Source: Morinoia aosen
Taxonomy: Eukaryota > Arthropoda > Malacostraca > Amphipoda > Talitridae
Direction of reading: 5' to 3'
Length of the DNA: 64,000 bases
Assembly (NCBI GenBank): GCA_030386875.1
Contig: CM059578.1
Location: forward strand, 17,655,009-17,719,008
Part shown: in pieces, positions 1-64,000 of the stretch
Layout: the number at the start of each line of letters is the position of its first letter
Position numbering within the stretch: position 1 is the stretch's first letter
The notes under the pieces: generated by a model
What the model saw: only the letters and a program-made list of their open reading frames with translations
Database searches by the model: none
What the model was told of the DNA's origin: nothing
Made by a program: the position numbers and the translations under genes

Positions 1-771
1 TTTTGAGGAAACGTCACTGGCGCGATTAAAAGTAACAAGTTAAATTTTTTTAACAGGCGGGACGGATTTATTTATCTGAGGATTGATCTGCTCGGATGAA
101 AAGGAGATCGACGTGAAAGCGGAATGAGCAGTATAACGTCATCACTAGACATTTTCTGAACAGTGCATAAGACAGGCATTCGAACTGAAGCGAGTCGCGG
201 ACGAATGATTTTGTGGGTTGAAGTGCCGATCGCCCACTGTGCTGCTGGAATATCTGAGATAGAATAGACCAGAATAGACCATGTCTCATGTGTAGCTCTT
301 GTAAACTTAGGGCTGGCCAGCCAAATCGAATCATTCAGGATAATTCTGTTATGTAAACATTTGGCGTATGCAGTTTCTAGATTCCCTTACTTAATTTGTA
401 TCATCCTAATAACATTCATTGTGCGTACACTTGTCGATCTTACATAACGTATGGCCGAAATCATAAATGTTAAGCGAATTTACCCAGTGTATTATACCCA
501 ATATTTGAAGTAACAGCTAGCAACATCACGAGTGCGCTCAGAAAATGCGCTAAGTAAGTTGGGTCATCTTCCATCGGTGAGTAACGTTTTGTTTTAGTAT
601 ATACTGTAATGTTAATTATTTGCCTTGGGCTTGCCAATGATTTTTCTTGTGTTTTCTGTGTATTACATGGAGGTGAGCCAATTCCTCAAAAACGAGCGTT
701 CGGTTCCTTGTTAGTGCAAACTAATGAGGGACAGGACCGAAGTCGTCTCGTGACATTATGTCCCATGTTCG
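1..771. other. No gene recognised (left edge)
   Basis: A+T-rich sequence with only short open frames. The minus-strand frame at 68-334 and the plus-strand frame at 609-929 have no recognisable domain. The latter mostly lies opposite the better-supported minus-strand exon at 772-1122. Confidence 0.5.
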
Positions 772-1122
772 TTACACCTGCGCCTCGGCCGGGTTGGTGG
801 CATTGTTGTACCTCGGCGCCCTCAGAGTGCCACGCCACAATTGGTAGTCGGCGTTCCTGTTGCGATCGGCGACCGCCTCTAGGTTTTTCTTCACATAATA
901 CACTATTCCGGCCAAAGTCATTACGCTAACTGCAAGTAACATCACCAGGATGTCGGACACCGTGTCCGGCAACAGATCAGTCCCAGACCGCGATCTCATC
1001 TCGTCTGCGGTGATTTTGTTAATTTCTCCTAGCACATCTTTATTTTTGGATAGGGCCGCTACTAGCATGTTCACGTCGACCATGGAAACCTTGTTGCCCA
1101 TCGTCACTACGTCCTGCGTATC
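772..1122 (-). CDS. Terminal exon of unknown small single-pass membrane protein
   Basis: I do not recognise the family. The open frame enters through a good splice acceptor (pyrimidine-rich TTCCTTGTGCAG, AG at 1123-1124) and stops at 772. A Met at 1101-1099 would give 109 residues. About residues 50-72 form one hydrophobic helix (around ILVMLLAVSVMTLAGIVYYV), followed by a basic segment (VKKN) and a polar tail. The segment before it is charged and amphipathic. This arrangement fits an N-out, C-in or tail-proximal anchored protein. The exon is clearly richer in G+C than the flanks and uses GC-ending codons, unlike most open frames nearby, which supports real coding. It lies about 800 bp downstream of the end of the Gypsy pol on the same strand, so an accessory or env-like origin was considered, but no env motif is visible. 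No upstream partner exon was fixed. Confidence 0.45.
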   Translation of the reverse strand, partial: DTQDVVTMGNKVSMVDVNMLVAALSKNKDVLGEINKITADEMRSRSGTDLLPDTVSDILVMLLAVSVMTLAGIVYYVKKNLEAVADRNRNADYQLWRGTLRAPRYNNATNPAEAQV

Positions 1123-1142
1123 CTGCACAAGGAACAGAAACA

Positions 1143-1939
1143 AAGACGATTAGCATGACCAAAAAAGAAACAGAAAAGCCGAACTCACAAACAAAAAATC
1201 TTGATGCAAAGACTTCAGTAGCCTGATAATGTATATCGAAACAGAAACAATGTATTAAAGAAGAAAAAAAAAATTTCGTGTTGTACGTGTGCGTGAGAAA
1301 AATTTCTAATAGAAAATCGTGTTCGGACCCTCGGTCGGGTAGCAAACAACCACTGTATGAATTTAATTCACTTGCGCTGACAACAGAACATTCCAACTGA
1401 AAATAAAAATAGCAATGTGAGTTACGCCGCAGCGCCATGACAGACTGTCTCATGTGATGGACTGCAATATCAGCGATTGCATTCAGCAATCGGGGAATTC
1501 GCTCACCATTTAAATTGTCAATTCAGCAGCAACCTCCAAGCGGTCGCACGTCTAGAGTTGCACAATATAATACCGAAAATGAATTTGCAAAGATTAATAA
1601 AGATGTCTCACAGACAGCCTCAGGATTAATATAGATAGGTTTACATCCCTCTTAACTTCGAGGTTCAAATACAATACTTAACCTAAATTAACCCTAAAGG
1701 CGCAGCACAAAAAGGGCTAAAAATATAGCATATTGGTTACTGAGAATAATAATGGAAAACAACTTATGAAACACAGCGCATATTACATAGCAAAAATCCT
1801 TAAACTATGATAAATAACCCATAATGGAAAAATTAAATAAGGTAACACAGTAGTCCTACACAGTAAATCGTAATTCGTCGAGTCGTTGCGACGTCAAAAC
1901 GTAAGTCATAAGCATAGCAAAAAAACTTGTCGTTTTAAC
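1143..1939. other. Non-coding interval between unknown exon and Gypsy pol
   Basis: Contains stops in all frames apart from short runs. If the Gypsy element had a 3' LTR it should lie here, but no segment was matched by eye to the sequence beyond its gag (15276-16331), so no LTR is called. Confidence 0.4.
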
Positions 1940-3390
1940 TCACAGTTTAACCCTCCTTAAGGGCAATTTGTGGTTTAAATTGCTTCTAAAAATTTTGGAA
2001 CCAATTTTAACTTCGGCCAAATTACGCTTGACCTTCAGAACCACGGCTGGTCCTAACCAGGTTAATTCCAATTTATGTTTTTTCTCGTGATTTTTTAAAA
2101 GGACACGGTCCCCAACCAAGACGTCTTTATTTCTACGCTTGTGATTTCTGTAAAGATTCCTTTATGTAGTGTTAAAGGGCAAGTGTCTCTATTGAACATC
2201 ACGAAACTCGGAGTTTCGCCTAAAGTAGAATTTAGTGCATTGTTCAATGCATTCTCGACCACCTCCATGCACTGGTCCCACTCGGCATGAGGGAGAGAAT
2301 TTACGTACAGTTTCAACAGATTAGTAATTTTCTTATTATTCCTCTCTACTATAGCGTTGGAATGAGGACTATAAGCCAGAACTTCTTTTTTCGTGATAGC
2401 ATGAATATTGGTAAACTGCTTTACCGCCACCGACTTAAATTCCAAAGCATTATCAGAAATCAAAGTTTTAGGAAACCCAAAAATGGAAAAACAATTACTT
2501 AAAATTGAAATTACCGTGTCTGTACGACGATTAGAAGTCGCGTAGAGTTTACAAAATCTATAGAAAAGGTCAATTATTACTAATATATATTTGTTACCAC
2601 TATCGGTAACCTTAAGTGGGCCAAGATAGTCCATTGAAACAACCTCAAATGGTTCTTTCGCTATAGGAGCTGTCAAAATTTTAATTGGCACAGAAGGTCG
2701 TGCCTTAAGTAATTTACAAACTTCACAATCTCGTACGAATTTCCGCACAATCGTTTTTTCCAAATGATTGTAGAATCTTATTTTAAATTTAAACAACGTA
2801 TGCACATCATCCGTATGATACATCGAATGAATTGCCAAAATTGCTTTTCCCATTAAAGAGTTAGGTACCACTGCAGTTATTATTGTACTAGGTCGATTGT
2901 CAATCTGTCTACGTCGGTACAAAATGTCGTTCAGAATTAAAAAACTCTGTAGGTCCGGAATTTTAGAAACACTACCATGTAGTAGAGCTTCTTTCACTTC
3001 TATGCAAAAAGGGTCTTTCTCCTGCTCGTCGATAAATTCTTTTATAGTCCAAGAAATTTGATCGTCTTTCGGTACATAGTCTATGAGCTTGGGTCGTGCC
3101 TCTTTGCTTGCTGCGACGTCAGCACTGTCGCTGTGCGGCGGGTAAACTACCTCATGTCTAGCCACGTCTTTTTTTCTCTGCGATCGAGTCTCAACGACAC
3201 AGACATTTGATTCAAGCGTGGATTCCAGAGCATCACAGCGCTCTAGTTCTTTAGCGGTTAATTTTTCATTGTTTACAGGTAGTCTGCTTAAGTAATCAGC
3301 TACGACATTTTGTTTCCCAGGTTAATATTTTACAATAGGATCAAATGAATGCACGTTTATACACCATCTGGCCATATTGGTGTCTTCAGG
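1940..3390 (-). pseudogene. Gypsy integrase (with RNase H linker), frameshifted
   Basis: The integrase would insert retrotransposon cDNA into the genome. Reading from 3390, the RNase H tail motif VVADYLSRLP is followed by a charged linker, then the HHCC zinc-binding region (HSMYH ... CEVC, around 2800-2690). The DDE core has D in SMDYLGPL, D in SDNALEF and E in IVERNNKK. The main frame runs 3165-2095. A frameshift near 2150 moves the C-terminus into another frame that stays open to 1940 and contains LTWLGPAVVLKV, a GPY/F-like module. One in-frame stop precedes the RNase H tail (after IVKY). All three catalytic acids remain; the breaks, not the active site, inactivate it. Confidence 0.85.
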
Positions 3391-4193
3391 GAGTTTTTTT
3401 AGCAAATAGTGGCGCCAGAGGACGGTGATCCGTATACACACGGATAGGATATCCAGTAATTAAATACTTGAAATATTTTAGAGCTGAATAAAGCGCAAAA
3501 TATTTCTTCTTGGTGGTACTATACCTCCTCTGACTGGAATTCAAACTTTTACTAAAATAAGCCACAGGGCGCAAAATTTGATCGCTTGAATCTTCTGCCT
3601 GCATCAGAACGCCTCCGATCCCAAAGTTAGACGCGTCCGTAAATACATGAAAGTCCTTAGTGTAGTCAGGATGTCTTAAAACCGTGTCAGAAGTCAGGGC
3701 AGATTTGATAAAAACAAAACTCTTCTGGCATTCGTCGCTCCACGAATAGTCAACGTCTTTTCTTAAAAGTCTGTACAGGGGATAAGCGACCTCGGCAAAA
3801 TTTGGCAAAAAGTTTCTAAAAAAGTTTGCCAGACCTAAAAACTGCTGTAACTCCTTTACATTTGCTGGAGCTTTGCAGCCCTGCAGTTTCTCCGAATTTT
3901 TACATCTAATATCATCTGCGGCAATAATGTGCCCCAAATATTCAATCTCTTTTTTGAAAAAATGACATTTTTCAAGCTTCAACGACAAGTTACCGGATCG
4001 AAGCATCTTAAGTACGCTTTCAACATCAGCCAAATGCTGATTTTTAGTTTTGGATTATACCAAAATATCGTCTAGAAAAACGAACGCCAATTTCCCCAGA
4101 ATAGGCGCAAGAACAGAGGTCATCACCCGCTGGAATACACTTGGACTGGTACTCAAACCGAACGGTATCCTGCGGAAGTGGAACTTCCGATAG
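3386..4193 (-). pseudogene. Gypsy reverse transcriptase C-terminal half and RNase H
   Basis: Begins at the insertion junction (about 4193) with IPFGLSTSP and the catalytic FLDDILV box. An in-frame stop (4055-4057) follows directly. The open frame 4033-3386 continues with the thumb (EYLGHII, LQQFLGLANFFRNFLPNF) and RNase H (FHVFTDASNFGIGGVL, VAYFSKSLNSSQRRYSTTKKKYFAL, VYTDHRPLA). RNase H residues D (TDAS), E (K/E position altered to K in TTKKK) and D (TDHRPL) can be seen. In the family the second is normally the E of TxxE, so this copy seems to have lost it. The end runs into a one-base shift in an A-rich tract near 3390. Confidence 0.85.
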
Positions 4194-4602
4194 TTTTTTT
4201 AAACAATTTATTTACCACAGGTGATACAGAGGTAGAATTTTTCTTAAGTCTAGTATAATGGTCAAATTTGAGTATAGATACCTGTGGGCCCGAACAAGTT
4301 CAGCGACTTCTAGGGCATCCTACCATCACGTTATTCTAGGGTGTACAAAATGTTTAACCTAGTTCACTTAACCTAGTTCACCTAACCTAGTTTCGCATTA
4401 GACTGATCATTGAGATAATTAACTCGATATTTTATGCTGTATTTTACAATATAGGTCAAATCGGCTATATTTAATAGGATGTTTGATAAAACGATTCAAG
4501 AGCAGACAGAATATTGGTTATGGTACCCAAGGCAAGTTACATTATGACATTATCATTAGTTACATGTAGGAGGCAAGATTTTGACACGGTGATCTTACAC
4601 GA

Positions 4603-7600
4603 CTAGTATTCTGATAGGAAGTGAGACTCAAGATGTCTTTTGAATACTTTGTACGAATTACATTCACGGATCTCTGCAGGTATAGAGTTCCAAGTTTTGG
4701 TTCCAACGAAGAGGATACTGTGTTGCGACCGGGCCTTTGAATAATAAGGAAGCATGAATTTACTTCTATTTCGGGTTAAATGGTCGTGATGACCAGTTTG
4801 CGCAGTCAATAATTGTCTTAGGCTATTGTCACCATCATTTGTTAATGTTTTGTAAATGAAATTACAGATGGAGATTTTGTAGAGATCCGAAAGTTTAAGT
4901 ATTTTTAAATTTTTGAAAGAATCATTTGTGTGAGCATTATATTCTAGGTTCTTTACAGCTCTGACGGCTCTTTTCTGTAGAGTAAAAATTTTGTTGGTTT
5001 TATTTTTATCAGTTCCGTGCCATGCTTCTATTCCGTATTGCAAGTATGGAAAAATGAGCGTTCGGTAGAGCATTTGTAAAGCTGTTTCAGGCAGAAAATT
5101 TTTAACTTTATTTAGGATTCCGATGGATTTTGATAATTTAGAACTAATATGAGTGATGTGCTCTTTGAAGGTCAGATGTTTATCTATTATGATGCCCAGA
5201 AACTTACATGAGTTGGTTTCTTCGATTTCACCTTCGCCAATTTTAATGCATGGGAGAGATACATCTTTCTTGTATGAGAATGTAATATAATTTGTTTTAT
5301 CAATATTAAGGCTTATTTTATTAGCTTTGAGCCACGATGAAACCTTGTGAAGTTCAGTATTTAAACTCTCCACAATCATAGCAGGATTTTGGTTCGGAAG
5401 GACCGCAGAAAGCGTACTGTCATCGGAAAAAGTATGAATTTGAAGAATGATGTAGATTTTACAATATCATTGATAAAAATCAGAAACATGAGAGGCCCAA
5501 GAACAGATCCTTGTGGAACTCCATGGCTAATTGTCTGTGGGTCTGATGTTGCGTCGTCAATGACAACGTATTGCTTGCGATTTGTTAGGTATGACCTGAA
5601 CCAATCATGGGCAATCCCTCGAATGCCATAACGGTGTAGTTTCGAGAGTAGTATTTTATGGTCCACACAATCAAATGCTTTTCGAAAGTCAAGAAATACA
5701 GAAAAGACAGGCTTTCCTTCATCTATATTAGAATAGAGGAATTGTAAATGATTTAATATAGCCTGTGTTGTTGATTTTTTAGAGCGAAAGCCGTATTGTT
5801 TATCGTAAAGAAATGATTTTTGTTCAAAATAAGAGTACATTTTTTTATACACAATCTTTTCGAATACTTTGCTAATAATTGGTAGTACGGAGATAGGTCG
5901 ATAATTGTTTACACAGGTTTTTTTACCACTCTTAAAGATAGGGGTTACTCTAGCAACTTTGAGGGAGTTCGGAAAAGTGCCTAGCAAGAGAGACTGGTTA
6001 ATAATATTTGATATCAGCGGGGCTACAATGTCAGCAATAACTTTAAGTACTTTAGTCGGAAACGTTTGTAACCCACTCGATTTATTTTTCATGTTGTTTA
6101 TGCACGTAATTACATCGGAGGAGTTTGTAGGCGTAAAGAAAATGGAGTTGGGTTCTCGAATATGATCCATAAATTCCAGGTGATCAGTAGGTTCACTTCT
6201 AATACCATCAGCTATAGTTTTCCCTACGTTTACGAAGAAATTGTTAAAGAGATTAGCAATTTTTTTCTTCTCATGGTATTTTACATTATCTTGAAGAACA
6301 CATTCAATTTTCTTTTTATCAGTATTATTCGGTTTACATCAAGAGTTAAGGAGATGCCAAGTCTTTTTAACGTCAGTTTTAAATTGAGTAAACTTGAGCG
6401 TAAAGTAGTTTTTTTTGATGTTCTTATCTGGTTTGTTACATAGTTTCTGAATCGGTTATATGTTTCTCTAGATATTCGCCCTTCGTAAAGGAGGGCTAGG
6501 TACGCTTGACGTTTCTTTATATTTATCACGATGTCTCTAGTAATCCAGGGCTTTTGTTTATTTTTCGGGGTAACTGTACGAGTTACAATTGGGCAACACT
6601 GATTGTATGCGGTCATTATAGTTTCAGTCAACTTTACTACGGCTTCATCAATGCTCGAAGCATTATTGTTTTGTTGAGAGATGTATAATGTATTCATTGA
6701 TTCTTCTAGAACGGTGCTCATTTCTTCAAGATTTGATTCGTTTATTTTACGATATGAGTAAGTTTCAGCCCGTGCCTTGGTGCGAGCAATATAGACATTT
6801 TTCTTAATAAGAAAAACTGGGAAGTGATCTGATAAGTCAGAAGTAATTATTCCAGCAAGAAAATCACTTGGGTCTGTCAGAAAGATATTGTCAAGCAGCG
6901 TAGCACACTCTGAGGTTATTCGTGTAGGCTTTGTAATGATCGGAAGGAAGGATTGAGACTGAAAGGTTGTAAGGAAATTAGAGATTGGTTCATAGCTTTC
7001 ATGTTTCAGTAGATCATAATTGAAATCACCGCATATTATTATGTCATTGTATAAGGGCCTGTTGAATTGAGAAATAATACGATTCAGCTCATTCAGGAAG
7101 GATATAGGACAGGTTGTAGGAGGCCTATACACCGTTCCAAGCACAATGCGTTTGCCATCTCTAGTCAGTTCTACGAAGAGTGATTCTAAATGATCCTGAT
7201 TCATTGTTGCACTTGCTATGGTTTTCGAGTTTATGTGGTTAGATATATATGTGCTGATGCCTCCGCCCCGCTGGTTTTTTCTTAGCGAATGGTAACTATG
7301 ATAATTTTCAAATCGAATCATGCCTTTAGTCGAGTCATCTAGCCAGCTTTCGGTGAAGCTAATCACATCTAGGTTATATTTAAGTTCAGTAATAGTACAT
7401 TGTATCTCTTCCAATTTTGGATAGAGTGACCTACAGTTCCAACACAGGAGTGAGAAATCTCGGTCAGTTATTCGTATAGTTTCGTTGAATTTTGATATAT
7501 TAGTATACCTACACTCTTGAGAGTCGTTTAGGTTTGGATATATTCTGTTCAAATGATTGAGATCTGGGTCGATTTCCTCGAATATCTCAGGGTGATCAGT

Positions 7601-7603
7601 CAT
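4603..7603 (-). pseudogene. LINE ORF2 (endonuclease/reverse transcriptase), copy 1, two frameshifts
   Basis: ORF2 nicks target DNA and reverse-transcribes the LINE RNA. The N-terminal APE-type endonuclease (7603 to about 6650) shows LLCWNCRS, FTESWLDD, IICGDFNYD and SDLSDHFP. The RT domain shows NYRPISVLPIISKVFEKIV, FLDFRKAFDCVDHK and HGVPQGSVLGP. Compared with the plus copy, a frameshift near 6415 ends the first segment (frame 7603-6281), and a one-base loss at about 5424 falls in the catalytic FADD box itself (frames 6170-5376 and 5379-4603). The last 250 residues are the usual thumb and C-terminal region. The motif style matches CR1/L2-like members of the Jockey superfamily; the exact clade needs a tree. 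Confidence 0.88.
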
Positions 7604-8169
7604 TTAAAATTAGTAAACAGTAAGAATTAGGTACTATAAAACTTAAAACGAAATACAGAGTCAAACTTTAAGGGATATTCCTGTCTAAAACAAAACTAGC
7701 TTATGAAGTACGAGAGAATAGAGTATATATAAAAAAAAAATCTAGTGCGATTACGTGAGTACATATAAACTCAGTCCATGAGCGAAAAAATATTGGAGTT
7801 CAATATCACAACACTGGTGTAAACAGATTGCTGCATGAGGGCGCTCTCACAAGTTCACATACAGCAGGTAATAAGTTTTAAAGATTATAACGACAATGAT
7901 AAAATCAGCTAATATGGTTTACACGCAATAATAACTTTAGTGGTAAAAAAAGATAAAAAATTCACAGTAACATTGAGAGGTAAAAAATTGCTGATTGCGT
8001 TGTTTCAAAAGTTCTCACACAGCTGTCATTAATATTTACAAACATATCTGTTATACATTTGTATAGATTCAGGTTAAACTAACATCAAGTTGAGGTTAAA
8101 CTGACATGATACCTAATTGAGGTTAAACTAACACGGAATTGACATATTTAATTTAGGGGATCACCTAGT
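7604..8169 (-). other. LINE inter-ORF region, copy 1
   Basis: About 570 bp between ORF1 and ORF2 with no long open frame. It includes three short repeats of GAGGTTAAACT-like sequence near 8070-8130. The plus copy of this LINE is truncated at the ORF2 side, so this interval cannot be checked against it. Confidence 0.55.
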
Positions 8170-9009
8170 CTAGTCACCCATGATCTGCTTCGATGACATA
8201 TTGAGTTGTTGCATCAGGTATTGCTCGAGGTCATCTGGCGAGTTGATCTCGCGGCGTCTTGAATCTGGGTTTTCGGGGTTAAATATGAAGATGTTTCCAT
8301 TCTGTGTTCTTGGGATTCCAACGTTATCTGGGAATTTTCTTTTGGCCATCCTCAAAATGTACATGGCGTTAGCTCGTGAAGGTATGAGGTATTCATTTAT
8401 GAAGAAGAACTTTGGTTTCTTTTCTCGGCAGGCGTTGAGAATTTCACGTTTTTTGTTATAATGTTTTAGTTCAAATGCAATGTTTCTTTGATCTACGTTC
8501 CCAGTTACTGTTTTTTTCCCCATTCTTGTAGCTGACGTGATGTCAGTGTCGCAGAGGTCAATGTTGATCTTGTCCTTCAGGAGATGGCAGACGGTTTCCT
8601 TGCAGATTTCGTTCGAGTGTGATTGTGGTAGATCTTTACCAGAAATGACGAGAGTACATTTTTTGTCTTCAATGGCTCGGCGCTGATCACTTTTTTCCAA
8701 CTGGTCGAGACGGAGGGCTAAGCTATCCATTTTCTCATTCTGTTATTCGAGAGTTTTCTTGTGCTCTGCTTCTTTTCCCGCTACTGTTTCAACTAGTGTT
8801 TTAAGGTGACTTATTTCAATTTTCATATTATCAATGTCACTCTTAAAATTTGTCATCACTGAGTCGAAGTATTTTATAAGGACAGAAACCACTTCTTTGC
8901 CATCTTTCGTTAGGTTAGACACATCAGGATATTGACCAAACTTCGGCTGATACTCGTCACTGTTATTGTTGCCGCAGCTGTTGTTATTGCGTTGCTTCTT
9001 GGGTACCAT
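8170..9009 (-). pseudogene. LINE ORF1 (coiled coil plus RRM-like nucleic-acid binding protein)
   Basis: ORF1 proteins of LINEs coat the RNA. The first frame (9009-8743, 88 residues) starts with a basic, polar region (MVPKKQRNNN) and runs into a heptad-like helix (SDIDNMKIEISHLKTLVETVAG). A TAA at 8743-8745 interrupts it. The same frame reopens at once (QNEKMDSLALRLDQLEKSDQ), continuing the coiled coil into a globular part (CTLVISGKDLP ... ITSATRMGKK ... RNIAFELKHYNKKREIL), the layout of an RRM-like ORF1. It ends at 8170. A single nonsense codon is the only visible break. Confidence 0.75.
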
Positions 9010-9030
9010 CTTGGAGATTGAGAGAGTTCG

Positions 9031-9280
9031 TTTCCTCGTGTACGCGAGGGATGTGCACTTTCACACTTTTTGAGGGAATATTTTTACACTTAGTTTGATG
9101 ATTTTTTATTTGTTGTTGTGTAAGTCACATTTGAATCCTCATGGCGAGAGTGTGTACCCATTCAGGTTAGGAGTACATTCTTTCTAGCGTTAGGCACTTT
9201 GTTTCGGAGCGAGCGCAGCACACGTCCGTACCACACGGAGTCTCTCAGGACACTGACACGGAGTCTCTCAGGACACGAGC
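9031..9280. other. Interval with a short tandem duplication
   Basis: Between the LINE 5' end and LTR1. An ACACGGAGTCTCTCAGGAC unit of about 25 bp is repeated twice at 9232-9277. No gene is seen. Confidence 0.5.
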
Positions 9281-9850
9281 TGTACAAGTTAAATTCACGT
9301 GGCTTATTACTATTATTATTTTATATGCAACTCAAACTGCGAGTTACACCATTTAACTCGACCTTTGCCTTGCATTTGCCTCGGTTTTTGTGAGCTGTTT
9401 CTGCCTGGTATATTATCAAATTACTGGCTAAGATATTAACTGCTCCAACCCTGGATTCTTGTCGTCAGCGTTTAACGATCTTAAAATCCAACATAAATTA
9501 AAGATCGATATCTCAACATCACTCACGTCAAAAATTACCTTAAAATTGAAGCCTAATTCTTGGGCTAGTTAAATTGCCCGTACCTTAAAATTCACTTCCA
9601 CCAAACACGCACACGTACCTCCTGCCAACGTCCTCACTCGCCGGAGCACTTCGCCTGCGCGTACTCCTCACATTTAAGAGAAGATCGTTAGGAGTCAAGC
9701 AGCGCCCTCGTTCATCACGGCTTCCTTCAATAAAGAAACCTCCCCAGCTGAGTCTAATCCCAATCATGTGTCGTCATTGACCTCTCTTGCAACTTCGAAA
9801 ACCTTATCGATTCACGATTAACGATTGGCCATACCCCCCAAACGTTAACA
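9281..9850 (+). repeat. LTR copy 1 of second Gypsy-type element (570 bp)
   Basis: Starts TGTACAAG and ends CGTTAACA, so it has the TG...CA ends of an LTR. It is 570 bp, the same length as and nearly identical to the LTR at 9966-10535. It is followed by a primer-binding-site-like TGGTGACCCC (9852-9861). About 115 bp of leader-like sequence separates it from the second LTR, so this unit is either a deletion derivative or one of two tandem insertions. A CAATAAA-type signal sits near 9728. Confidence 0.85.
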
Positions 9851-9851
9851 C

Positions 9852-9861
9852 TGGTGACCCC
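9852..9861 (+). other. Primer binding site (copy 1)
   Basis: TGGTGACCCC one base after the LTR. The same sequence occurs one base after LTR2. In the CsRn1/Kabuki lineage of Ty3/Gypsy elements a PBS of this form pairs with tRNA-Trp; only the first ten bases agree here. Confidence 0.6.
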
Positions 9862-9965
9862 AGCTTTCGAGCTTAAAACAAAGCTATTCAACTCGATAAG
9901 TGTTTGAGACCTCGACGGCACCCCAAACACCACAACAACAACATTCCTTGGGTTTCTTTTTGAGC

Positions 9966-10535
9966 TGTACAAGTTAAATTCACGTGGCTTTTTACTATTA
10001 TTATTTTATATGCAACTCAAACTGCGAGTTACACCATTTAACTCGACCTTTGCCTTGCATTTGCCTCGGTTTTTGTGAGCTGTTTCTGCCTGGTATATTA
10101 TCAAATTACTGGCTAAGATATTAACTGCTCCAACCCTGGATTCTTGTCGTCAGCGTTTAACGATCTTAAAATCCGACATAAATTAAAGGTCGATATCTCA
10201 ACATCACTCACGTCAAAAATTACCTTAAAATTGAAGCCTAATTCTTGGGCTAGTTAAATTGCCCGTACCTTAAAATTCACTTACACCAAACACGCACACG
10301 TACCTCCTGCCAACGTCCTCACTCGCCGGAGCACTTCGCCTGCGCGGACTCCTCACATTTAAGAGAAGATCGTCAGGAGTCAAGCAGCGCCCTCGTTCAT
10401 CACGGCTTCCTTCAATAAAGAAACCTCCCCAGCTGAGTCTAATCCCAATTATGTGTCGTCATTGACCTCTCTTGCAACTTCGAAAACCTTATCGATTCAC
10501 GATTAACGATTGGCCATACCCCCCAAACGTTAACA
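9966..10535 (+). repeat. LTR copy 2 (570 bp), upstream of gag
   Basis: Same TG...CA ends and length as LTR copy 1, with a few point differences. It directly precedes a PBS (10537-10546), a leader and a plus-strand gag, so it acts as the 5' LTR of the gag-bearing unit. Four bases before both LTRs (GAGC) are also shared, so either they belong to the element or the two insertions share a target. Confidence 0.85.
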
Positions 10536-10536
10536 C

Positions 10537-10546
10537 TGGTGACCCC
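10537..10546 (+). other. Primer binding site (copy 2)
   Basis: TGGTGACCCC immediately inside LTR2. It is identical to the site after LTR1 and consistent with a tRNA-Trp-primed Ty3/Gypsy element. Confidence 0.6.
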
Positions 10547-11005
10547 AGCTTTCGAGCTTAAAACAAAACTATTCAACTCGATAAGTGTTTGAGAAAAACG
10601 TGAGAGAGGATAATGTTGGCATATCATTGTAATGATAAGTTTTCCATTGTGTAGTATGCCTTGAGAATTTTCCATGGATGACTGTGCAAACGTCTCTGAG
10701 CAGCTCTAAAATTTTTTTTTCTTTCATGCTGTTTCCTGTCTTTTGTTTCATGTGCCACAGTAGGTATAAAAATTTTTTTTTCTCCCTTATTTCCGTGCTT
10801 TACGCTTATTTCTGACGACCGTAAAATTTTCGTTTCCATATTTTTTTTTCTCTTCTTTCTTTCCGTTTCAACCTTGTTTGAATGATTGGATAGGTAACTA
10901 GTATCGCAAACTTTTGACATTTTTAATCCCAAAGTTATTAGCCGTTGGTTACGTAAATTCCGTGCCGTTATAGCTTAATTTTGCATTCAAACAAAAATTG
11001 TCAGT
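10547..11005 (+). other. Leader between PBS and gag
   Basis: About 460 bp of T-rich non-coding sequence. It shares its first 45 or so bases with the leader after LTR1 and then diverges at GTGTTTGAG, which marks the breakpoint of the LTR1 unit. Confidence 0.5.
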
Positions 11006-11741
11006 ATGCCCGACACCGAGAATGCTGCAGATCCAGTGCGCAATAAGCCTATAACTTTGCCTCCTCTCATACCAGCAGAAAGCCAAACTTGGTTCAACCA
11101 AGTTGAATCGATTTTCCGCTACAATAATATTACCCAGCAGAGTGATATGTTCCATGCATTAATAGCTGCTGCGCCCACGCACATGTTAAGTGACTCTAAT
11201 GATTTAATTGTCAATCCGCCTGCTATAAATCCTTACGGGATCTTAAAAAATAAAATCATGGAAAAACTTCAAATGTCCGATGCGGACAAGTTTAGGTCAT
11301 TGGTTGACGCCTCAGCAATTCCACCTGTCTCTGTCTCTTTCTCTCCTACCTCGTTAGTTAAGGAGTTGCGAAAACTGGCAGCCGGTGTTGCCGTAGCTGA
11401 GGGATTTCTCAGAGAAGTTTTCCTAAGTAAGGTACCATCTGCGGTGCGACCTTTCCTGTCGATGGTCGGTCCGAGCGAGAGTCTTGAGACTCTTGCTCAG
11501 GCCACTGAGACAGTGATGCGCAACCTAAATATGTCACAAGCACCGCAAGTTGTTTCCTTGAACGCATCAGCTGCGAATTTTAGCCCGTCAAATACTGCTA
11601 ATAATCAATCCTCAGCAACAATAGAAACGATGCAGCGACAAATCGCAGAGCTGAAGCAAGCTCTCCAGAATTGCCAGTTAGGTCAGAGTGTAGCTTATAT
11701 CGAGCAAAACCCAAGGAATGTCTCACGTTACCATGTTCAAG
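11006..11741 (+). CDS. gag of CsRn1/Kabuki-like Gypsy element, 3' truncated
   Basis: Capsid precursor of the second LTR element. The protein opens MPDTENAADP and has the capsid start typical of this lineage (LPPLIPAESQTWFNQVESIF). A helical capsid core follows (about residues 30-190, including LREVFLSKVPSAVRPFLSMV and LETLAQATETVMRNL), then a Gln-rich segment (METMQRQIAELKQAL, about 205-220). The frame stays open for about 245 codons. It then runs at 11742 into an inverted fragment of the element's own LTR, so the last 15 residues to the stop at 11788 are LTR-derived. The nucleocapsid and all of pol are missing here. The start at 11006 lies at the end of the leader. It has no internal stop. 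Confidence 0.8.
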
Positions 11742-11893
11742 TGTTAACGTTTGGGGGGTATGGCCAATCGTTAATCGTGAATCGATAAGGTTTTCGAAGT
11801 TGCAAGAGAGGTCAATGACGACACATGATTGGGATTAGACTCAGCTGGGGAGGTTTCTTTATTGAAGGAAGCCGTGATGAACGAGGGAGCTGC
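11742..11893 (-). repeat. Inverted 152-bp LTR 3' end
   Basis: Reverse complement of LTR positions 9699-9850, from the LTR 3' terminus (TGTTAACG) inward. It joins the truncated gag to the Gypsy RT remnant of the older element. The inverted orientation relative to LTR1 and LTR2 shows a rearrangement after or during insertion. Confidence 0.85.
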
Positions 11894-12361
11894 TTAGTGA
11901 TGAACACTAAAAGCAGTAAATTTCCTACTCTCTTGGTCTAATTCAACCTGATGGAAAGCAGAGCGCAGATCCAAAATTGTGAACCATTTGTTCCCTCCTT
12001 AAGTTGATAATATTTCATCAATCCTGGGTATAGGATAAGACTCTTTCACCAAAACCTTATTAAGAACCCTGAAGTCTATCACGGGGGGGAGCTCTCCGCT
12101 CTTCTTCTTAACAACGATGACAAGGAAGATAAAGTCCGACATCGATTCCTCAATTATACCTTGTGAAAGCATATCATTAGTAATTTTTACAACTTCCTCC
12201 TGATATTTATGAGGAATTCTGTATGGAGCTAAATTCAGAACAGGTGCATCCGGTTTTAGCTGTATCCGGTGCGTCATAATGTTTGTAACACCTATAGTTT
12301 CTCCTTCTAACGTAACTACATCACGAAATTGATTTAATAAATTCATTAAAGGCGACTGCAT
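11894..12361 (-). pseudogene. Gypsy reverse transcriptase N-terminal part
   Basis: The open frame 12361-11999 reads APYRIPHKYQEEVVKITNDM, then GIIEES and VVKKKSGELPPVIDFRVLNK, the RT fingers region. It ends DEILST with a stop at about 11999. The same frame then continues GGNKWFTILDLRSAFHQVEL, which carries the first catalytic Asp (ILDLRSAFHQ), and TAFS just before the junction at about 11894. In Gypsy elements TAFS is followed within a few residues by RxPFGL, which is exactly what resumes at 4193. That establishes the gene's continuity across the 7.7-kb insertion. Confidence 0.85.
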
Positions 12362-12367
12362 GTCCTC

Positions 12368-13740
12368 TTAATGACATGAGACCTCATCATTTGTTAAAGG
12401 ACGTCGTACTTCCTGCTTTCCTGCACACGACACACCTACTTGTGCATTAACTCCCAACTCCTCATTACTAGCGAGAACTTGATTTTTGCCGCGTTCGTCA
12501 GACTGCAACCCAAGTTTCCTCTCCGCTATGGCTTTAATTCCACCACCAACCGAGACAAACTGCATTGAATCCGACACGGCGTCCGAACTGCTTTCCACAT
12601 TATTGGCGTCCCTAAGTGCTGTTTCAACGCTAGTGATATAAATTTCGTTCTCGACCTCATCAGCTGCAATTAATTCCAAATTGCATAACATTGAATTCTC
12701 GCTAAAGTAAATAGCATCTTCATTTAAAATCATCACAGGCACCACGCCGTCTTCCTCGACTTGAACAATTGACTCGGCCAAAAGGGCTCCGTTCTCGAAA
12801 CTTCTTTTCAAAACTAAATATTCTCCAGGAATTGCTTTCTTAACAAATCCGTACACTAACTTCATAGAGTTACTGGGCACCTCCACCTGAGGGCAATGAA
12901 CGGTCAGCGGCGCTCTCTTTTTTCCTCGCTTTCCGCTTTGCTCTGCCTCAAACGCAGGCACAGCCTTTTGTACTTCTTCGCAGTTACTATTTCTCGCGCG
13001 GTAACTGCATCTGTTGCTCTTCCTGGCAATTATCACATCAGACAAAAAGCAGTCGCTTCTTTTAATGCAGTTTATCACGACATCTCTACTCAGTGCCTGT
13101 TCCATATTTAATTCATTCAATCGTACGGTAACACCTTCCCATTCGAGGGTTCCGTCTTTAAAGTTCATGATGGCATCACTCAGCACATCTCTTCCTAGTA
13201 TGAGATCATAATTAAATTTTGCATCTTTGACAACCAAAGCACTAGTTTTAAGTACTCTGTTAGTACCAGGAATTGAAATAGTCAAATCGACTTCTCCACT
13301 GACGTCACTTCTACTACTAATACCCCTGACAGTCAGGCAATTCGGCTTAATCTCCTCCTTTAGGCGCTTAAAATGTTTGTAACCAATTAGGCATTTTTCG
13401 GAGCCGCTTTCTAGCAGGGCACTTAAATACTGATCATTACGACTCAAGATTATCGTTGGTTTATTTGATTTTCTAAAAGCAACCAATCCAGTGCCTTTTT
13501 TCTTGAAATTGCCCTTCACAACACTAGTGGAGAAGTAAGCCTCAACAGCTTTGTTTTGTTGTTGACTATCATCCGCAAGCTCTTCGTCTTGCAGTAATTT
13601 GTACCTATTATCACACATGAACAACGGATCAATGAAGGATTCAAACTTGATTTTCGTCTTGGGCGTATCTGGAATTTCGACCACAGCCTCAGGATTTACG
13701 AGAGCGCTGTTCTGTCTCTCGAGCTCAATCTCGTTCTCAC
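12368..13740 (-). pseudogene. Gypsy aspartic protease region
   Basis: The protease matures gag-pol. The frame is open from about 13740 and contains ALLESGSEKCLIGYKHF at the active-site position and LILGRDVLSDAIMNF as the flap/hydrophobic-glycine motif. That is the order and spacing of a retropepsin fold. The catalytic triplet is ESG instead of the usual D(S/T)G, so the nucleophile Asp seems replaced by Glu (GAG). The remaining 250 residues are a long linker of unknown function leading into RT. A stop at 12368 separates it from the RT frame. Confidence 0.75.
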
Positions 13741-13758
13741 TGCTACCTTTACCTTTTT

Positions 13759-14391
13759 CTACTCTTCTGATAAAAAATTCCGAGCATCAGGCTCGGAATC
13801 TGCAAAATGCACCTCACTTCTACCACGCGATTGGCTACCTCTGTTTACGTTGCAACCGCGTAGATATGCTTTGTAACTCCTGATCTCACTTCCCGAAGCT
13901 CTACAATTTTTTACAAAATGTGCACCTCCACAAGCGAAACACCCGGGCCCGCTATTTCCTTTCGCTTTAAACTGACCTCTCTGAGATCTACACTCAAAAT
14001 GGCCAACCATGGAACATGAATTACAGAATGGGAAACCTCGTTTTTTAGCTCCCGCAAAGTGCCCTGAAGCCTGACCAGAACTACCAGAACTACTGTCTGT
14101 CCGCACAGTATTGCACTCCATGGAACCTATTCCTCTATCTCCTACGTAACCACTAAATTCCCTCGCTCTTCCACGAGGATTTCGCAACCAGGGTCTAGGA
14201 GTAGTCCTTCGTTGTCCTGATCGATTCCTACGGTAGTTCCTGTAATTCCCGAAATTCCCGTAGAAAACTTCACTCTCCTGCAGAGAGTCCTGCTCCTCAA
14301 TGCATTCATCAAGACCACTCGTCACAACTGCCAAATAACTCATTCTCGTACCGGGTTGGGTACTGGATCGCAAGGATTTTCTTTGTCTCAT
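13759..14391 (-). pseudogene. Gypsy nucleocapsid (zinc knuckles)
   Basis: RNA-binding end of gag. It has an Arg/Gly-rich stretch (NYRRNRSGQRRTTPRPW) and two Cys/His boxes: CNSCSMVGHFEC (non-standard) and CFACGGAHFVKNC (CX2CX3HX4C, a known gag-knuckle variant). The first 28 codons overlap the capsid frame 14309-14391 out of phase, so a frameshift joins the two parts. The frame ends at 13759, just before the protease region. Confidence 0.75.
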
Positions 14392-15262
14392 CTTGACTCC
14401 TAACAGCAGCTATCAAGCGCGCTAGCAGTTCTTCTGTTGTACTAAATTGACATTCAAAAATTTTTTTCGAGAAAGATTCGTCCAGCAAAGGACCCAAAAT
14501 GGTTAACGCGAGACTGTAAACTATGCTGTCTCCTACGAAACGTTTGAGTTCAGCCTGAGTAGCACAAGCCTGGTAATAAGGATGACGCTGCCAATCCAGC
14601 GTGTTTGAATTTAAAATATTCTCTGTTAATTTACGTATTTTTGCAAAAGCTGTGACCAATTGAGCTGCTAAAGCATCGTTGCGTACCAACTGTAACTCAT
14701 TTAGATCCCATGCCAGAGCGTGAATTGACTTTTCACCCCTGCTTACGTAGATATCATCCAAAATTTTAATAACTTCCTCGAAAGTATAATTTAGGTCAGA
14801 GTTCACTAACTTGGTTACTACGGAATTAAAATCTCCTACTTGTTTATTGGCAGACCGAACAAGAAGCTCTTTTTTGCTATCATCAGAACTCACATCTGGC
14901 AGAAGAGACATGTAAGCTTTTAAATTCATTATGTGAGTGCTCCAACTATTATTTTCAAGAAATTCGGGGTCGTCCTTCCTACGTCTCCCACGAAAAATGG
15001 GTATCTCCGCATTGGGCAATATTGTTCCAGCCCTAGGAATGTTTGCAGCAATCTCCCTTGCCAACAGAGTCCTGTCACTAGCACTACTAGCACTCGTACC
15101 CGGCACAGTGGTGCCAGCTGGAGTATTCATGGTTGTATTTTGGGTAGCCGTAAACCGCGAGACGCTGATCCTACCAAGTCTTGTTTTTATCGTATCTAAT
15201 CGTATGTATTCCTCGGAGTCCGAGGTATCCGACATCAGTTTTTTCGTAACACAGATATTCAA
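14309..15262 (-). CDS. Gypsy gag, capsid part
   Basis: 317 codons from MNICVTKK. The start is a Ser/Thr-rich segment (about residues 20-65), followed by a helical capsid-like region (MNLKAYMSLLPDV, VTKLVNSDLNYTFEEVIKIL, LVTAFAKIRKLTENIL). The order matches Ty3/Gypsy capsid. Downstream on the minus strand come the nucleocapsid, protease and pol of the same element. The first 265 or so bases are duplicated in inverted orientation at 16332-16610. Confidence 0.75.
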   Translation of the reverse strand: MNICVTKKLMSDTSDSEEYIRLDTIKTRLGRISVSRFTATQNTTMNTPAGTTVPGTSASSASDRTLLAREIAANIPRAGTILPNAEIPIFRGRRRKDDPEFLENNSWSTHIMNLKAYMSLLPDVSSDDSKKELLVRSANKQVGDFNSVVTKLVNSDLNYTFEEVIKILDDIYVSRGEKSIHALAWDLNELQLVRNDALAAQLVTAFAKIRKLTENILNSNTLDWQRHPYYQACATQAELKRFVGDSIVYSLALTILGPLLDESFSKKIFECQFSTTEELLARLIAAVRSQDETKKILAIQYPTRYENELFGSCDEWS

Positions 15263-15275
15263 AATTTAAAATTGC
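14999..15275 (-). repeat. Inverted repeat arm 1 (gag 5' end)
   Basis: This 5' end of the Gypsy gag is repeated as an inverted copy at 16332-16610 with few differences. The arms flank a spacer of about 1,055 bp. Confidence 0.85.
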
Positions 15276-16331
15276 ACCTCACCGTTAAATAAAACAAACT
15301 GCAAATATTCCACAACATGCAAAAAAAATTATACGTACTAACAATACACGATCAATAACATCATTTCCTCACTACCACACACCCTGAAATTTACGCGAAA
15401 AATTCGGAACAGTAAAAAACGTTAATACTCCAGAAAAAAACACAATAAAACACCTGATCCTTTTACCAACAATACAGATCACAATAATACAAAGTTAGAC
15501 TTACTCTGGGAAATCTTCCCACGCTGCGAATAGAATGAACGGTAATTTACCCCAGTAATCCACCTAATGTGCGTCACACTCCGCCCTACACTACATCTAA
15601 AATGTTACTGAGAGTCTCTGAGCCTTGCTCAATGCAGTCTCGCGCAATGCAAGCTGTTGTTGTCAAGCGCGGCCTTCGCCGACACAAAAAAAAACTACTC
15701 AAAACAAAAACCCGAGCTGCCTTTGCTTACGCTCCCGGTGCAGGTGCACTCGATCACGCAAGAATTCCACCCTCTGTACTTAACTCAAAATTGTCGTGCT
15801 GCAGGGTAGGACGCCGCTGCTAAACGATGTCGTGAGACGTACACGTAGATTAGGTAGATTGAGGTTGTGTACCACTGCAACTGTTAGTTCAATTTAGAGT
15901 GTCACTCATTGTCCGTTGTAATATATCAACACTCAAAGTTCTCGTACACTTAAAAAGTTGTTCTTTCACTTATCACTCGTCGCCGGGACTGCTCCTCCAA
16001 AGGTGATTTCAAACACAATTTCAAGATCTTCTCCTGCGTCGAACAGCAACACACGGGTGCGAAACGGGGAATCGATATCTATCCAAACTGAAAACTGCGT
16101 ATAAGATTCCAACAGCGCCTCAAATGGAATTTTAAATCCGAATACATGCACCGAAGGACGAGGCTGCCAAATCTTGTTATCCTTGCTGCCAGTCATCGAA
16201 AATGTTTCGCAAGTTCTGGGACTCTTCTGCACAGGAGCACTTCAACTTCTTTCTTCTTTAAATCTTCTGATCTCCTTTCAGGTTGAAAGAATCACACGGA
16301 GTCGTGAAATCGCACCAGACTAGGCCACCAA
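15276..16331. other. Spacer between inverted gag arms
   Basis: About 1 kb with no recognised gene. A minus-strand frame at 16232-15966 (88 codons) has no known domain. The interval is where a 5' LTR and leader for the minus-strand Gypsy would be expected, but no matching second LTR was found. Confidence 0.4.
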
Positions 16332-16610
16332 ATGCAATTTTAAATTTTGAATATCTGTGTTACGAAAAAACTGATGTCGGATACCTCGGACTCCGAGGAA
16401 TACATACGATCAGATACGATAAAAACTAGACTTGGTAGGATCAGCGTCCCGCGGTTTACGGCTACCCAAAATACAACCATGACTACTCCAGCTGGCACCA
16501 CTGTGCCGGGGACGAGTGCTAGTAGTGCTAGTGACAGGACTCTGTTGGCAAGGGAGATTGCTGCAAACATTCCTAGGGCTGGAACAATATTGTCCAATGC
16601 GGAGATACCC
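16332..16610 (+). repeat. Inverted repeat arm 2 (gag 5' fragment)
   Basis: Plus-strand copy of the first 88 codons of the Gypsy gag, open from MNICVTKK. It breaks off at the GGAGATACC point into a short tandem repeat. Upstream of the shared GCAATTTTAAATTTTG the two arms have unrelated sequence. Confidence 0.85.
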
Positions 16611-16686
16611 TATCCTATCTATACAATACCTATCTATACAATACCTATCTAATAATAATATAATACCTAATTACCTATCTATACAA
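16611..16686. repeat. Short tandem repeat (CTATACAATACCTAT)
   Basis: Several units of a 15-bp CTATACAATACCTAT-type repeat lie at the broken end of the gag fragment. They then run into a half foldback element. Confidence 0.75.
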
Positions 16687-16736
16687 TAGCAACGAAATTA
16701 TGAAAATCGTTGACAACATTAGAGTAAAATTTGACC
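16687..16736 (+). repeat. Foldback element A, right-end fragment
   Basis: About 50 bp that match the right terminus of foldback D (GCAACGAAATTAT...GACAACATT...TTGACC). The left part of this element is missing; LINE sequence resumes immediately after. Confidence 0.7.
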
Positions 16737-16754
16737 CCAAATTTTTACACGGAA

Positions 16755-17313
16755 AAAGTATTTACCATTGATTAACCTACGATTAAATTATAAAACAATA
16801 GACACAACTAATAAACAGCGTGTACTTGGAATAACATTGGATTCCCTAAACGTACAATCTTACCACATGTACAAAATGTTAAAACAGAGTGTCAACAACG
16901 GATGCAGGTTCTCAGGGCATTATCCGGCGTCTCGTGGGGATCTTCCCAAAAATTGTTGCGTCAGGTATATGTATCATTCATTCGAAGCAAACTTACGTAT
17001 GGAAATGTGATATTCACAAAGCTACCTGAAAGTAACCTAAAATTAATTAATGTGATCCAAAACTCAGCTCTGCGATCCATCTTGGGTGCACGGAAGACAT
17101 CTCCAGTTTCCTCTATGGAAGCTGAAGCATTCATTATGCCTCTGAGATTGTACCTGGATTTCTTGTTCCTGAAGTGGTGTCTGAGGTGCAGCTTTTTGGA
17201 TGCAGAGCCCAATGAGTTCCCAGCTAAAATTGAGCTATTCAGATCTCCCCCAAAAAGTGAGCTTGCACTAAAACGCATGGAAATAATGAACAAAATTCAG
17301 TTTAACTTTTCTC
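16755..17313 (+). pseudogene. LINE reverse transcriptase C-terminal (thumb) part
   Basis: A first frame (KQRVLGITLDSLNVQSYHMYKML, 16768-16890) is followed by a frameshift near 16895. The second frame reads LRALSGVSWGSSQKLLRQVYVSFIRSKLTYGN and NVIQNSALRSILGARKTSP. These are the characteristic post-RT segments of I/Loa-type LINEs: LGxxxD, then the WG-containing helix, then SxLxYGxxxW-like and ALRxxxGA motifs. It ends where foldback B inserts. Confidence 0.8.
17306..17313 (+). repeat. 8-bp target duplication, left of foldback B
   Basis: CTTTTCTC. The right copy at 18129-18136 is CTTTTCAC (7 of 8 match). Confidence 0.75.
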
Positions 17314-18128
17314 GGTCAATGTCCAGCGTGATGCAATCAAAGGAAATGAAAATTTTATTCCCAAGAATCACTAAAGAAACCCATTTAATAACGTTTTACA
17401 TGAATGATATTCTGCTCTCTGATGCGTTATTTTAGAATTATTCGACTTTGAAATTGGCTTCCACGTGCCAAAGGAAGCGAGCGCGTCATCCAGAATTTCA
17501 TTAACAACGGAAGGTAACCCCCTATTACAAACGTAAAGAGGTTGGGTTGTGAGGGGTAGCCACAGTTCTTCTAGTGAAAATTATAAATAAAGGCTCAAGC
17601 AACCCATAAAGGTCACAAACAATTGTGTTTACATCTGCTCCATGATGGCGGTGGCTGTACCAAGTAGCGCCATCTGTGAGCTGACTTTAAAGGTGACGGT
17701 ATTACGTGGCGCCATCTATGAGCTGACTGTAAAGGTGACGACGTAATAATGACGACTAAAAAAAACGTCAAAAGCACCAAATACGAGAAATTGTACGTTA
17801 ACTTTTTTGTGTTATTAACAGATAACAATATTTCTTATTATTTTATTAACAATTTCTATCATTCTTTTATTTCTACGAAGTTCTGGCGAAAACTTTAACA
17901 CCTCGTGATCCGAACTTTGCCTTTCTTGACCCAACCTGTTCGTTCTTTGTGTTCCACATTTTGCGCGGGAAAGCGATTTTACATATAACTTCAAAGCTCA
18001 ATAATTCAAAAATAACGCATCAGAGAGCAGAATGTCATTCATGTAAAACGTTATTAAATGGGTTCCTTTAGTGATTCTTGGGAATAAAATTTTCATTTCC
18101 TTTGATTGTATCACGCTGGACTTTTACC
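17314..18128. mobile_element. Foldback element B (815 bp)
   Basis: Terminal inverted repeats of more than 110 bp start GGT(C/A)AA and run GTCCAGCGTGAT...AACGTTTTACATGAATGA. The core includes duplicated GCGCCATCT-GAGCTGACT segments (17670-17730). It is flanked by an 8-bp duplication. Its removal restores the LINE frame (...NKIQFNFS|PPGAQIKQF...). There is no transposase, so it is a non-autonomous foldback/MITE. Confidence 0.85.
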
Positions 18129-18289
18129 CTTTTCACCTCCGGGAGCCCAAATTAAACAGTTCACTTCTCCAAAAATGGATATCTCATCTAATGTAGCCTA
18201 TGTGTTGAATTTCCTGATGTTAAATCCTTCACGACAGTTGAAGTAAATCATTAATTTGAAGAATATGTAACATCAAAATTTTGTAATTC

Positions 18290-18578
18290 CTATAGAATTT
18301 TCACAAATGGCTCCAAGCTACAATCAGGTTCAGCATCTGCTGCTATTTATGTGCCACATCTAAAAATATGTACTTCTTGGTTCCTAAATCCAGGTCTCTC
18401 AATTGTGGGGGCAGAGCTATTTGCAATTTTACAGGCTGTAAATTATACTGTTGATAACTTTTCAAATCATAATGTGGTCATTTTTGTTGATTCTAAATGT
18501 TCTCTGGATATTATATTAAACTTGAACCACCCCACCTTTGAGATTTTTAGTAGAAGAATTCACGAAATTGTGGTACAA
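18290..18578 (+). pseudogene. LINE RNase H domain, first part
   Basis: Reads IFTNGSKLQSGSASAAIYV, then LSIVGAELFAILQAV and VVIFVDSKCSLDII. These correspond to the three acidic motifs of LINE RNase H (xTDGSK, AE, DS). The first Asp is Asn here (TNGS), which should abolish metal binding. The E and the DS motif remain. It is interrupted by foldback C at 18579. Confidence 0.8.
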
Positions 18579-18586
18579 TTATTGAA
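18579..18586 (+). repeat. 8-bp target duplication, left of foldback C
   Basis: TTATTGAA. The right copy at 19279-19286 is CAATTGAA (6 of 8). The LINE reading VVQLLK continues as KNRIQLQWIPAHSG when the element and one copy are removed. Confidence 0.65.
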
Positions 18587-19278
18587 GGTCAATGTCGGGT
18601 TTAATGCAATCACGGAAATTAATAATTTTATTCCAAACAATCACTAAGGAAACAATTTAAGAATGTTTTACATGAATGACATTCTGCTCACTGATGCGTT
18701 ATTTTCAAATTATTGAACTTTGAAGTTGGCCTTCGCGCGCCAAAGGAAGCGAGCGCGCAAAACGGAATTTAATTAATAACGGAAGCTAACCCCTTATTAC
18801 AAACGTAAAGAGGTTGGGTCGTGAGGGGGAACCACAGTTCTTCTAGTGAAAATTATAAATAAAGCTTCTAACCCACCCATTAGGGTGACGACCGCAATCT
18901 TGTTTACATCGGCTCCAAGATGGCGACCACCATGTGCGCCGCCATCTTGGAGCCGATGTAAACAAGATTGCGGTCGTCACCCTAATGGGTGGGTTAGAAG
19001 CTTTATTTATAATTTTCACTAGAAAAGCTGTGGCTACCTCTCACGACCCAACCTCTTTACGTTTGTAATAGGGGGTTAGCTTCCGTTATTAATTAAATTG
19101 CGCTTGGTGTGTTCGCTTCCTTTGGCGCCCGAAAGCCAACTTCAAAGTTCAATAATTCGAAATAACGCATCAACGAGCAGAATGTCATTCATGTAAAACG
19201 TTTCTACATGCGTTCCTCTAGTGATTCATAGCAACGGAATTATTAATTTCCGTGATTGCATTAAACCCGACATTGACC
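18587..19278. mobile_element. Foldback element C (692 bp, near-perfect hairpin)
   Basis: The whole element is an inverted repeat. Arms of about 340 bp run from GGTCAATGTCGGG inward to a centre near 18930, where GCGACCACCATGTGCGCC is the loop. Arms contain a GCGCGC-rich segment, TAAAGAGGTTGGGT and CAAGATGGCG. There is no ORF. It is the cleanest member of the family, with the arms almost fully matched. Confidence 0.9.
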
Positions 19279-19286
19279 CAATTGAA

Positions 19287-19893
19287 AAACAGGATTCAGT
19301 TGCAATGGATCCCTGCTCATTCAGGCATAATGGGAAATGAGATAGTGGACCGGTGCGCAAAAATGGTTCACCAAAATATTAAATCAGTACTCACTCATCT
19401 TAGTTGTGAGGAGCATGTTAGCCAACTGAAAAACAAAATGCTGGACTACTGGAGCGAGTGTTGGGGAAATCAAGTGAGGGAATCCGGAAAAGGAAGATTT
19501 CTGTATGAATTGTGTGCCAGACCAATGTTTAGATTGGGTGGTGCCATGTCACGAAAATTTCAGTGTATTATTAGCCGATTTAGAATTGGTCATGTTGGTG
19601 TTCTTTCTCATTTGAGTAGATTTAATCTGTGTCAAAGCCCTCTCTGCCCTGAGTGTGGTGTTCCAGAGACCATTGAGCACTTCTTGCTCAGCTGTCCACA
19701 ATTTGAGGCTGCCAGACTACATTTATGTCTACCTTTTGTAAAATTTAATCTTGAATTGAATCTAAAAAACGTCTTAGGATTTGGTGAGTATCAATCCCGT
19801 GTACAATTTGCAATTCTCCGCTCCTTGGTAAACTTCCTTAATGCTACTGTCAGGCTATTGTCGAAGATGCCGACTTGTGCCTATATAATTTAA
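19287..19893 (+). pseudogene. LINE RNase H end and C-terminal zinc-binding region
   Basis: Starts KNRIQLQWIPAHSGIMGNEIVD, the final RNase H motif (the W-P-HxGIxGNExxD box), with His and Asp conserved. It is followed by a helical linker and SPLCPECGVPETIEHFLLSCPQF, the CCHC-type box found near the end of I-clade ORF2. The frame stops at 19893. Apart from the insertions, this section is undamaged. Confidence 0.8.
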
Positions 19894-20000
19894 CAGGAGG
19901 GAAAATAATTCTCCTCGCAAAACTAAACTCTCGTATCACAGATACTTGAGAAGCATATATCCGTCTCATTTTTTAAAATTTCAACAGCTAGAATTCGTTC

Positions 20001-20480
20001 GGCTCTAAAAACTCGAAGCTTGATTAGCTCGTAGCTTATTCATCTCGACTCAAATTTCGAAAGCTTGAAAAACCAGCTCAAATCTTCAAACCTTGTAACC
20101 AGATCGGACTCCGAAAATTACCGAATAAGTCGCATCCGGAAAAACCTGTGGGCAATCCCCAACTAAATAAATTAAGTCAGCAAAACCTGATTTTCTATTA
20201 TTCCTGAAAATATCAGGAAGATCCCCCCGGGATAAGAAGGACCAATCAAATTAATTCTCAATCGGGCAGAAACAGGAATCGCACACCTGACTATTATCGT
20301 TGGCTCCAAAGAAGGACCAGCCAATTAAATAATCTATAACTGGCACCCAACGTGGATCTGCCGAAACAACTATCAAACTTTTGGCGCCCAAGAGGATACA
20401 GCCAAACCAAATATCCAACAGCTACTAATAGAAGTAAGCTACTATAAATGTTTTGAATTTGATTGTGATACATCTGTGTC
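20001..20480. other. No gene seen
   Basis: Non-coding. A TGGCACCCAACGTGG segment near 20339 resembles an LTR-element primer binding site, and a related TTGGCGCCCAAGAGG lies at 20379, but no LTR pair is visible, so neither is called. Confidence 0.4.
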
Positions 20481-21246
20481 GGTCAATATTTATTTTAGGG
20501 GTTTCACGGAAATTTAAAATTCCGTTCCAAAGAATCACCAAAGGAACACGTTAAAAAACGTTTTACACGAATGACATTCTGCTCGCTGGTACATTATTTT
20601 CGAGTTATTTAACTTTGAAGTTATAGGAACGGCGCTAATGAAATGGCTTTCGCGCGCAAAAGGAGAGGGTGTTCCAACCATGCCGAGAGTGGGGAAAAGT
20701 TGTTTTCGCAATATATGGCGTAATTTATTATTTTCCGACCCCGCGGAGCCTGAGCCCACTTCTAGGATGTTTTTAGCTAAGAACACACATAAAAATTATC
20801 ACCAAGAAATATTAGCGGGACTGTTATAGTGACTATTGAAATCGATATGCAGTTGACATCAGTTTCAATATGGCGGCCACCGTAGATCATTAGCAAAAGC
20901 GTGGGAGTGAATACCGTAGATTTGATATCGTAATATTATTATAATGTAATATTTTTGGGTGATAACCTTTATTGTGTTATTAACTAAAACATCCTAGAAG
21001 TGGGTTCAGGCTCCGCGGGGTCGGCTAATAATAAATTACAAAGTACCCAAACGTACTCTAACAGCTCAAGCACGCAACTGACTGGAACTGCTATGGAACA
21101 CGAAAATTTAAAAGTTGAATAAGTCGAAAATAACGCATGAGCGATCAGAATTTCATTCATGTAAAACGTTTTTAAATGTGTTTCTTTAGTGATTCTTGGC
21201 AACGAAATTATTAAAATTCTTGACAACATTAAACTCAATATTGACC
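20481..21246. mobile_element. Foldback element D (766 bp)
   Basis: Ends GGTCAATATT ... AATATTGACC. The terminal arms of about 130 bp share ACGTTTTACATGAATGA-like and TGATTCTTGG-like blocks with B and C. An inner inverted pair (TCCGACCCCGCGGAGCCTGA and its complement near 21005-21025) flanks the centre. No convincing target duplication is present, so it is older or rearranged. Confidence 0.8.
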
Positions 21247-22291
21247 GTATGATGAAATGTCTATTTTACTTTCACTTTTTAATGTTATAAAATTTTAATT
21301 TAACTGAGTGTAGCAACATCACGAATTATCTAACTGTAAATATGTAAAATTAAATGGAGTGGTGATACTATGTTGTATATTAAAATAGAATAAATACCTA
21401 ATTATCTATAGTATGATTCTCCAAGAAAAAATTATTAGGAAAGCTGGGAATATTTCAATTTAATTTAGGTCGAAAACTTTAATATGAAATAGTTAGCCTC
21501 AATGACTAGCTAACATCGGGATTAGTGGATTTAAAATAAAAATTTAAAGTTCTCATGATGTATGCTGTATGCATATGATGTATGACTAGGAATTGAAAGT
21601 TGTTGAAAATGTCATCAAATTTTCAGAACAGAAAAAAAATTTAATTTCTGTGGGAATGTGTGAGAGAGAGGGGGCATTTTCAAAGAACAGGTGTATTGAA
21701 ATTAATTCAATTTAAGAATTATTTTTGCTGTACTCTAAACAATGAACCTGACATGCTTTTTTTGAGTAAATCTACCAATATAGCTGGCCACTGCTCTCAG
21801 TAGACTCTTCAGATAGACAAAATCTCTTCAACATAATTCTCAGGAATTAAAAATTCACATTATTTTTCTGAGTTCTGGACTGTATCTGTGGTTTTTAATA
21901 TGAAACCATATTTCTGGTATTTTCATATTGTTCAGTTAGCAATGTAATTGTTCTTTTAGGTCACTTAGGCTCACTTTATAGGCTCTTTTAAGGTCATTTA
22001 GCTGAACCTCTCAGTTGAGGTCACCTTTCAGATTGTTAAATTCAACCTGTTCTTGTGCCTCAGACATCCTGCTAACTGGTAGAACTAAGATGTAAATATC
22101 CTACTTTAGTAGGTCATGATTGGGTATTATATGCATTAATAATATTTATAATATCAGTAATGTGAACTGATCAAGTGTTCCCATCCTTTTTAGGCCAACT
22201 CTACACAACAATTGCAATGAAAAAATTACTGAAGTTTGTCTATCATGTTTGGTATATATTTTGTTTTAATTTGATCATTTTTCTTTCACAG
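21247..22291. other. No gene seen; intron-like upstream of zinc-finger exon
   Basis: About 1 kb of A+T-rich sequence. It ends in a strong acceptor (TTTTTCTTTCACAG, AG at 22290-22291), so at least its right part is an intron of the following gene. Confidence 0.55.
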
Positions 22292-22736
22292 AAGAAATGA
22301 GTTCCTGCAGAATATTAACAATTGATTCTGGTTCTGAATCAGGACCAGATGAACCTGAAAACAAGAAAAAGAGACTGAGAATAATCGAGTTTGCCAAGCG
22401 CCGAAGGTTCCCATGCCCAGAATGTGGGAAAAACTTGGTTCACCCTCCTCGCCATCTGCGCGCCATGCATGCCTGGGACGAGACCAAAGCAAAATACGTA
22501 GGCCTAACTCACGAGCTCAGAAAGGAGTCGTCCCACAAGGGGACTGGAAAGGTTCGCAATTATCACAAAAAGGCTAGATGCCCATTCCCCGAATGTCCTG
22601 CGGTGGTTAAACGCGTGGAAAACCACTTGCTCAGCGTTCACAAACTTTCAAAAAAGGAACAATTAGTGAAATTTGAAAACTTCAACTTTTCAACCTCAGC
22701 TCCTAGGATTGAGCAACAACTCTCAACTTCAAACAG

Positions 22737-22794
22737 CAACAACTCCCAAGCGAGTCGGCAACAACTCCCAAGCGAGTCGGCAGCAACTCTCAAG
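22737..22794 (+). repeat. 22-bp tandem repeat interrupted by the P element
   Basis: Units 1 and 2 are identical (CAACAACTCCCAAGCGAGTC plus GG). Unit 3 has 14 bp here and its last 8 bp (CGAGTCGG) at 32482-32489, directly after the right target duplication. The repeat is thus completed exactly across the element. Confidence 0.9.
22787..22794 (+). repeat. P element target site duplication, left
   Basis: CTCTCAAG. It is identical to 32474-32481. Eight bases is the length produced by P-superfamily transposition. Confidence 0.93.
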
Positions 22795-22820
22795 CACAGA
22801 GAAAATACATAAGAAGAGGA
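22795..22820 (+). repeat. P element terminal inverted repeat, left
   Basis: CACAGAGAAAATACATAAGA and onward. The complement of the right end reads CACAGACCAAATACAAGAAG, the same apart from two substitutions and a 2-bp gap in the first 22 or so bases. The pattern CA..A.GAAATA.CATAAG resembles the Drosophila P terminus, from memory of that family. Confidence 0.85.
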
Positions 22821-24360
22821 ACAACTTCTAAGGGGACATCCTTGCCTCGCAATCCGAATACTAGCTCTCAATTGGCTAGTCGAATGAGTGACTCTAACCA
22901 ATGAGCTACTCAAATAGGAGTGACGTTTCTTCCGTGCGAAACCTCATTGGCTCTCAGGTATCATCTCGTTTAGGGTAATTACCCCAAATTAGGGTAATTT
23001 CAAAAACTAAATGGCGACTTTAACGTGAGCATTGCTGCATTTCGTAACTATGTCTAATCATTATATAGGGTAATATCATGCACTTAGGTTATTTTCCTGC
23101 AATTGAGGGGATATTCTTCTACACGCAATGGTATTTTCTCTATGACGGAACGACGACGAATTGGAGAAATTCCTTTGATATTTTATTGTAAGGCTGCAAG
23201 ACCGGCAGACTCTCGGTGGGTCCTAGAGCTGAGACCAATAAAATGTCATGTAGCACCTAATGGCGCTGTTATAAAGTTGTGATTTACAAGGACCGAATTG
23301 CTGCACATTTTTTAGTACAAACGCGTTCTAACTAAGGACAATGAACGGCAGGCACATGTTATTAAAATGGGATTAGCATATATTTCAGGAATGGTTGTTT
23401 ACCGAGAAAACTTGTCCATATTTAAACTCGCGCAAATCAATAAGGAAGAATGTAGTTACTTTACGGCAAATGAATACTACACTAAACCAATGATATCAAG
23501 TAGGGGAGTTACGAACAGGATTGTGACAAGAGAATCAGAAAATAAATCTCAATAATTTCCAATGAAGTTAATATTTAAAATACGTTTCCCAATACAAATT
23601 TGAATGCTTTACAAAACAGCTCTCAAGCTTGTAAATAAAATACAATACACTGAAAAACTACCCTTTGTGACCCAAAAGGAACCCAAATGATAGAAAAGAA
23701 TCACCATTACTCAGCTCATTCAATAATACAAGAAAGTCTGACCCAATAACACTTTCAATACTAGTGAATCCATCAACAATGGAACTTTACCGAGGTAAGA
23801 GTGTAGCAAAATCAATGTGCGCTAGCACCATGTACATATTCTTGATATAGGTTTAAATTTTAATATTAAGATATGAGCCTAAATTCCTAATTTCCAAATA
23901 TAAGTTTAAGTCGTAATAATTAAATATAAGTCTAAGCTTTTACTCACGAGAATTCACAGTAACCTTGCATTTCAATAATTTGAACTCAAACATAAATTCA
24001 GCCGTAAAATAACTATGAAAATCGTAAATAATTTAGCACTACGAAAGTGAATAAATTCACCCAAAAACTTAGATTAGAAAAACAATTATTTTATTAAAGA
24101 CCTTACGAGTCTACAATAAAGAGCATCCTTCCGCCGCACGGTTTTCAAAACAAGGGTAGACTTCCGGGCCATTTCAGTATATAAAGTAGGGCGCAACAGC
24201 CAAATATGAACCATACAAATCTACAAGGGCCAGTGTTAAGACCTTAGATACAATCGGCGTCTGGAACATCCCTTCTCTCAACATTCTCAGTCTACAATCT
24301 TTACTACACTCCTCTTTACGACGCATTCTTTTTACCACAATATCACTCCTCTTTACACTC
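22821..24360 (-). other. P element 3' subterminal region
   Basis: Non-coding, with AT-rich stretches, ATTGG/CCAAT-rich short inverted segments at 22870-22960 and three TAGGGTAAT motifs at 22971-23075. Short frames such as 23367-23555 (+) have no recognisable domain. Confidence 0.5.
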
Positions 24361-24364
24361 GCTT

Positions 24365-24590
24365 AGTCAACACCTCTGTCATCGTCTCTGACAGTCAATA
24401 ATCTCTGTCAACATCACTGACAGCCAATAACATCTCTGTCAACATCACTGACAGTCAATAACATCTCTGTCAACATCACTGACAGTCAATAACATCTCTG
24501 TCAACATCACTGACAGTCAATAACATCTCTGTCAACATCACTGACAGTCAATATTTCCGTCATCTCTGACAGTCGACACCTCTGACAGTC
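24365..24590. repeat. 31-bp tandem repeat in P element 3' region
   Basis: Five to six units of GACAGTCAATAACATCTCTG + TCAACATCACT, with degenerate units on both sides. It lies 450 bp beyond the transposase stop and within the element. Confidence 0.85.
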
Positions 24591-25037
24591 GACATCTCTG
24601 TCGGTTTACATTCCAATGACACGCCTTCACCCTTGCGTCATCGTCATCAGCAGCATCTCTGCCACAAGAAAATTCTCGCCTGAACAAATCCTACGAAGAT
24701 CTTGGACTTGGAAGAAACTATCCTGGCCTTTGTCTGGCTTACCCCCCCCCCCCCCCTGGACGTGGCCTTTGCTGATCTCGTGTCCTGCTTCTGCCAGACT
24801 CATTAAAAGTCAAAGCTGAGTACAACCGTGGTTTCAATTCATTTCCTCTCAACGCGATTGGCACGATACGGTATTCCCAGACAGCAATACGAACGAAAAA
24901 GTGAAAGAAAATCAATAGAATACATTTAGTTTCCTGAATAGGAGTGGTGACCCCAAAAGCATTTGGGAACCACATACCCAATTAGCTAAAACGTTACAAG
25001 CGTTAATTAAATTTTCTATTGAACTGTTTAGGTGCAG
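24591..25037 (-). other. P element transposase 3' UTR side
   Basis: Non-coding sequence downstream of the transposase stop. It contains a run of 16 C residues near 24740-24758. No clear AATAAA was found close to the stop. Confidence 0.5.
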
Positions 25038-25607
25038 TTACTGATGTGTAATTTTCTTCACTTTTTCATTCACACTTGTTGAAGATACCCCTTTTTGTAG
25101 ATGCCTAATGCATTGAAGTGTTCTACATTTTACAAAGTAATTCTGAAAATATGCGTTGACCCGAACGCAGCAAAAGTTAAATGCGGAGATGATTGTGAAG
25201 AGATTATTCACTAGTTTGCGAAACCCTATAACATGACGATAATTCTCGAAACAAAATAAAAATACTCTTTCAAAATTAATTATTTCCCCAATGAACTCTT
25301 CGCTGCAGTAATTGAGAGAAGGCGGGGAAGTTTCAACATACTCTTTAAAGCTTGTGAAGAGGTGCATAGATAAATCTTGATTCGTGAGAATACGAGAACA
25401 AGTTTCACATGAAGGTAAGGTTGATCCTTTCAACTTGAGGTGAAACTGGTTGATTTTATGGGCTATATACCCAGCGAAGTAGGTAACGGCACCATCTACC
25501 TCCATTGACTCGAACATCCCTCCAACAATCGTAGATGCGGAGAAAGTTTTGGCTGCCTCTATTTCTTGGTAGGAGAGAACAACCGCCTCAGGGGCCTCTT
25601 CAGGAAC
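25038..25607 (-). CDS. P/THAP9-like transposase, exon 5 (C-terminal)
   Basis: Last exon, 189 codons and stop. It enters through the acceptor TTTGATTTCCAG in phase 0, matching the donor of exon 4. It encodes VDGAVTYFAGYIAHKIN, a motif near the C-terminus of P and THAP9 transposases, followed by two Cys pairs (CETC ... CFENYRHV) and a Lys-rich tail (VNEKVKKI). The open frame visible upstream of the acceptor (to 25658) is intron sequence. No stop or shift is present. Confidence 0.88.
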   Translation of the reverse strand, partial: VPEEAPEAVVLSYQEIEAAKTFSASTIVGGMFESMEVDGAVTYFAGYIAHKINQFHLKLKGSTLPSCETCSRILTNQDLSMHLFTSFKEYVETSPPSLNYCSEEFIGEIINFERVFLFCFENYRHVIGFRKLVNNLFTIISAFNFCCVRVNAYFQNYFVKCRTLQCIRHLQKGVSSTSVNEKVKKITHQ

Positions 25608-25944
25608 CTGGAAATCAAACCGTAACACAGCCATAAGAAATCGTGACAAAATTATCAATAAGAATCGTCCATACTTAACTTAATATCACTGTAATAAATA
25701 CACATGGAATGATATACAACTAAACATTATAGAAGTGAAACATACATCACTAGAGCCCAACAACAATGGCTTAATTTGTAGAACAGCTCGTGTAAATTTA
25801 CAATGGCAGTACCGTCATTTTAGAGTGTAATTAGAACTGATACGAGCCTAAACGTCAAGTATATACGCTTCATACAAGTAGCCTCAATCAGAATGAAGAA
25901 TCTATGACGTTAGAACAACATCGAGAAAATTATTTCTTCATTAC
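25608..25944 (-). other. Intron 4 of the P transposase gene (337 bp)
   Basis: GTAATG donor and TTTCCAG acceptor, phase 0. It is A+T-rich. If retained it adds a stop within four codons (…VMKK stop at 25930), which would give a protein lacking exon 5, comparable in kind to retention of the third intron in Drosophila P. Confidence 0.8.
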
Positions 25945-27567
25945 CTCTTCAACTATGTTCCACATTTCCACATTCAGGTCTTCTTCGGCCACCTCAACAT
26001 TGCTCTTCATTGGTGCCCTCATGAGAGAAGCTGTCGACACTTTGCAGTAAGCGTCAATGAAATTTTGAGGCGTTGGAAACTTCTGTACGTTTCTGATTTT
26101 ACCAAAGAATTTTTCCAGCTCGTCTTGACACAGATTCCTGACGCACATGTAAGGTAGGACATCTTCCTTGATTTTTGTTCTCAACAATAAAAGTGCATTG
26201 ATGGATTGAATCCACCCGTCAATAAAGAAACATCTTCGTTGGGGGTTCAATGAGCGCAATTCTTGTAGCCAAGAGATGTAGTCCTTCAAGATTTCAATAG
26301 ACGGAGAACTTTGTGAGAGTGGTTTCCTGAGAGGCACTTTCTCTGCAGGAGACTGAGAGTTAAAAATATCGAATAGATCATTAAATTTTTTACAGTACAA
26401 GCTGGTTGCTGACGCAGAAGCTGAGAGGGATTGTTTTGAGACGTAGTAGTCTAAAGCCGCACTTGTTGAGTTCGACAACACTTGAGTGGCTAGTTTGACT
26501 TTCATCCTTTGGGCAAATTTCAAATTGTACACATGCTCATGCGACAGACGAGGAACACATTTTATGCTACTTTTCTGTTCCAATTCAAAAAGTTGTTTGA
26601 TGTGATGCCAAGAAGCTGTGGAATTTAGAGTGGGCATGATTAAATCACCTTTGAGAAGAAAGTTTCGAGCATTTTTAATTAAATGAGGAGGGTCTTTTAA
26701 CACAATATACTTTTTATTTCCAAATTCTACAACAGGATTGGTTGATGAGCAGCCCATTTCCTTGAACGCTTTTTGGAAATTGCTGCCTTGGTCGCTCGTT
26801 ATGCCTAAAACAACGAAGCCTTGCTTTTCCATTGCAGCAACAGACTCCCGCAAGATGTCTTTGATGTACGCAGAGGGCATAGCGGATGATGTAAAGTAGA
26901 AGCCAATTGGATGTTTCCACTTTTTGGCTACCCCAGAAGCCATAACACAAAATGCAGAAGTAGCCAGTTTTTTGCAATTTCCGGTTTTTATATTTTCATA
27001 TCCTATTACGGTATCTTTTTCTTGATTATATGATAACCCTCTACGGAGGGACATTTCATCAGCGAAAATAAAGCATAGTTTATCTTTCGGGTTTGTGGGT
27101 TTCACTTTCATCTTCAAGATGGAAACACTTTTACTACTAATGCCTGGTGATAACTTGAAATTTCGCAGCACACTCACCACAGTAGTATATGAAGGCAAGG
27201 GTATGATGTTCCTCATTAGCTGATAATGGCTGACAGATGAACTGACAAGGATATTTAGAGCCAGCCATTTATGATACATGCTGTACCGTTGTTTACCCCT
27301 CAACTTATGTTTGACAAATTCACTGAGGTACGGTCCAAGTCTGCCAGAAACGCTCCTCAGAAATGCATCGGTGTTCAATCTCCTGTACAAAACCCGTGAT
27401 TTCTTACAATGCCTTCTTTCTTTCTTAGCTCTCTTTGTAGTTGATGTAGAGGAGCATTCAAGGGCAATCCGAGTTCCGGAAGGAGACTCTATTAGGCGTC
27501 TTTTGCAAGGCAACCTTGGATGGTGAGAGCTTTGCAACTCGGACCATTTCCTTTTACCTAGAGAGCT
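25945..27567 (-). CDS. P/THAP9-like transposase, exon 4 (catalytic core)
   Basis: 541 codons, open throughout. It holds the DDE-type RNase H-like core that cuts and joins transposon ends. Motifs in order: LCFIFADEMSLRRG (first Asp), VLGITSDQGSNFQKAF (second Asp), VLKDPPHLIKNARN (the conserved DPPHLxKxxRN box before the insertion domain), and NLCQDELEKFFGKIR near the end, which carries the acidic D..E pair of the final motif. The N-terminal part (RSVSGRLGPYLSEFVKHKL and YHKWLALNILVSSSVSHYQLMRNI) matches the region before the core in THAP9-like proteins. The exon begins after TTGTTTCAG and ends GAAGAG|GTAATG. Confidence 0.92.
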
Positions 27568-28118
27568 CTGAAACAATTTATAAATGATTGAAGTACAGAT
27601 AAAGTTAGTTAATTTTATTAAATGTCCTAATAATAATATTGAGAAAAATTTCTACATTGCCTAAATGGAATCAAATCATCCCACAATCGGTGTTCACAGA
27701 AATAGTATACTCATGGCATATTGTTTACACCATTTTTCGACATAACTATAGATCTAAGGTTGTTCCCTCGCTTCAAGAAGGAAAGGTATAGCCAAAAGCG
27801 CCAAGTCCTAACCACTCACACACAAAACTTTGGGTTTTAGGTTATCGAATTCGGCAGCAGGCACTTTTCACTGGTTTACCCTTGCTGTATCATGAAAGTC
27901 ACGTGCACCCCAGACCTGCGCCCATACGTGTCCAAGACGTCCGCCACACCCCCTCGGGGCTGCGTCAAAATCAGGCATTCACAAGCACCGTCCATTAACA
28001 TTTACCTTCTCCGAGTCATCTGGCTTCCTCAAATAACACACCACAACCACGCAATGGCCACTCCCATCCCATTCACCCACCCTAACTTTGGTCTACCTCT
28101 AATGCCCCTTCCACACAC
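27568..28118 (-). other. Intron 3 of the P transposase gene (551 bp)
   Basis: Donor GAG|GTGTGT and acceptor ATTGTTTCAG, phase 0 on both sides. The donor choice is the weakest of the four; no other phase-0 donor of quality is seen before the frame closes. Confidence 0.65.
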
Positions 28119-28268
28119 CTCCTTGGAGTTAGCACTGATGGCAGGTTCTACAGGTTCAGGAGTGCCAGACGCAATAGCTGGACCTTCTTGGGCAACCCTA
28201 CATTCCTCAGACGTTGCAAACAAGCGCCGTTTACAATGGATTGGAGGATTGGCACTCTTGGAAGAGCT
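28119..28268 (-). CDS. P/THAP9-like transposase, exon 3 (basic linker)
   Basis: 50 codons in phase 0 after the acceptor ACATTATTCCAG. It starts SSSKSANPPIHCKRRLFA and continues into a Pro/Glu/Ala-rich stretch. The first codons and the RRL motif resemble the start of exon 4 (SSLGKRKW ... CKRRLI), which suggests an old exon duplication. It is likely to be part of the flexible joint between the repeat linker and the core. The 3' limit depends on the GTGTGT donor. Confidence 0.7.
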
Positions 28269-28612
28269 CTGGAATAATGTACAAAACATCAATTACACTC
28301 GTTAATTTACTTGCAATCAATAAAATCCTACAGACAGAAACAGCGAGTTAAGAAAGAAGAGGAAAAACAGGAAAAGAAATGATAGCAAAAAAGGTACGAA
28401 AATTGGACGACTCAAAGTGAGCACACAAAATTAGGATTGCCGAAGGCCTTTTTATAGCTTAGGTCACGAAACAAAATCCCCTGGGGTCAACAATGCCCAT
28501 AGCATAGGATTGACAAAGGTAACTAAACTAAAATTGCTTACCCTATGCCCCCTAATGGATTTCCCAATCTGTAACTGAAAATGCAGTAAGCTGTACTTTC
28601 AACATGACTGAC
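28269..28612 (-). other. Intron 2 of the P transposase gene (344 bp)
   Basis: Donor CAG|GTCAGT and acceptor ATTATTCCAG, both phase 0. Confidence 0.75.
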
Positions 28613-29625
28613 CTGTACTGATGAAGCTATTACAATGTTCACTTTTGTGTCCTGTTGCGCAACATCAGAAGTGACAAAGTTGGGTGCATTTTGTGCTGAA
28701 AGCCTTTTAGCGCAAGTAATGAAAGGTTTTGCAGCACCTGGGGTTGACGTCTTGGCAGCACCTGGGGTTGACGGCTTGGCAGCACCTGGGATTGACGGCT
28801 TGGCAGCACCTGGGATTGACGGCTTGGCAGCACCTGGGATTGACGGCTTGGCAGCACCTGGGGTTGACGGCTTGCCAGCACCTGGGGTTGACGTCTTGGC
28901 AGCACCTGGGGTTGACGGCTTGGCAGCACCTGGGATTGACGGCTTGGCAGCACCTGGGGTTGACGGCTTGCCAGCACCTGGGGTTGACGTCTTGGCAGCA
29001 CCTGGGGTTGACGTCTTGGCAGCACCTGGGGTTGACGGCTTGGCAGCACCTGGGATTGACGGCTTGGCAGCACCTGGGGTTGACGGCTTGCCAGCACCTG
29101 GGGTTGACGTCTTGGCAGCACCTGGGGTTGACGTCTTGGCAGCACCTGGGGTTGACGTCTTGGCAGCACCTGGGGTTGACGGCTTGGCAGCACCTGAGGT
29201 TGACGGCTTGGCAGCACCTGAGGTTGACGGCTTGGCAGCACCTGGGGTTGACGTCTTGGCAGCACCTGGGGTTGACGTCTTGGCAGCACCTGGGGTTGAC
29301 GTCTTGGCAGCACCTGGGGTTGACGGCTTGGCAGCACCTGAGGTTGACGGCTTGGCAGCACCTGAGGTTGACGGCTTGGCAGCACCTGGGGTTGACGTCT
29401 TGGCAGCACCTGGGGTTGACGTCTTGGCAGCACCTGGGGTTGACGTCTTGGCAGCACCTGGGGTTGACGGCTTGGCAGCACCTGGGATTGACGGCTTGGC
29501 AGCACCTGGGGTTGACGGCTTGCCAGCACCTGGGGTTGACGTCTTGGCAGCACCTGGGGTTGACGGCTTGCCAGCACCTGGGATTGAGCGTTGGGCAGCA
29601 CCATGAGCATTACAACCATTACCTT
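28613..29625 (-). CDS. P/THAP9-like transposase, exon 2 (36-unit octapeptide repeat)
   Basis: 1,013 bp. It begins after a weak acceptor (GCTTGTGAG) with two bases that complete the split codon from exon 1, then 337 codons without a stop. After 12 lead codons come 36 units of a 24-bp repeat encoding AK(P/T)S(T/I)PGA with variants GKPSTPGA and AKPSTSGA. The unique end (AAKPFITCAKRLSAQNAPN to VNIVIASSVQ) leads to the donor CAG|GTCAGT. Because the unit is divisible by three, all six frames are open. This frame is chosen because it alone joins exon 1 and exon 3 in phase. The product is a Pro/Lys/Ser/Ala-rich basic linker between the THAP domain and the core. Confidence 0.75.
28734..29600. repeat. 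24-bp minisatellite, 36 units, within P element exon 2
   Basis: Units GCAGCACCTGGGGTTGACGT + CTTG with variation at four positions (GGGATT, GAGGTT, GGCTTG, GCCAGC). A block of six units (one G-type, two GAGG-type, three GTC-type) is repeated next to itself, so there is higher-order structure and amplification by unequal exchange or slippage is recent. Confidence 0.97.
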
Positions 29626-31993
29626 CTCACAAGCAGTGCATTTATGCCTCAGTTTGTTGACACCAAACAGATCCTATATTAAGTTTTGCTTTTGTGAGGT
29701 AATTACAATTTTTGTAAGTCATCTTTCCAACACCAACAAATGATTTACAAATGCTTCTCAAGGTTCACTTCTATTGTGCCTATTGCAGATATTCTCATTT
29801 GTTGAATGAAACACCCGGTTAATATGAACTGCTTGATTTTTGCAAGAGGAGTCACTGGAAACCGGACCACAAAAGTTGATACTCATTTGCCCATTTGCAA
29901 TGCAAAGTTTTTTTGGAGGGTTTAAAGGGTATGGATAGAAATTGTATGGCATTATTGTTTGATAATTAATATGAAGTATTGTAGCTTAAATTGAACAACT
30001 AATTTGCAAGATTTTATCCTAACACTAGCAATATTGCAAATACTAGATATTTCATATTATTAATGACTATGATGCAGCACTGTAGATTATGGTATAAAAT
30101 TACCTGCATTGTTCTTTCCTAACATCAACTATCATGCAATTACTTTGTCATTTTTGATTGTTTAAGAACAACATAAGCATGTTCTGTACATACCCATAGA
30201 AAACATGTTCAATCTTTCCGAAAAGTAAGAGAAAAGTAAATTTGAATGTTATGGTATGTAATATGTTTGGAGTAAACATTCAGACACAAATGCACCGCTT
30301 GTGAAAAGATAACGGTTGTAATGCTACTACAGCTTTTTACCTTTAGTATAAGAAAGCTGAAGTTCAATTTAACAAAGGTAAAATTCAAGTTAACAAAGAT
30401 CAAGTTTAATTTAAAAAAAAAAAAAGTTTAATTTAAAAAATTTCAACTTTAATTTACAAAAAGGCCAAGTTTAATTTAAAAAATATATCAATTTTAATTT
30501 AAAAAAGGTCAAGTTTAATTTTAAAAAGGTCAAGTTTAATTTAAAAAAGCTCAAGTTCAATTTAAAAAACCTCAAGTTCAATGTTGAAAAGGTTATGTTT
30601 CTAAAATTGCACACCTATGCAATAATAATATAATTGAAGCTTATTTGTGACAATGCATAATTGTTTAAAATTACTGGCACTGAAAATAGAGTAAATATAA
30701 TATCAGACAAACAAAAGTGCTGTGATTTTGTACTTAATTTGACATTCTTCAAGTTTTACCTATGAATCATTTGCTAAACAGATCATAGGTATTTATAGCT
30801 ATTTACAAAAAATGGTCCAAATAAACTTTATGTAATAAGTAACTGTGACAATTAGCAAACTGCACTGACTGAAAAGTTCAGCATTACATAGCTTCAAACT
30901 TATATTTAAACAATCAGGCTGCTGCAATAGTGGTTTATTGTATCATGTTATATAAAATAGTATTATACATACAATGTAATACCAAATTAGAGGCCAATCT
31001 CTTAACTAATAATTCTAATATAGCCTAATACCTAATTTAAAATATAGCCTACTTTAGAATTTTTAAATTCAACTTGAGCTTCATTAAATTGAACTTGAGC
31101 ATTTTTAAATTAAAGTTAAAAGGCTCTAGAGTGGTCTCAAGTTGACACTATAGACATACCATAGGGTAAATTGTGAAATGAAAATAATTATCAAACATGG
31201 AAAAATTAGGTAGTATTCAGTCACTTGCCAGTCATCACAATAATGAATGGACCTTTCATTGCTACATTTAAACAAATGTTCACTCCTACACAACTTGAAG
31301 CAGGCAAGAGTGGTCACTCATGGGGAAGTTATGTGTCATGACTTTTTTTATTTACATATGCTCCAAATAATAATTAGTAAAAATCACTTTTAAGCACAAT
31401 AAGTTTGCATTTTAGAAGCAATCTCAATAAGTAACAATATTTATGTTTCTAGGTTTATTGAAGTTCACATAGTAACCTACAATTGAAGGTTTCTGTCACT
31501 AGTTTTAGAACAATATGATTTAAAATAGAATTCCTCTGAGTTACGTGTACTAATTTCTAGTAACTTCTTTGATCAATTGACTTACTAATTTAGGAGCGCT
31601 TCAGCAGAATGATGCCCATATATTTTTACACGCAGTGCATTTGCATCAGAGTTTTGGTCATTCTCAAACAATCAAATTAATCAAAATATTTGCATTATTC
31701 ATGATGTTACAAAAGAATAATGCAAATAAGTTTTAAAGCATAGGCTACAGTAATGCATTTCAATCAGAAATAACACAATAATTTAATATCTAACCATTAC
31801 CATTCAACTCCAATAAAGCCTTGCAATAATAAAGCATCCAATAATAAAGCATTACATTGTCATCATTAGATCTCATAACAAAATTGAAAACAATTCAAAG
31901 GTGTCACTCTCATGAATGAGACTGCATTACGAAATACTGAAAACAAAGACAATTGCAATTTGCAACTAGATATTTTTAACAATTACCTATTAC
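29626..31993 (-). other. Intron 1 of the P transposase gene (2,368 bp)
   Basis: Donor CAG|GTAATA and weak acceptor TTGTGAG, phase 1. It is A+T-rich, without a coding candidate. It contains a degenerate tandem array (next entry). Confidence 0.7.
30355..30600. repeat. Degenerate ~20-bp array in intron 1
   Basis: About ten units of CAAGTTTAATTTAAAAAAGG and variants. Related CTTGAGC..TTAAATT motifs recur at 31070-31110 in the opposite sense. Confidence 0.8.
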
Positions 31994-32294
31994 CTGGTTT
32001 GTCCACCACAGTTTGTTGTGGAATAGCATCAGGTTTTAACAAGAACTTATTTTTGAATGGAGATAACACATATGAATAATCCCATTTGCAGAAGTGTTGG
32101 GCACACACATAGTAATTCCTAATTAAATTTCGCAGTTTCAACAAGTGAAGAGCCTCATTACCGCACGCTTCAAGCCACGCAGAACAAGTTTTCTTTCTAA
32201 AATTGAAATAAACTAAATCAGGGCGATTGACGCTATTATTTTCGCAATTAGTCATACAACAACGCTTCACACGAATACAAGGCGCCATGATCAC
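31994..32294 (-). CDS. P/THAP9-like transposase, exon 1 (THAP domain)
   Basis: THAP zinc finger that binds DNA near the transposon ends. After MIMAPCIRVKR the zinc ligands are CCMTNC (C-x2-4-C) and, about 50 residues later, YVCAQHF (C-x2-H). The intervening W (CSAWLEAC) and the final hydrophobic/Pro motif (LKPDAIP, in place of AVPTIF) fit the family. The exon ends CCAG|GTAATA in phase 1, so the last codon is split. The ATG at 32294 is followed by a second Met two codons on; either can start the protein. The terminal inverted repeat is 180 bp upstream. Confidence 0.92.
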
Positions 32295-32447
32295 TGTGCC
32301 ATGATGCAGAACTTTCTTCTAATAATGTCAACCAATCAATGCGCACCAATTTCAAAACAAATGATGTCATGAAATCTCTGCGCCCTGAGTGGTCATTGGT
32401 GATGACGTTTTTTACGTCTCCAGCTCGGAGCAAAATACTGATGAATC
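32295..32447 (-). promoter_or_regulatory. P element 5' region (presumed promoter)
   Basis: Short non-coding interval between the right terminus and the transposase ATG. It contains CCAATCA, CACCAAT and ACCAATGA, and a GACGTTTTTTACGTC palindrome at 32404-32418. No TATA box is obvious. The promoter role is inferred from position only. Confidence 0.4.
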
Positions 32448-32473
32448 CCGTATCTTCTTGTATTTGGTCTGTG
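32448..32473 (-). repeat. P element terminal inverted repeat, right
   Basis: Reads CACAGACCAAATACAAGAAG on the minus strand from 32473 inward. It pairs with the left terminus. Confidence 0.85.
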
Positions 32474-32481
32474 CTCTCAAG
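32474..32481 (+). repeat. P element target site duplication, right
   Basis: CTCTCAAG, identical to the left copy at 22787-22794. Confidence 0.93.
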
Positions 32482-33640
32482 CGAGTCGGACAGCGAGTAC
32501 GCCCTAAGTGAGTCAACATCGAGTGAAGAGGAAGTTCAACCATTTCTTTCCTTTAACAGTTTGATGAGTAAATTTAGAAATTATTTATCGAGTCCCATGG
32601 GGAAAGAGCTAGACACAAACACAATCGCACAACATATCCAACAATTACGAACTATCTTAAATTTCAGCGGAGTTCAAGACTTTCGAAATCTATTTCAAAT
32701 TCATAGGATGAATGAAACTTTCCGAAAATTGACAAAGCCGAAAAATAAAGGCGGAAAATCCTTTCAGAATTGTACCCTGAGGGGGTACGTCTCATCAATT
32801 AAGCACCTGATTAAATTCTTAAAAATACATACGGATCTCTGCCCATCTTTTTCATCTGAAAAACTCAAAAACTCGACTCTCTCTTTGAACAGCTCAGTGA
32901 TCTATCGTTAGGTTTGAAAAAAGGGTGTCAGAAAAAAACGTGGGCAAGGCAACAAAAAGACGTTCAGCGCCTTCCATCGTCATATGACATTCAAGAATAC
33001 CTGTGCTCCGACGTTCGAGGTAGAGTTTGAAAATCAATTTTTTCGATGGATTTTGGAGCTTTGTCTTTTTCTTCTTCATCTGGCAGTTTTAATGGTTTAA
33101 CTTCTTTAATTTTAGGCTTTTTCTGCATAGAAATTTCACTAGACAAAGGAAGCCGCGCAGGAGAAGTCAAACACCTAACGTTAGATGAATTCGTTAACGC
33201 CAAAATTTTTGAAGATGGATCCCATCAAGTAAGCGTTCATCGCCATAAAACCTATTATAAATACGGGCCAACGTCCATTAACATTGCTGTAAATTAATTC
33301 AAGCTCTTAACTATATACTAGCATTTAATTCGACCGTATTTTGCTAACCGAAATTCTCCTTTTTTTTCTTACGACTAAGGGTGCTGCTCTTTCAAGTGCT
33401 GCTTAAGGTTCTATATGCAAGCACTGTGGAGAAAGGCCGGAGTCAAATCCGATGTCGGGCCTACACTTCTCTAAGAAGTTGCTGTTACAAAAATTCGCAC
33501 TTCATTTCCATTGAAAAAGCAGGCTCTCGCGGCCAAAATAAACCACTCCGAAGCAACAGCATCGCGATCATACCTGACGATTGATCGTCAGGCAAATTCT
33601 CGTTTAGTGTCTTCACAATTAAGAGATATTCTAACCTACT
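32482..33640 (+). pseudogene. Zinc-finger/tyrosine-recombinase gene, 3' coding part
   Basis: Continuation of the split gene. An acidic Ser-rich linker (SESDSEYALSESTSSEEE) leads into a core-binding helical domain (LDTNTIAQHIQQLRTILNF ... TLRGYVSSIKHLIKFLKIH). A frameshift near 32875 moves it to LGLKKGCQKKTWARQQKDV and a donor at 33020. The next exon (33116-33288) has EISLDKGSRAGEVKHLTLDEF, where R of GSRAGE is the first catalytic Arg, and VHRHKTYYKYGP with the Lys motif. The following exon from 33380 contains LWRKAGVKSDVGPTLL, a TAA at 33472-33474, VAVTKIRTSFP, then NHSEATASRSYLTIDR, with the late His (33544) and the Tyr nucleophile (33571-33573). The layout fits a Crypton-like tyrosine recombinase, now broken. 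Confidence 0.72.
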
Positions 33641-34417
33641 GAGATAGCCAGCCAGCTTCTCCGTCCTCCGACCAGCCTGTGCTTTCTACATCTTCTACAT
33701 CTTTCTGCTCACCTATAAATGAATCTCCATCTATCGACAACGTCGGAAGTGCCTCCGAGCCAATCAGGTCAGGAGTGCCAATTCCATCAGATGCCGAAAT
33801 TCAGTGAACCAATGAAGCAACTATGATATCAGCAGAAGAAGACATGTGCTGCCAGCATGAGTTCGAAGGAAATCATTTCCCTGGACATTTTGAAACGCAT
33901 TTAATTGAGTGTTTCTCCTACCTGTTTGTGTGTGGAAAAGTTATGACGCGCAGTGGAATATTAAAAACTAAGTACAACCGAAATTGGCAGAGAAATTCTG
34001 ATAAGATACAACTGTACTCAAATAAAAAAAACTTAATTTAAAGTATAGAAAATGTGCAAAATAGGCTTATTGTTCGAACAAACACTCTTAGTTCGAAGTA
34101 TTGGTGTTGATGATGCGTGTTGGGATTTATATGTGCACTGATGTAGATTTATTTTGTGTACTGAATCTAATAGTTTTTCCTGCAGACACATCCCTCAGGG
34201 GGATACAACTATTGTATCCATGGGAATTAGCTCTCTCAGGGGAAAATGTGGGGTCCTGAGCTGAGAGTTAGGTAGGCCTTCTTTTTCTTGAATTAGTGTT
34301 TTTTGTTTTGTAATGAACCATCTTTTTTCGGTTCACTGCTGTCTTTTTTCAGAGCGATTAATCAATATTTGATGTGGATTTATTTTATTATTCATTAATT
34401 TCATTTTTTACTAGGGT
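33641..34417 (+). other. Tail of the recombinase gene and unassigned sequence
   Basis: Beyond the stop, the same frame stays Ser/Pro-rich for about 45 codons (PASPSSDQPVLSTSSTSFCS). The frame 33823-34041 has no recognisable domain. No other gene is seen. Confidence 0.4.
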
Positions 34418-34665
34418 GTCAGAAGGTGCGGTGTAGGTGTAGGTGCAGGTACAAGCGCTGTGTAGGTGCAGGTACAAGCGCAGTGTAGGTGCAGGTGCAA
34501 GCGCAGTGTAGGTGCAGGTACAAGCGCAGTGCAGGTGCAGGTACAAGCGCAGTGTAGGTGCGGGTACAAGCGCAGTGTAGGTGCAGGTACAAGCGCAGTG
34601 TAGGTGCAGGTGGAAGTGCAGTGTAGGTGCAGGTACAAGTACAAGCGCAGTGTAGGTGCAGGTGC
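34418..34665. repeat. 23-bp tandem repeat
   Basis: About ten units of AGGTGCAGGTACAAGCGCAG + TGT. The unit is not a multiple of three. The two minus-strand frames across it are products of the repeat, not genes. Confidence 0.95.
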
Positions 34666-35579
34666 ACCTCGATTTAGCACCTCATTAAATTTTTGTGTTT
34701 GGTGTAACCGTGTGTCTTTACGCACATGTATGGCGGTATTGATTATTACATTTTTTTTTCAAGAGTATGCGTACGGTCGTTTTTCTGATGCGTTCTTAGA
34801 CATTTTCTTTCGTTAGGTTTAGTCATGTTCCAACATGTTCCGAAATTATAATTGTAATAAATGGTTATGAATCGTATTTCACTTCTTATTCATAGGCGAT
34901 TGCGCATATTAACCGGAATATTTTTAATAGACTTGAGTTCAGAGGTGAAGTTAGTTGAATATTCTGTGTAAACTCCGTGGAGTTTGTTAGGAGTAGAGTT
35001 AGTAAGTTAGAGTTGAAGTAAGTAAGTTAGTTTCGAGTAACTCCCAGTATTTTTTTATTTATTTGAAGTTTCTGCCTGACCAAAAAATCACTCAGTTATT
35101 CACATCTCCCGTCACACTCTGACGTATTAAATAATTAATATTATTATTTAGTAAGATACTTGATCAATTTTTCTCATAAGTTGTGTACCTTTTCACCGAT
35201 CACGACGTCGTCTCTAATAATTTACGATGTGGGAGAGTTTTTTCCAGGTATTGTTTATTTCTATTTTTTGTACCGATATATTTCTTTTGTGTCTTCCTAA
35301 ATAAATTTACTATACATATAACTTTTTATTTCCTTTTTGCGACAATGATGCGTTATGCAATTTCTGATACGTTGAAACGTTCGTGATCGAAGAAACAGGG
35401 ATGATGAGTAGAGCCTGGATTTCTAGAATTTATACTATTAATGATAGAAATGCAAATAGAAAATTGCATTCATAGCAAAAACGCTATTTTACTCTAAAGG
35501 CCATTTTGACCAGGCACAAAGACAAAATGTCATTATGAAATAAATGACTGTAAAACATGCACAAGTTGGTAGCAGACAA
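34666..35579. other. No gene seen
   Basis: A+T-rich with short GTAAGTTAG-type repeats at 34995-35030. No coding signal. Confidence 0.45.
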
Positions 35580-38090
35580 GTAAGAGAAGGGAGTGAAGAA
35601 AAGAAAAACCGTTTGTTTCTAAAAAAAAATTATATATGAGATGCATGACAACATAGGGTTTAATAATTCCTTAATATAAGACGTCCTTAGAGAAACATAC
35701 CAAACGAGGCGTACTAATAGACGAACTGTACGAGGTGTACTATAGACATACTGTACGAGACGTACTAATAGACAAGTTTAACGAGGCGTGCTAATAGATT
35801 AATCCTATCACGGGATATTTTATACTCCAAGAGATAGCAGACAACTTATATAAATAATTGTAATACTACTAGAAAATTCTTTGAAATTTCTAAATTATTA
35901 GTTGAGACGAACGAAGAAAAGATAAAAAACGCTATAATGAAGCAGATTAGAACACCCTCGTAAATATTTAATGAAATTCATAGCTTGTTCAATAATCGGA
36001 CTGGAAGATAATTTTTCAACGATTCCTATGCTCACTTTGCGCTTTATTTTATTTGTCTTCGTAATTTTCATTTTTTCTATCCACAGGAATTATCGCTTTC
36101 TGTGGTAGCGATAGATCTACTTTTGAATCATTTAGCGAAAAAAGAAGAAAAAAGAAAAAAATCGTTTATTTCCATGTCGCCACATGAGATACATGCCAAC
36201 ATATTGGCTTTTAAAAATTTCTTAATATAAGACGTCCTAAATCAAAAGTTCCATACGAGGATTACTAATTGACAAACCATCCGAGGTGTACAAATAGATA
36301 GACCATACGAGGCATATTAATAGACAAAATATACGAGGCGTACTAATAGACAAAACATACGTGGCGGGCTAATAGTCTAACTCTGTCAAGGGGTAGTTGA
36401 ATAAGAAATGAAAAATAACATCTCCTAGATATTTTATATTCCAAGAGATGGCTAACAACTCATAAATAATTCGAATACTACAAAAGAATTCTTCGGAACT
36501 CCCAAGTTATTCGTTGAAATTATCGAAGTAAGAAAAAGACAAAAAACGCTATACCGGAGCAGATTGAAACACCATCGTAAATGACAATCAAGTATTGAGC
36601 AAAGGTTGGTCACGATGTAATTTATAAAGAACATCGCGCAACACAGCACGCACATCTAGAAATGCGTAAACAAACTTACGCTCAAAAATGAAATGCATGG
36701 CTTGTTCAGCATACAAATATAGAGATAATTTTTGCACGAGCGCTTTATTTCATTTGTCGTCTGTTGATACTTTTAATTTCTTCTATTCACAGAAATGCCC
36801 TTCGGGGCCGTGATAGATCGATTTATGAATCATTAAGCAAGCGGAATCAATTTGTTTATTTCTGGAATTTGGTTCAGTGTTAACTGATCGCAGAGCTTTA
36901 GGTAAAATGTAATGTGTTTTGAGGTGTTGCTTTTTCCGCAAAAAATTGAAATAGAAACATATATATGCACATGTATGTATATATATGTACGAACGTGTGC
37001 ATGTGCACACAGATACATAGCTATTCATATTTGCGTGCGCACACATACACACACATGCACACACTTACACACACATATTCATATGTATACGTATTGAAAA
37101 TGAATATGAGAAAAATACTAATAAACACAAAAAATAATCTTGCTCTTTCTACAAATGACAGCCAAAGCTCTGTGTAATCGTAAGAAATAACCTGAGGAAA
37201 AATAAGGAATAGAAAAAGGACTTCGAAAAACGTACAAACGAAATGGTTTTTTAATTTCCTTAAAGAAATTGTAAGAAAACTCAAAGTTACCGTCGAGGAA
37301 CAACAACAACAACAAAAAAATATATATTTCATATCTTCTCGATATTCTCTGCAACATCATGCGTACATGGGTACATGGGATAAAATGGAGATACAGTGTA
37401 AGCCGGTTACCACTCATGATTGGCAAATATGTACAAAATTTTGGCAGAAATGCGTAAACAAACATATACTCAACATCAAAATTCATAGTTTGTACAGCAT
37501 ACGGACAGAAAGATAATTTTACCACGATTCATATGTTCAAATTGCGCTTCATTTCACTAATTGTATTTGTCATTTTTCCGATTCACAGAAACGGCCTCTG
37601 GGGAAGTGACAGATCTATTTTTGAATCATTTCGCTAGTGCAATAAAATTTATTAATCGGATTGTTTTCGCGTATAGAAATGAAATAGAAACATGTATATC
37701 TACGTATGTAGGTATATATATATACCTACACACATATTAATATATATACTTATTGAAAACGAATATAAGAAAAAAATACATATACAAAATAAAAAGATAA
37801 AAAGCAACCTACCATCTACAACATCGAAAATGACAGTCGAGCTCACTGTAATCCTAAGAAATTATTCGGAATAAAAAACCTAGAAGGAAAAAAAGACTTC
37901 GAAAAACGTAAAAATGAGCTGGTTTCTAATTTATTCATAGAAATTTTTAAGAAAACTCAGGTTACAATCAAGAAACAACACAACTCAGCATTATACGGAC
38001 ATGTGTACATGGGATAAAATGGAGTAACATTGTGGCCGGATATCACATCTGAGGGGCGAATATTTTACAAAATTTGGCACATATAGGTAG
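35580..38090 (+). repeat. ~2-kb dispersed repeat family R, copy 1
   Basis: Matches copy 2 (41690-43510, inverted) and copy 3 (49780-52100, direct). It is built of diverged subunits of about 700-800 bp, each containing a block like ACAGAAATGCCCTTCGGGGC followed by GATAGATCGATTTATGAATC (near 36090, 36790 and 37590). Each also has a 20-22-bp CGAGGCGTACTAATAGACAA array, an AAAACGCTATACCGGAGCAG block, and a TG/CA-rich tract. No transposase, RT or long ORF is present. Confidence 0.8.
36955..37095. repeat. TG/CA-rich low-complexity tract
   Basis: GTATGTATATATATG...CACACACATGCACAC sequence; the frames here are artefacts. Equivalent tracts lie in copy 2 (42580-42725) and copy 3 (50990-51125). Confidence 0.8.
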
Positions 38091-38689
38091 ATCAAACAAT
38101 GGTCCAAAGTGATAATTTTAATTACGGAAATTTAGAGTTTTTTCGATATGAAAGTTCAGTGTTAGTGTGCGCTGAACGCACGGAGAAATATAAAAAGAAC
38201 AAATGAAATGCTTAAATAACCCCCTCCCCTCAGCTCAGGCGAAATCTATCGAAAACATCTTAGAGAATAATTTTGAAATAGCGAGACAACGTTAGCCAAA
38301 ATTTAATTCATTAAAAACTTTGCACAACCCTCACATCTATAAACCTGTATATTGGTGTACTCACAAAATGTATTTCAAGATATGTTTGTCTTACGGACGT
38401 TAAATATTAATACAGAAAAGAGAAAAATAACAAAATAAAGATGAGGAAGTACTCCTAATTGTAGAAAAAACGTTCGTTCTGCTGCATTGAACTGACGGCT
38501 GTGGTGCTCATTATTGTAGACAGAAATAAGTAAGATGAATATTAGAATGGCTTAGCAAACGTAAAATGAAATAGTTTCTAATTTTCTAACAGAAATTTCA
38601 GGAAAATTAAAACTTCAAGTAGATGGGAAATTCACACCGAAATGCTGCAGACCCTATGACAGAGATGCAAAATGACGTGACACATTTAC
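38091..38689. other. No gene seen
   Basis: A+T-rich interval between repeat copy 1 and the LINE fragment. No coding signal. Confidence 0.45.
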
Positions 38690-40370
38690 TTTAAATTCTT
38701 TCACAGTTTTAGAGTTTTTGATATGCTGGGGAAGCTTGTTCCACAAAAAAAGCTCCAGAAACTGAGAGAGCCTTTTGTCCCACGTTAGATGAACGGTAAC
38801 CGATTAATTCCTCATTCCACACTAATATCATTCCTCCGATTTGGTTTTTGTTTGGGATATTAGATTATAATATATTAGATTATAGATATTTAGGATATTA
38901 GGTTTGGGATATTTTACCACATCTGCATTACTTTGGGGGAGGTACAGAGAGGAGAACACTCGTCGAGCTTTTTGGATCATGAATCTGTTCGGTATTGGGA
39001 TCCAGTTTAGTTTTCTTATAAGAGGAGTGACATGATTGTTTTTGTTGAAATTTCCTTTGCATACCACTTTGGCGGCGAAGTTTCTACATTTTTGCAAATC
39101 TTCCTGACGATATTGAGGTAAATCTCCCTACGCAAGACTGCAGTAGTCCAGACGCGATAAAACTAAAGACTGAATCACTAATGATCTAGATTTTTCGTCA
39201 AGTGTGTTCTTAATGCGATGAAAGAACATTAAGGTTCCGTTAATTTTGTTGCACATTGTTTCTACGTGTGAATTGAAAGTCAAATTTTTGTCAAACCAAA
39301 CACCGAAATTTTTTACCTTATCTACTGGTTCAATTGTATCGTCTCCAAATGGTAACGTGAATGAAGGTAAGTTTTAGTCGCATTCTGTGATCCAAAAATA
39401 GTGCATTGCGTTTTACTTACGTTAAGTTTGAGGCCATTATGGTCATACCACAATTTCAGATTTTTGAGAGGGTTTTCAGCGTTGGCTTGTGTTTCTTTTA
39501 AATCCGCTGTTGAGCTTGTCATGGCAATTTGTACGTCATCAGCATACATTGAGGTTTTTGTGTTTCCAGGCATGATGGGGAAATTATTGATGAAAACTGA
39601 AAATAGGGGCGGACCGATGATTGAACCTTGAGGAGAGCCAAAATTATTTGGTATGAATAATGAGATTTTGTTATTCAAGCACACTGCATGAGAGCGGTTT
39701 AGTAGGTAGCGTCCAAGCCACTGAGTGTCTATTCTGAGGTTTGAAATTTTTTGTAGAAGTTTCTTATGCTCAACACTGTCGAAAGCTTTGGAGAGATCAA
39801 GCAATAGTAGGAGAGTTAATTTCTTTTGTCAATATCATTGTAAATTTTTTCTGGTAAATTTAACCTTGAGTTACTGGTATTCTGGTATTGTCTTGAGTAC
39901 TGGTATTCCTTCTGTAAGCATATTGATCGCGATGCAGTAGATGTGACTCGTCTCTGTAAGACGAGAGCTGGTTTGTTATTACTTTTTCTAATATTTTGGA
40001 CATAACAGGCAGGAGACTGATTCTTTTGTAGTTTGACGCTGTGTCGATATCACCAGATTTATGTAATGGCCTAATAATGGATAGTTTCCATTGATCGGGA
40101 AACTTGTTTGTGGCTATAGATGTATTTACTATCAAGCGAATGAGGGGTGCTGTAACAGGGAAGCTGTTTTGTACATGTTGGAGGCTTATGCCATCATGTC
40201 CAGTCGCTTTAGTATTCTTTAGTGGGTATAAGATTTTTCGTTTCTCTATGACGCTAACCGGCTTTGGTCCGTGAGTAATTTCCTCACAGTTTCTAGTGGG
40301 GGTCTGACCGTAACATTGCGGGCCAACCTTTTGTTGTGTCAACGTCTTTTTTGTATGTTTACTTAAGATT
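38690..40370 (-). mobile_element. Jockey-superfamily LINE fragment (different family)
   Basis: Minus-strand RT remnant, unlike the LINE at 4-9 and 54-58 kb. It starts inside the region before RT (about 40342) and ends near 38690. There is no endonuclease. The 5' side is truncated near 40370. Confidence 0.82.
38828..40342 (-). pseudogene. LINE reverse transcriptase, broken
   Basis: Frame 40342-39860 has ATGHDGISLQHVQNSF, the finger motif, and ASNYKRISLLPVMSKILEKV (normally NYRPISLLP). A shift near 39860-39810 leads to frame 39804-39322 with MLDLSKAFDSVEHKKLL (first catalytic Asp), GSPQGSIIGPPLFSVFIN (normally GVPQGSxLGPLLF) and MYADDVQIA (catalytic YADD). A third segment, 39097-38828, carries the C-terminal CRNFAAKVVCKGN and PIPNRFMIQKA motifs. 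The catalytic Asps are kept; the breaks are frameshifts. Confidence 0.82.
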
Positions 40371-40734
40371 TAGTCGAACGATGGAGAGCAGTGATCTCCA
40401 GGCCAGCCTTTAATATAGTCAACCTGATCCATCTTTTGATTTTCGTCAGCTACTGTGTCGAATTCATTTACGTTCTTTAAGTTAGATGTGCGCAGCAAGT
40501 TGCGTTCATCATGCGTGTTCGTATGGCAAGTTGCCGTTTTCTGCCATGTTTAACGCAACTTCAACTAATTGAAGATCTGCAACTGCGAGTCAATCTTCTC
40601 GCAATCGTTTCTCACCTTAACTCAACTCCCCTCACCTTACCCTGCCCTTTTCCTTAATGCTTGGTGTGACTGTGACTGTGTATGTATGTGTGTTTGTATG
40701 TGTGTGTATAATTGTGTGCGAGGTAAACGAACCT
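40371..40734. other. No gene seen
   Basis: Leads into the minisatellite. A TGTGTATGTATGTGTGTTTG microsatellite lies at 40675-40720. Confidence 0.4.
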
Positions 40735-41002
40735 TACCTTACCTTGGCTGTTGCCTATATTACCTTACCTTACCTTGGATGTTGCCTATATTACCTTACC
40801 TCACCTTGGCTGTTGCCTATATTACCTTACCTTACCTTGGCTGTTGCCTATATTACCTTACCTTACCTTGGCTGTTGCCTATATTACCTTACCTTACCTT
40901 GGCTGTTGCCTATATTACCTTACCTTACCTTACCTTGGCTGTTGCCCAAATTTCCTTACCTTACCTTACCTTACCTTGGCTGTTGCCTAAATTTCCTTAC
41001 CT
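40735..41002. repeat. CTTACCTTGGCTGTTGCC minisatellite
   Basis: About nine units of TTACCTTGGCTGTTGCCTAT plus ATTACC. Two later units have CAAATTTCC in place of TATATTACC, and TTACC is added in steps of five bases. The three long plus-strand frames here are produced by the repeat. Confidence 0.95.
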
Positions 41003-41689
41003 AAGATTTGCTCATCTTGTAAGAGAGTGCAAACTCTCTCCGAGCAATTTTTCCTTCTTTCTTCTTGTTTCTTTTGCAACCTTAAATCTTTTCTCAACTA
41101 AGAGTCTACGTCTGAAAGTCACCGCACACTGGACCAAATTAAGTTCAGGTAATCTTGTCTGTAATCTGTAATCTGTAATCTAATCTAATCTGAGTATAAC
41201 GTGATAAATTCCTTCTTTATATTTCTTTATTTTCTGACTGTGTGCTTACCAATGCCTTAATCTTTCTTTACAGTATAACTCTCGCTGCATTGGCTCCCTT
41301 GGACCAGTTATTGCTACTTCTTTCGATTTCACTCAGTCCTTGACTATGAGGTAAATACTTTCGTATTAAATTCCTTCAAAATTTGAAAGATATTAAAATT
41401 AAGCTCAAACTTCACTATCTTTCCCTTATTGCCTCTAATTTAATTTGTCTTTCTAGATTGTAGTTTGTCGGCCTTAGCGGGGTTCGCTTGCCGCGGCCTT
41501 GTTCTGCATGCCCCGACGTTTCGGCCGTCAAATTTCAACCTTCAAGTTCTTAAGACGTCTGTTCTTCGCTGAAGTTAACGGAAGTGCTGGCTATAACGTC
41601 CATTTTCCATTAAATGATTTGTAAACCTAGTCGTTGCTGTGCCTGGAGGTTCTCTCAACGGCCTTAATTAACCGACAATAATTTGTCGC
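41003..41689. other. No gene seen
   Basis: Contains CTTTACAGTATAACTCTCGC (41270) and an ATCTGTAATCTGTAATCTAA microsatellite (41155-41190). The TTTACAGTATAACT block and its position after a minisatellite recur at 53045. Confidence 0.45.
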
Positions 41690-43510
41690 CAAAATGGAGG
41701 GTTTTACTCCTGCTTTTGTTCCTGCGTTGAGCTTGTTCAGGTACGATAATATGTGTATGATAATACGTTTTTCGAAATCTTCTTTTCCTTTTAGTTATTT
41801 TTTCCGAATAATTTCTTAGGATTACAGTGAGCTCGACTGTCATTTTCGATGTAGTAGATGACAAGTTTTTTTATCTTTTTATTTCATATATGTATTTTTT
41901 TTTCTTATATTCATTTTCAATAAGCACATATATTAATATGTGTGTGTACGTATGTAGGTATATATATATATACATAAATAGATATACATGTTTCTATTTC
42001 ATTTCTTTACGCGAAAACCATCCGGTTAATAAATTTTATTGCACCAGCGACGTGACTCAAAAATCGATCTATCACTTCCCTAGAGGGCGTTTCTGTGAAT
42101 CGGAAAAAATGACATATATAATTAATGAAATAAAGCGCAATCTGAGCATATGAATAGTGGTAAAATTATCTCTCTGTCCGTATGTTGTACAAACTATGAA
42201 TTTTGATGTTGAGTATATGTTTGTTTACGCATTTCTGCCAGAATTTTGTAGATATTTGTTAATCATAAGTGGTAACCGGCTTACACTGTATCTCCATTTT
42301 ATCCCATGTACCCATGTCCGCATGATGTTGCAGAGAATATCGAGAAGATATGAAATATGTTTTTTTTTGTTATTGTTGTTCATCGACGGTAACTTGAGTT
42401 TTCTTAAAATTTCTTTTAGGAAATTGAAAAACTATTTCATTTAAACGTTTTTCGAATTTTTTTTCTATTCCTTATTTTTCCTCAGGTTATTTCTTACGAT
42501 TACACAGAGCTTTGGCTGTCATTTTAAATGTAGAAAGAGCAAGATTATTTTTTATGTTAATTAGCATTTTTCTTATACTCATTTTCAATACGTATGTATA
42601 TGAATATGTGTGTGTGAGTGTGTCTGTGTGTGCGCACGCAAATATGAATGTCTATGTATCTGTGTGCACATTCACACGTTCGTTCGTACATATGTATTTA
42701 TACACACATGTGCATATTTATGTTTCTATTTCTTTTTTTTGCTTAAAAAGCAAAACCTCAAGACACATTACATTTTAACCAAACCTCTGCGATCAATTAC
42801 CACTGAACCAAATTCCAGAAATAAACAAATTGATTGCGCTTGCTTAATGATTCATAAATCGATCTATCACGGCCCCGAAGGGCATTTCTGTGAATAGAAA
42901 AAATTAAAATGTAAAAACAGACAAATGAAATAAAGCCCTCGTGCAAAAATTATCTCTATATTTGTATGCCGAACAAGCCATGCATTTCATTTTTGAGTGT
43001 GAGCTTGTTTACGCATTTATAGATGTGCGTGCTGTGTTGCGCGATGTTCTTTATAAATTACTTAGTGACTAACCTCTTCTCAATACTTGATTGTCATTTA
43101 CGATGGTGTTTCAATCTGCTCCGGTATAGCGTTTTTTGTCTTTTTCTTACTTCGATAATTTCAACTAATAACTTGGGAGTTCCGAAAAATTCGTTGTTAG
43201 CAATCTCTTGGAATATAAAATATCCAAGAGATGATATTTTTCATTTTTTATTCAACTGCCCCTTGACAGAGTTAGACTATTAGCACGCCACATATGGTTT
43301 GTCTATTAGTACGCCTCGTTTATTCTGTCTATTATTATGCATCGTATGGCTTACCTATTTGTACACCTCGGATGGTTTGTCATTTAGTACTCCTCGTATG
43401 GAACTTTTGTTTTAGGACGTCTTATATTAAGAAATTTTTAAGAGCCAATATGTTGGCATGTATCTCATGTGGCAACTTGGAAATGAACGGTTTTTCTTTC
43501 TTTTCTTTTC
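41690..43510 (-). repeat. Dispersed repeat family R, copy 2 (inverted)
   Basis: Reverse complement of copies 1 and 3. Shared landmarks are the GTACGCCTCGT/ATTAGTACTCCTCGTATGG array (43290-43400), the CCCGAAGGGCATTTCTGTGA block (42874) and CCCTAGAGGGCGTTTCTGTG (42080). With copy 1 it makes a large inverted pair around the LINE fragment and minisatellite. Confidence 0.8.
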
Positions 43511-46500
43511 TTTCTTTCAACTGAGTTTGGTACGATAAAAAGTGTGAGTTAGTTTACACGAAAAGTGCAAAGTATTGTCTGCCCGACACTGTCAAGTGGT
43601 ATCCAGAAGAGTCGAGATCAAGTACACACCCCTCACGCACACACCACAAGTCAAGGAAGAGCTAGGAAAGTCGAGTTCGAGCTAGGAAAGTCGAGTACAA
43701 GCACACACACCCCACACTCAAACACCACAAGGCAAGTACGAGCTAGGAAAGTCGAGGATAATACAGCACAGGCCCGAGAGACTGATCTGAAAGCCTTAAT
43801 TGATTCAAGAAATAGCGTAATTTGAGTTCAAATTACAAAAACCACCTAGAAGATTCACGAATCCTGAGACCGTGTGACGAGAATCCTGCGTTTGGTGCAG
43901 GAATCCTGAGGCCTTGGCGCAGGGGTCGAAAATCCAAATTTTTATATACAAATCCAGATTTATGCCATCCCTAGGTTACACGATGTCCTGTTAACAATTT
44001 TAAAAAGAGTGTGTGGGCACTGGACTAGCATTCAGCATATGAACTATAAGCACTGTGTATGTGCATGTATTTGCGTATTTGTATTCACATATACATATAT
44101 GTGTGCGCTAAAGTGGTAACTAGAATTTGGACGAGAAATACCGTTTTTTTCGGTTCACTCTCAACTTGCAACATTACCTAACACGTCATCTCTCTTTACT
44201 AATGTGAAGCACTCAAAAAAGTGTAAATTTGTCGCGTGATCACTCACATATGTTTTACTAAGATGCTTATCAAATAATGACCGTTATGTTAAAAAAAATT
44301 AATTCGGAAAACAAAACTTGTAATTTCCATATCATTCTAACTTGTATACTGGTATCCGTGTGCATGTGTGTGAGCATGTGTATGCGTACGCACATATATC
44401 TGTGTGCACTGGACTATCATCTAACATATGAACTATAAATACCGCCTTTTTTCACTCGCAACTTGTAACACTACCATAACTCGTCATTTTCACTTTATTA
44501 TTTTGAAACATTTGCAAAAAATTAAATTTGTTGTGTGATCACCCATATATGTTCGAATAAGATGGTTATCAACGAATGCCCACTATGTTAAAAAATTTAA
44601 TTAGAAAAACAAAACTTGTAATTTTCATGCTTGTATCCTGGTCTCTGTGTGCATGTGTATGTGTATGTATGCCAACATTCGTATATGTTTGTACATTCAT
44701 ACATTTACTCACAATAGTTCTTGCAAAATCTCTAATCAATCGACTTGCATTTGCCTTGTAAACTTGGTGTGTGGGTTAAACCGTGCTCATTTAAGCAATC
44801 AGGTAAGTGTAATTTTTCATAAGTGTATTCTTTTTTGTTCAAGCTCGCTCGAAATGATATTTTTGAATGTCTGCCACAACAAGCAACTATAATATTATTC
44901 CCTGATTTCATGAAATCCAAAGCTGAAATGTCAATGTACGTGCAAACTGTCACTTGTGTTTTCACCCAACAAAGTTCTTATTTTTATAGCTTCCATGAAT
45001 TAACAAACACTATTCAATTTCAATTAAGCAGCTATAGGAGACATTTTTGCACTTTTTCCTCCGTTTTCGGACACGCATTATAGACTTGACCGTCGTTTTC
45101 ACTTATTTATGTTTCTCAATTAAAAACATTTGCATCATGTTTCGAAAATAACGTAACTTTTTTTAATTTCGTAACTTTGTGGAACATTAATGTGTTCTTC
45201 TATTATTCACATCCTAAAATGTTCTCGTTAGTCTTGTGTGATGCAAATCATTATACGCTCATGAGAATGTTATGTCAACCCCATCTTGGTGGTCACTCTC
45301 ACATAACACTCCAATAATGTTGTACATGTCTTGGTAGCCGTTGTAGAATAATCATTTTCATGTTTCTGACTCATGTAGACTGTTATGCGGCTATATTATT
45401 AGCATGGAAATATCATAATTTCGTTGAGTGTTAAAAGACATTTTCTCCGAGACCCTCGATTGGAATACTAGTCTATACGTAGGAATAAAAATATAGTTCT
45501 GAATGTCAACCTCGCTGCCTTGAACGCAGGATTATTTCGATCCACCCGTTTTACTTTCAATAAATTACTTATACCGCAAGTCCTTGAGCTCGTATTTCAC
45601 TGCAAGTGTGCACTAAAATGAGTTTTCTCAACTATACTTTGTGACATGATTCGTGTTTTCTTTTAAAATTGTAGGTACATATATCATCAAATCTTGAGTA
45701 AGGAACACTAGGGATACATAACCCTCAATCATTTTTTTCGACTATAGTGACATGGGTATTACGATACTCGCGTGTGTGTATCATATACGTGTATTTTCCT
45801 TACTTTAAAATATTTTAAAAACCAATGATGTTTTCTACCATATCTATTGGATATAAACAGTTTTTTTTCTTTTTTCAACGGTTTTGCATTAGTGACAAAT
45901 GTTGAAGTATGAAGAATGGAAATAATATAGTCTCAGCATGTCACTCGTATAAAGTAAATAATTGAATTTTTATTTAACTTTACTCGCACTGACGAATGAG
46001 CTTGCCAATAACAACTATAAGGAAGTAGTGTATAGCTGATAAACGTATCATTTAAGTTATTCATTCATTCAGCAAGAAGTAGAAATTTCCATGAGAAAAA
46101 ACCCAATTAATCTTCAATAAAAAAAAATTCCTTTGCCTGCAATTTTAACATTTTTCTCTCTGACCTATTCTAAGAAAGGACAAAAATTAGCTTGTATCTA
46201 AATTTCTCACAAAATTATCGAAAAAATCAAGTTATAATCTGAGGACAACACAGATATTTTAGGTTTCACATTCTCTCGGTTTTCCCAACAATAACATAGA
46301 CACTGGTACATAAAAAGAAAAAATTCATGGTGATAGATTCGTATCGCTTAAAAATGACAAATGGCTTCAAAATTTTTACACATTAGGGATATTATCTACA
46401 CGGATTTGTTTGTTTGGCGTCTACATTTTACCGATTTATATTGGTATCATCTGCAAGGTATTGAAGCCTGAATCACAGATACGCTCATCTCATCATTTGT

Positions 46501-46640
46501 ATAGTAAATTTATGTTATAAATTATAAAATGCATGTAATCTCTAAGTAAAGGCTTTCTCATGGCCCGAATTTTAGTCTAACCAACGGCAGAGTGATTTGC
46601 AGTAGTCCATTACAGTGTGACCGCAATGAAAGTCATAAGC
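43511..46640. other. Long interval without a recognised gene
   Basis: Includes an imperfect ~80-bp duplication (AGCTAGGAAAGTCGAG with ACACACCCC...ACACCACAAG, 43600-43760). Two related segments have TGTGTGCATGTGTATG and the AATTTTTGTCGTGTGATCAC-like pattern (44150-44420 and 44440-44700), an old tandem duplication of about 290 bp. No coding frame with a domain. Confidence 0.5.
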
Positions 46641-46683
46641 ACCACAATGCTACGAAGACGGGAAGCAGAGATTGAGATCACAC

Positions 46684-46981
46684 AGGCCATTGCTCGCCAT
46701 AGCCATGTGGCCAGAGGTTTCTGCCGCCGTGCGGCAGACCCGGGATCGAGTCCCGGCGCTGGCGGTGGCGATTTTCTCTATTGGGTATAGGGGAAAAATT
46801 CCAAGTACAATACCCCAATCTACCCAGGTGTCTGAAATGGGTACCGGTCTTGACCGGGGGAAAGCGTCATGGCGTCCTGGCGTTAGATATAAGGCATTTG
46901 AAAATCCAATGTACAAGGTGATATGTATCAGGCTTGATTGGAAATAAAGCATCCGTAGATGCCTTCATTATTATTATTTTA
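46684..46981 (+). mobile_element. tRNA-derived SINE
   Basis: The tRNA-like head has a Pol III B box (GGATCGAGTCC at 46743-46753; one mismatch to GGTTCGANTCC) and a weaker A-box-like TGGCCAGAGG about 35 bp upstream. A body (GGGTACCGGTCTTGACCGGG, then GCGTCATGGCG) and a short TTATTATTATT tail ending near 46981 follow. A clean target duplication was not identified. The head does not fold as an intact tRNA. Confidence 0.72.
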
Positions 46982-47420
46982 AGTTTTGGCGTTATGATGT
47001 ACCTGAAGATGATGAAATGGATCGATGTCGTCGTCGCTGTTTGCTATCGCCGAGAAACGCTTTCAAGGCCAGGGCAAGAATAAATAAAAAAAATACATTC
47101 TGATCGTTTAAAAACGGTGAAAAGTTTCAAACTATTATCGCCAAGTTGAATTGATCCTTATTATTCAATGATTTTCTTGTACGCGAGACACCAAATCAAG
47201 GTTAGAATTATCAAACTTCGAACTTGTTTCCAAAAGAACGGATCACGAGCACTTAAAAAAAAGCAATACAAGATACGAATGAGTCTATGAGTCTATGAAC
47301 AAAGAAATATACTGAATGAGTCGGGTTTTTCTTCCGCTCTCTAGATTTATTAGTTATACTACCGAATAGATTTACGACATTTGAGTTCTCCGATTATTAG
47401 GAATAAATCATGAGTTATGT
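46982..47420. other. No gene seen
   Basis: A+T-rich, no coding signal. Confidence 0.4.
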
Positions 47421-48960
47421 AATGAGAATTAATGACGATAGCGGGGCTGCCACCACCCAGGGAGACCCCGGGACTAATATTTAGTTACCCTTTAAACAAG
47501 CGTGCGTTATTCTCTTTGGTAGTAGCGGCTGAGGGCCAAGGGCACGTGTTTCTGGTGCAAGTTCACGAGAGACGAGAGAGGAAATATACGAGGCCCAAGC
47601 TTGGTACGTTTATTGGAAGGCAGGTAAGGATCGCAGAGCACGCGTGGTAAAAACAACCTTTTACAATTTCGGAACAACAGGACAACTCAAACCACGATTA
47701 TCTTTCGAGGGATTGCTCACGATAACACCACGACAACGGTGTAACCAATATTTCAAGTCAAGGAAATTGTCGAGCCCCGAATGTCGAGCCACTGAAAACG
47801 TCTAGCCAAATAAGCGTATAGCAGACGCTTTGAACTCATGCGCCCTCACGACACAATCAATAACTTGCCGTTGATTTTGCCAACGATTAAACCGAACACC
47901 AGTTTTTTGTATGAAATTGAATACCCTGCCTCGCTCTCACCAATCAACCCCGACAACCCGGTTTGTCCGTTCTCGACTACGGCTCCGCACGAAGTGACGT
48001 CTACTCGTCCCACTCAACCACCCCCCCCCCCCCCCGAAGGGGAGGGTGGTCGCCACACGAGCAGGGTAACAAGGGGCGAGAAAGTTCTGAGCCGCCCCTC
48101 CCCCACACAACCGGGGGTACGGCTGGGGGAGAGGGGTCGGGTCTCATGGCCTTCCTCGCCTCCCGTCACGGTAATTAATAATGGTTCGCCGGACAGCGAT
48201 TCTGGGCTCCGCGCCCTGCGCCGTCGGTCTGGTGTTCCCACATTTTTACAGCGCTGTGGCTGCATAGGCCAGCGCATCAAATTATCGAATTTAATATGGG
48301 GAGGATTTCTCTTCTGAGAACGTCCCGTTCATATATTTCCCAAGACCATAGCACGAAAGCCGGCCTTCATTTACGACCCGTGTAATATGAGATGCTGTCT
48401 TCACATTATATTTTCCGCTCGGCAACGCTAACGGCTAAAATCCCTGATCTACCTCCCGCTCGGCAAAATGGGAGATAGGGGATGAATCTGACTTCATACA
48501 ATACTCCTTCATGAACATGTTAAGACCCAGTGGTGATCTCAACAAGCTGTTCGCTCGTACACCACCACACAAGCTTCGAATGACCAGCCGCCACCTCACG
48601 CAACGGCGGGTTTCGAGGCGCCACCCCACGAAACGGCAGGCTTCGAGGCACCACCCTGCTCAATGGCTGGCGTCGAGACACCACCTAACCACCAACCGCT
48701 GGGGACGCGTGTTCAGCGCGTTACCACCAAGTCTTATATAACGGGGTGCAGTAGAAGCTCGGCCAATCGTCTTACCTCGGCTCCGATCTACACAACACGC
48801 ACCGAAGTCTACAAACTCAAGACAGCTAAAGACTCAACTGCCTCTACCGCCGCTTCGCACTCAATAGTCACTACACCGCCAGCCGTGCTGCCACTCCACA
48901 ATCCACATCGCCTGACGGTCCTCCAAGAAGTATCTTGAACCATTACTAGCTGACAGCAAT
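47421..48960. other. G+C-rich unassigned block
   Basis: About 1.5 kb much richer in G+C than the flanks. It contains a C17 run (48023-48040), a GGGGGAGAGGGGT/ACCCC-type segment and an imperfect 35-bp repeat (CGCCACC..AC.CAACGGC.GG.TTCGAGGC, 48580-48690). The open frames (47838-48317 +, 48511-48741 +, 48014-48280 -) have no recognisable domain and are Pro/Arg/Ser-rich as expected from composition. An LTR or non-coding TE body is possible. Confidence 0.4.
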
Positions 48961-49779
48961 ATTTTCCTCGTGTGCCATTACAGTCGGCGATATTTCCTAT
49001 AGAACGGCATTTATTCCAATTGTGTTTTCTTACCCTGTCGGGATCGTTAGTACCTCAGGTACTCGCTTCAGGCATTGATATTCAAAGTCCTTAGATATTC
49101 ATAGTCTGCCCGGAGCGTAAAGTAGTCTGAGGGAGAACACCACAGCCCTATGTGGAGACGGTCGTCGGCCAGTCTGCTGTTTTGAAACCAATCGAGGAGC
49201 CAAACTCACCTCAACCCAGCTTTTATTTTCAAAATATTTCATTTATAAAGTTCAGATCATTGTTTTAGCTGTAAATTATGACCGATTTAAATCTTATAGG
49301 CCCGATAGTTTGGATATGAGAAAAATCTCACGACTGGTTTTAGAAAAATAAAGTTGCTCATAGGGGGAGGGGGGATTTAGAGGATGTAAAGGGAGTTCTG
49401 CTTCTAATCGATGATAAAGATATCTGTGAGCTATCTGTTTAATTAGAGAAAGAATTTAGCTTTAAATTGAGACTAAATTTAAACTTTCAGATGCAATAAA
49501 TTAGAAATTAAAGCTGGTTTAAAATGAGTTTTTTTTCAGAAGAAGGGACCGCTTGATGGGGGGAGGGAAAAGGAAGCTCCACTCCTACCCTCTCTTGCTA
49601 AAATAAAAAATTTGTGAGCTATTTGTCTGGTTAGAAAAAGGGTTTAGTTTAAAATTGAGGCTATATTGAAATATTTAGATGCATTAGGTTAGAAATTAGA
49701 GCTGGTTCAAAATGGGGACCACTTTAGGAGGGGAGTAAAGGGAGCTCCACTCCCCCCTTCCTGGGCGAGAAAGAAAGAA
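48961..49779. other. Two diverged tandem segments, no gene
   Basis: Segments at about 49345-49560 and 49560-49760 share TTAGAAATTA(A/G)AGCTGGTT and GGGGGAG..GGGAGCTCCACTCC. This is an old duplication of about 200 bp. No coding signal. Confidence 0.5.
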
Positions 49780-52100
49780 CGAAAAAAAGAAAAACGTTTA
49801 TTTTCCAAGTTGCCACATATGATACTTGTCAACATATTGGGTTTTAAAAAGTTTCTTAATATAGGACGTCCTAAAACAAAAGTTCCATACGAGGAGTACT
49901 AATTGACAAACCATCAGAGGTGTACAAATAGAAAAGCCATACGAGGCACAATAATTGACAAACTATACGAGGTGTACTAATAAACAAACTATCAGAGGTG
50001 TACAAATAGATAGACCATACGAGGCATATTAATGGACAAAATACACGAGGCGTACTAATAGACAAACCATACGTGGCGTGCTAATAGTCTAACAAAAGTT
50101 CCATAAGAGGAGAACTAATTGGCAAACCATCCGAGGTGTACAAATAGATAAGCCATACGAGGCATAATAATAGGCAAACTATACGAGGTGTACTATAAGA
50201 GACAAAATATCAGAGGTGTACAAATAGAAAGACCATACGAGGCATATTAATAGACAAAATATACGAGGCGTACTAATAGACAAACCATACATGGCGCGCT
50301 AATAGTCTAACTCTGGCAAGGGTAGTTGAATGAGAAATGAAAAATATCATCTCTTGGATATTTTATATTCCAAGAGATGGCTAACAACTTGTAAATAATT
50401 CGAATACTGCTAAGGAATTATTCGAAACTCCCAAGTTCTTAGTTGAAATTATCGAAGTAGGAAAAGGACAAAAAACGCTATACGGGAGCAGATTGAAACC
50501 CCATCGTAAATGACAATCAAGTATTGAGAAAAGGTTGATCATGAAGTAATTTTTAAAGAACATCGAAGTAGGAAAAAGACAAAAAACGCTATACCGGAGC
50601 AGATTGAAACACTATCGTAGATGACAATCAAGTATTGGTTAGTCACGAAGTAATTTATAAAGAACATCGCGCAACACAGCACGCACATATAGAAATGCGT
50701 AAACAAACTTACACTCAAAAATGAAATGCATGGCTTGTTCAGCACACAAATATAGAGATAATTTTTGCACGAGCGCTTTATTTCATTTATCTGTTTATAC
50801 TTTTAATTTCTTCTATTCACAGAAATGCCCTTCGGGGCCGTGATAGATCGATTTATAAATCATTAAGCAAGCGCAATCAATTTGTTTATTTCTGAAAATT
50901 GGTTCAGTGATAACTGATCGCAGAGCTTTAGGTAAAATGTAATGTGTCATGAGGTTTTGCTTTTTACGCAAAAAGTAGAAAATAGAAACATATATATGTG
51001 CATGTGCTTATTATATATATATGTACGAAACGTGTGCATGTGTACACTGATACATAGATATTCATGTTTGCTTGCTCACACATACACACCCATGCACATA
51101 CTAACACACATTTTCATATATATATAGACGTATTGAAAATGAATGTAAGAGAAATGCTAATAAACATGAAAAATAATCTTGCTCTTTCTATATTTGAAAT
51201 GACAGCCAAAGCTCTGATGAATCGTAAGAAATAACCTGAGGAAAAATAAGGAATTGAAAAAGGACTTTCGAAAACGTAAAATGGAATCGTTTTTTTGATT
51301 TCCTAAAATAAATTTTAAGAAAACTCAAGTTACCGCCGAGGAACAACAACAACAACAAAAAAAACATATTTCATATCTTCTCGATATTCTCTGCGACATC
51401 ATGCGGACATGGGTACATGGGATAAAATGGAGGTTCAGTGTAAGCCGGTTACCATGCACTCATGATTGACAAATATCTACAAAATTTTGGCAGAAATGCG
51501 TAAACAAACATATACTCAACATCAAAATTCATAGCTTGTACAACATACGGACAGAAAGATAATTCTACCACAATTTATATGTTCAAATTGCGCTTAATTT
51601 ATTTCATTAATGGTATTTGTCATTAATCCGATTCACAGAAACGCCCTCTGGGGAAGTGATAGATCTATTTTTGAATCATTTCGCTAGTGCAATAAATGTA
51701 TTAACCGGATGGGTTATGCGTAAAGAAATGAAATAGAAACATGTATATCTATTTATGTAGATATATATATATATATACCTACATACGTACACACACATAT
51801 TAATATATATTACATATTGAAATGAAATATAAGAAAATAAAATTCATTAATAGAATAAAAAATAAAAAGATAAAAACTACCTACCATCTACTACACCGAA
51901 AATGACAATTGAGCTCACTGTAATCCTAAGAAATTATTCGGAAAAAAATAACTATAAAGAAAAGAAGACTTCGAAAAACGTAAAAATGAACTGGTTTCTA
52001 ATTTATTCATAGAAATTTTAAAGAAAACTCAGGTTACAGTCAAGAAACAACACAACTCTTCAGCATTATTCGGACATGTGTGCATGGGATAAAATGGAGT
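49780..52100 (+). repeat. Dispersed repeat family R, copy 3
   Basis: Direct copy of the family. Its 20-22-bp array is expanded at 49885-50310 (about 20 units of CCATACGAGGCATATTAATAG, CATCAGAGGTGTACAAATAG and related). An internal block at 50390-50550 is duplicated at 50560-50650. It ends at GGGATAAAATGGAGTA, as copy 1 does. Confidence 0.8.
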
Positions 52101-52465
52101 ATCCCACACATGAGGTTTGGAGCACGAACGGAGGTGAGATCGTGAACTGGTCCCTAATTTTAAGCTTATTACGATTGCTACTACTATCATTACTGCTATT
52201 ATTACCTTTATCGTCTTGACTATCGCTACTGAAAATCACCCAGTGTCACTTGTGCCTGCGGAAGTAACCATACGTGCAAACGGACGAGTGCTGAGAAGTT
52301 CCGTCGGGGCTGCCATCAAAGCCCGCGGTTGAGCAAGAGGGCGAACATTTCTGTTCCTCTTGTGCTGTCCTCTCCCTTCTCCTCTAATTTGCTCTTATAT
52401 CTTCCGTGTTACTTTTTCCATTAGGGTGTCCTTAATTATTAATGTTTAAACCTAGCAATTATTAA
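52101..52465. other. No gene seen
   Basis: Unassigned sequence leading into the 38-bp minisatellite. Confidence 0.4.
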
Positions 52466-52806
52466 TTCACCTTCGTCGTCGTCCTCCTTGAGAGGCGACG
52501 CTTAACTTGCCTTTTGTCGTCCTCCTTGAGAGGCGACGCTTAACTTACCTTTTGTCGTCCTCCTTGAGAGGCGACGCTGAACTTACCTTTTGTCGGCCTC
52601 CTTGAGAGGCGACGCTTAACTTACCTTTTGTCGTCCTCCTTGAGAGGCGACGCTTAACTTACCTTTTGTCGTCCTCCTTGAGAGGCGACGCTTAACTTAC
52701 CTTTTGTCGTCCTCCTTGAGAGGCGACGCTTAACTTACCGTTTGTCGTCCTCCTTGAGAGGCGACGCTTAACTTACCTTTTGTCGTCCTCCTTGAGAGGC
52801 GACCCA
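52466..52806. repeat. 38-bp minisatellite
   Basis: Nine units of GTCGTCCTCCTTGAGAGGCG + ACGCTTAACTTACCTTTT with very few differences. CTCCTTGAGAGG inside the unit is a short imperfect palindrome. Not divisible by three; no coding role. Confidence 0.97.
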
Positions 52807-54150
52807 TAACCTAGTTAGTTTTAATTACTTTAAGGTATTATTACGGCCTTCTTTATTATCGTCTATGTTCTATTGCTCCACTTGAGCCTTGCACCTAACT
52901 TGCCCCTGAAAGAGGAGAAACCTCACTGAGGATAGATTCCTTAGGTGAGTTTTAACCTACCAACAAATTAGATTAATATTTGAATCACAATGAGTTATAA
53001 GCTCAAACTTACTTGTTACCCTATTTTTACTCCTAAACCTTCTTTTACAGTATAACTGCACTTCACTGCCAAATCACCTTCCTTTGTTCCTGCAACTTCG
53101 TTCTTTTGTCACGTAGCGCAAGCATTTTCCACCGAACGTTGAACGTTAAGCGGGTAAGAGAGCTTGTGTCAGATTTCTGTAATTATTTTCATTAAACAAG
53201 CTATTTCCGTTCATCTAATTAACTTGGCATATTAATAATTTCAATTTCTCTTTCTCCTCGTGCAGTAAACCTTGCACCTCTCTCCTACCTTTGCTCGTGA
53301 CCAGAGTCAGGACTCCAGGAAGACCTCTTTCCAACCCTTGCTGGCCGGAGGACACGAGAGCGCTTATAGCTTCGAATTAGCGCAACAATCTGCGCAACCT
53401 CAAAACCTACTCTCACTAGGGAGTTGTATTGTGCCTGGGCACGATTTTATAAGCCTTCGCTCATGTTTATTTCTTTGCCTAGCGCAATACAATTAAAGAA
53501 ATTAAACCTGCAGTGCGTGTTATTCACAAAGGGATATAACATGTCTCTAAAAGTTCATATGATCCACTTTCATGTGGATTTTTTGCGGAGATGATCCTTT
53601 ATGATGTGAGTGATGAACATATCGAGAGATTCAATCAGGATATTTCAGTGATGGGCAAAGACTCACAGGAAAATGGTACCCTGGCATGTTGGTAGACTAA
53701 CCTGGAGGAGTTAAGGTCTGATTCCCAAACAGAACATTTTTAACACGTCTTACGTACCACACACTTTTTTTGAACCTGGAATTTATGGCACAGTGTTCTT
53801 AAAGCCCATCCTAATATACATCCTAAATTTCAGATGTCAGAAAAGGATATAAAATATATTAGCAAAATAATTTTAACGTCGGAAACAAATTGCCCAAAAG
53901 TTATGGGGCAGAGGGAGAAAAATTAGAAATTTAAAGCTATAAATTACTAGTATTCATTAATAAATTATTGATGTTCTACTTTTAATGATATTTTATATAC
54001 TGAACTGTTTTGCTAAAGAATAAGTAGTTTGTTCCGGCAAGTTGGCACAGCATCATCTACAGCCATACCAAAGTGTTAAAAAATAGATTTATCTGTTTAA
54101 AAAACTTTAAATGAAGTGAATGAACTTCTATTATCAAATGCTTTTTATGA
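52807..54150. other. No gene seen
   Basis: Contains TTTTACAGTATAACTGCACT (53045), which parallels the segment after the 40.7-kb minisatellite. Frame 53272-53496 has no known domain. Confidence 0.4.
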
Positions 54151-54154
54151 CTGA

Positions 54155-54546
54155 ATAAAGTTGGTAGACCAATGAAGACTACCCGTAAAAGGACAGACTC
54201 ATAAAATGGCTCTAAAAGGCCTGATTCAAATTGCAGCTAGTCAATACCAAAAGCGGCTTGGATGTGTCTAGGAAAGCTGTAAATAGACGTTTAAAAGAAG
54301 TAAGCTTATGCGCGAGATCACCGTTGAAGAAACCACCCATGAGCAAGAAAAACAAAAAACTGAAACTGGCATTCGCCAATAAACATTTTTCGTGGAATTT
54401 TGATAAGCACTATAATGTCTTCTTTAGTGACGAAAGTAAGTTTAATTCATGATTAAATTCACTGATGTTAAAACATCTCTTAGAAGAAATAATAGGGAAA
54501 GATTATCTAGGAAGTTCACAAAAAACCGTAGAGCTTGGTGGCGGTT
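54155..54546 (+). pseudogene. Tc1-like transposase fragment
   Basis: Starts with the GRPxKTT-type helix-turn-helix motif (VGRPMKTTRKRTDS). After a stop and a shift comes the open frame 54231-54452: DVSRKAVNRRLKEVSLCARS, PPMSKKNKKLKLAFANKHFSW and YNVFFSDESKFNS, where the first catalytic Asp of Tc1 (FSDES) is kept. The rest is degenerate (…KTVELGGG, the usual VKHGGGS). It ends where the LINE copy 2 begins at about 54555; the second half of the transposase is not seen beyond the LINE. Confidence 0.8.
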
Positions 54547-54554
54547 GGCGGTAA

Positions 54555-57500
54555 CACTAATTTTAAATGACTGATCACCCTGAGATATTCGAGGAAATCG
54601 ACCCAGATCTCAATCACTTGAACAGAATATATCCAAACCTAAACGACTCTCATGAATGTAGGTATACTAATATATCAAAATTCAACGAAACTATACGAAT
54701 AACTGACCGAGATTTCTCACTCCTGTGTTGGAACTGTAGGTCACTCTATCCAAAATTGGAAGAGATACAATGTACTATTACTGAACTTAAATATAACCTA
54801 AACGTGATTAGCTTCACCGAAAGCTGGCTAGATGACTCGACTAAAGACATGATTCGATTTGAAAATTATCATAGTTACCATTCGCTACGAAAAAACCAGC
54901 GGGGCGGAGGCATCAGCACATATATATCTAACCACATAGACTCGAGAACCATAGCAAGTGCAACAATGAATCAGGATCATATAGAATCACTCTTCGTAGA
55001 ACTGTCTAGAGATGGTAAACGCATTGTGCTTGGAACGGTGTATAGGCCTTCTACAGCCTGTTCTATATCCTTCCTGAATGAGCTGAATCGTATTATTTTT
55101 CAGTTCAACAGGCCCTTATACAATGACATAATAATATGCGGTGACTTCAATTATGATCTACTGAAACATGAAAGCTATGAACCAATCTCTAATTTCCTAA
55201 CAATTTTTCAGTCTCAATCCTTCCTTCCGATCATTACAAAGCCTACACGAATAACCTCTGAATCTACTACGCAGCTTGACAATATCTTTATGACAGACCC
55301 AAGTGATTTTCTTGCTGGAATCATTACCTCTGACTTATCAGATCATTTTCCAATTTTTCTTGTTAAGAAAAATGTCTATATTGCTTGCACCAAGCCACGG
55401 GCTGAAACTTACTCATATCGTAAAGTAAACGAATCAAATTTAGAGGAAATGCGCACCGTTCTAAAAGAATCAATACCAACATTGCACATCTCTCAATGCA
55501 ATAATGCAACGAGCATTGATGAAGCAGTAGTAAAATTGACTGAAACTATAATGACCGCATACAATCAATGTTGCCCAATTGTAACTCGTACAGTTACCCC
55601 AAAAAATAAACGAAAGCCCTGGATTACTGGTGACATCGTGATAAACATAAAGAAACGTCAAGCGTACCCAGCCCTCCTTTGCGAAGGGCGAATATCTAGA
55701 GAAACATATAACCGATTCAGAAACTATGTGACAAATCAGATAAGGACATCAAAAAAGAACTACTTCACGCGCAAGTTTACTCAATTTAAAGCTGACGTTA
55801 AAAAGACTTGGCGCCTCCTTAACTCTTGCTGTAAACCGAATAACGCTGATAAAAAGAAAATTAAACATATTGTTCAAGATAATGTAAAATACCATGAGAA
55901 GAAAGAAATTGCTAATCTCTTTAACAATTTCTTCGTAAACGTAGGGAAAACTATAGCTGATGGTATTCCAAGTGAACCTGCTGATCACCTGAAATACATG
56001 GATCATATTCGAGAACACAACTCCTTTTTCTTTACGCTTACCAACTCTTCCGATGTAATTGCGCGCATAAACAACTTGAAAAATAAATCGAGTGGGTTAC
56101 AAACGTTTCCGACAAAAGTACTTAAAATTATTGCTGATATTGTATCCCCGCTGATATCCAATCTTATTAACCAATCTCTCATCCTAGGCACTCTCCCGAA
56201 CTCCCTTAAAGTTGCTAGAGTAACCCCAATCTTTAAAAGTGGTGAAAAAACATGTGTAAACAATTATCGACCTATCTCCGTACTACCAATTATTAGCAAA
56301 GTATTCGAAAAGATTGTGTATAAAAAAGTGTACTCTTATTTTTAACAAAAATCATTTATTTACGATAAACAATACGGCTTTCGCTCTAAAAAATCAACAA
56401 CACAGGCTATATTGAATCATTTACAATTCCTCTATTCTAATATAGATGAAGGAAAGCCTGTCTTCTCTGTATTTCTTGACTTTCGAAAAGCATTCGATTG
56501 TGTGGACCATAAAATACTACTCTCGAAACTACACTGTTATGGCATTCGAGGGATTGCCCATGATTGGTTCAGATCATACCTAACAAATCGGAAGCAATAC
56601 GTTGTCATTGACGACGCAAAATCAGACCCACAGACAATTAGCCATGGAGTTCCACAAGGATCTGTTCTTGGGCCTCTCCTGTTTCTGATTTTTATCAATG
56701 ATATTGTAAAATCTACATCATTCTTCAAATTCATACTTTTTGCCGATGACAGTACGCTTTCTGCGGTCCTTCCGAACCAAAATCCCGCTATGATTGTGGA
56801 GAGTATAAATAATGAACTTCATAAGGTTTCATCGTGGCTCAAAGCTAATAAAATAAGCCTTACTATTGATAAAACAAATTATATTACATTCTCATACAAG
56901 AAAAATGTATCTCTCCCATGCATTAAAATTGGAGAAGGTGAAATCGAAGAAACCAACTCATGTAAGTTTCTGGGCATCATAATAGATAAACATCTGACCT
57001 TCAAAGAGCACATCACTCATATTAGTTCTAAATTATCAAAATCCATCGGAATCCTAAATAAAGTTAAAAATTTTCTGCCTGAAACAGCTTTCCAAATGCT
57101 CTACCGAACGCTCATTTCTCCATTCTTGCAATACGGAATAGAAGCATGGCACGGAACTGATAAAAATAAAACCAACAAAATTTTTACCCTGCAGAAAAGA
57201 GCTATCAGAGCGGTAAAGAACCTAGAATATAATGCTCACACAAATGATTCATTCAAAAATTTACAAATACTTGAGCTTTCGGATCTCTACAAAATATGCA
57301 TTTGTAATTTCATTTACAAAACATTAAGAAATGATGGCGACAATAGCCTAAGACAATTATTAACTGCGCAAACTGGTCACCACGACCATTTTACCCGAAA
57401 TAGAAGTAAATTCATGCTTCCTTATTATTCAAAGGCCCGGTCGCAACACAGTCTCCTCTGCGTTGGAACCAAAACTTGGAACTCTAAACCTGCGGAGATC

Positions 57501-57965
57501 CGTGAATGTAATTCGTACAAAGTATTCAAAAGACATCTTGAATCTCACTTCCTATCAGAATACTAGTCGTGTAAGATCACCATGTCAAATCTTGCCTCCT
57601 ACATGTAACTAATGATAATGTAATAATGTAACTTGCCTTGGGTAACACAACCGATCTTCAGTCTGCTCTTGAATCGTTTTATCGAACATACTGTTCAATA
57701 TAGCCGATTTGACCTATATTGTAAATTACAGCATAAAATATCGATTTAATTATCTCAATGATCAGTCTAATGCGAAACTAGGTTAAGTGAACTAGGTTAA
57801 ACATTTTTGTACATCCTAGAATAACGTGATGGTAGGATGCCCTAGAAGTCGCTGAACTTGTTCGGGCCCACAGGTAGCTATACTCAAATTTGACCATTGT
57901 ACTAGACTTAAGAAACATTCTACCTCTGTATCACCTGTGGTAAAATAAATTGTTTTAATTGTTGT
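54555..57965 (+). mobile_element. LINE (Jockey superfamily), copy 2, 5'-truncated at ORF2
   Basis: Same family as the minus-strand copy at 4195-9030. It starts 12 bp before the ORF2 ATG and includes the whole 3' UTR (57567-57965). ORF1 is missing. The Tc1 remnant on the left was the target or neighbour. It is the younger-looking copy with just one visible lesion. Confidence 0.9.
54567..57566 (+). pseudogene. LINE ORF2, copy 2, one nonsense codon
   Basis: About 999 codons. Endonuclease motifs: LLCWNCRS, FTESWLDD, IICGDFNYD, SDLSDHFP. RT motifs: NYRPISVLPIISKVFEKIV, FLDFRKAFDCVDHK, HGVPQGSVLGPLLF and the catalytic LFADDSTLS (about 56736-56762). The only break is TAA at 56343-56345, where the other copy has GAA (Glu), so frame 54567-56345 and the rest (in-frame Met at 56412) belong to one ORF. 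The C-terminal region (ILNKVKNFLPETAFQMLYRT, LQYGIEAWHGT) is intact. Confidence 0.92.
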
Positions 57966-58192
57966 GTTATGGTTGTAGAATGTTTTTTCCTTGTAAATAA
58001 CGACTTCTCTAGTCCGATTGCTTAAAAGAGTTAATGTAGCAGTGTAGAAGATTCAAGATCATGTTATTGCAATAAATTGCCACTTAACATTTAAAAGTTT
58101 TATTTCTATGCAGGATAATGCCTCACGCCATTGAGCACTTGGTAATGGAATAAGTAAAACAAGCAAAATTCGGAAGTTTTGGATTCGTTTGA
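57966..58192. other. No gene seen
   Basis: Short interval between the LINE 3' end and the GACTCC-rich element. Confidence 0.4.
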
Positions 58193-58675
58193 GCAGGGTT
58201 GCGGAGTCGGAGGAATAAATTTGCGACTCCGACGCCACCTTTCCAGAATTTGGCGACTCCGACTCCGACTTCGACTCCACCTTCCCAGAATTTGGTGACT
58301 CCGACTCCGACTCCACCTTTTAAGAATTTGGCGACTCCGACTCCGACTCCACCATTTCAGAATTTGGTGACTCCGACACCGACTCCGCCTATTCACAATT
58401 TTGTGAATCCAGCTCCACCTATTAATAATTTATAAGATGAATATTTTATTTTCTAACTAGTGTACACGGACCGTCAAAAATGACGGAATTCAATACCTTT
58501 CTTCAACAAATTTTCGTTTGAGTGGAGTTTCCATGCTTAAGCTTATTCCAGAGGTAGCTTAACTTTCTTATTAGAGTAATAAACACTCAGAACACAGTAT
58601 TTTTGAACCGCAAGAGAAGTAGTTATAGTCATTCGTGTCGTATCCTACATACAGAAATTCAGCATTACTGAAAGG
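58193..58675 (+). repeat. GACTCC-rich element, copy 1
   Basis: Begins CAGGGTTGCGGAGTCGGAGG, of a form that resembles hAT-type termini (CAG-start), followed by about five 36-bp units (GACTCCGACTCCGACTCCAC + CTTTCCAGAATTTGGC). A unique part follows (GTACACGG.CCGTCAAAAA and onward to CAGAAATTCAGCATTACTGA). No transposase. The Ser/Glu/Arg-rich frames across it come from the repeat. Confidence 0.8.
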
Positions 58676-59428
58676 CAGGGTTGCGGAGTCGGAGGAATAA
58701 ATTTGCGACTCCGACTCCGACTCCACCTTTATGGGTGGAGTCGGATCCTACTTTAATCCTCCTCCTACACTGTCCCGCCCTACACGCACACCGATACACA
58801 CACCAGATACATGCACTGGAGCACCTCTGGACTCGCCCCGCGGACGTCGTGAGGTTTCTGCACGACGCGGGCGTCTTCCAGAGGCCCATATAACCACACC
58901 CCTCTTCGCCTCGGGCCGGGCCCGGTCTGGGGCGGCCCTGGCCGCGGCGGACCCCTTCGAGCGGCCGTCGGGGCAAAACAACAACAACAACTCCACCTTT
59001 CCAGAATTTGGCGACTCCGACTCCGACTCCACCTTTCCATAATTTGGCGACTCCGACTCCGACTCCACCTTTTCAGAATTTGGCGACTCCGATCCCGACT
59101 CCGACTCCATCTTTCCAAAATTTGGCGACTCCAACACCGACTCCGCCTATTCGCAATTTTGGGACTCCAACTCCACCTATTCATAATTTATAAGATGAAT
59201 GTTTTATTTCTTAACTAGCGTACACGGTCCGTCAAAAACTACGGGATTCAATACCTTTCTTCAACAAATTTTCGTTCGAGTGGAGTTTCCATGCTTAAAC
59301 TCATTCCAAAGGTAACTTATTTTTCTTATTAGAGTAATAAACACTTGGAACACAGTATTTTTGAGCCGCAAGAGAAGTAGTTATAGCCATTCGTGTCGTA
59401 TCCTAGATGCAGAAATTCAGCATTACTG
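58676..59428 (+). repeat. GACTCC-rich element, copy 2 (tandem)
   Basis: Same start, 36-bp units and unique 3' part as copy 1, ending at CAGAAATTCAGCATTACTGA. It is longer because of a 260-bp insertion at 58731-58990. The two copies are almost adjacent (3-bp junction), which indicates a segmental tandem duplication. Confidence 0.85.
58731..58990 (+). mobile_element. 5'-truncated GC-rich LINE 3' end
   Basis: 260 bp of about 65% G+C inside an A+T-rich element, ending in (CAA)4. It carries the last codons of a LINE ORF: LLLHCPALHAHR, the late Cys/His box, and LEHLWTRPADVVRFLHDAGV before a stop at 58893. It is flanked by ACTCCACCTTT (58720-58730 and 58990-59000), which fits a target duplication but is also part of the 36-bp unit. 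It is an insertion from a different, GC-rich LINE family. Confidence 0.75.
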
Positions 59429-59859
59429 AACGCAACTGCGAGCTTGTGTATGTATATTGTAATATGCAATAGAGTGTATTGTAATACAGTACATTGTAAT
59501 ATACAATACCCCGCCGAACTCGGTATCCACGATTCGAACTCTGGTATATAAAGGTTAGCGAAAAGGGATAAGGCTCTGGATCTCTCAATTGTTTTGAAAG
59601 TGGCATTATAGCTAGAGCACTTGTGCGAAAATTGAGTGTATTAATTGACCGTGAACTGAAACCAAGACCGCCAGTGCTAATTTCTTCCTATCGATTCTCA
59701 AGAGCGTGGCACGAAACGTATAAATAAACACACGATGGTCATTCTTAGTAGTAGACGGTTGCAGATGTTGAAACCTGTACATATGTTCACTAAATTCTTC
59801 ATTAACGAACGACTTTTAAATTGACTGCAGAATTTTAATAACTAAGTTACTAGAGTACA
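59429..59859. other. No gene seen
   Basis: Contains a GTATTGTAATA-type simple repeat (59450-59512). Confidence 0.4.
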
Positions 59860-62340
59860 TGATTGGTGAAAAATGACGGGATTCGATGGTATAGTTTTAA
59901 AAAATATCAAGATAAAGATGACAAACAAATATACCCATCCTAATAGTACCCGCGATTAAAATACAGTATTCTCGTACTTGTGCACTGGTAAAACTTTTAT
60001 CACAGTTACGGTCATTGAGCATCTTTAAGAATGTCGCAGACGCACACACAAACCAAGCAAGCAACAACACTGTATTATAATTCAAATTATTATTCGGCAA
60101 GAAGTTTTTAAAAAAAATTGCCATACCCTTTTACTGCGATTAGCCGCATTTTCGTGACAATAGATTCGATGCGACGCAATGTTTTTTATTTATAAACAAA
60201 AGTGAACAGATGCCAGGTTTTCATAATATTTCAATGGTATTCATGATACTGTCCAAGCAAGCAGATTCCCATTGTAATAAAATAGGAGAAATTACGCACG
60301 AGAACATGTATTTATTTATAAATTGACGTACACCTAAGTTTGTATTATACCGGGTGTCCCAAAAAATGTCCCCGATTTTTCAACTAATTATATCTCAGCT
60401 TTAAATTAAAATATTTTAATTGTCTTTTATTCACAATGTAATAAATTTTGTTTCCTTTTCGAATAATTTAAGTTTTTGAAAATCAGTCGAATAAACACTT
60501 TACAATGATCAATTTACTGAAAGGGTTAGAAAAACTAATTGTTCAAAGGAAAATTTTTTCAAGCAATATTGATACTTTTCCTTATTTTGTACTTTACCAA
60601 AAAAATGAACAAACAAAAATATAAAAAAGTAACAAATCATTACCATAAATAACGTTTAAACAAATAAGGTAATTCAGTATCCTTCGATATACCCTCCATA
60701 TCTCTCAAGGCAAGTATTACTTCATTCCACCATTGAACGAAGAGTTTTAGAGATTATTTCACCGTTTTCTTTCAGTTCTTGAAACACTGTTATTGAAAGC
60801 ACTTGGAACCTCTCAGAGTTTTTAAATACTTGGTGGTATGTAGAATACATCATTATGAAATTATTCCTAACAGTAGGTATTGAGAAATGAAGAAGGACAC
60901 CAGTGTTGCTTTTAAAACTTTCCCTTTGAATAATTAGTTTTTCTACCCTTTTCAGTAAATCGATAATTGTAAAGTGGTTATTCAACTGATTTTCAAAAAC
61001 TTAAATTATTTGAAAAGAGAATGAAATTTAGTACAATGTGAAACACATACAATTAAAATATGTTTATTTAAAGCGGAGATATAATCAATTAAAAAGTCGG
61101 GGACATTTTTGTGGGGCACCCGGCATAGCGTTGATTGTTCTTATACAATAAAGGGCAAGTGTCGCCTTAAACAAATAAATAAATTGTTTAGGTATTTCCT
61201 GTGCGTAATTTCTCCAATGTTATTACAATGGAATTTTAGGATTTAAAACTTAAGGGCTACTGTTAGAACATTTATTTCAAATACAGAATAACTTCAAGGG
61301 AACAATAGCAAGTCGTTTCCCGAGATGCGCAAAAAGGGAAACAGCACCCAAATTAGGCGTATCTTGAGGATTCCAAAAGTACGCACAGCAGCGTCCTCTG
61401 TACTATTTTTATTATTAAATTCCTTTAAAACAGAGACCGAAGATTTCCTTTAACGAAATGTTAGTTTTAAAAACGAAACTCCTTGAAAAAAGAAGAAAAC
61501 CAGTGGACGTGGCCGGTCATCAGCACGGTTCTCCGGTAGGAAGTTTTAGTGGCGTTCTGTGTAGTTAGATAGAAACAGAGTTTTAAGATGTCTGGTCGCC
61601 GACTAGCTGAAAATCGTATCTTATTGCAAGATTGCATATAGCACTAAGATTTTAACAATTAATTGACAATTAAATACCTCGAATAATCAGTGCCGGTTTA
61701 TCGGGTCGAGGAGTTAAAGTCGCAGAAAGAGACTGCTTTTTACGCAAGAGAAATAAGTTAGAGGTGCCAGACCGACTTTTATTAAAAGGGCGACATGCTG
61801 CCTAAGCAGAGTAAGCTCAAAGATAATTTAATTAGTGAACGCCAGTGCGTCACGAATAATGTTAATTTAAGCGATTTTAGGTTAATGCAGGTCTGGTAGA
61901 AGCTCAAACATGCTTAATTATAGAAAGTTAAATTTAAACAAAAAACGAAAAGCAAAGATGTAGCTGCAAAACAAAAAGACGAAGAAAAGAAAGAACTAAT
62001 TTCAACAGTTTCAAATTCTTGTCTGTCAACTATGACAGGCCATCTGAAGGAAACTTTTTCTTCCACAAAGCCGCCATCAGAAATACGGGAGGTTTTCAAC
62101 AGGAAATTTCATTGAACAAATAAAATTGGCTGTTCATCTTTGTTGGTTGCATGGTCTGTCTCCTTTTCACGCTCTTAAAGATGCTTAATGACTGTATCTG
62201 TGATGCGAGTTTCACCAGTGCACTAGTACTAGAATATTTTAATCGCGGGTACTATTAGGTTGGATATGTTTCTTTATGATCCACATCTGGAGAATTCGTA
62301 TAAAGACAATATTAAATCCCATCATTTATCACGGGTCGAG
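59860..62340. mobile_element. Large foldback structure (~2.5 kb)
   Basis: Nested inverted arms: 59864-60040 pairs with 62165-62337 (GTACCCGCGATTAAAATA, GTGCACTGGT, AGCATCTTTAAGA), and 60265-60330 pairs with 61185-61245 (CATTGTAATAA..A.AGGAGA + AATTACGCAC). A mariner-type element (60350-61125) sits near the centre. The section 61250-62160 shows no coding signal. Confidence 0.75.
60350..61125 (-). mobile_element. Mariner-like non-autonomous element with TA target
   Basis: TIRs of about 80 bp start CCGGGTGTCCC and, on the other strand, GCCGGGTGCCCC, each followed by ...AATGTCCCCGA. It is flanked by TA. The minus-strand frame 60985-60722 (LKENGEIISKTLRSMVE, then after a stop TCLERYGGYIEGY) resembles the end of a Tc1/mariner transposase, where a Cys-x-x-x-GG-x-H/Y-xE motif closes the protein. 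The rest of the transposase is absent. Confidence 0.75.
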
Positions 62341-62356
62341 TACACAATTTTATATA

Positions 62357-62973
62357 CGAGTGTTTCAGAACACGAGGTACAAAATTGCACACCAAGGAGC
62401 AAATGGCTAAATAAACACTTTTAATTCCATGAAATTTTCCCCAAAAAATCGGGGTCGTAAGATATTAGCTGTTTATTGTCTTAAATGATGAAATTTAATG
62501 GCACAATTACTCGCAATATTTATTTTGAATTGACTTTACAAAATTGTTCAAAATGTGTTCCACCTACATCAAAGCACTTTTCGAATGTTAGCCTTACCGA
62601 CTGCCGGATATTAGGAAACACGTCTGGCATTAAGGTATCTCGCCAGCAGCCACTGCAATTCTGGTTACAAGATCTTCCTCAGACTCAATGAGTGTAGCAT
62701 AGACAAGGCTTTTCACGTGTCCCTAAAAATTGAAATCGAATGGAGTCATGTCAGGAGATCTAGGAGGTCATGCAACTAAAAGATTTCGGCCCATCAACGG
62801 AAATTCAAATAAATATTTCGAGTAATTTAGTCATTAAATTTGATCCTTTAAAACAATAAACGGCTAATATCTCAATGTCTCTTTCTTCTGAAAATTTCAT
62901 AGAAGAAAAAGTTTTTATTCGGACATCTTCTACTTGGTGGGCAACTTTTTGCCTCTTATTCTGAAACACCCTG
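62357..62973 (-). mobile_element. Mariner-like remnant with TA target
   Basis: Ends CGAGTGTTTCAG and CAGGGTGTTTCAG with TA on both sides (62355-62356 and 62974-62975). Inner arms also pair (CGGCTAATATCTCA with TAAGATATTAGCTG). It is internally deleted but still holds the end of the transposase gene. Confidence 0.78.
62540..62795 (-). pseudogene. Mariner-like transposase C-terminal fragment
   Basis: Reads PPRSPDMTPFDFNF, the W-PPxSPDLxPxDFxLW motif with the third catalytic Asp, then GHVKSLVYATLIESEEDLVT and RIAVAAGEIP. A shift leads to VGGTHFEQF, the GGxHFE end motif. Both Trp codons of the motif are stops (TGA and TAG). It is clearly dead. Confidence 0.8.
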
Positions 62974-64000
62974 TATATTACTGACAAGTGTCTTCTGAGT
63001 AGGTAAAGTAGTCACTGCCTACACTGAGAAGCATAGATATGTATCCACAGTTTTTTTTATTACTAAGTAAACACTCATTCAGTGAAATTATATTAGTTAA
63101 TTCAATGACTATGCTTAAAATCCACAAAATGATATACATGTAGATAAAGTAGGCAAGATTTGCACACTGCCTCTTATTCTCTGTGTCTACACTATGCAGG
63201 GTAACAATGCAGAAAAGGTGTCATATTATTGCTCAACACTATTTTATTTCTCGACTATAATAGGCAAAAGTTGTTTTGCTTTCTTCGCAGGGGACTGAAA
63301 TTTTTGGAACGTTTTGCTTACGAATAAAAGTCACTTTTAGCGTCTTTGCGTGTAATATGATACTATCTCTTATTCTCGTCTAACTTTTTACTTTATGTTT
63401 GACACTTTCTTCTTTTAATAAACACCCATGTTCTTCTAATTTCATGTTTTTTTGGAGCGATTTGAAACGTTTCCAGTAAGAAAATTTGTACTATCGCATA
63501 AATGTAACAACCATTGTAGCTGAGATAGTGCATTGCTTTCAGTTACAATATGTGTGTGACTAAGTGAAGTTTTTGCAAGTGTGTTATTATTTTCATTGCA
63601 GCTCGTTTACATTGTATTTTAATTTTTCATGTGTCTCAATGCCGATAATGATTACCTTACAACATTTCCAAATCTTCCATAAGAAGTAATTAATTATGTA
63701 ATGCTGCAAAACGGATACTATTTCAGTGTTTAAAATTGTAGAAGCATAATATAAAATTCTCCATTTCAGCGTATGCTTACTTAAAAACTGGGGAGTGATA
63801 CGAAGATAAAAATTCAACATGATAATGATATAGTGAAATACAATATAACTCTGAAAGAACCAAACAACATTTAAGGAATAACTTTAGAAATGAGCAGAAA
63901 TTTTTATTAATAATACATGTTAACTTGACCTAAAGACAAGGAAGCCATATCAATTTTGATAACATAACCTGAAAACTAGAAGTCTATATGTACCAGACCA
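62974..64000. other. No gene recognised (right edge)
   Basis: A+T-rich. The 75-codon minus-strand frame at 63820-63593 has no recognisable domain. Confidence 0.45.

Follow-up and report, generated by a model that had tools for sequence, protein, structure and literature searches.

An apparently complete, probably autonomous P-superfamily DNA transposon with a candidate repeat-coded linker in its transposase

Introduction

The P elements of flies have shaped genetics. The P-element literature that we draw on here deals mainly with the fly element, zebrafish THAP9, and human THAP9. In the passages of PMC7776569 on which we rely, the Drosophila melanogaster P element makes 8-bp target-site duplications, has perfect 31-bp terminal inverted repeats (TIRs), and encodes a transposase with a THAP domain and an RNase H domain split by a GTP-binding insertion; an intron precedes the C-terminal part, and a repressor of 66 kDa is made when the third intron is retained. 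The relevant section of PMC10983969 likewise gives zebrafish Pdre2/THAP9 an 8-bp target-site duplication, short TIRs (13 bp in Pdre2), and a THAP domain, and describes in THAP9 an ~100-amino-acid disordered insertion between the THAP and dimerization domains, which is proposed to act as a linker.

Here we describe an element of 9,679 bp at positions 22795 to 32473 of a 64-kb window (the whole stretch of Morinoia aosen DNA that was analyzed), with its transposase gene on the minus strand. It shares with the fly element the 8-bp duplication, the THAP domain, the split RNase H domain with its GTP-binding insertion, and an intron before the C-terminal part, and it shares with Pdre2/THAP9 the 8-bp duplication, short TIRs, and the THAP domain. 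However, it is 9.7 kb long, whereas the fly P element is 2.9 kb, its ends are imperfect repeats of 21 to 23 nt rather than perfect ones of 31 bp, and its candidate linker would be encoded by a repeat. We regard it, with high confidence, as a complete and probably autonomous P-superfamily DNA transposon that entered a 22-bp tandem repeat by cut and paste with an 8-bp target duplication. It is a genuine new member of the superfamily. No title or opening of an abstract among the open-access papers searched describes the element or its clade, and we do not claim that it is absent from print.

Results

An earlier note on this DNA had claimed a perfect 8-bp duplication and imperfect TIRs, and we found both. 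The sequence CTCTCAAG lies on either side of the element, at 22787 to 22794 on the left and at 32474 to 32481 on the right (a feature without strand). The left TIR (23 nt, 22795 to 22817, plus strand) and the right TIR (21 nt, 32453 to 32473, minus strand) were defined by end alignment: the left end, CACAGAGAAAATACATAAGAAGA, and the reverse complement of the right end, CACAGACCAAATAC--AAGAAGA, have 19 identities, 2 mismatches, and one 2-nt gap. Among 20,000 pairs drawn at random from the window, 1 reached the end-anchored score of 28. The terminal-repeat signal is confined to the outermost ~23 nt, because the 200-bp ends showed no significant similarity when compared locally without anchoring (62 of 500 random pairs did as well). 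Palindromes scored 31 within the left end and 24 within the right end (random 95% and 99% values, 24 and 33). The best inverted match between the two ends, which is subterminal, scored 20; this is below the 95% value of 24 for random pairs (99%, 33), and we dropped it as not significant. Pdre2, in contrast, has 12-bp subterminal repeats, with none significant between the ends here, and its TIR sequence is also different. The left end bears a modest likeness to the fly TIR, with a score that 24 of 20,000 random 24-mers attained, as did 54 of the 8,195 starting with CA, whereas the right end is unremarkable (649 of 20,000 and 1,024 of 8,195, respectively).

When 30,029 pairs of 8-bp direct repeats were scanned, at least 12 pairs scored 50 or higher, above the pair that flanks the element; these higher-scoring pairs, which were left unfiltered, look like palindromic words within larger inverted repeats. 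A stronger argument for a true insertion than the 8-bp match by itself, although one internal to this single sequence, is that the element interrupts a 22-bp tandem array (22736 to 22795; up to the element, 22736 to 22794, plus strand). If the flanks are put together with a single copy of the duplication retained, a third 22-bp unit appears, GCAGCAACTCTCAAGCGAGTCG, which is completed by positions 32482 to 32488, is in register, and differs at 2 of its 22 positions from the consensus of the array.

These observations bear directly on whether the gene might be a domesticated, THAP9-like host gene and not a transposon at all. Such genes have a precedent in human THAP9, which exists without transposon ends according to the passages of PMC7776569 used here, but the flanking TIRs, the perfect duplication, and the interrupted array mark a discrete insertion. 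We rejected domestication on account of the element ends and the target-site duplication; it is largely refuted, and we hold it to be very improbable.

No second copy of the element was found elsewhere in the 64-kb window (blastn, E of 1e-3). A search of the window for the element ends returned, besides their own positions, two places with 4 mismatches in 18 (58797 on the plus strand and 61205 on the minus strand), which we judged to be chance. Rfam, searched at gathering thresholds, gave no match.

The transposase gene had been drawn as five exons that sum to 3,657 nt without an internal stop, and this open coding sequence stands on those coordinates, but its first codon does not: exon 1 as drawn begins with GTG, and an in-frame ATG at 32288 gives a protein of 1,216 amino acids. 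The start codon is separated from the right TIR by 164 bp, and a 4-codon upstream open reading frame lies just ahead of it, at 32302. Exons 1, 4, and 5 are well supported. Exon 1 (31994 to 32288, minus strand) ends in phase 1 at CAG/GTAATA and encodes an N-terminal THAP domain (PF05485, E of 3.1e-11, 44.3 bits against a cutoff of 23.9), whose C2CH spacing, judged by eye, fits the THAP consensus. A search of PDB sequences returned five at E values up to 1, none of them from THAP proteins. The donors of exons 1, 3, and 4 match the consensus at 7, 7, and 6 of 9 positions; a match as good as that of exon 1 is found at 3.8% of the GTs in the element, and the middling one of exon 4 is met by 21% of them. 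The acceptors of exons 3, 4, and 5 have 12, 11, and 11 pyrimidines in 17. Intron 1 (29626 to 31993, minus strand) contains a long imperfect inverted repeat, which is predicted to form a hairpin. Both intron 1 and the 3′ region are rich in repeats.

The catalytic core is encoded by exon 4 (25945 to 27567, minus strand), which contains a helix-turn-helix region, a split RNase H domain, and a GTP-binding domain. The GTP-binding insertion domain matches PF21788 with an E value of 6.5e-25, and seven of eight GTP contacts are identical to those of the fly; the Pfam model for the C-terminal part of RNase H gave a subthreshold match (E of 0.025). The predicted structure adopts the RNase H fold, in which D170, D259, and E485 of exon 4 are the equivalents of D230, D303, and E531, an exact match to the DDE triad of the D. 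melanogaster P transposase (6p5a, 6pe2), and in structural alignment the two are 25% identical. Exon 3 (28119 to 28268, minus strand; 50 codons) had no significant homologue among 77 proteins. Its product bears a weak resemblance to the beginning of exon 4 (a CKRRL motif), at a level reached by 4 of 5,000 shuffles.

Taken together, the sequence, the predicted fold, the catalytic and GTP-contact residues, the TIRs, and the 8-bp duplication support the assignment, made in the earlier note, of a P/THAP9-type transposase of the P superfamily. That note had also called the element complete, and the presence of both ends, the duplication, and open coding frames supports completeness in ends as well as in coding capacity.

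Exon 2 is the weak point of the gene model; as it depends on a weak acceptor and a minisatellite, the exact five-exon structure proposed earlier is supported only in part. As proposed (28613 to 29625, minus strand, with an uncertain 5′ edge), it comprises a repeat linker followed by unique sequence at its 3′ end. A 24-bp minisatellite (28731 to 29602, minus strand; 36.3 copies, 0% indels) with units of the GAAKPSTP or GAAKTSTP type takes up nearly the whole exon, so that the predicted protein carries ~290 amino acids of 8-residue repeats; of the 338 residues that exon 2 would encode, 40 are basic and 3 acidic. The transposon could be real and exon 2 still not be coding as drawn, either because the minisatellite is intronic or because the exon starts inside the array. 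The acceptor has 9 pyrimidines in 17, and 56% of the AGs within the element do as well or better; it is located in an inverted repeat. Furthermore, most of the 24-bp units contain CCCCAG/GT, which by eye would also continue the phase of exon 1; where exon 2 begins is therefore not fixed, and the length of the linker is uncertain. The array itself is no proof of coding, since all three of its sense frames are open and its variant types are equally split, 2 of 8 being synonymous in each frame. On the other hand, 24 is a multiple of 3 and no indels are found over 36 copies, the donor is good (CAG/GTCAGT, 8 of 9 positions), and the unique 3′ part of 118 nt has a single open frame, which is the predicted one. 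Moreover, a linking exon is needed, because exon 1 ends in phase 1 and exons 3 and 4 start in phase 0. We consider a misdrawn exon 2 to be possible but rather unlikely. It would be compatible with the transposon explanation, and an intronic array would mean that the THAP exon is connected to the core in some other way.

Exon 5 (25038 to 25607, minus strand) encodes a C-terminal domain of 189 amino acids plus the stop. It has no Pfam match, but phmmer linked it to the C-termini of P0014 (E of 1.6e-26) and P0027 (E of 1.1e-18) among the 77 proteins. An alignment of exon 5 to whole proteins looked unreliable and was set aside. The nearest AATAAA past the stop codon is ~940 bp away.

Intron 4 (25608 to 25944, minus strand) appears to be matched in place in relatives, which supports the proposed exon 4/exon 5 junction. 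The near relatives P0001 to P0025 are proteins from public contigs that are 40 to 52% identical to the protein of the window. The end of exon 4 is reached by 22 of these 25 (P0019, P0023, and P0025 fall short), and 20 of the 22 stop no more than 50 residues past the last aligned residue, P0014 and P0022 running on further. At the place of the exon 4 donor, 16 of the 22 have Val-Ser and 4 more have Val with another residue (read by eye). Because GTAAGT or GTGAGT in phase 0 reads Val-Ser, this pattern fits a conserved phase-0 donor after exon 4 in the relatives, although some of the frames may end with their contig. The place and phase of intron 4 are apparently kept, and more distant proteins, P0029 and P0030 among them, extend through this point into the C-terminal domain. 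In the predicted gene model, retention of intron 4 would give ...NIVEE/VMKK followed by a stop, and the protein would end after the catalytic core.

The earlier note had proposed a P-superfamily tree. We built one with 46 rows, namely the window, the fly segment, and 44 of the 77 proteins. The window falls far from the fly, in a group (support 100/100) whose 22 rows are the window, 20 of P0001 to P0025, and P0027. P0027 is only 32% identical to the protein of the window; with it inside the group, the tree supports the window and P0001 to P0025 as a clade only together with P0027. Searching viral contigs for the DNA of the relatives yielded none, either with a single protein as the query (1 pattern match) or with an alignment (44 pattern matches), and the genome contigs, with 47 pattern matches, gave one confirmed locus, in a cyanobacterial MAG, at 39% identity over query residues 354 to 417. 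Full-length searching with residues 486 to 1216 found at least three proteins among the 7,987 candidates sharing the most words. The protein of a non-LTR element, used as a query, had 165 hits; among the 120 matches listed, three rows bear a species name (Holothuria once and Nothobranchius twice), with identities of 29 to 31%.

Discussion

We propose that the element inserted by cut and paste into the 22-bp tandem repeat, which would have yielded the 8-bp target duplication. If the homologous fly enzyme is a guide, DNA near the element ends would be recognized by the THAP domain of exon 1. The exon 4 core, with its DDE triad and GTP cofactor, would then cleave the two ends and link them to target positions separated by 8 bp, and the C-terminal domain would come from exon 5. 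The basic, low-complexity repeat of exon 2, which is long, would act, by analogy, as a flexible tether between the THAP domain and the catalytic core; at ~290 amino acids of 8-residue repeats, it compares with the disordered insertion of roughly 100 amino acids in zebrafish THAP9.

From the sequence, recent mobility is plausible on the strength of the open frames, the intact active site, and the perfect duplication; the imperfection of the ends and the unusual exon 2 count against it. The insertion is plausibly recent, and the element may still be able to jump. A refinement of the transposon explanation is that the insertion is real but immobile, its function having been lost in splicing, in the ends, or in the promoter without leaving visible stops. 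The imperfect TIRs, the weak exon 2 acceptor, the many repeats in intron 1 and the 3′ region, and the lack of another copy in the window all point that way, but 1,216 codons without a stop, the conserved catalytic residues and seven of eight GTP contacts, and the perfect target-site duplication point toward function. An inactive copy is a serious possibility, if not the one that we favor.

In the fly P element, retention of the third intron (IVS3) generates the repressor (PMC7776569, in the passage cited above), and retention of intron 4 is a possible parallel to this switch. Intron 4 and fly IVS3 occupy comparable places, between the catalytic core and the C-terminal part, and they could possibly be the same intron. 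The fly junction is presumably some 30 residues nearer the core than intron 4 is here. A more far-reaching idea is that of a separate clade of animal P elements with an IVS3-like switch between transposase and truncated repressor, to which this member would add a fast-changing, strongly basic linker encoded by 24-bp repeats, the copy number of which would tune how the THAP domains reach the element ends. Taken as a whole, we think that this combination is improbable. As an extra part of it, the long hairpin of intron 1 could provide RNA-based self-silencing.

As a copy that looks intact and belongs to a distinct clade, the element would offer an enzyme that can be tested and that has a long linker by nature, and it would permit a direct test of whether the control of P transposase by intron retention is older than flies.

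Internal features of the P-superfamily element

Within intron 1 of the P-superfamily element lies a long imperfect inverted repeat (29890-31830). Folding of the transcript strand across this interval gave -460.9 kcal/mol, compared with -380.6 (standard deviation, 9.6) in 15 dinucleotide shuffles, and the predicted structure contained 223 long-range pairs, whereas none of the 15 shuffles had more than 161. At the 5′ end of the transposase gene, we identified a 4-codon upstream open reading frame (ATG GCA CAG TGA; 32302-32288) that ends 2 bases short of the predicted start codon.

Exon 3 (28119-28268) and the start of exon 4 (27567-27450) have an AG|AGCTCT junction in common. The DNA match between them was equalled in 5 of 2,000 shuffles; at the protein level, where both carry a CKRRL motif, the match was equalled in 4 of 5,000. 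Judged from these sequences, it looks as if the start of one exon had been duplicated.

Surroundings of the element

Elsewhere in the window, two copies of a non-LTR retrotransposon encoding an endonuclease and a reverse transcriptase (4201-7614 and 54556-57955) lie in opposite orientations and are 94.5% identical. Three copies of a repeat family of ~1.5 to 1.9 kb (36137-38026, 41764-43518, and 50181-52101) occur in both orientations, with ~84 to 90% identity among them over the aligned pieces. The units of a 633-bp direct repeat (9277-9909 and 9962-10594; overall, 9277-10594) are 98.7% identical, and part of this repeat recurs in inverted orientation at 11740-11895.

The P-superfamily element splits an older plus-strand gene (22270-22794 and 32474-33800), the reading frame of which is discontinuous between its two sides across the empty site. 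Its N-terminal open reading frame is zinc finger-like, with no Pfam match above the cut-off, and is followed by a Phage_int_SAM_5 match (E value, 4.5e-6) and, farther downstream, by tyrosine recombinase-like pieces spread over several frames. The gene may encode a Crypton-like recombinase or a domesticated one.
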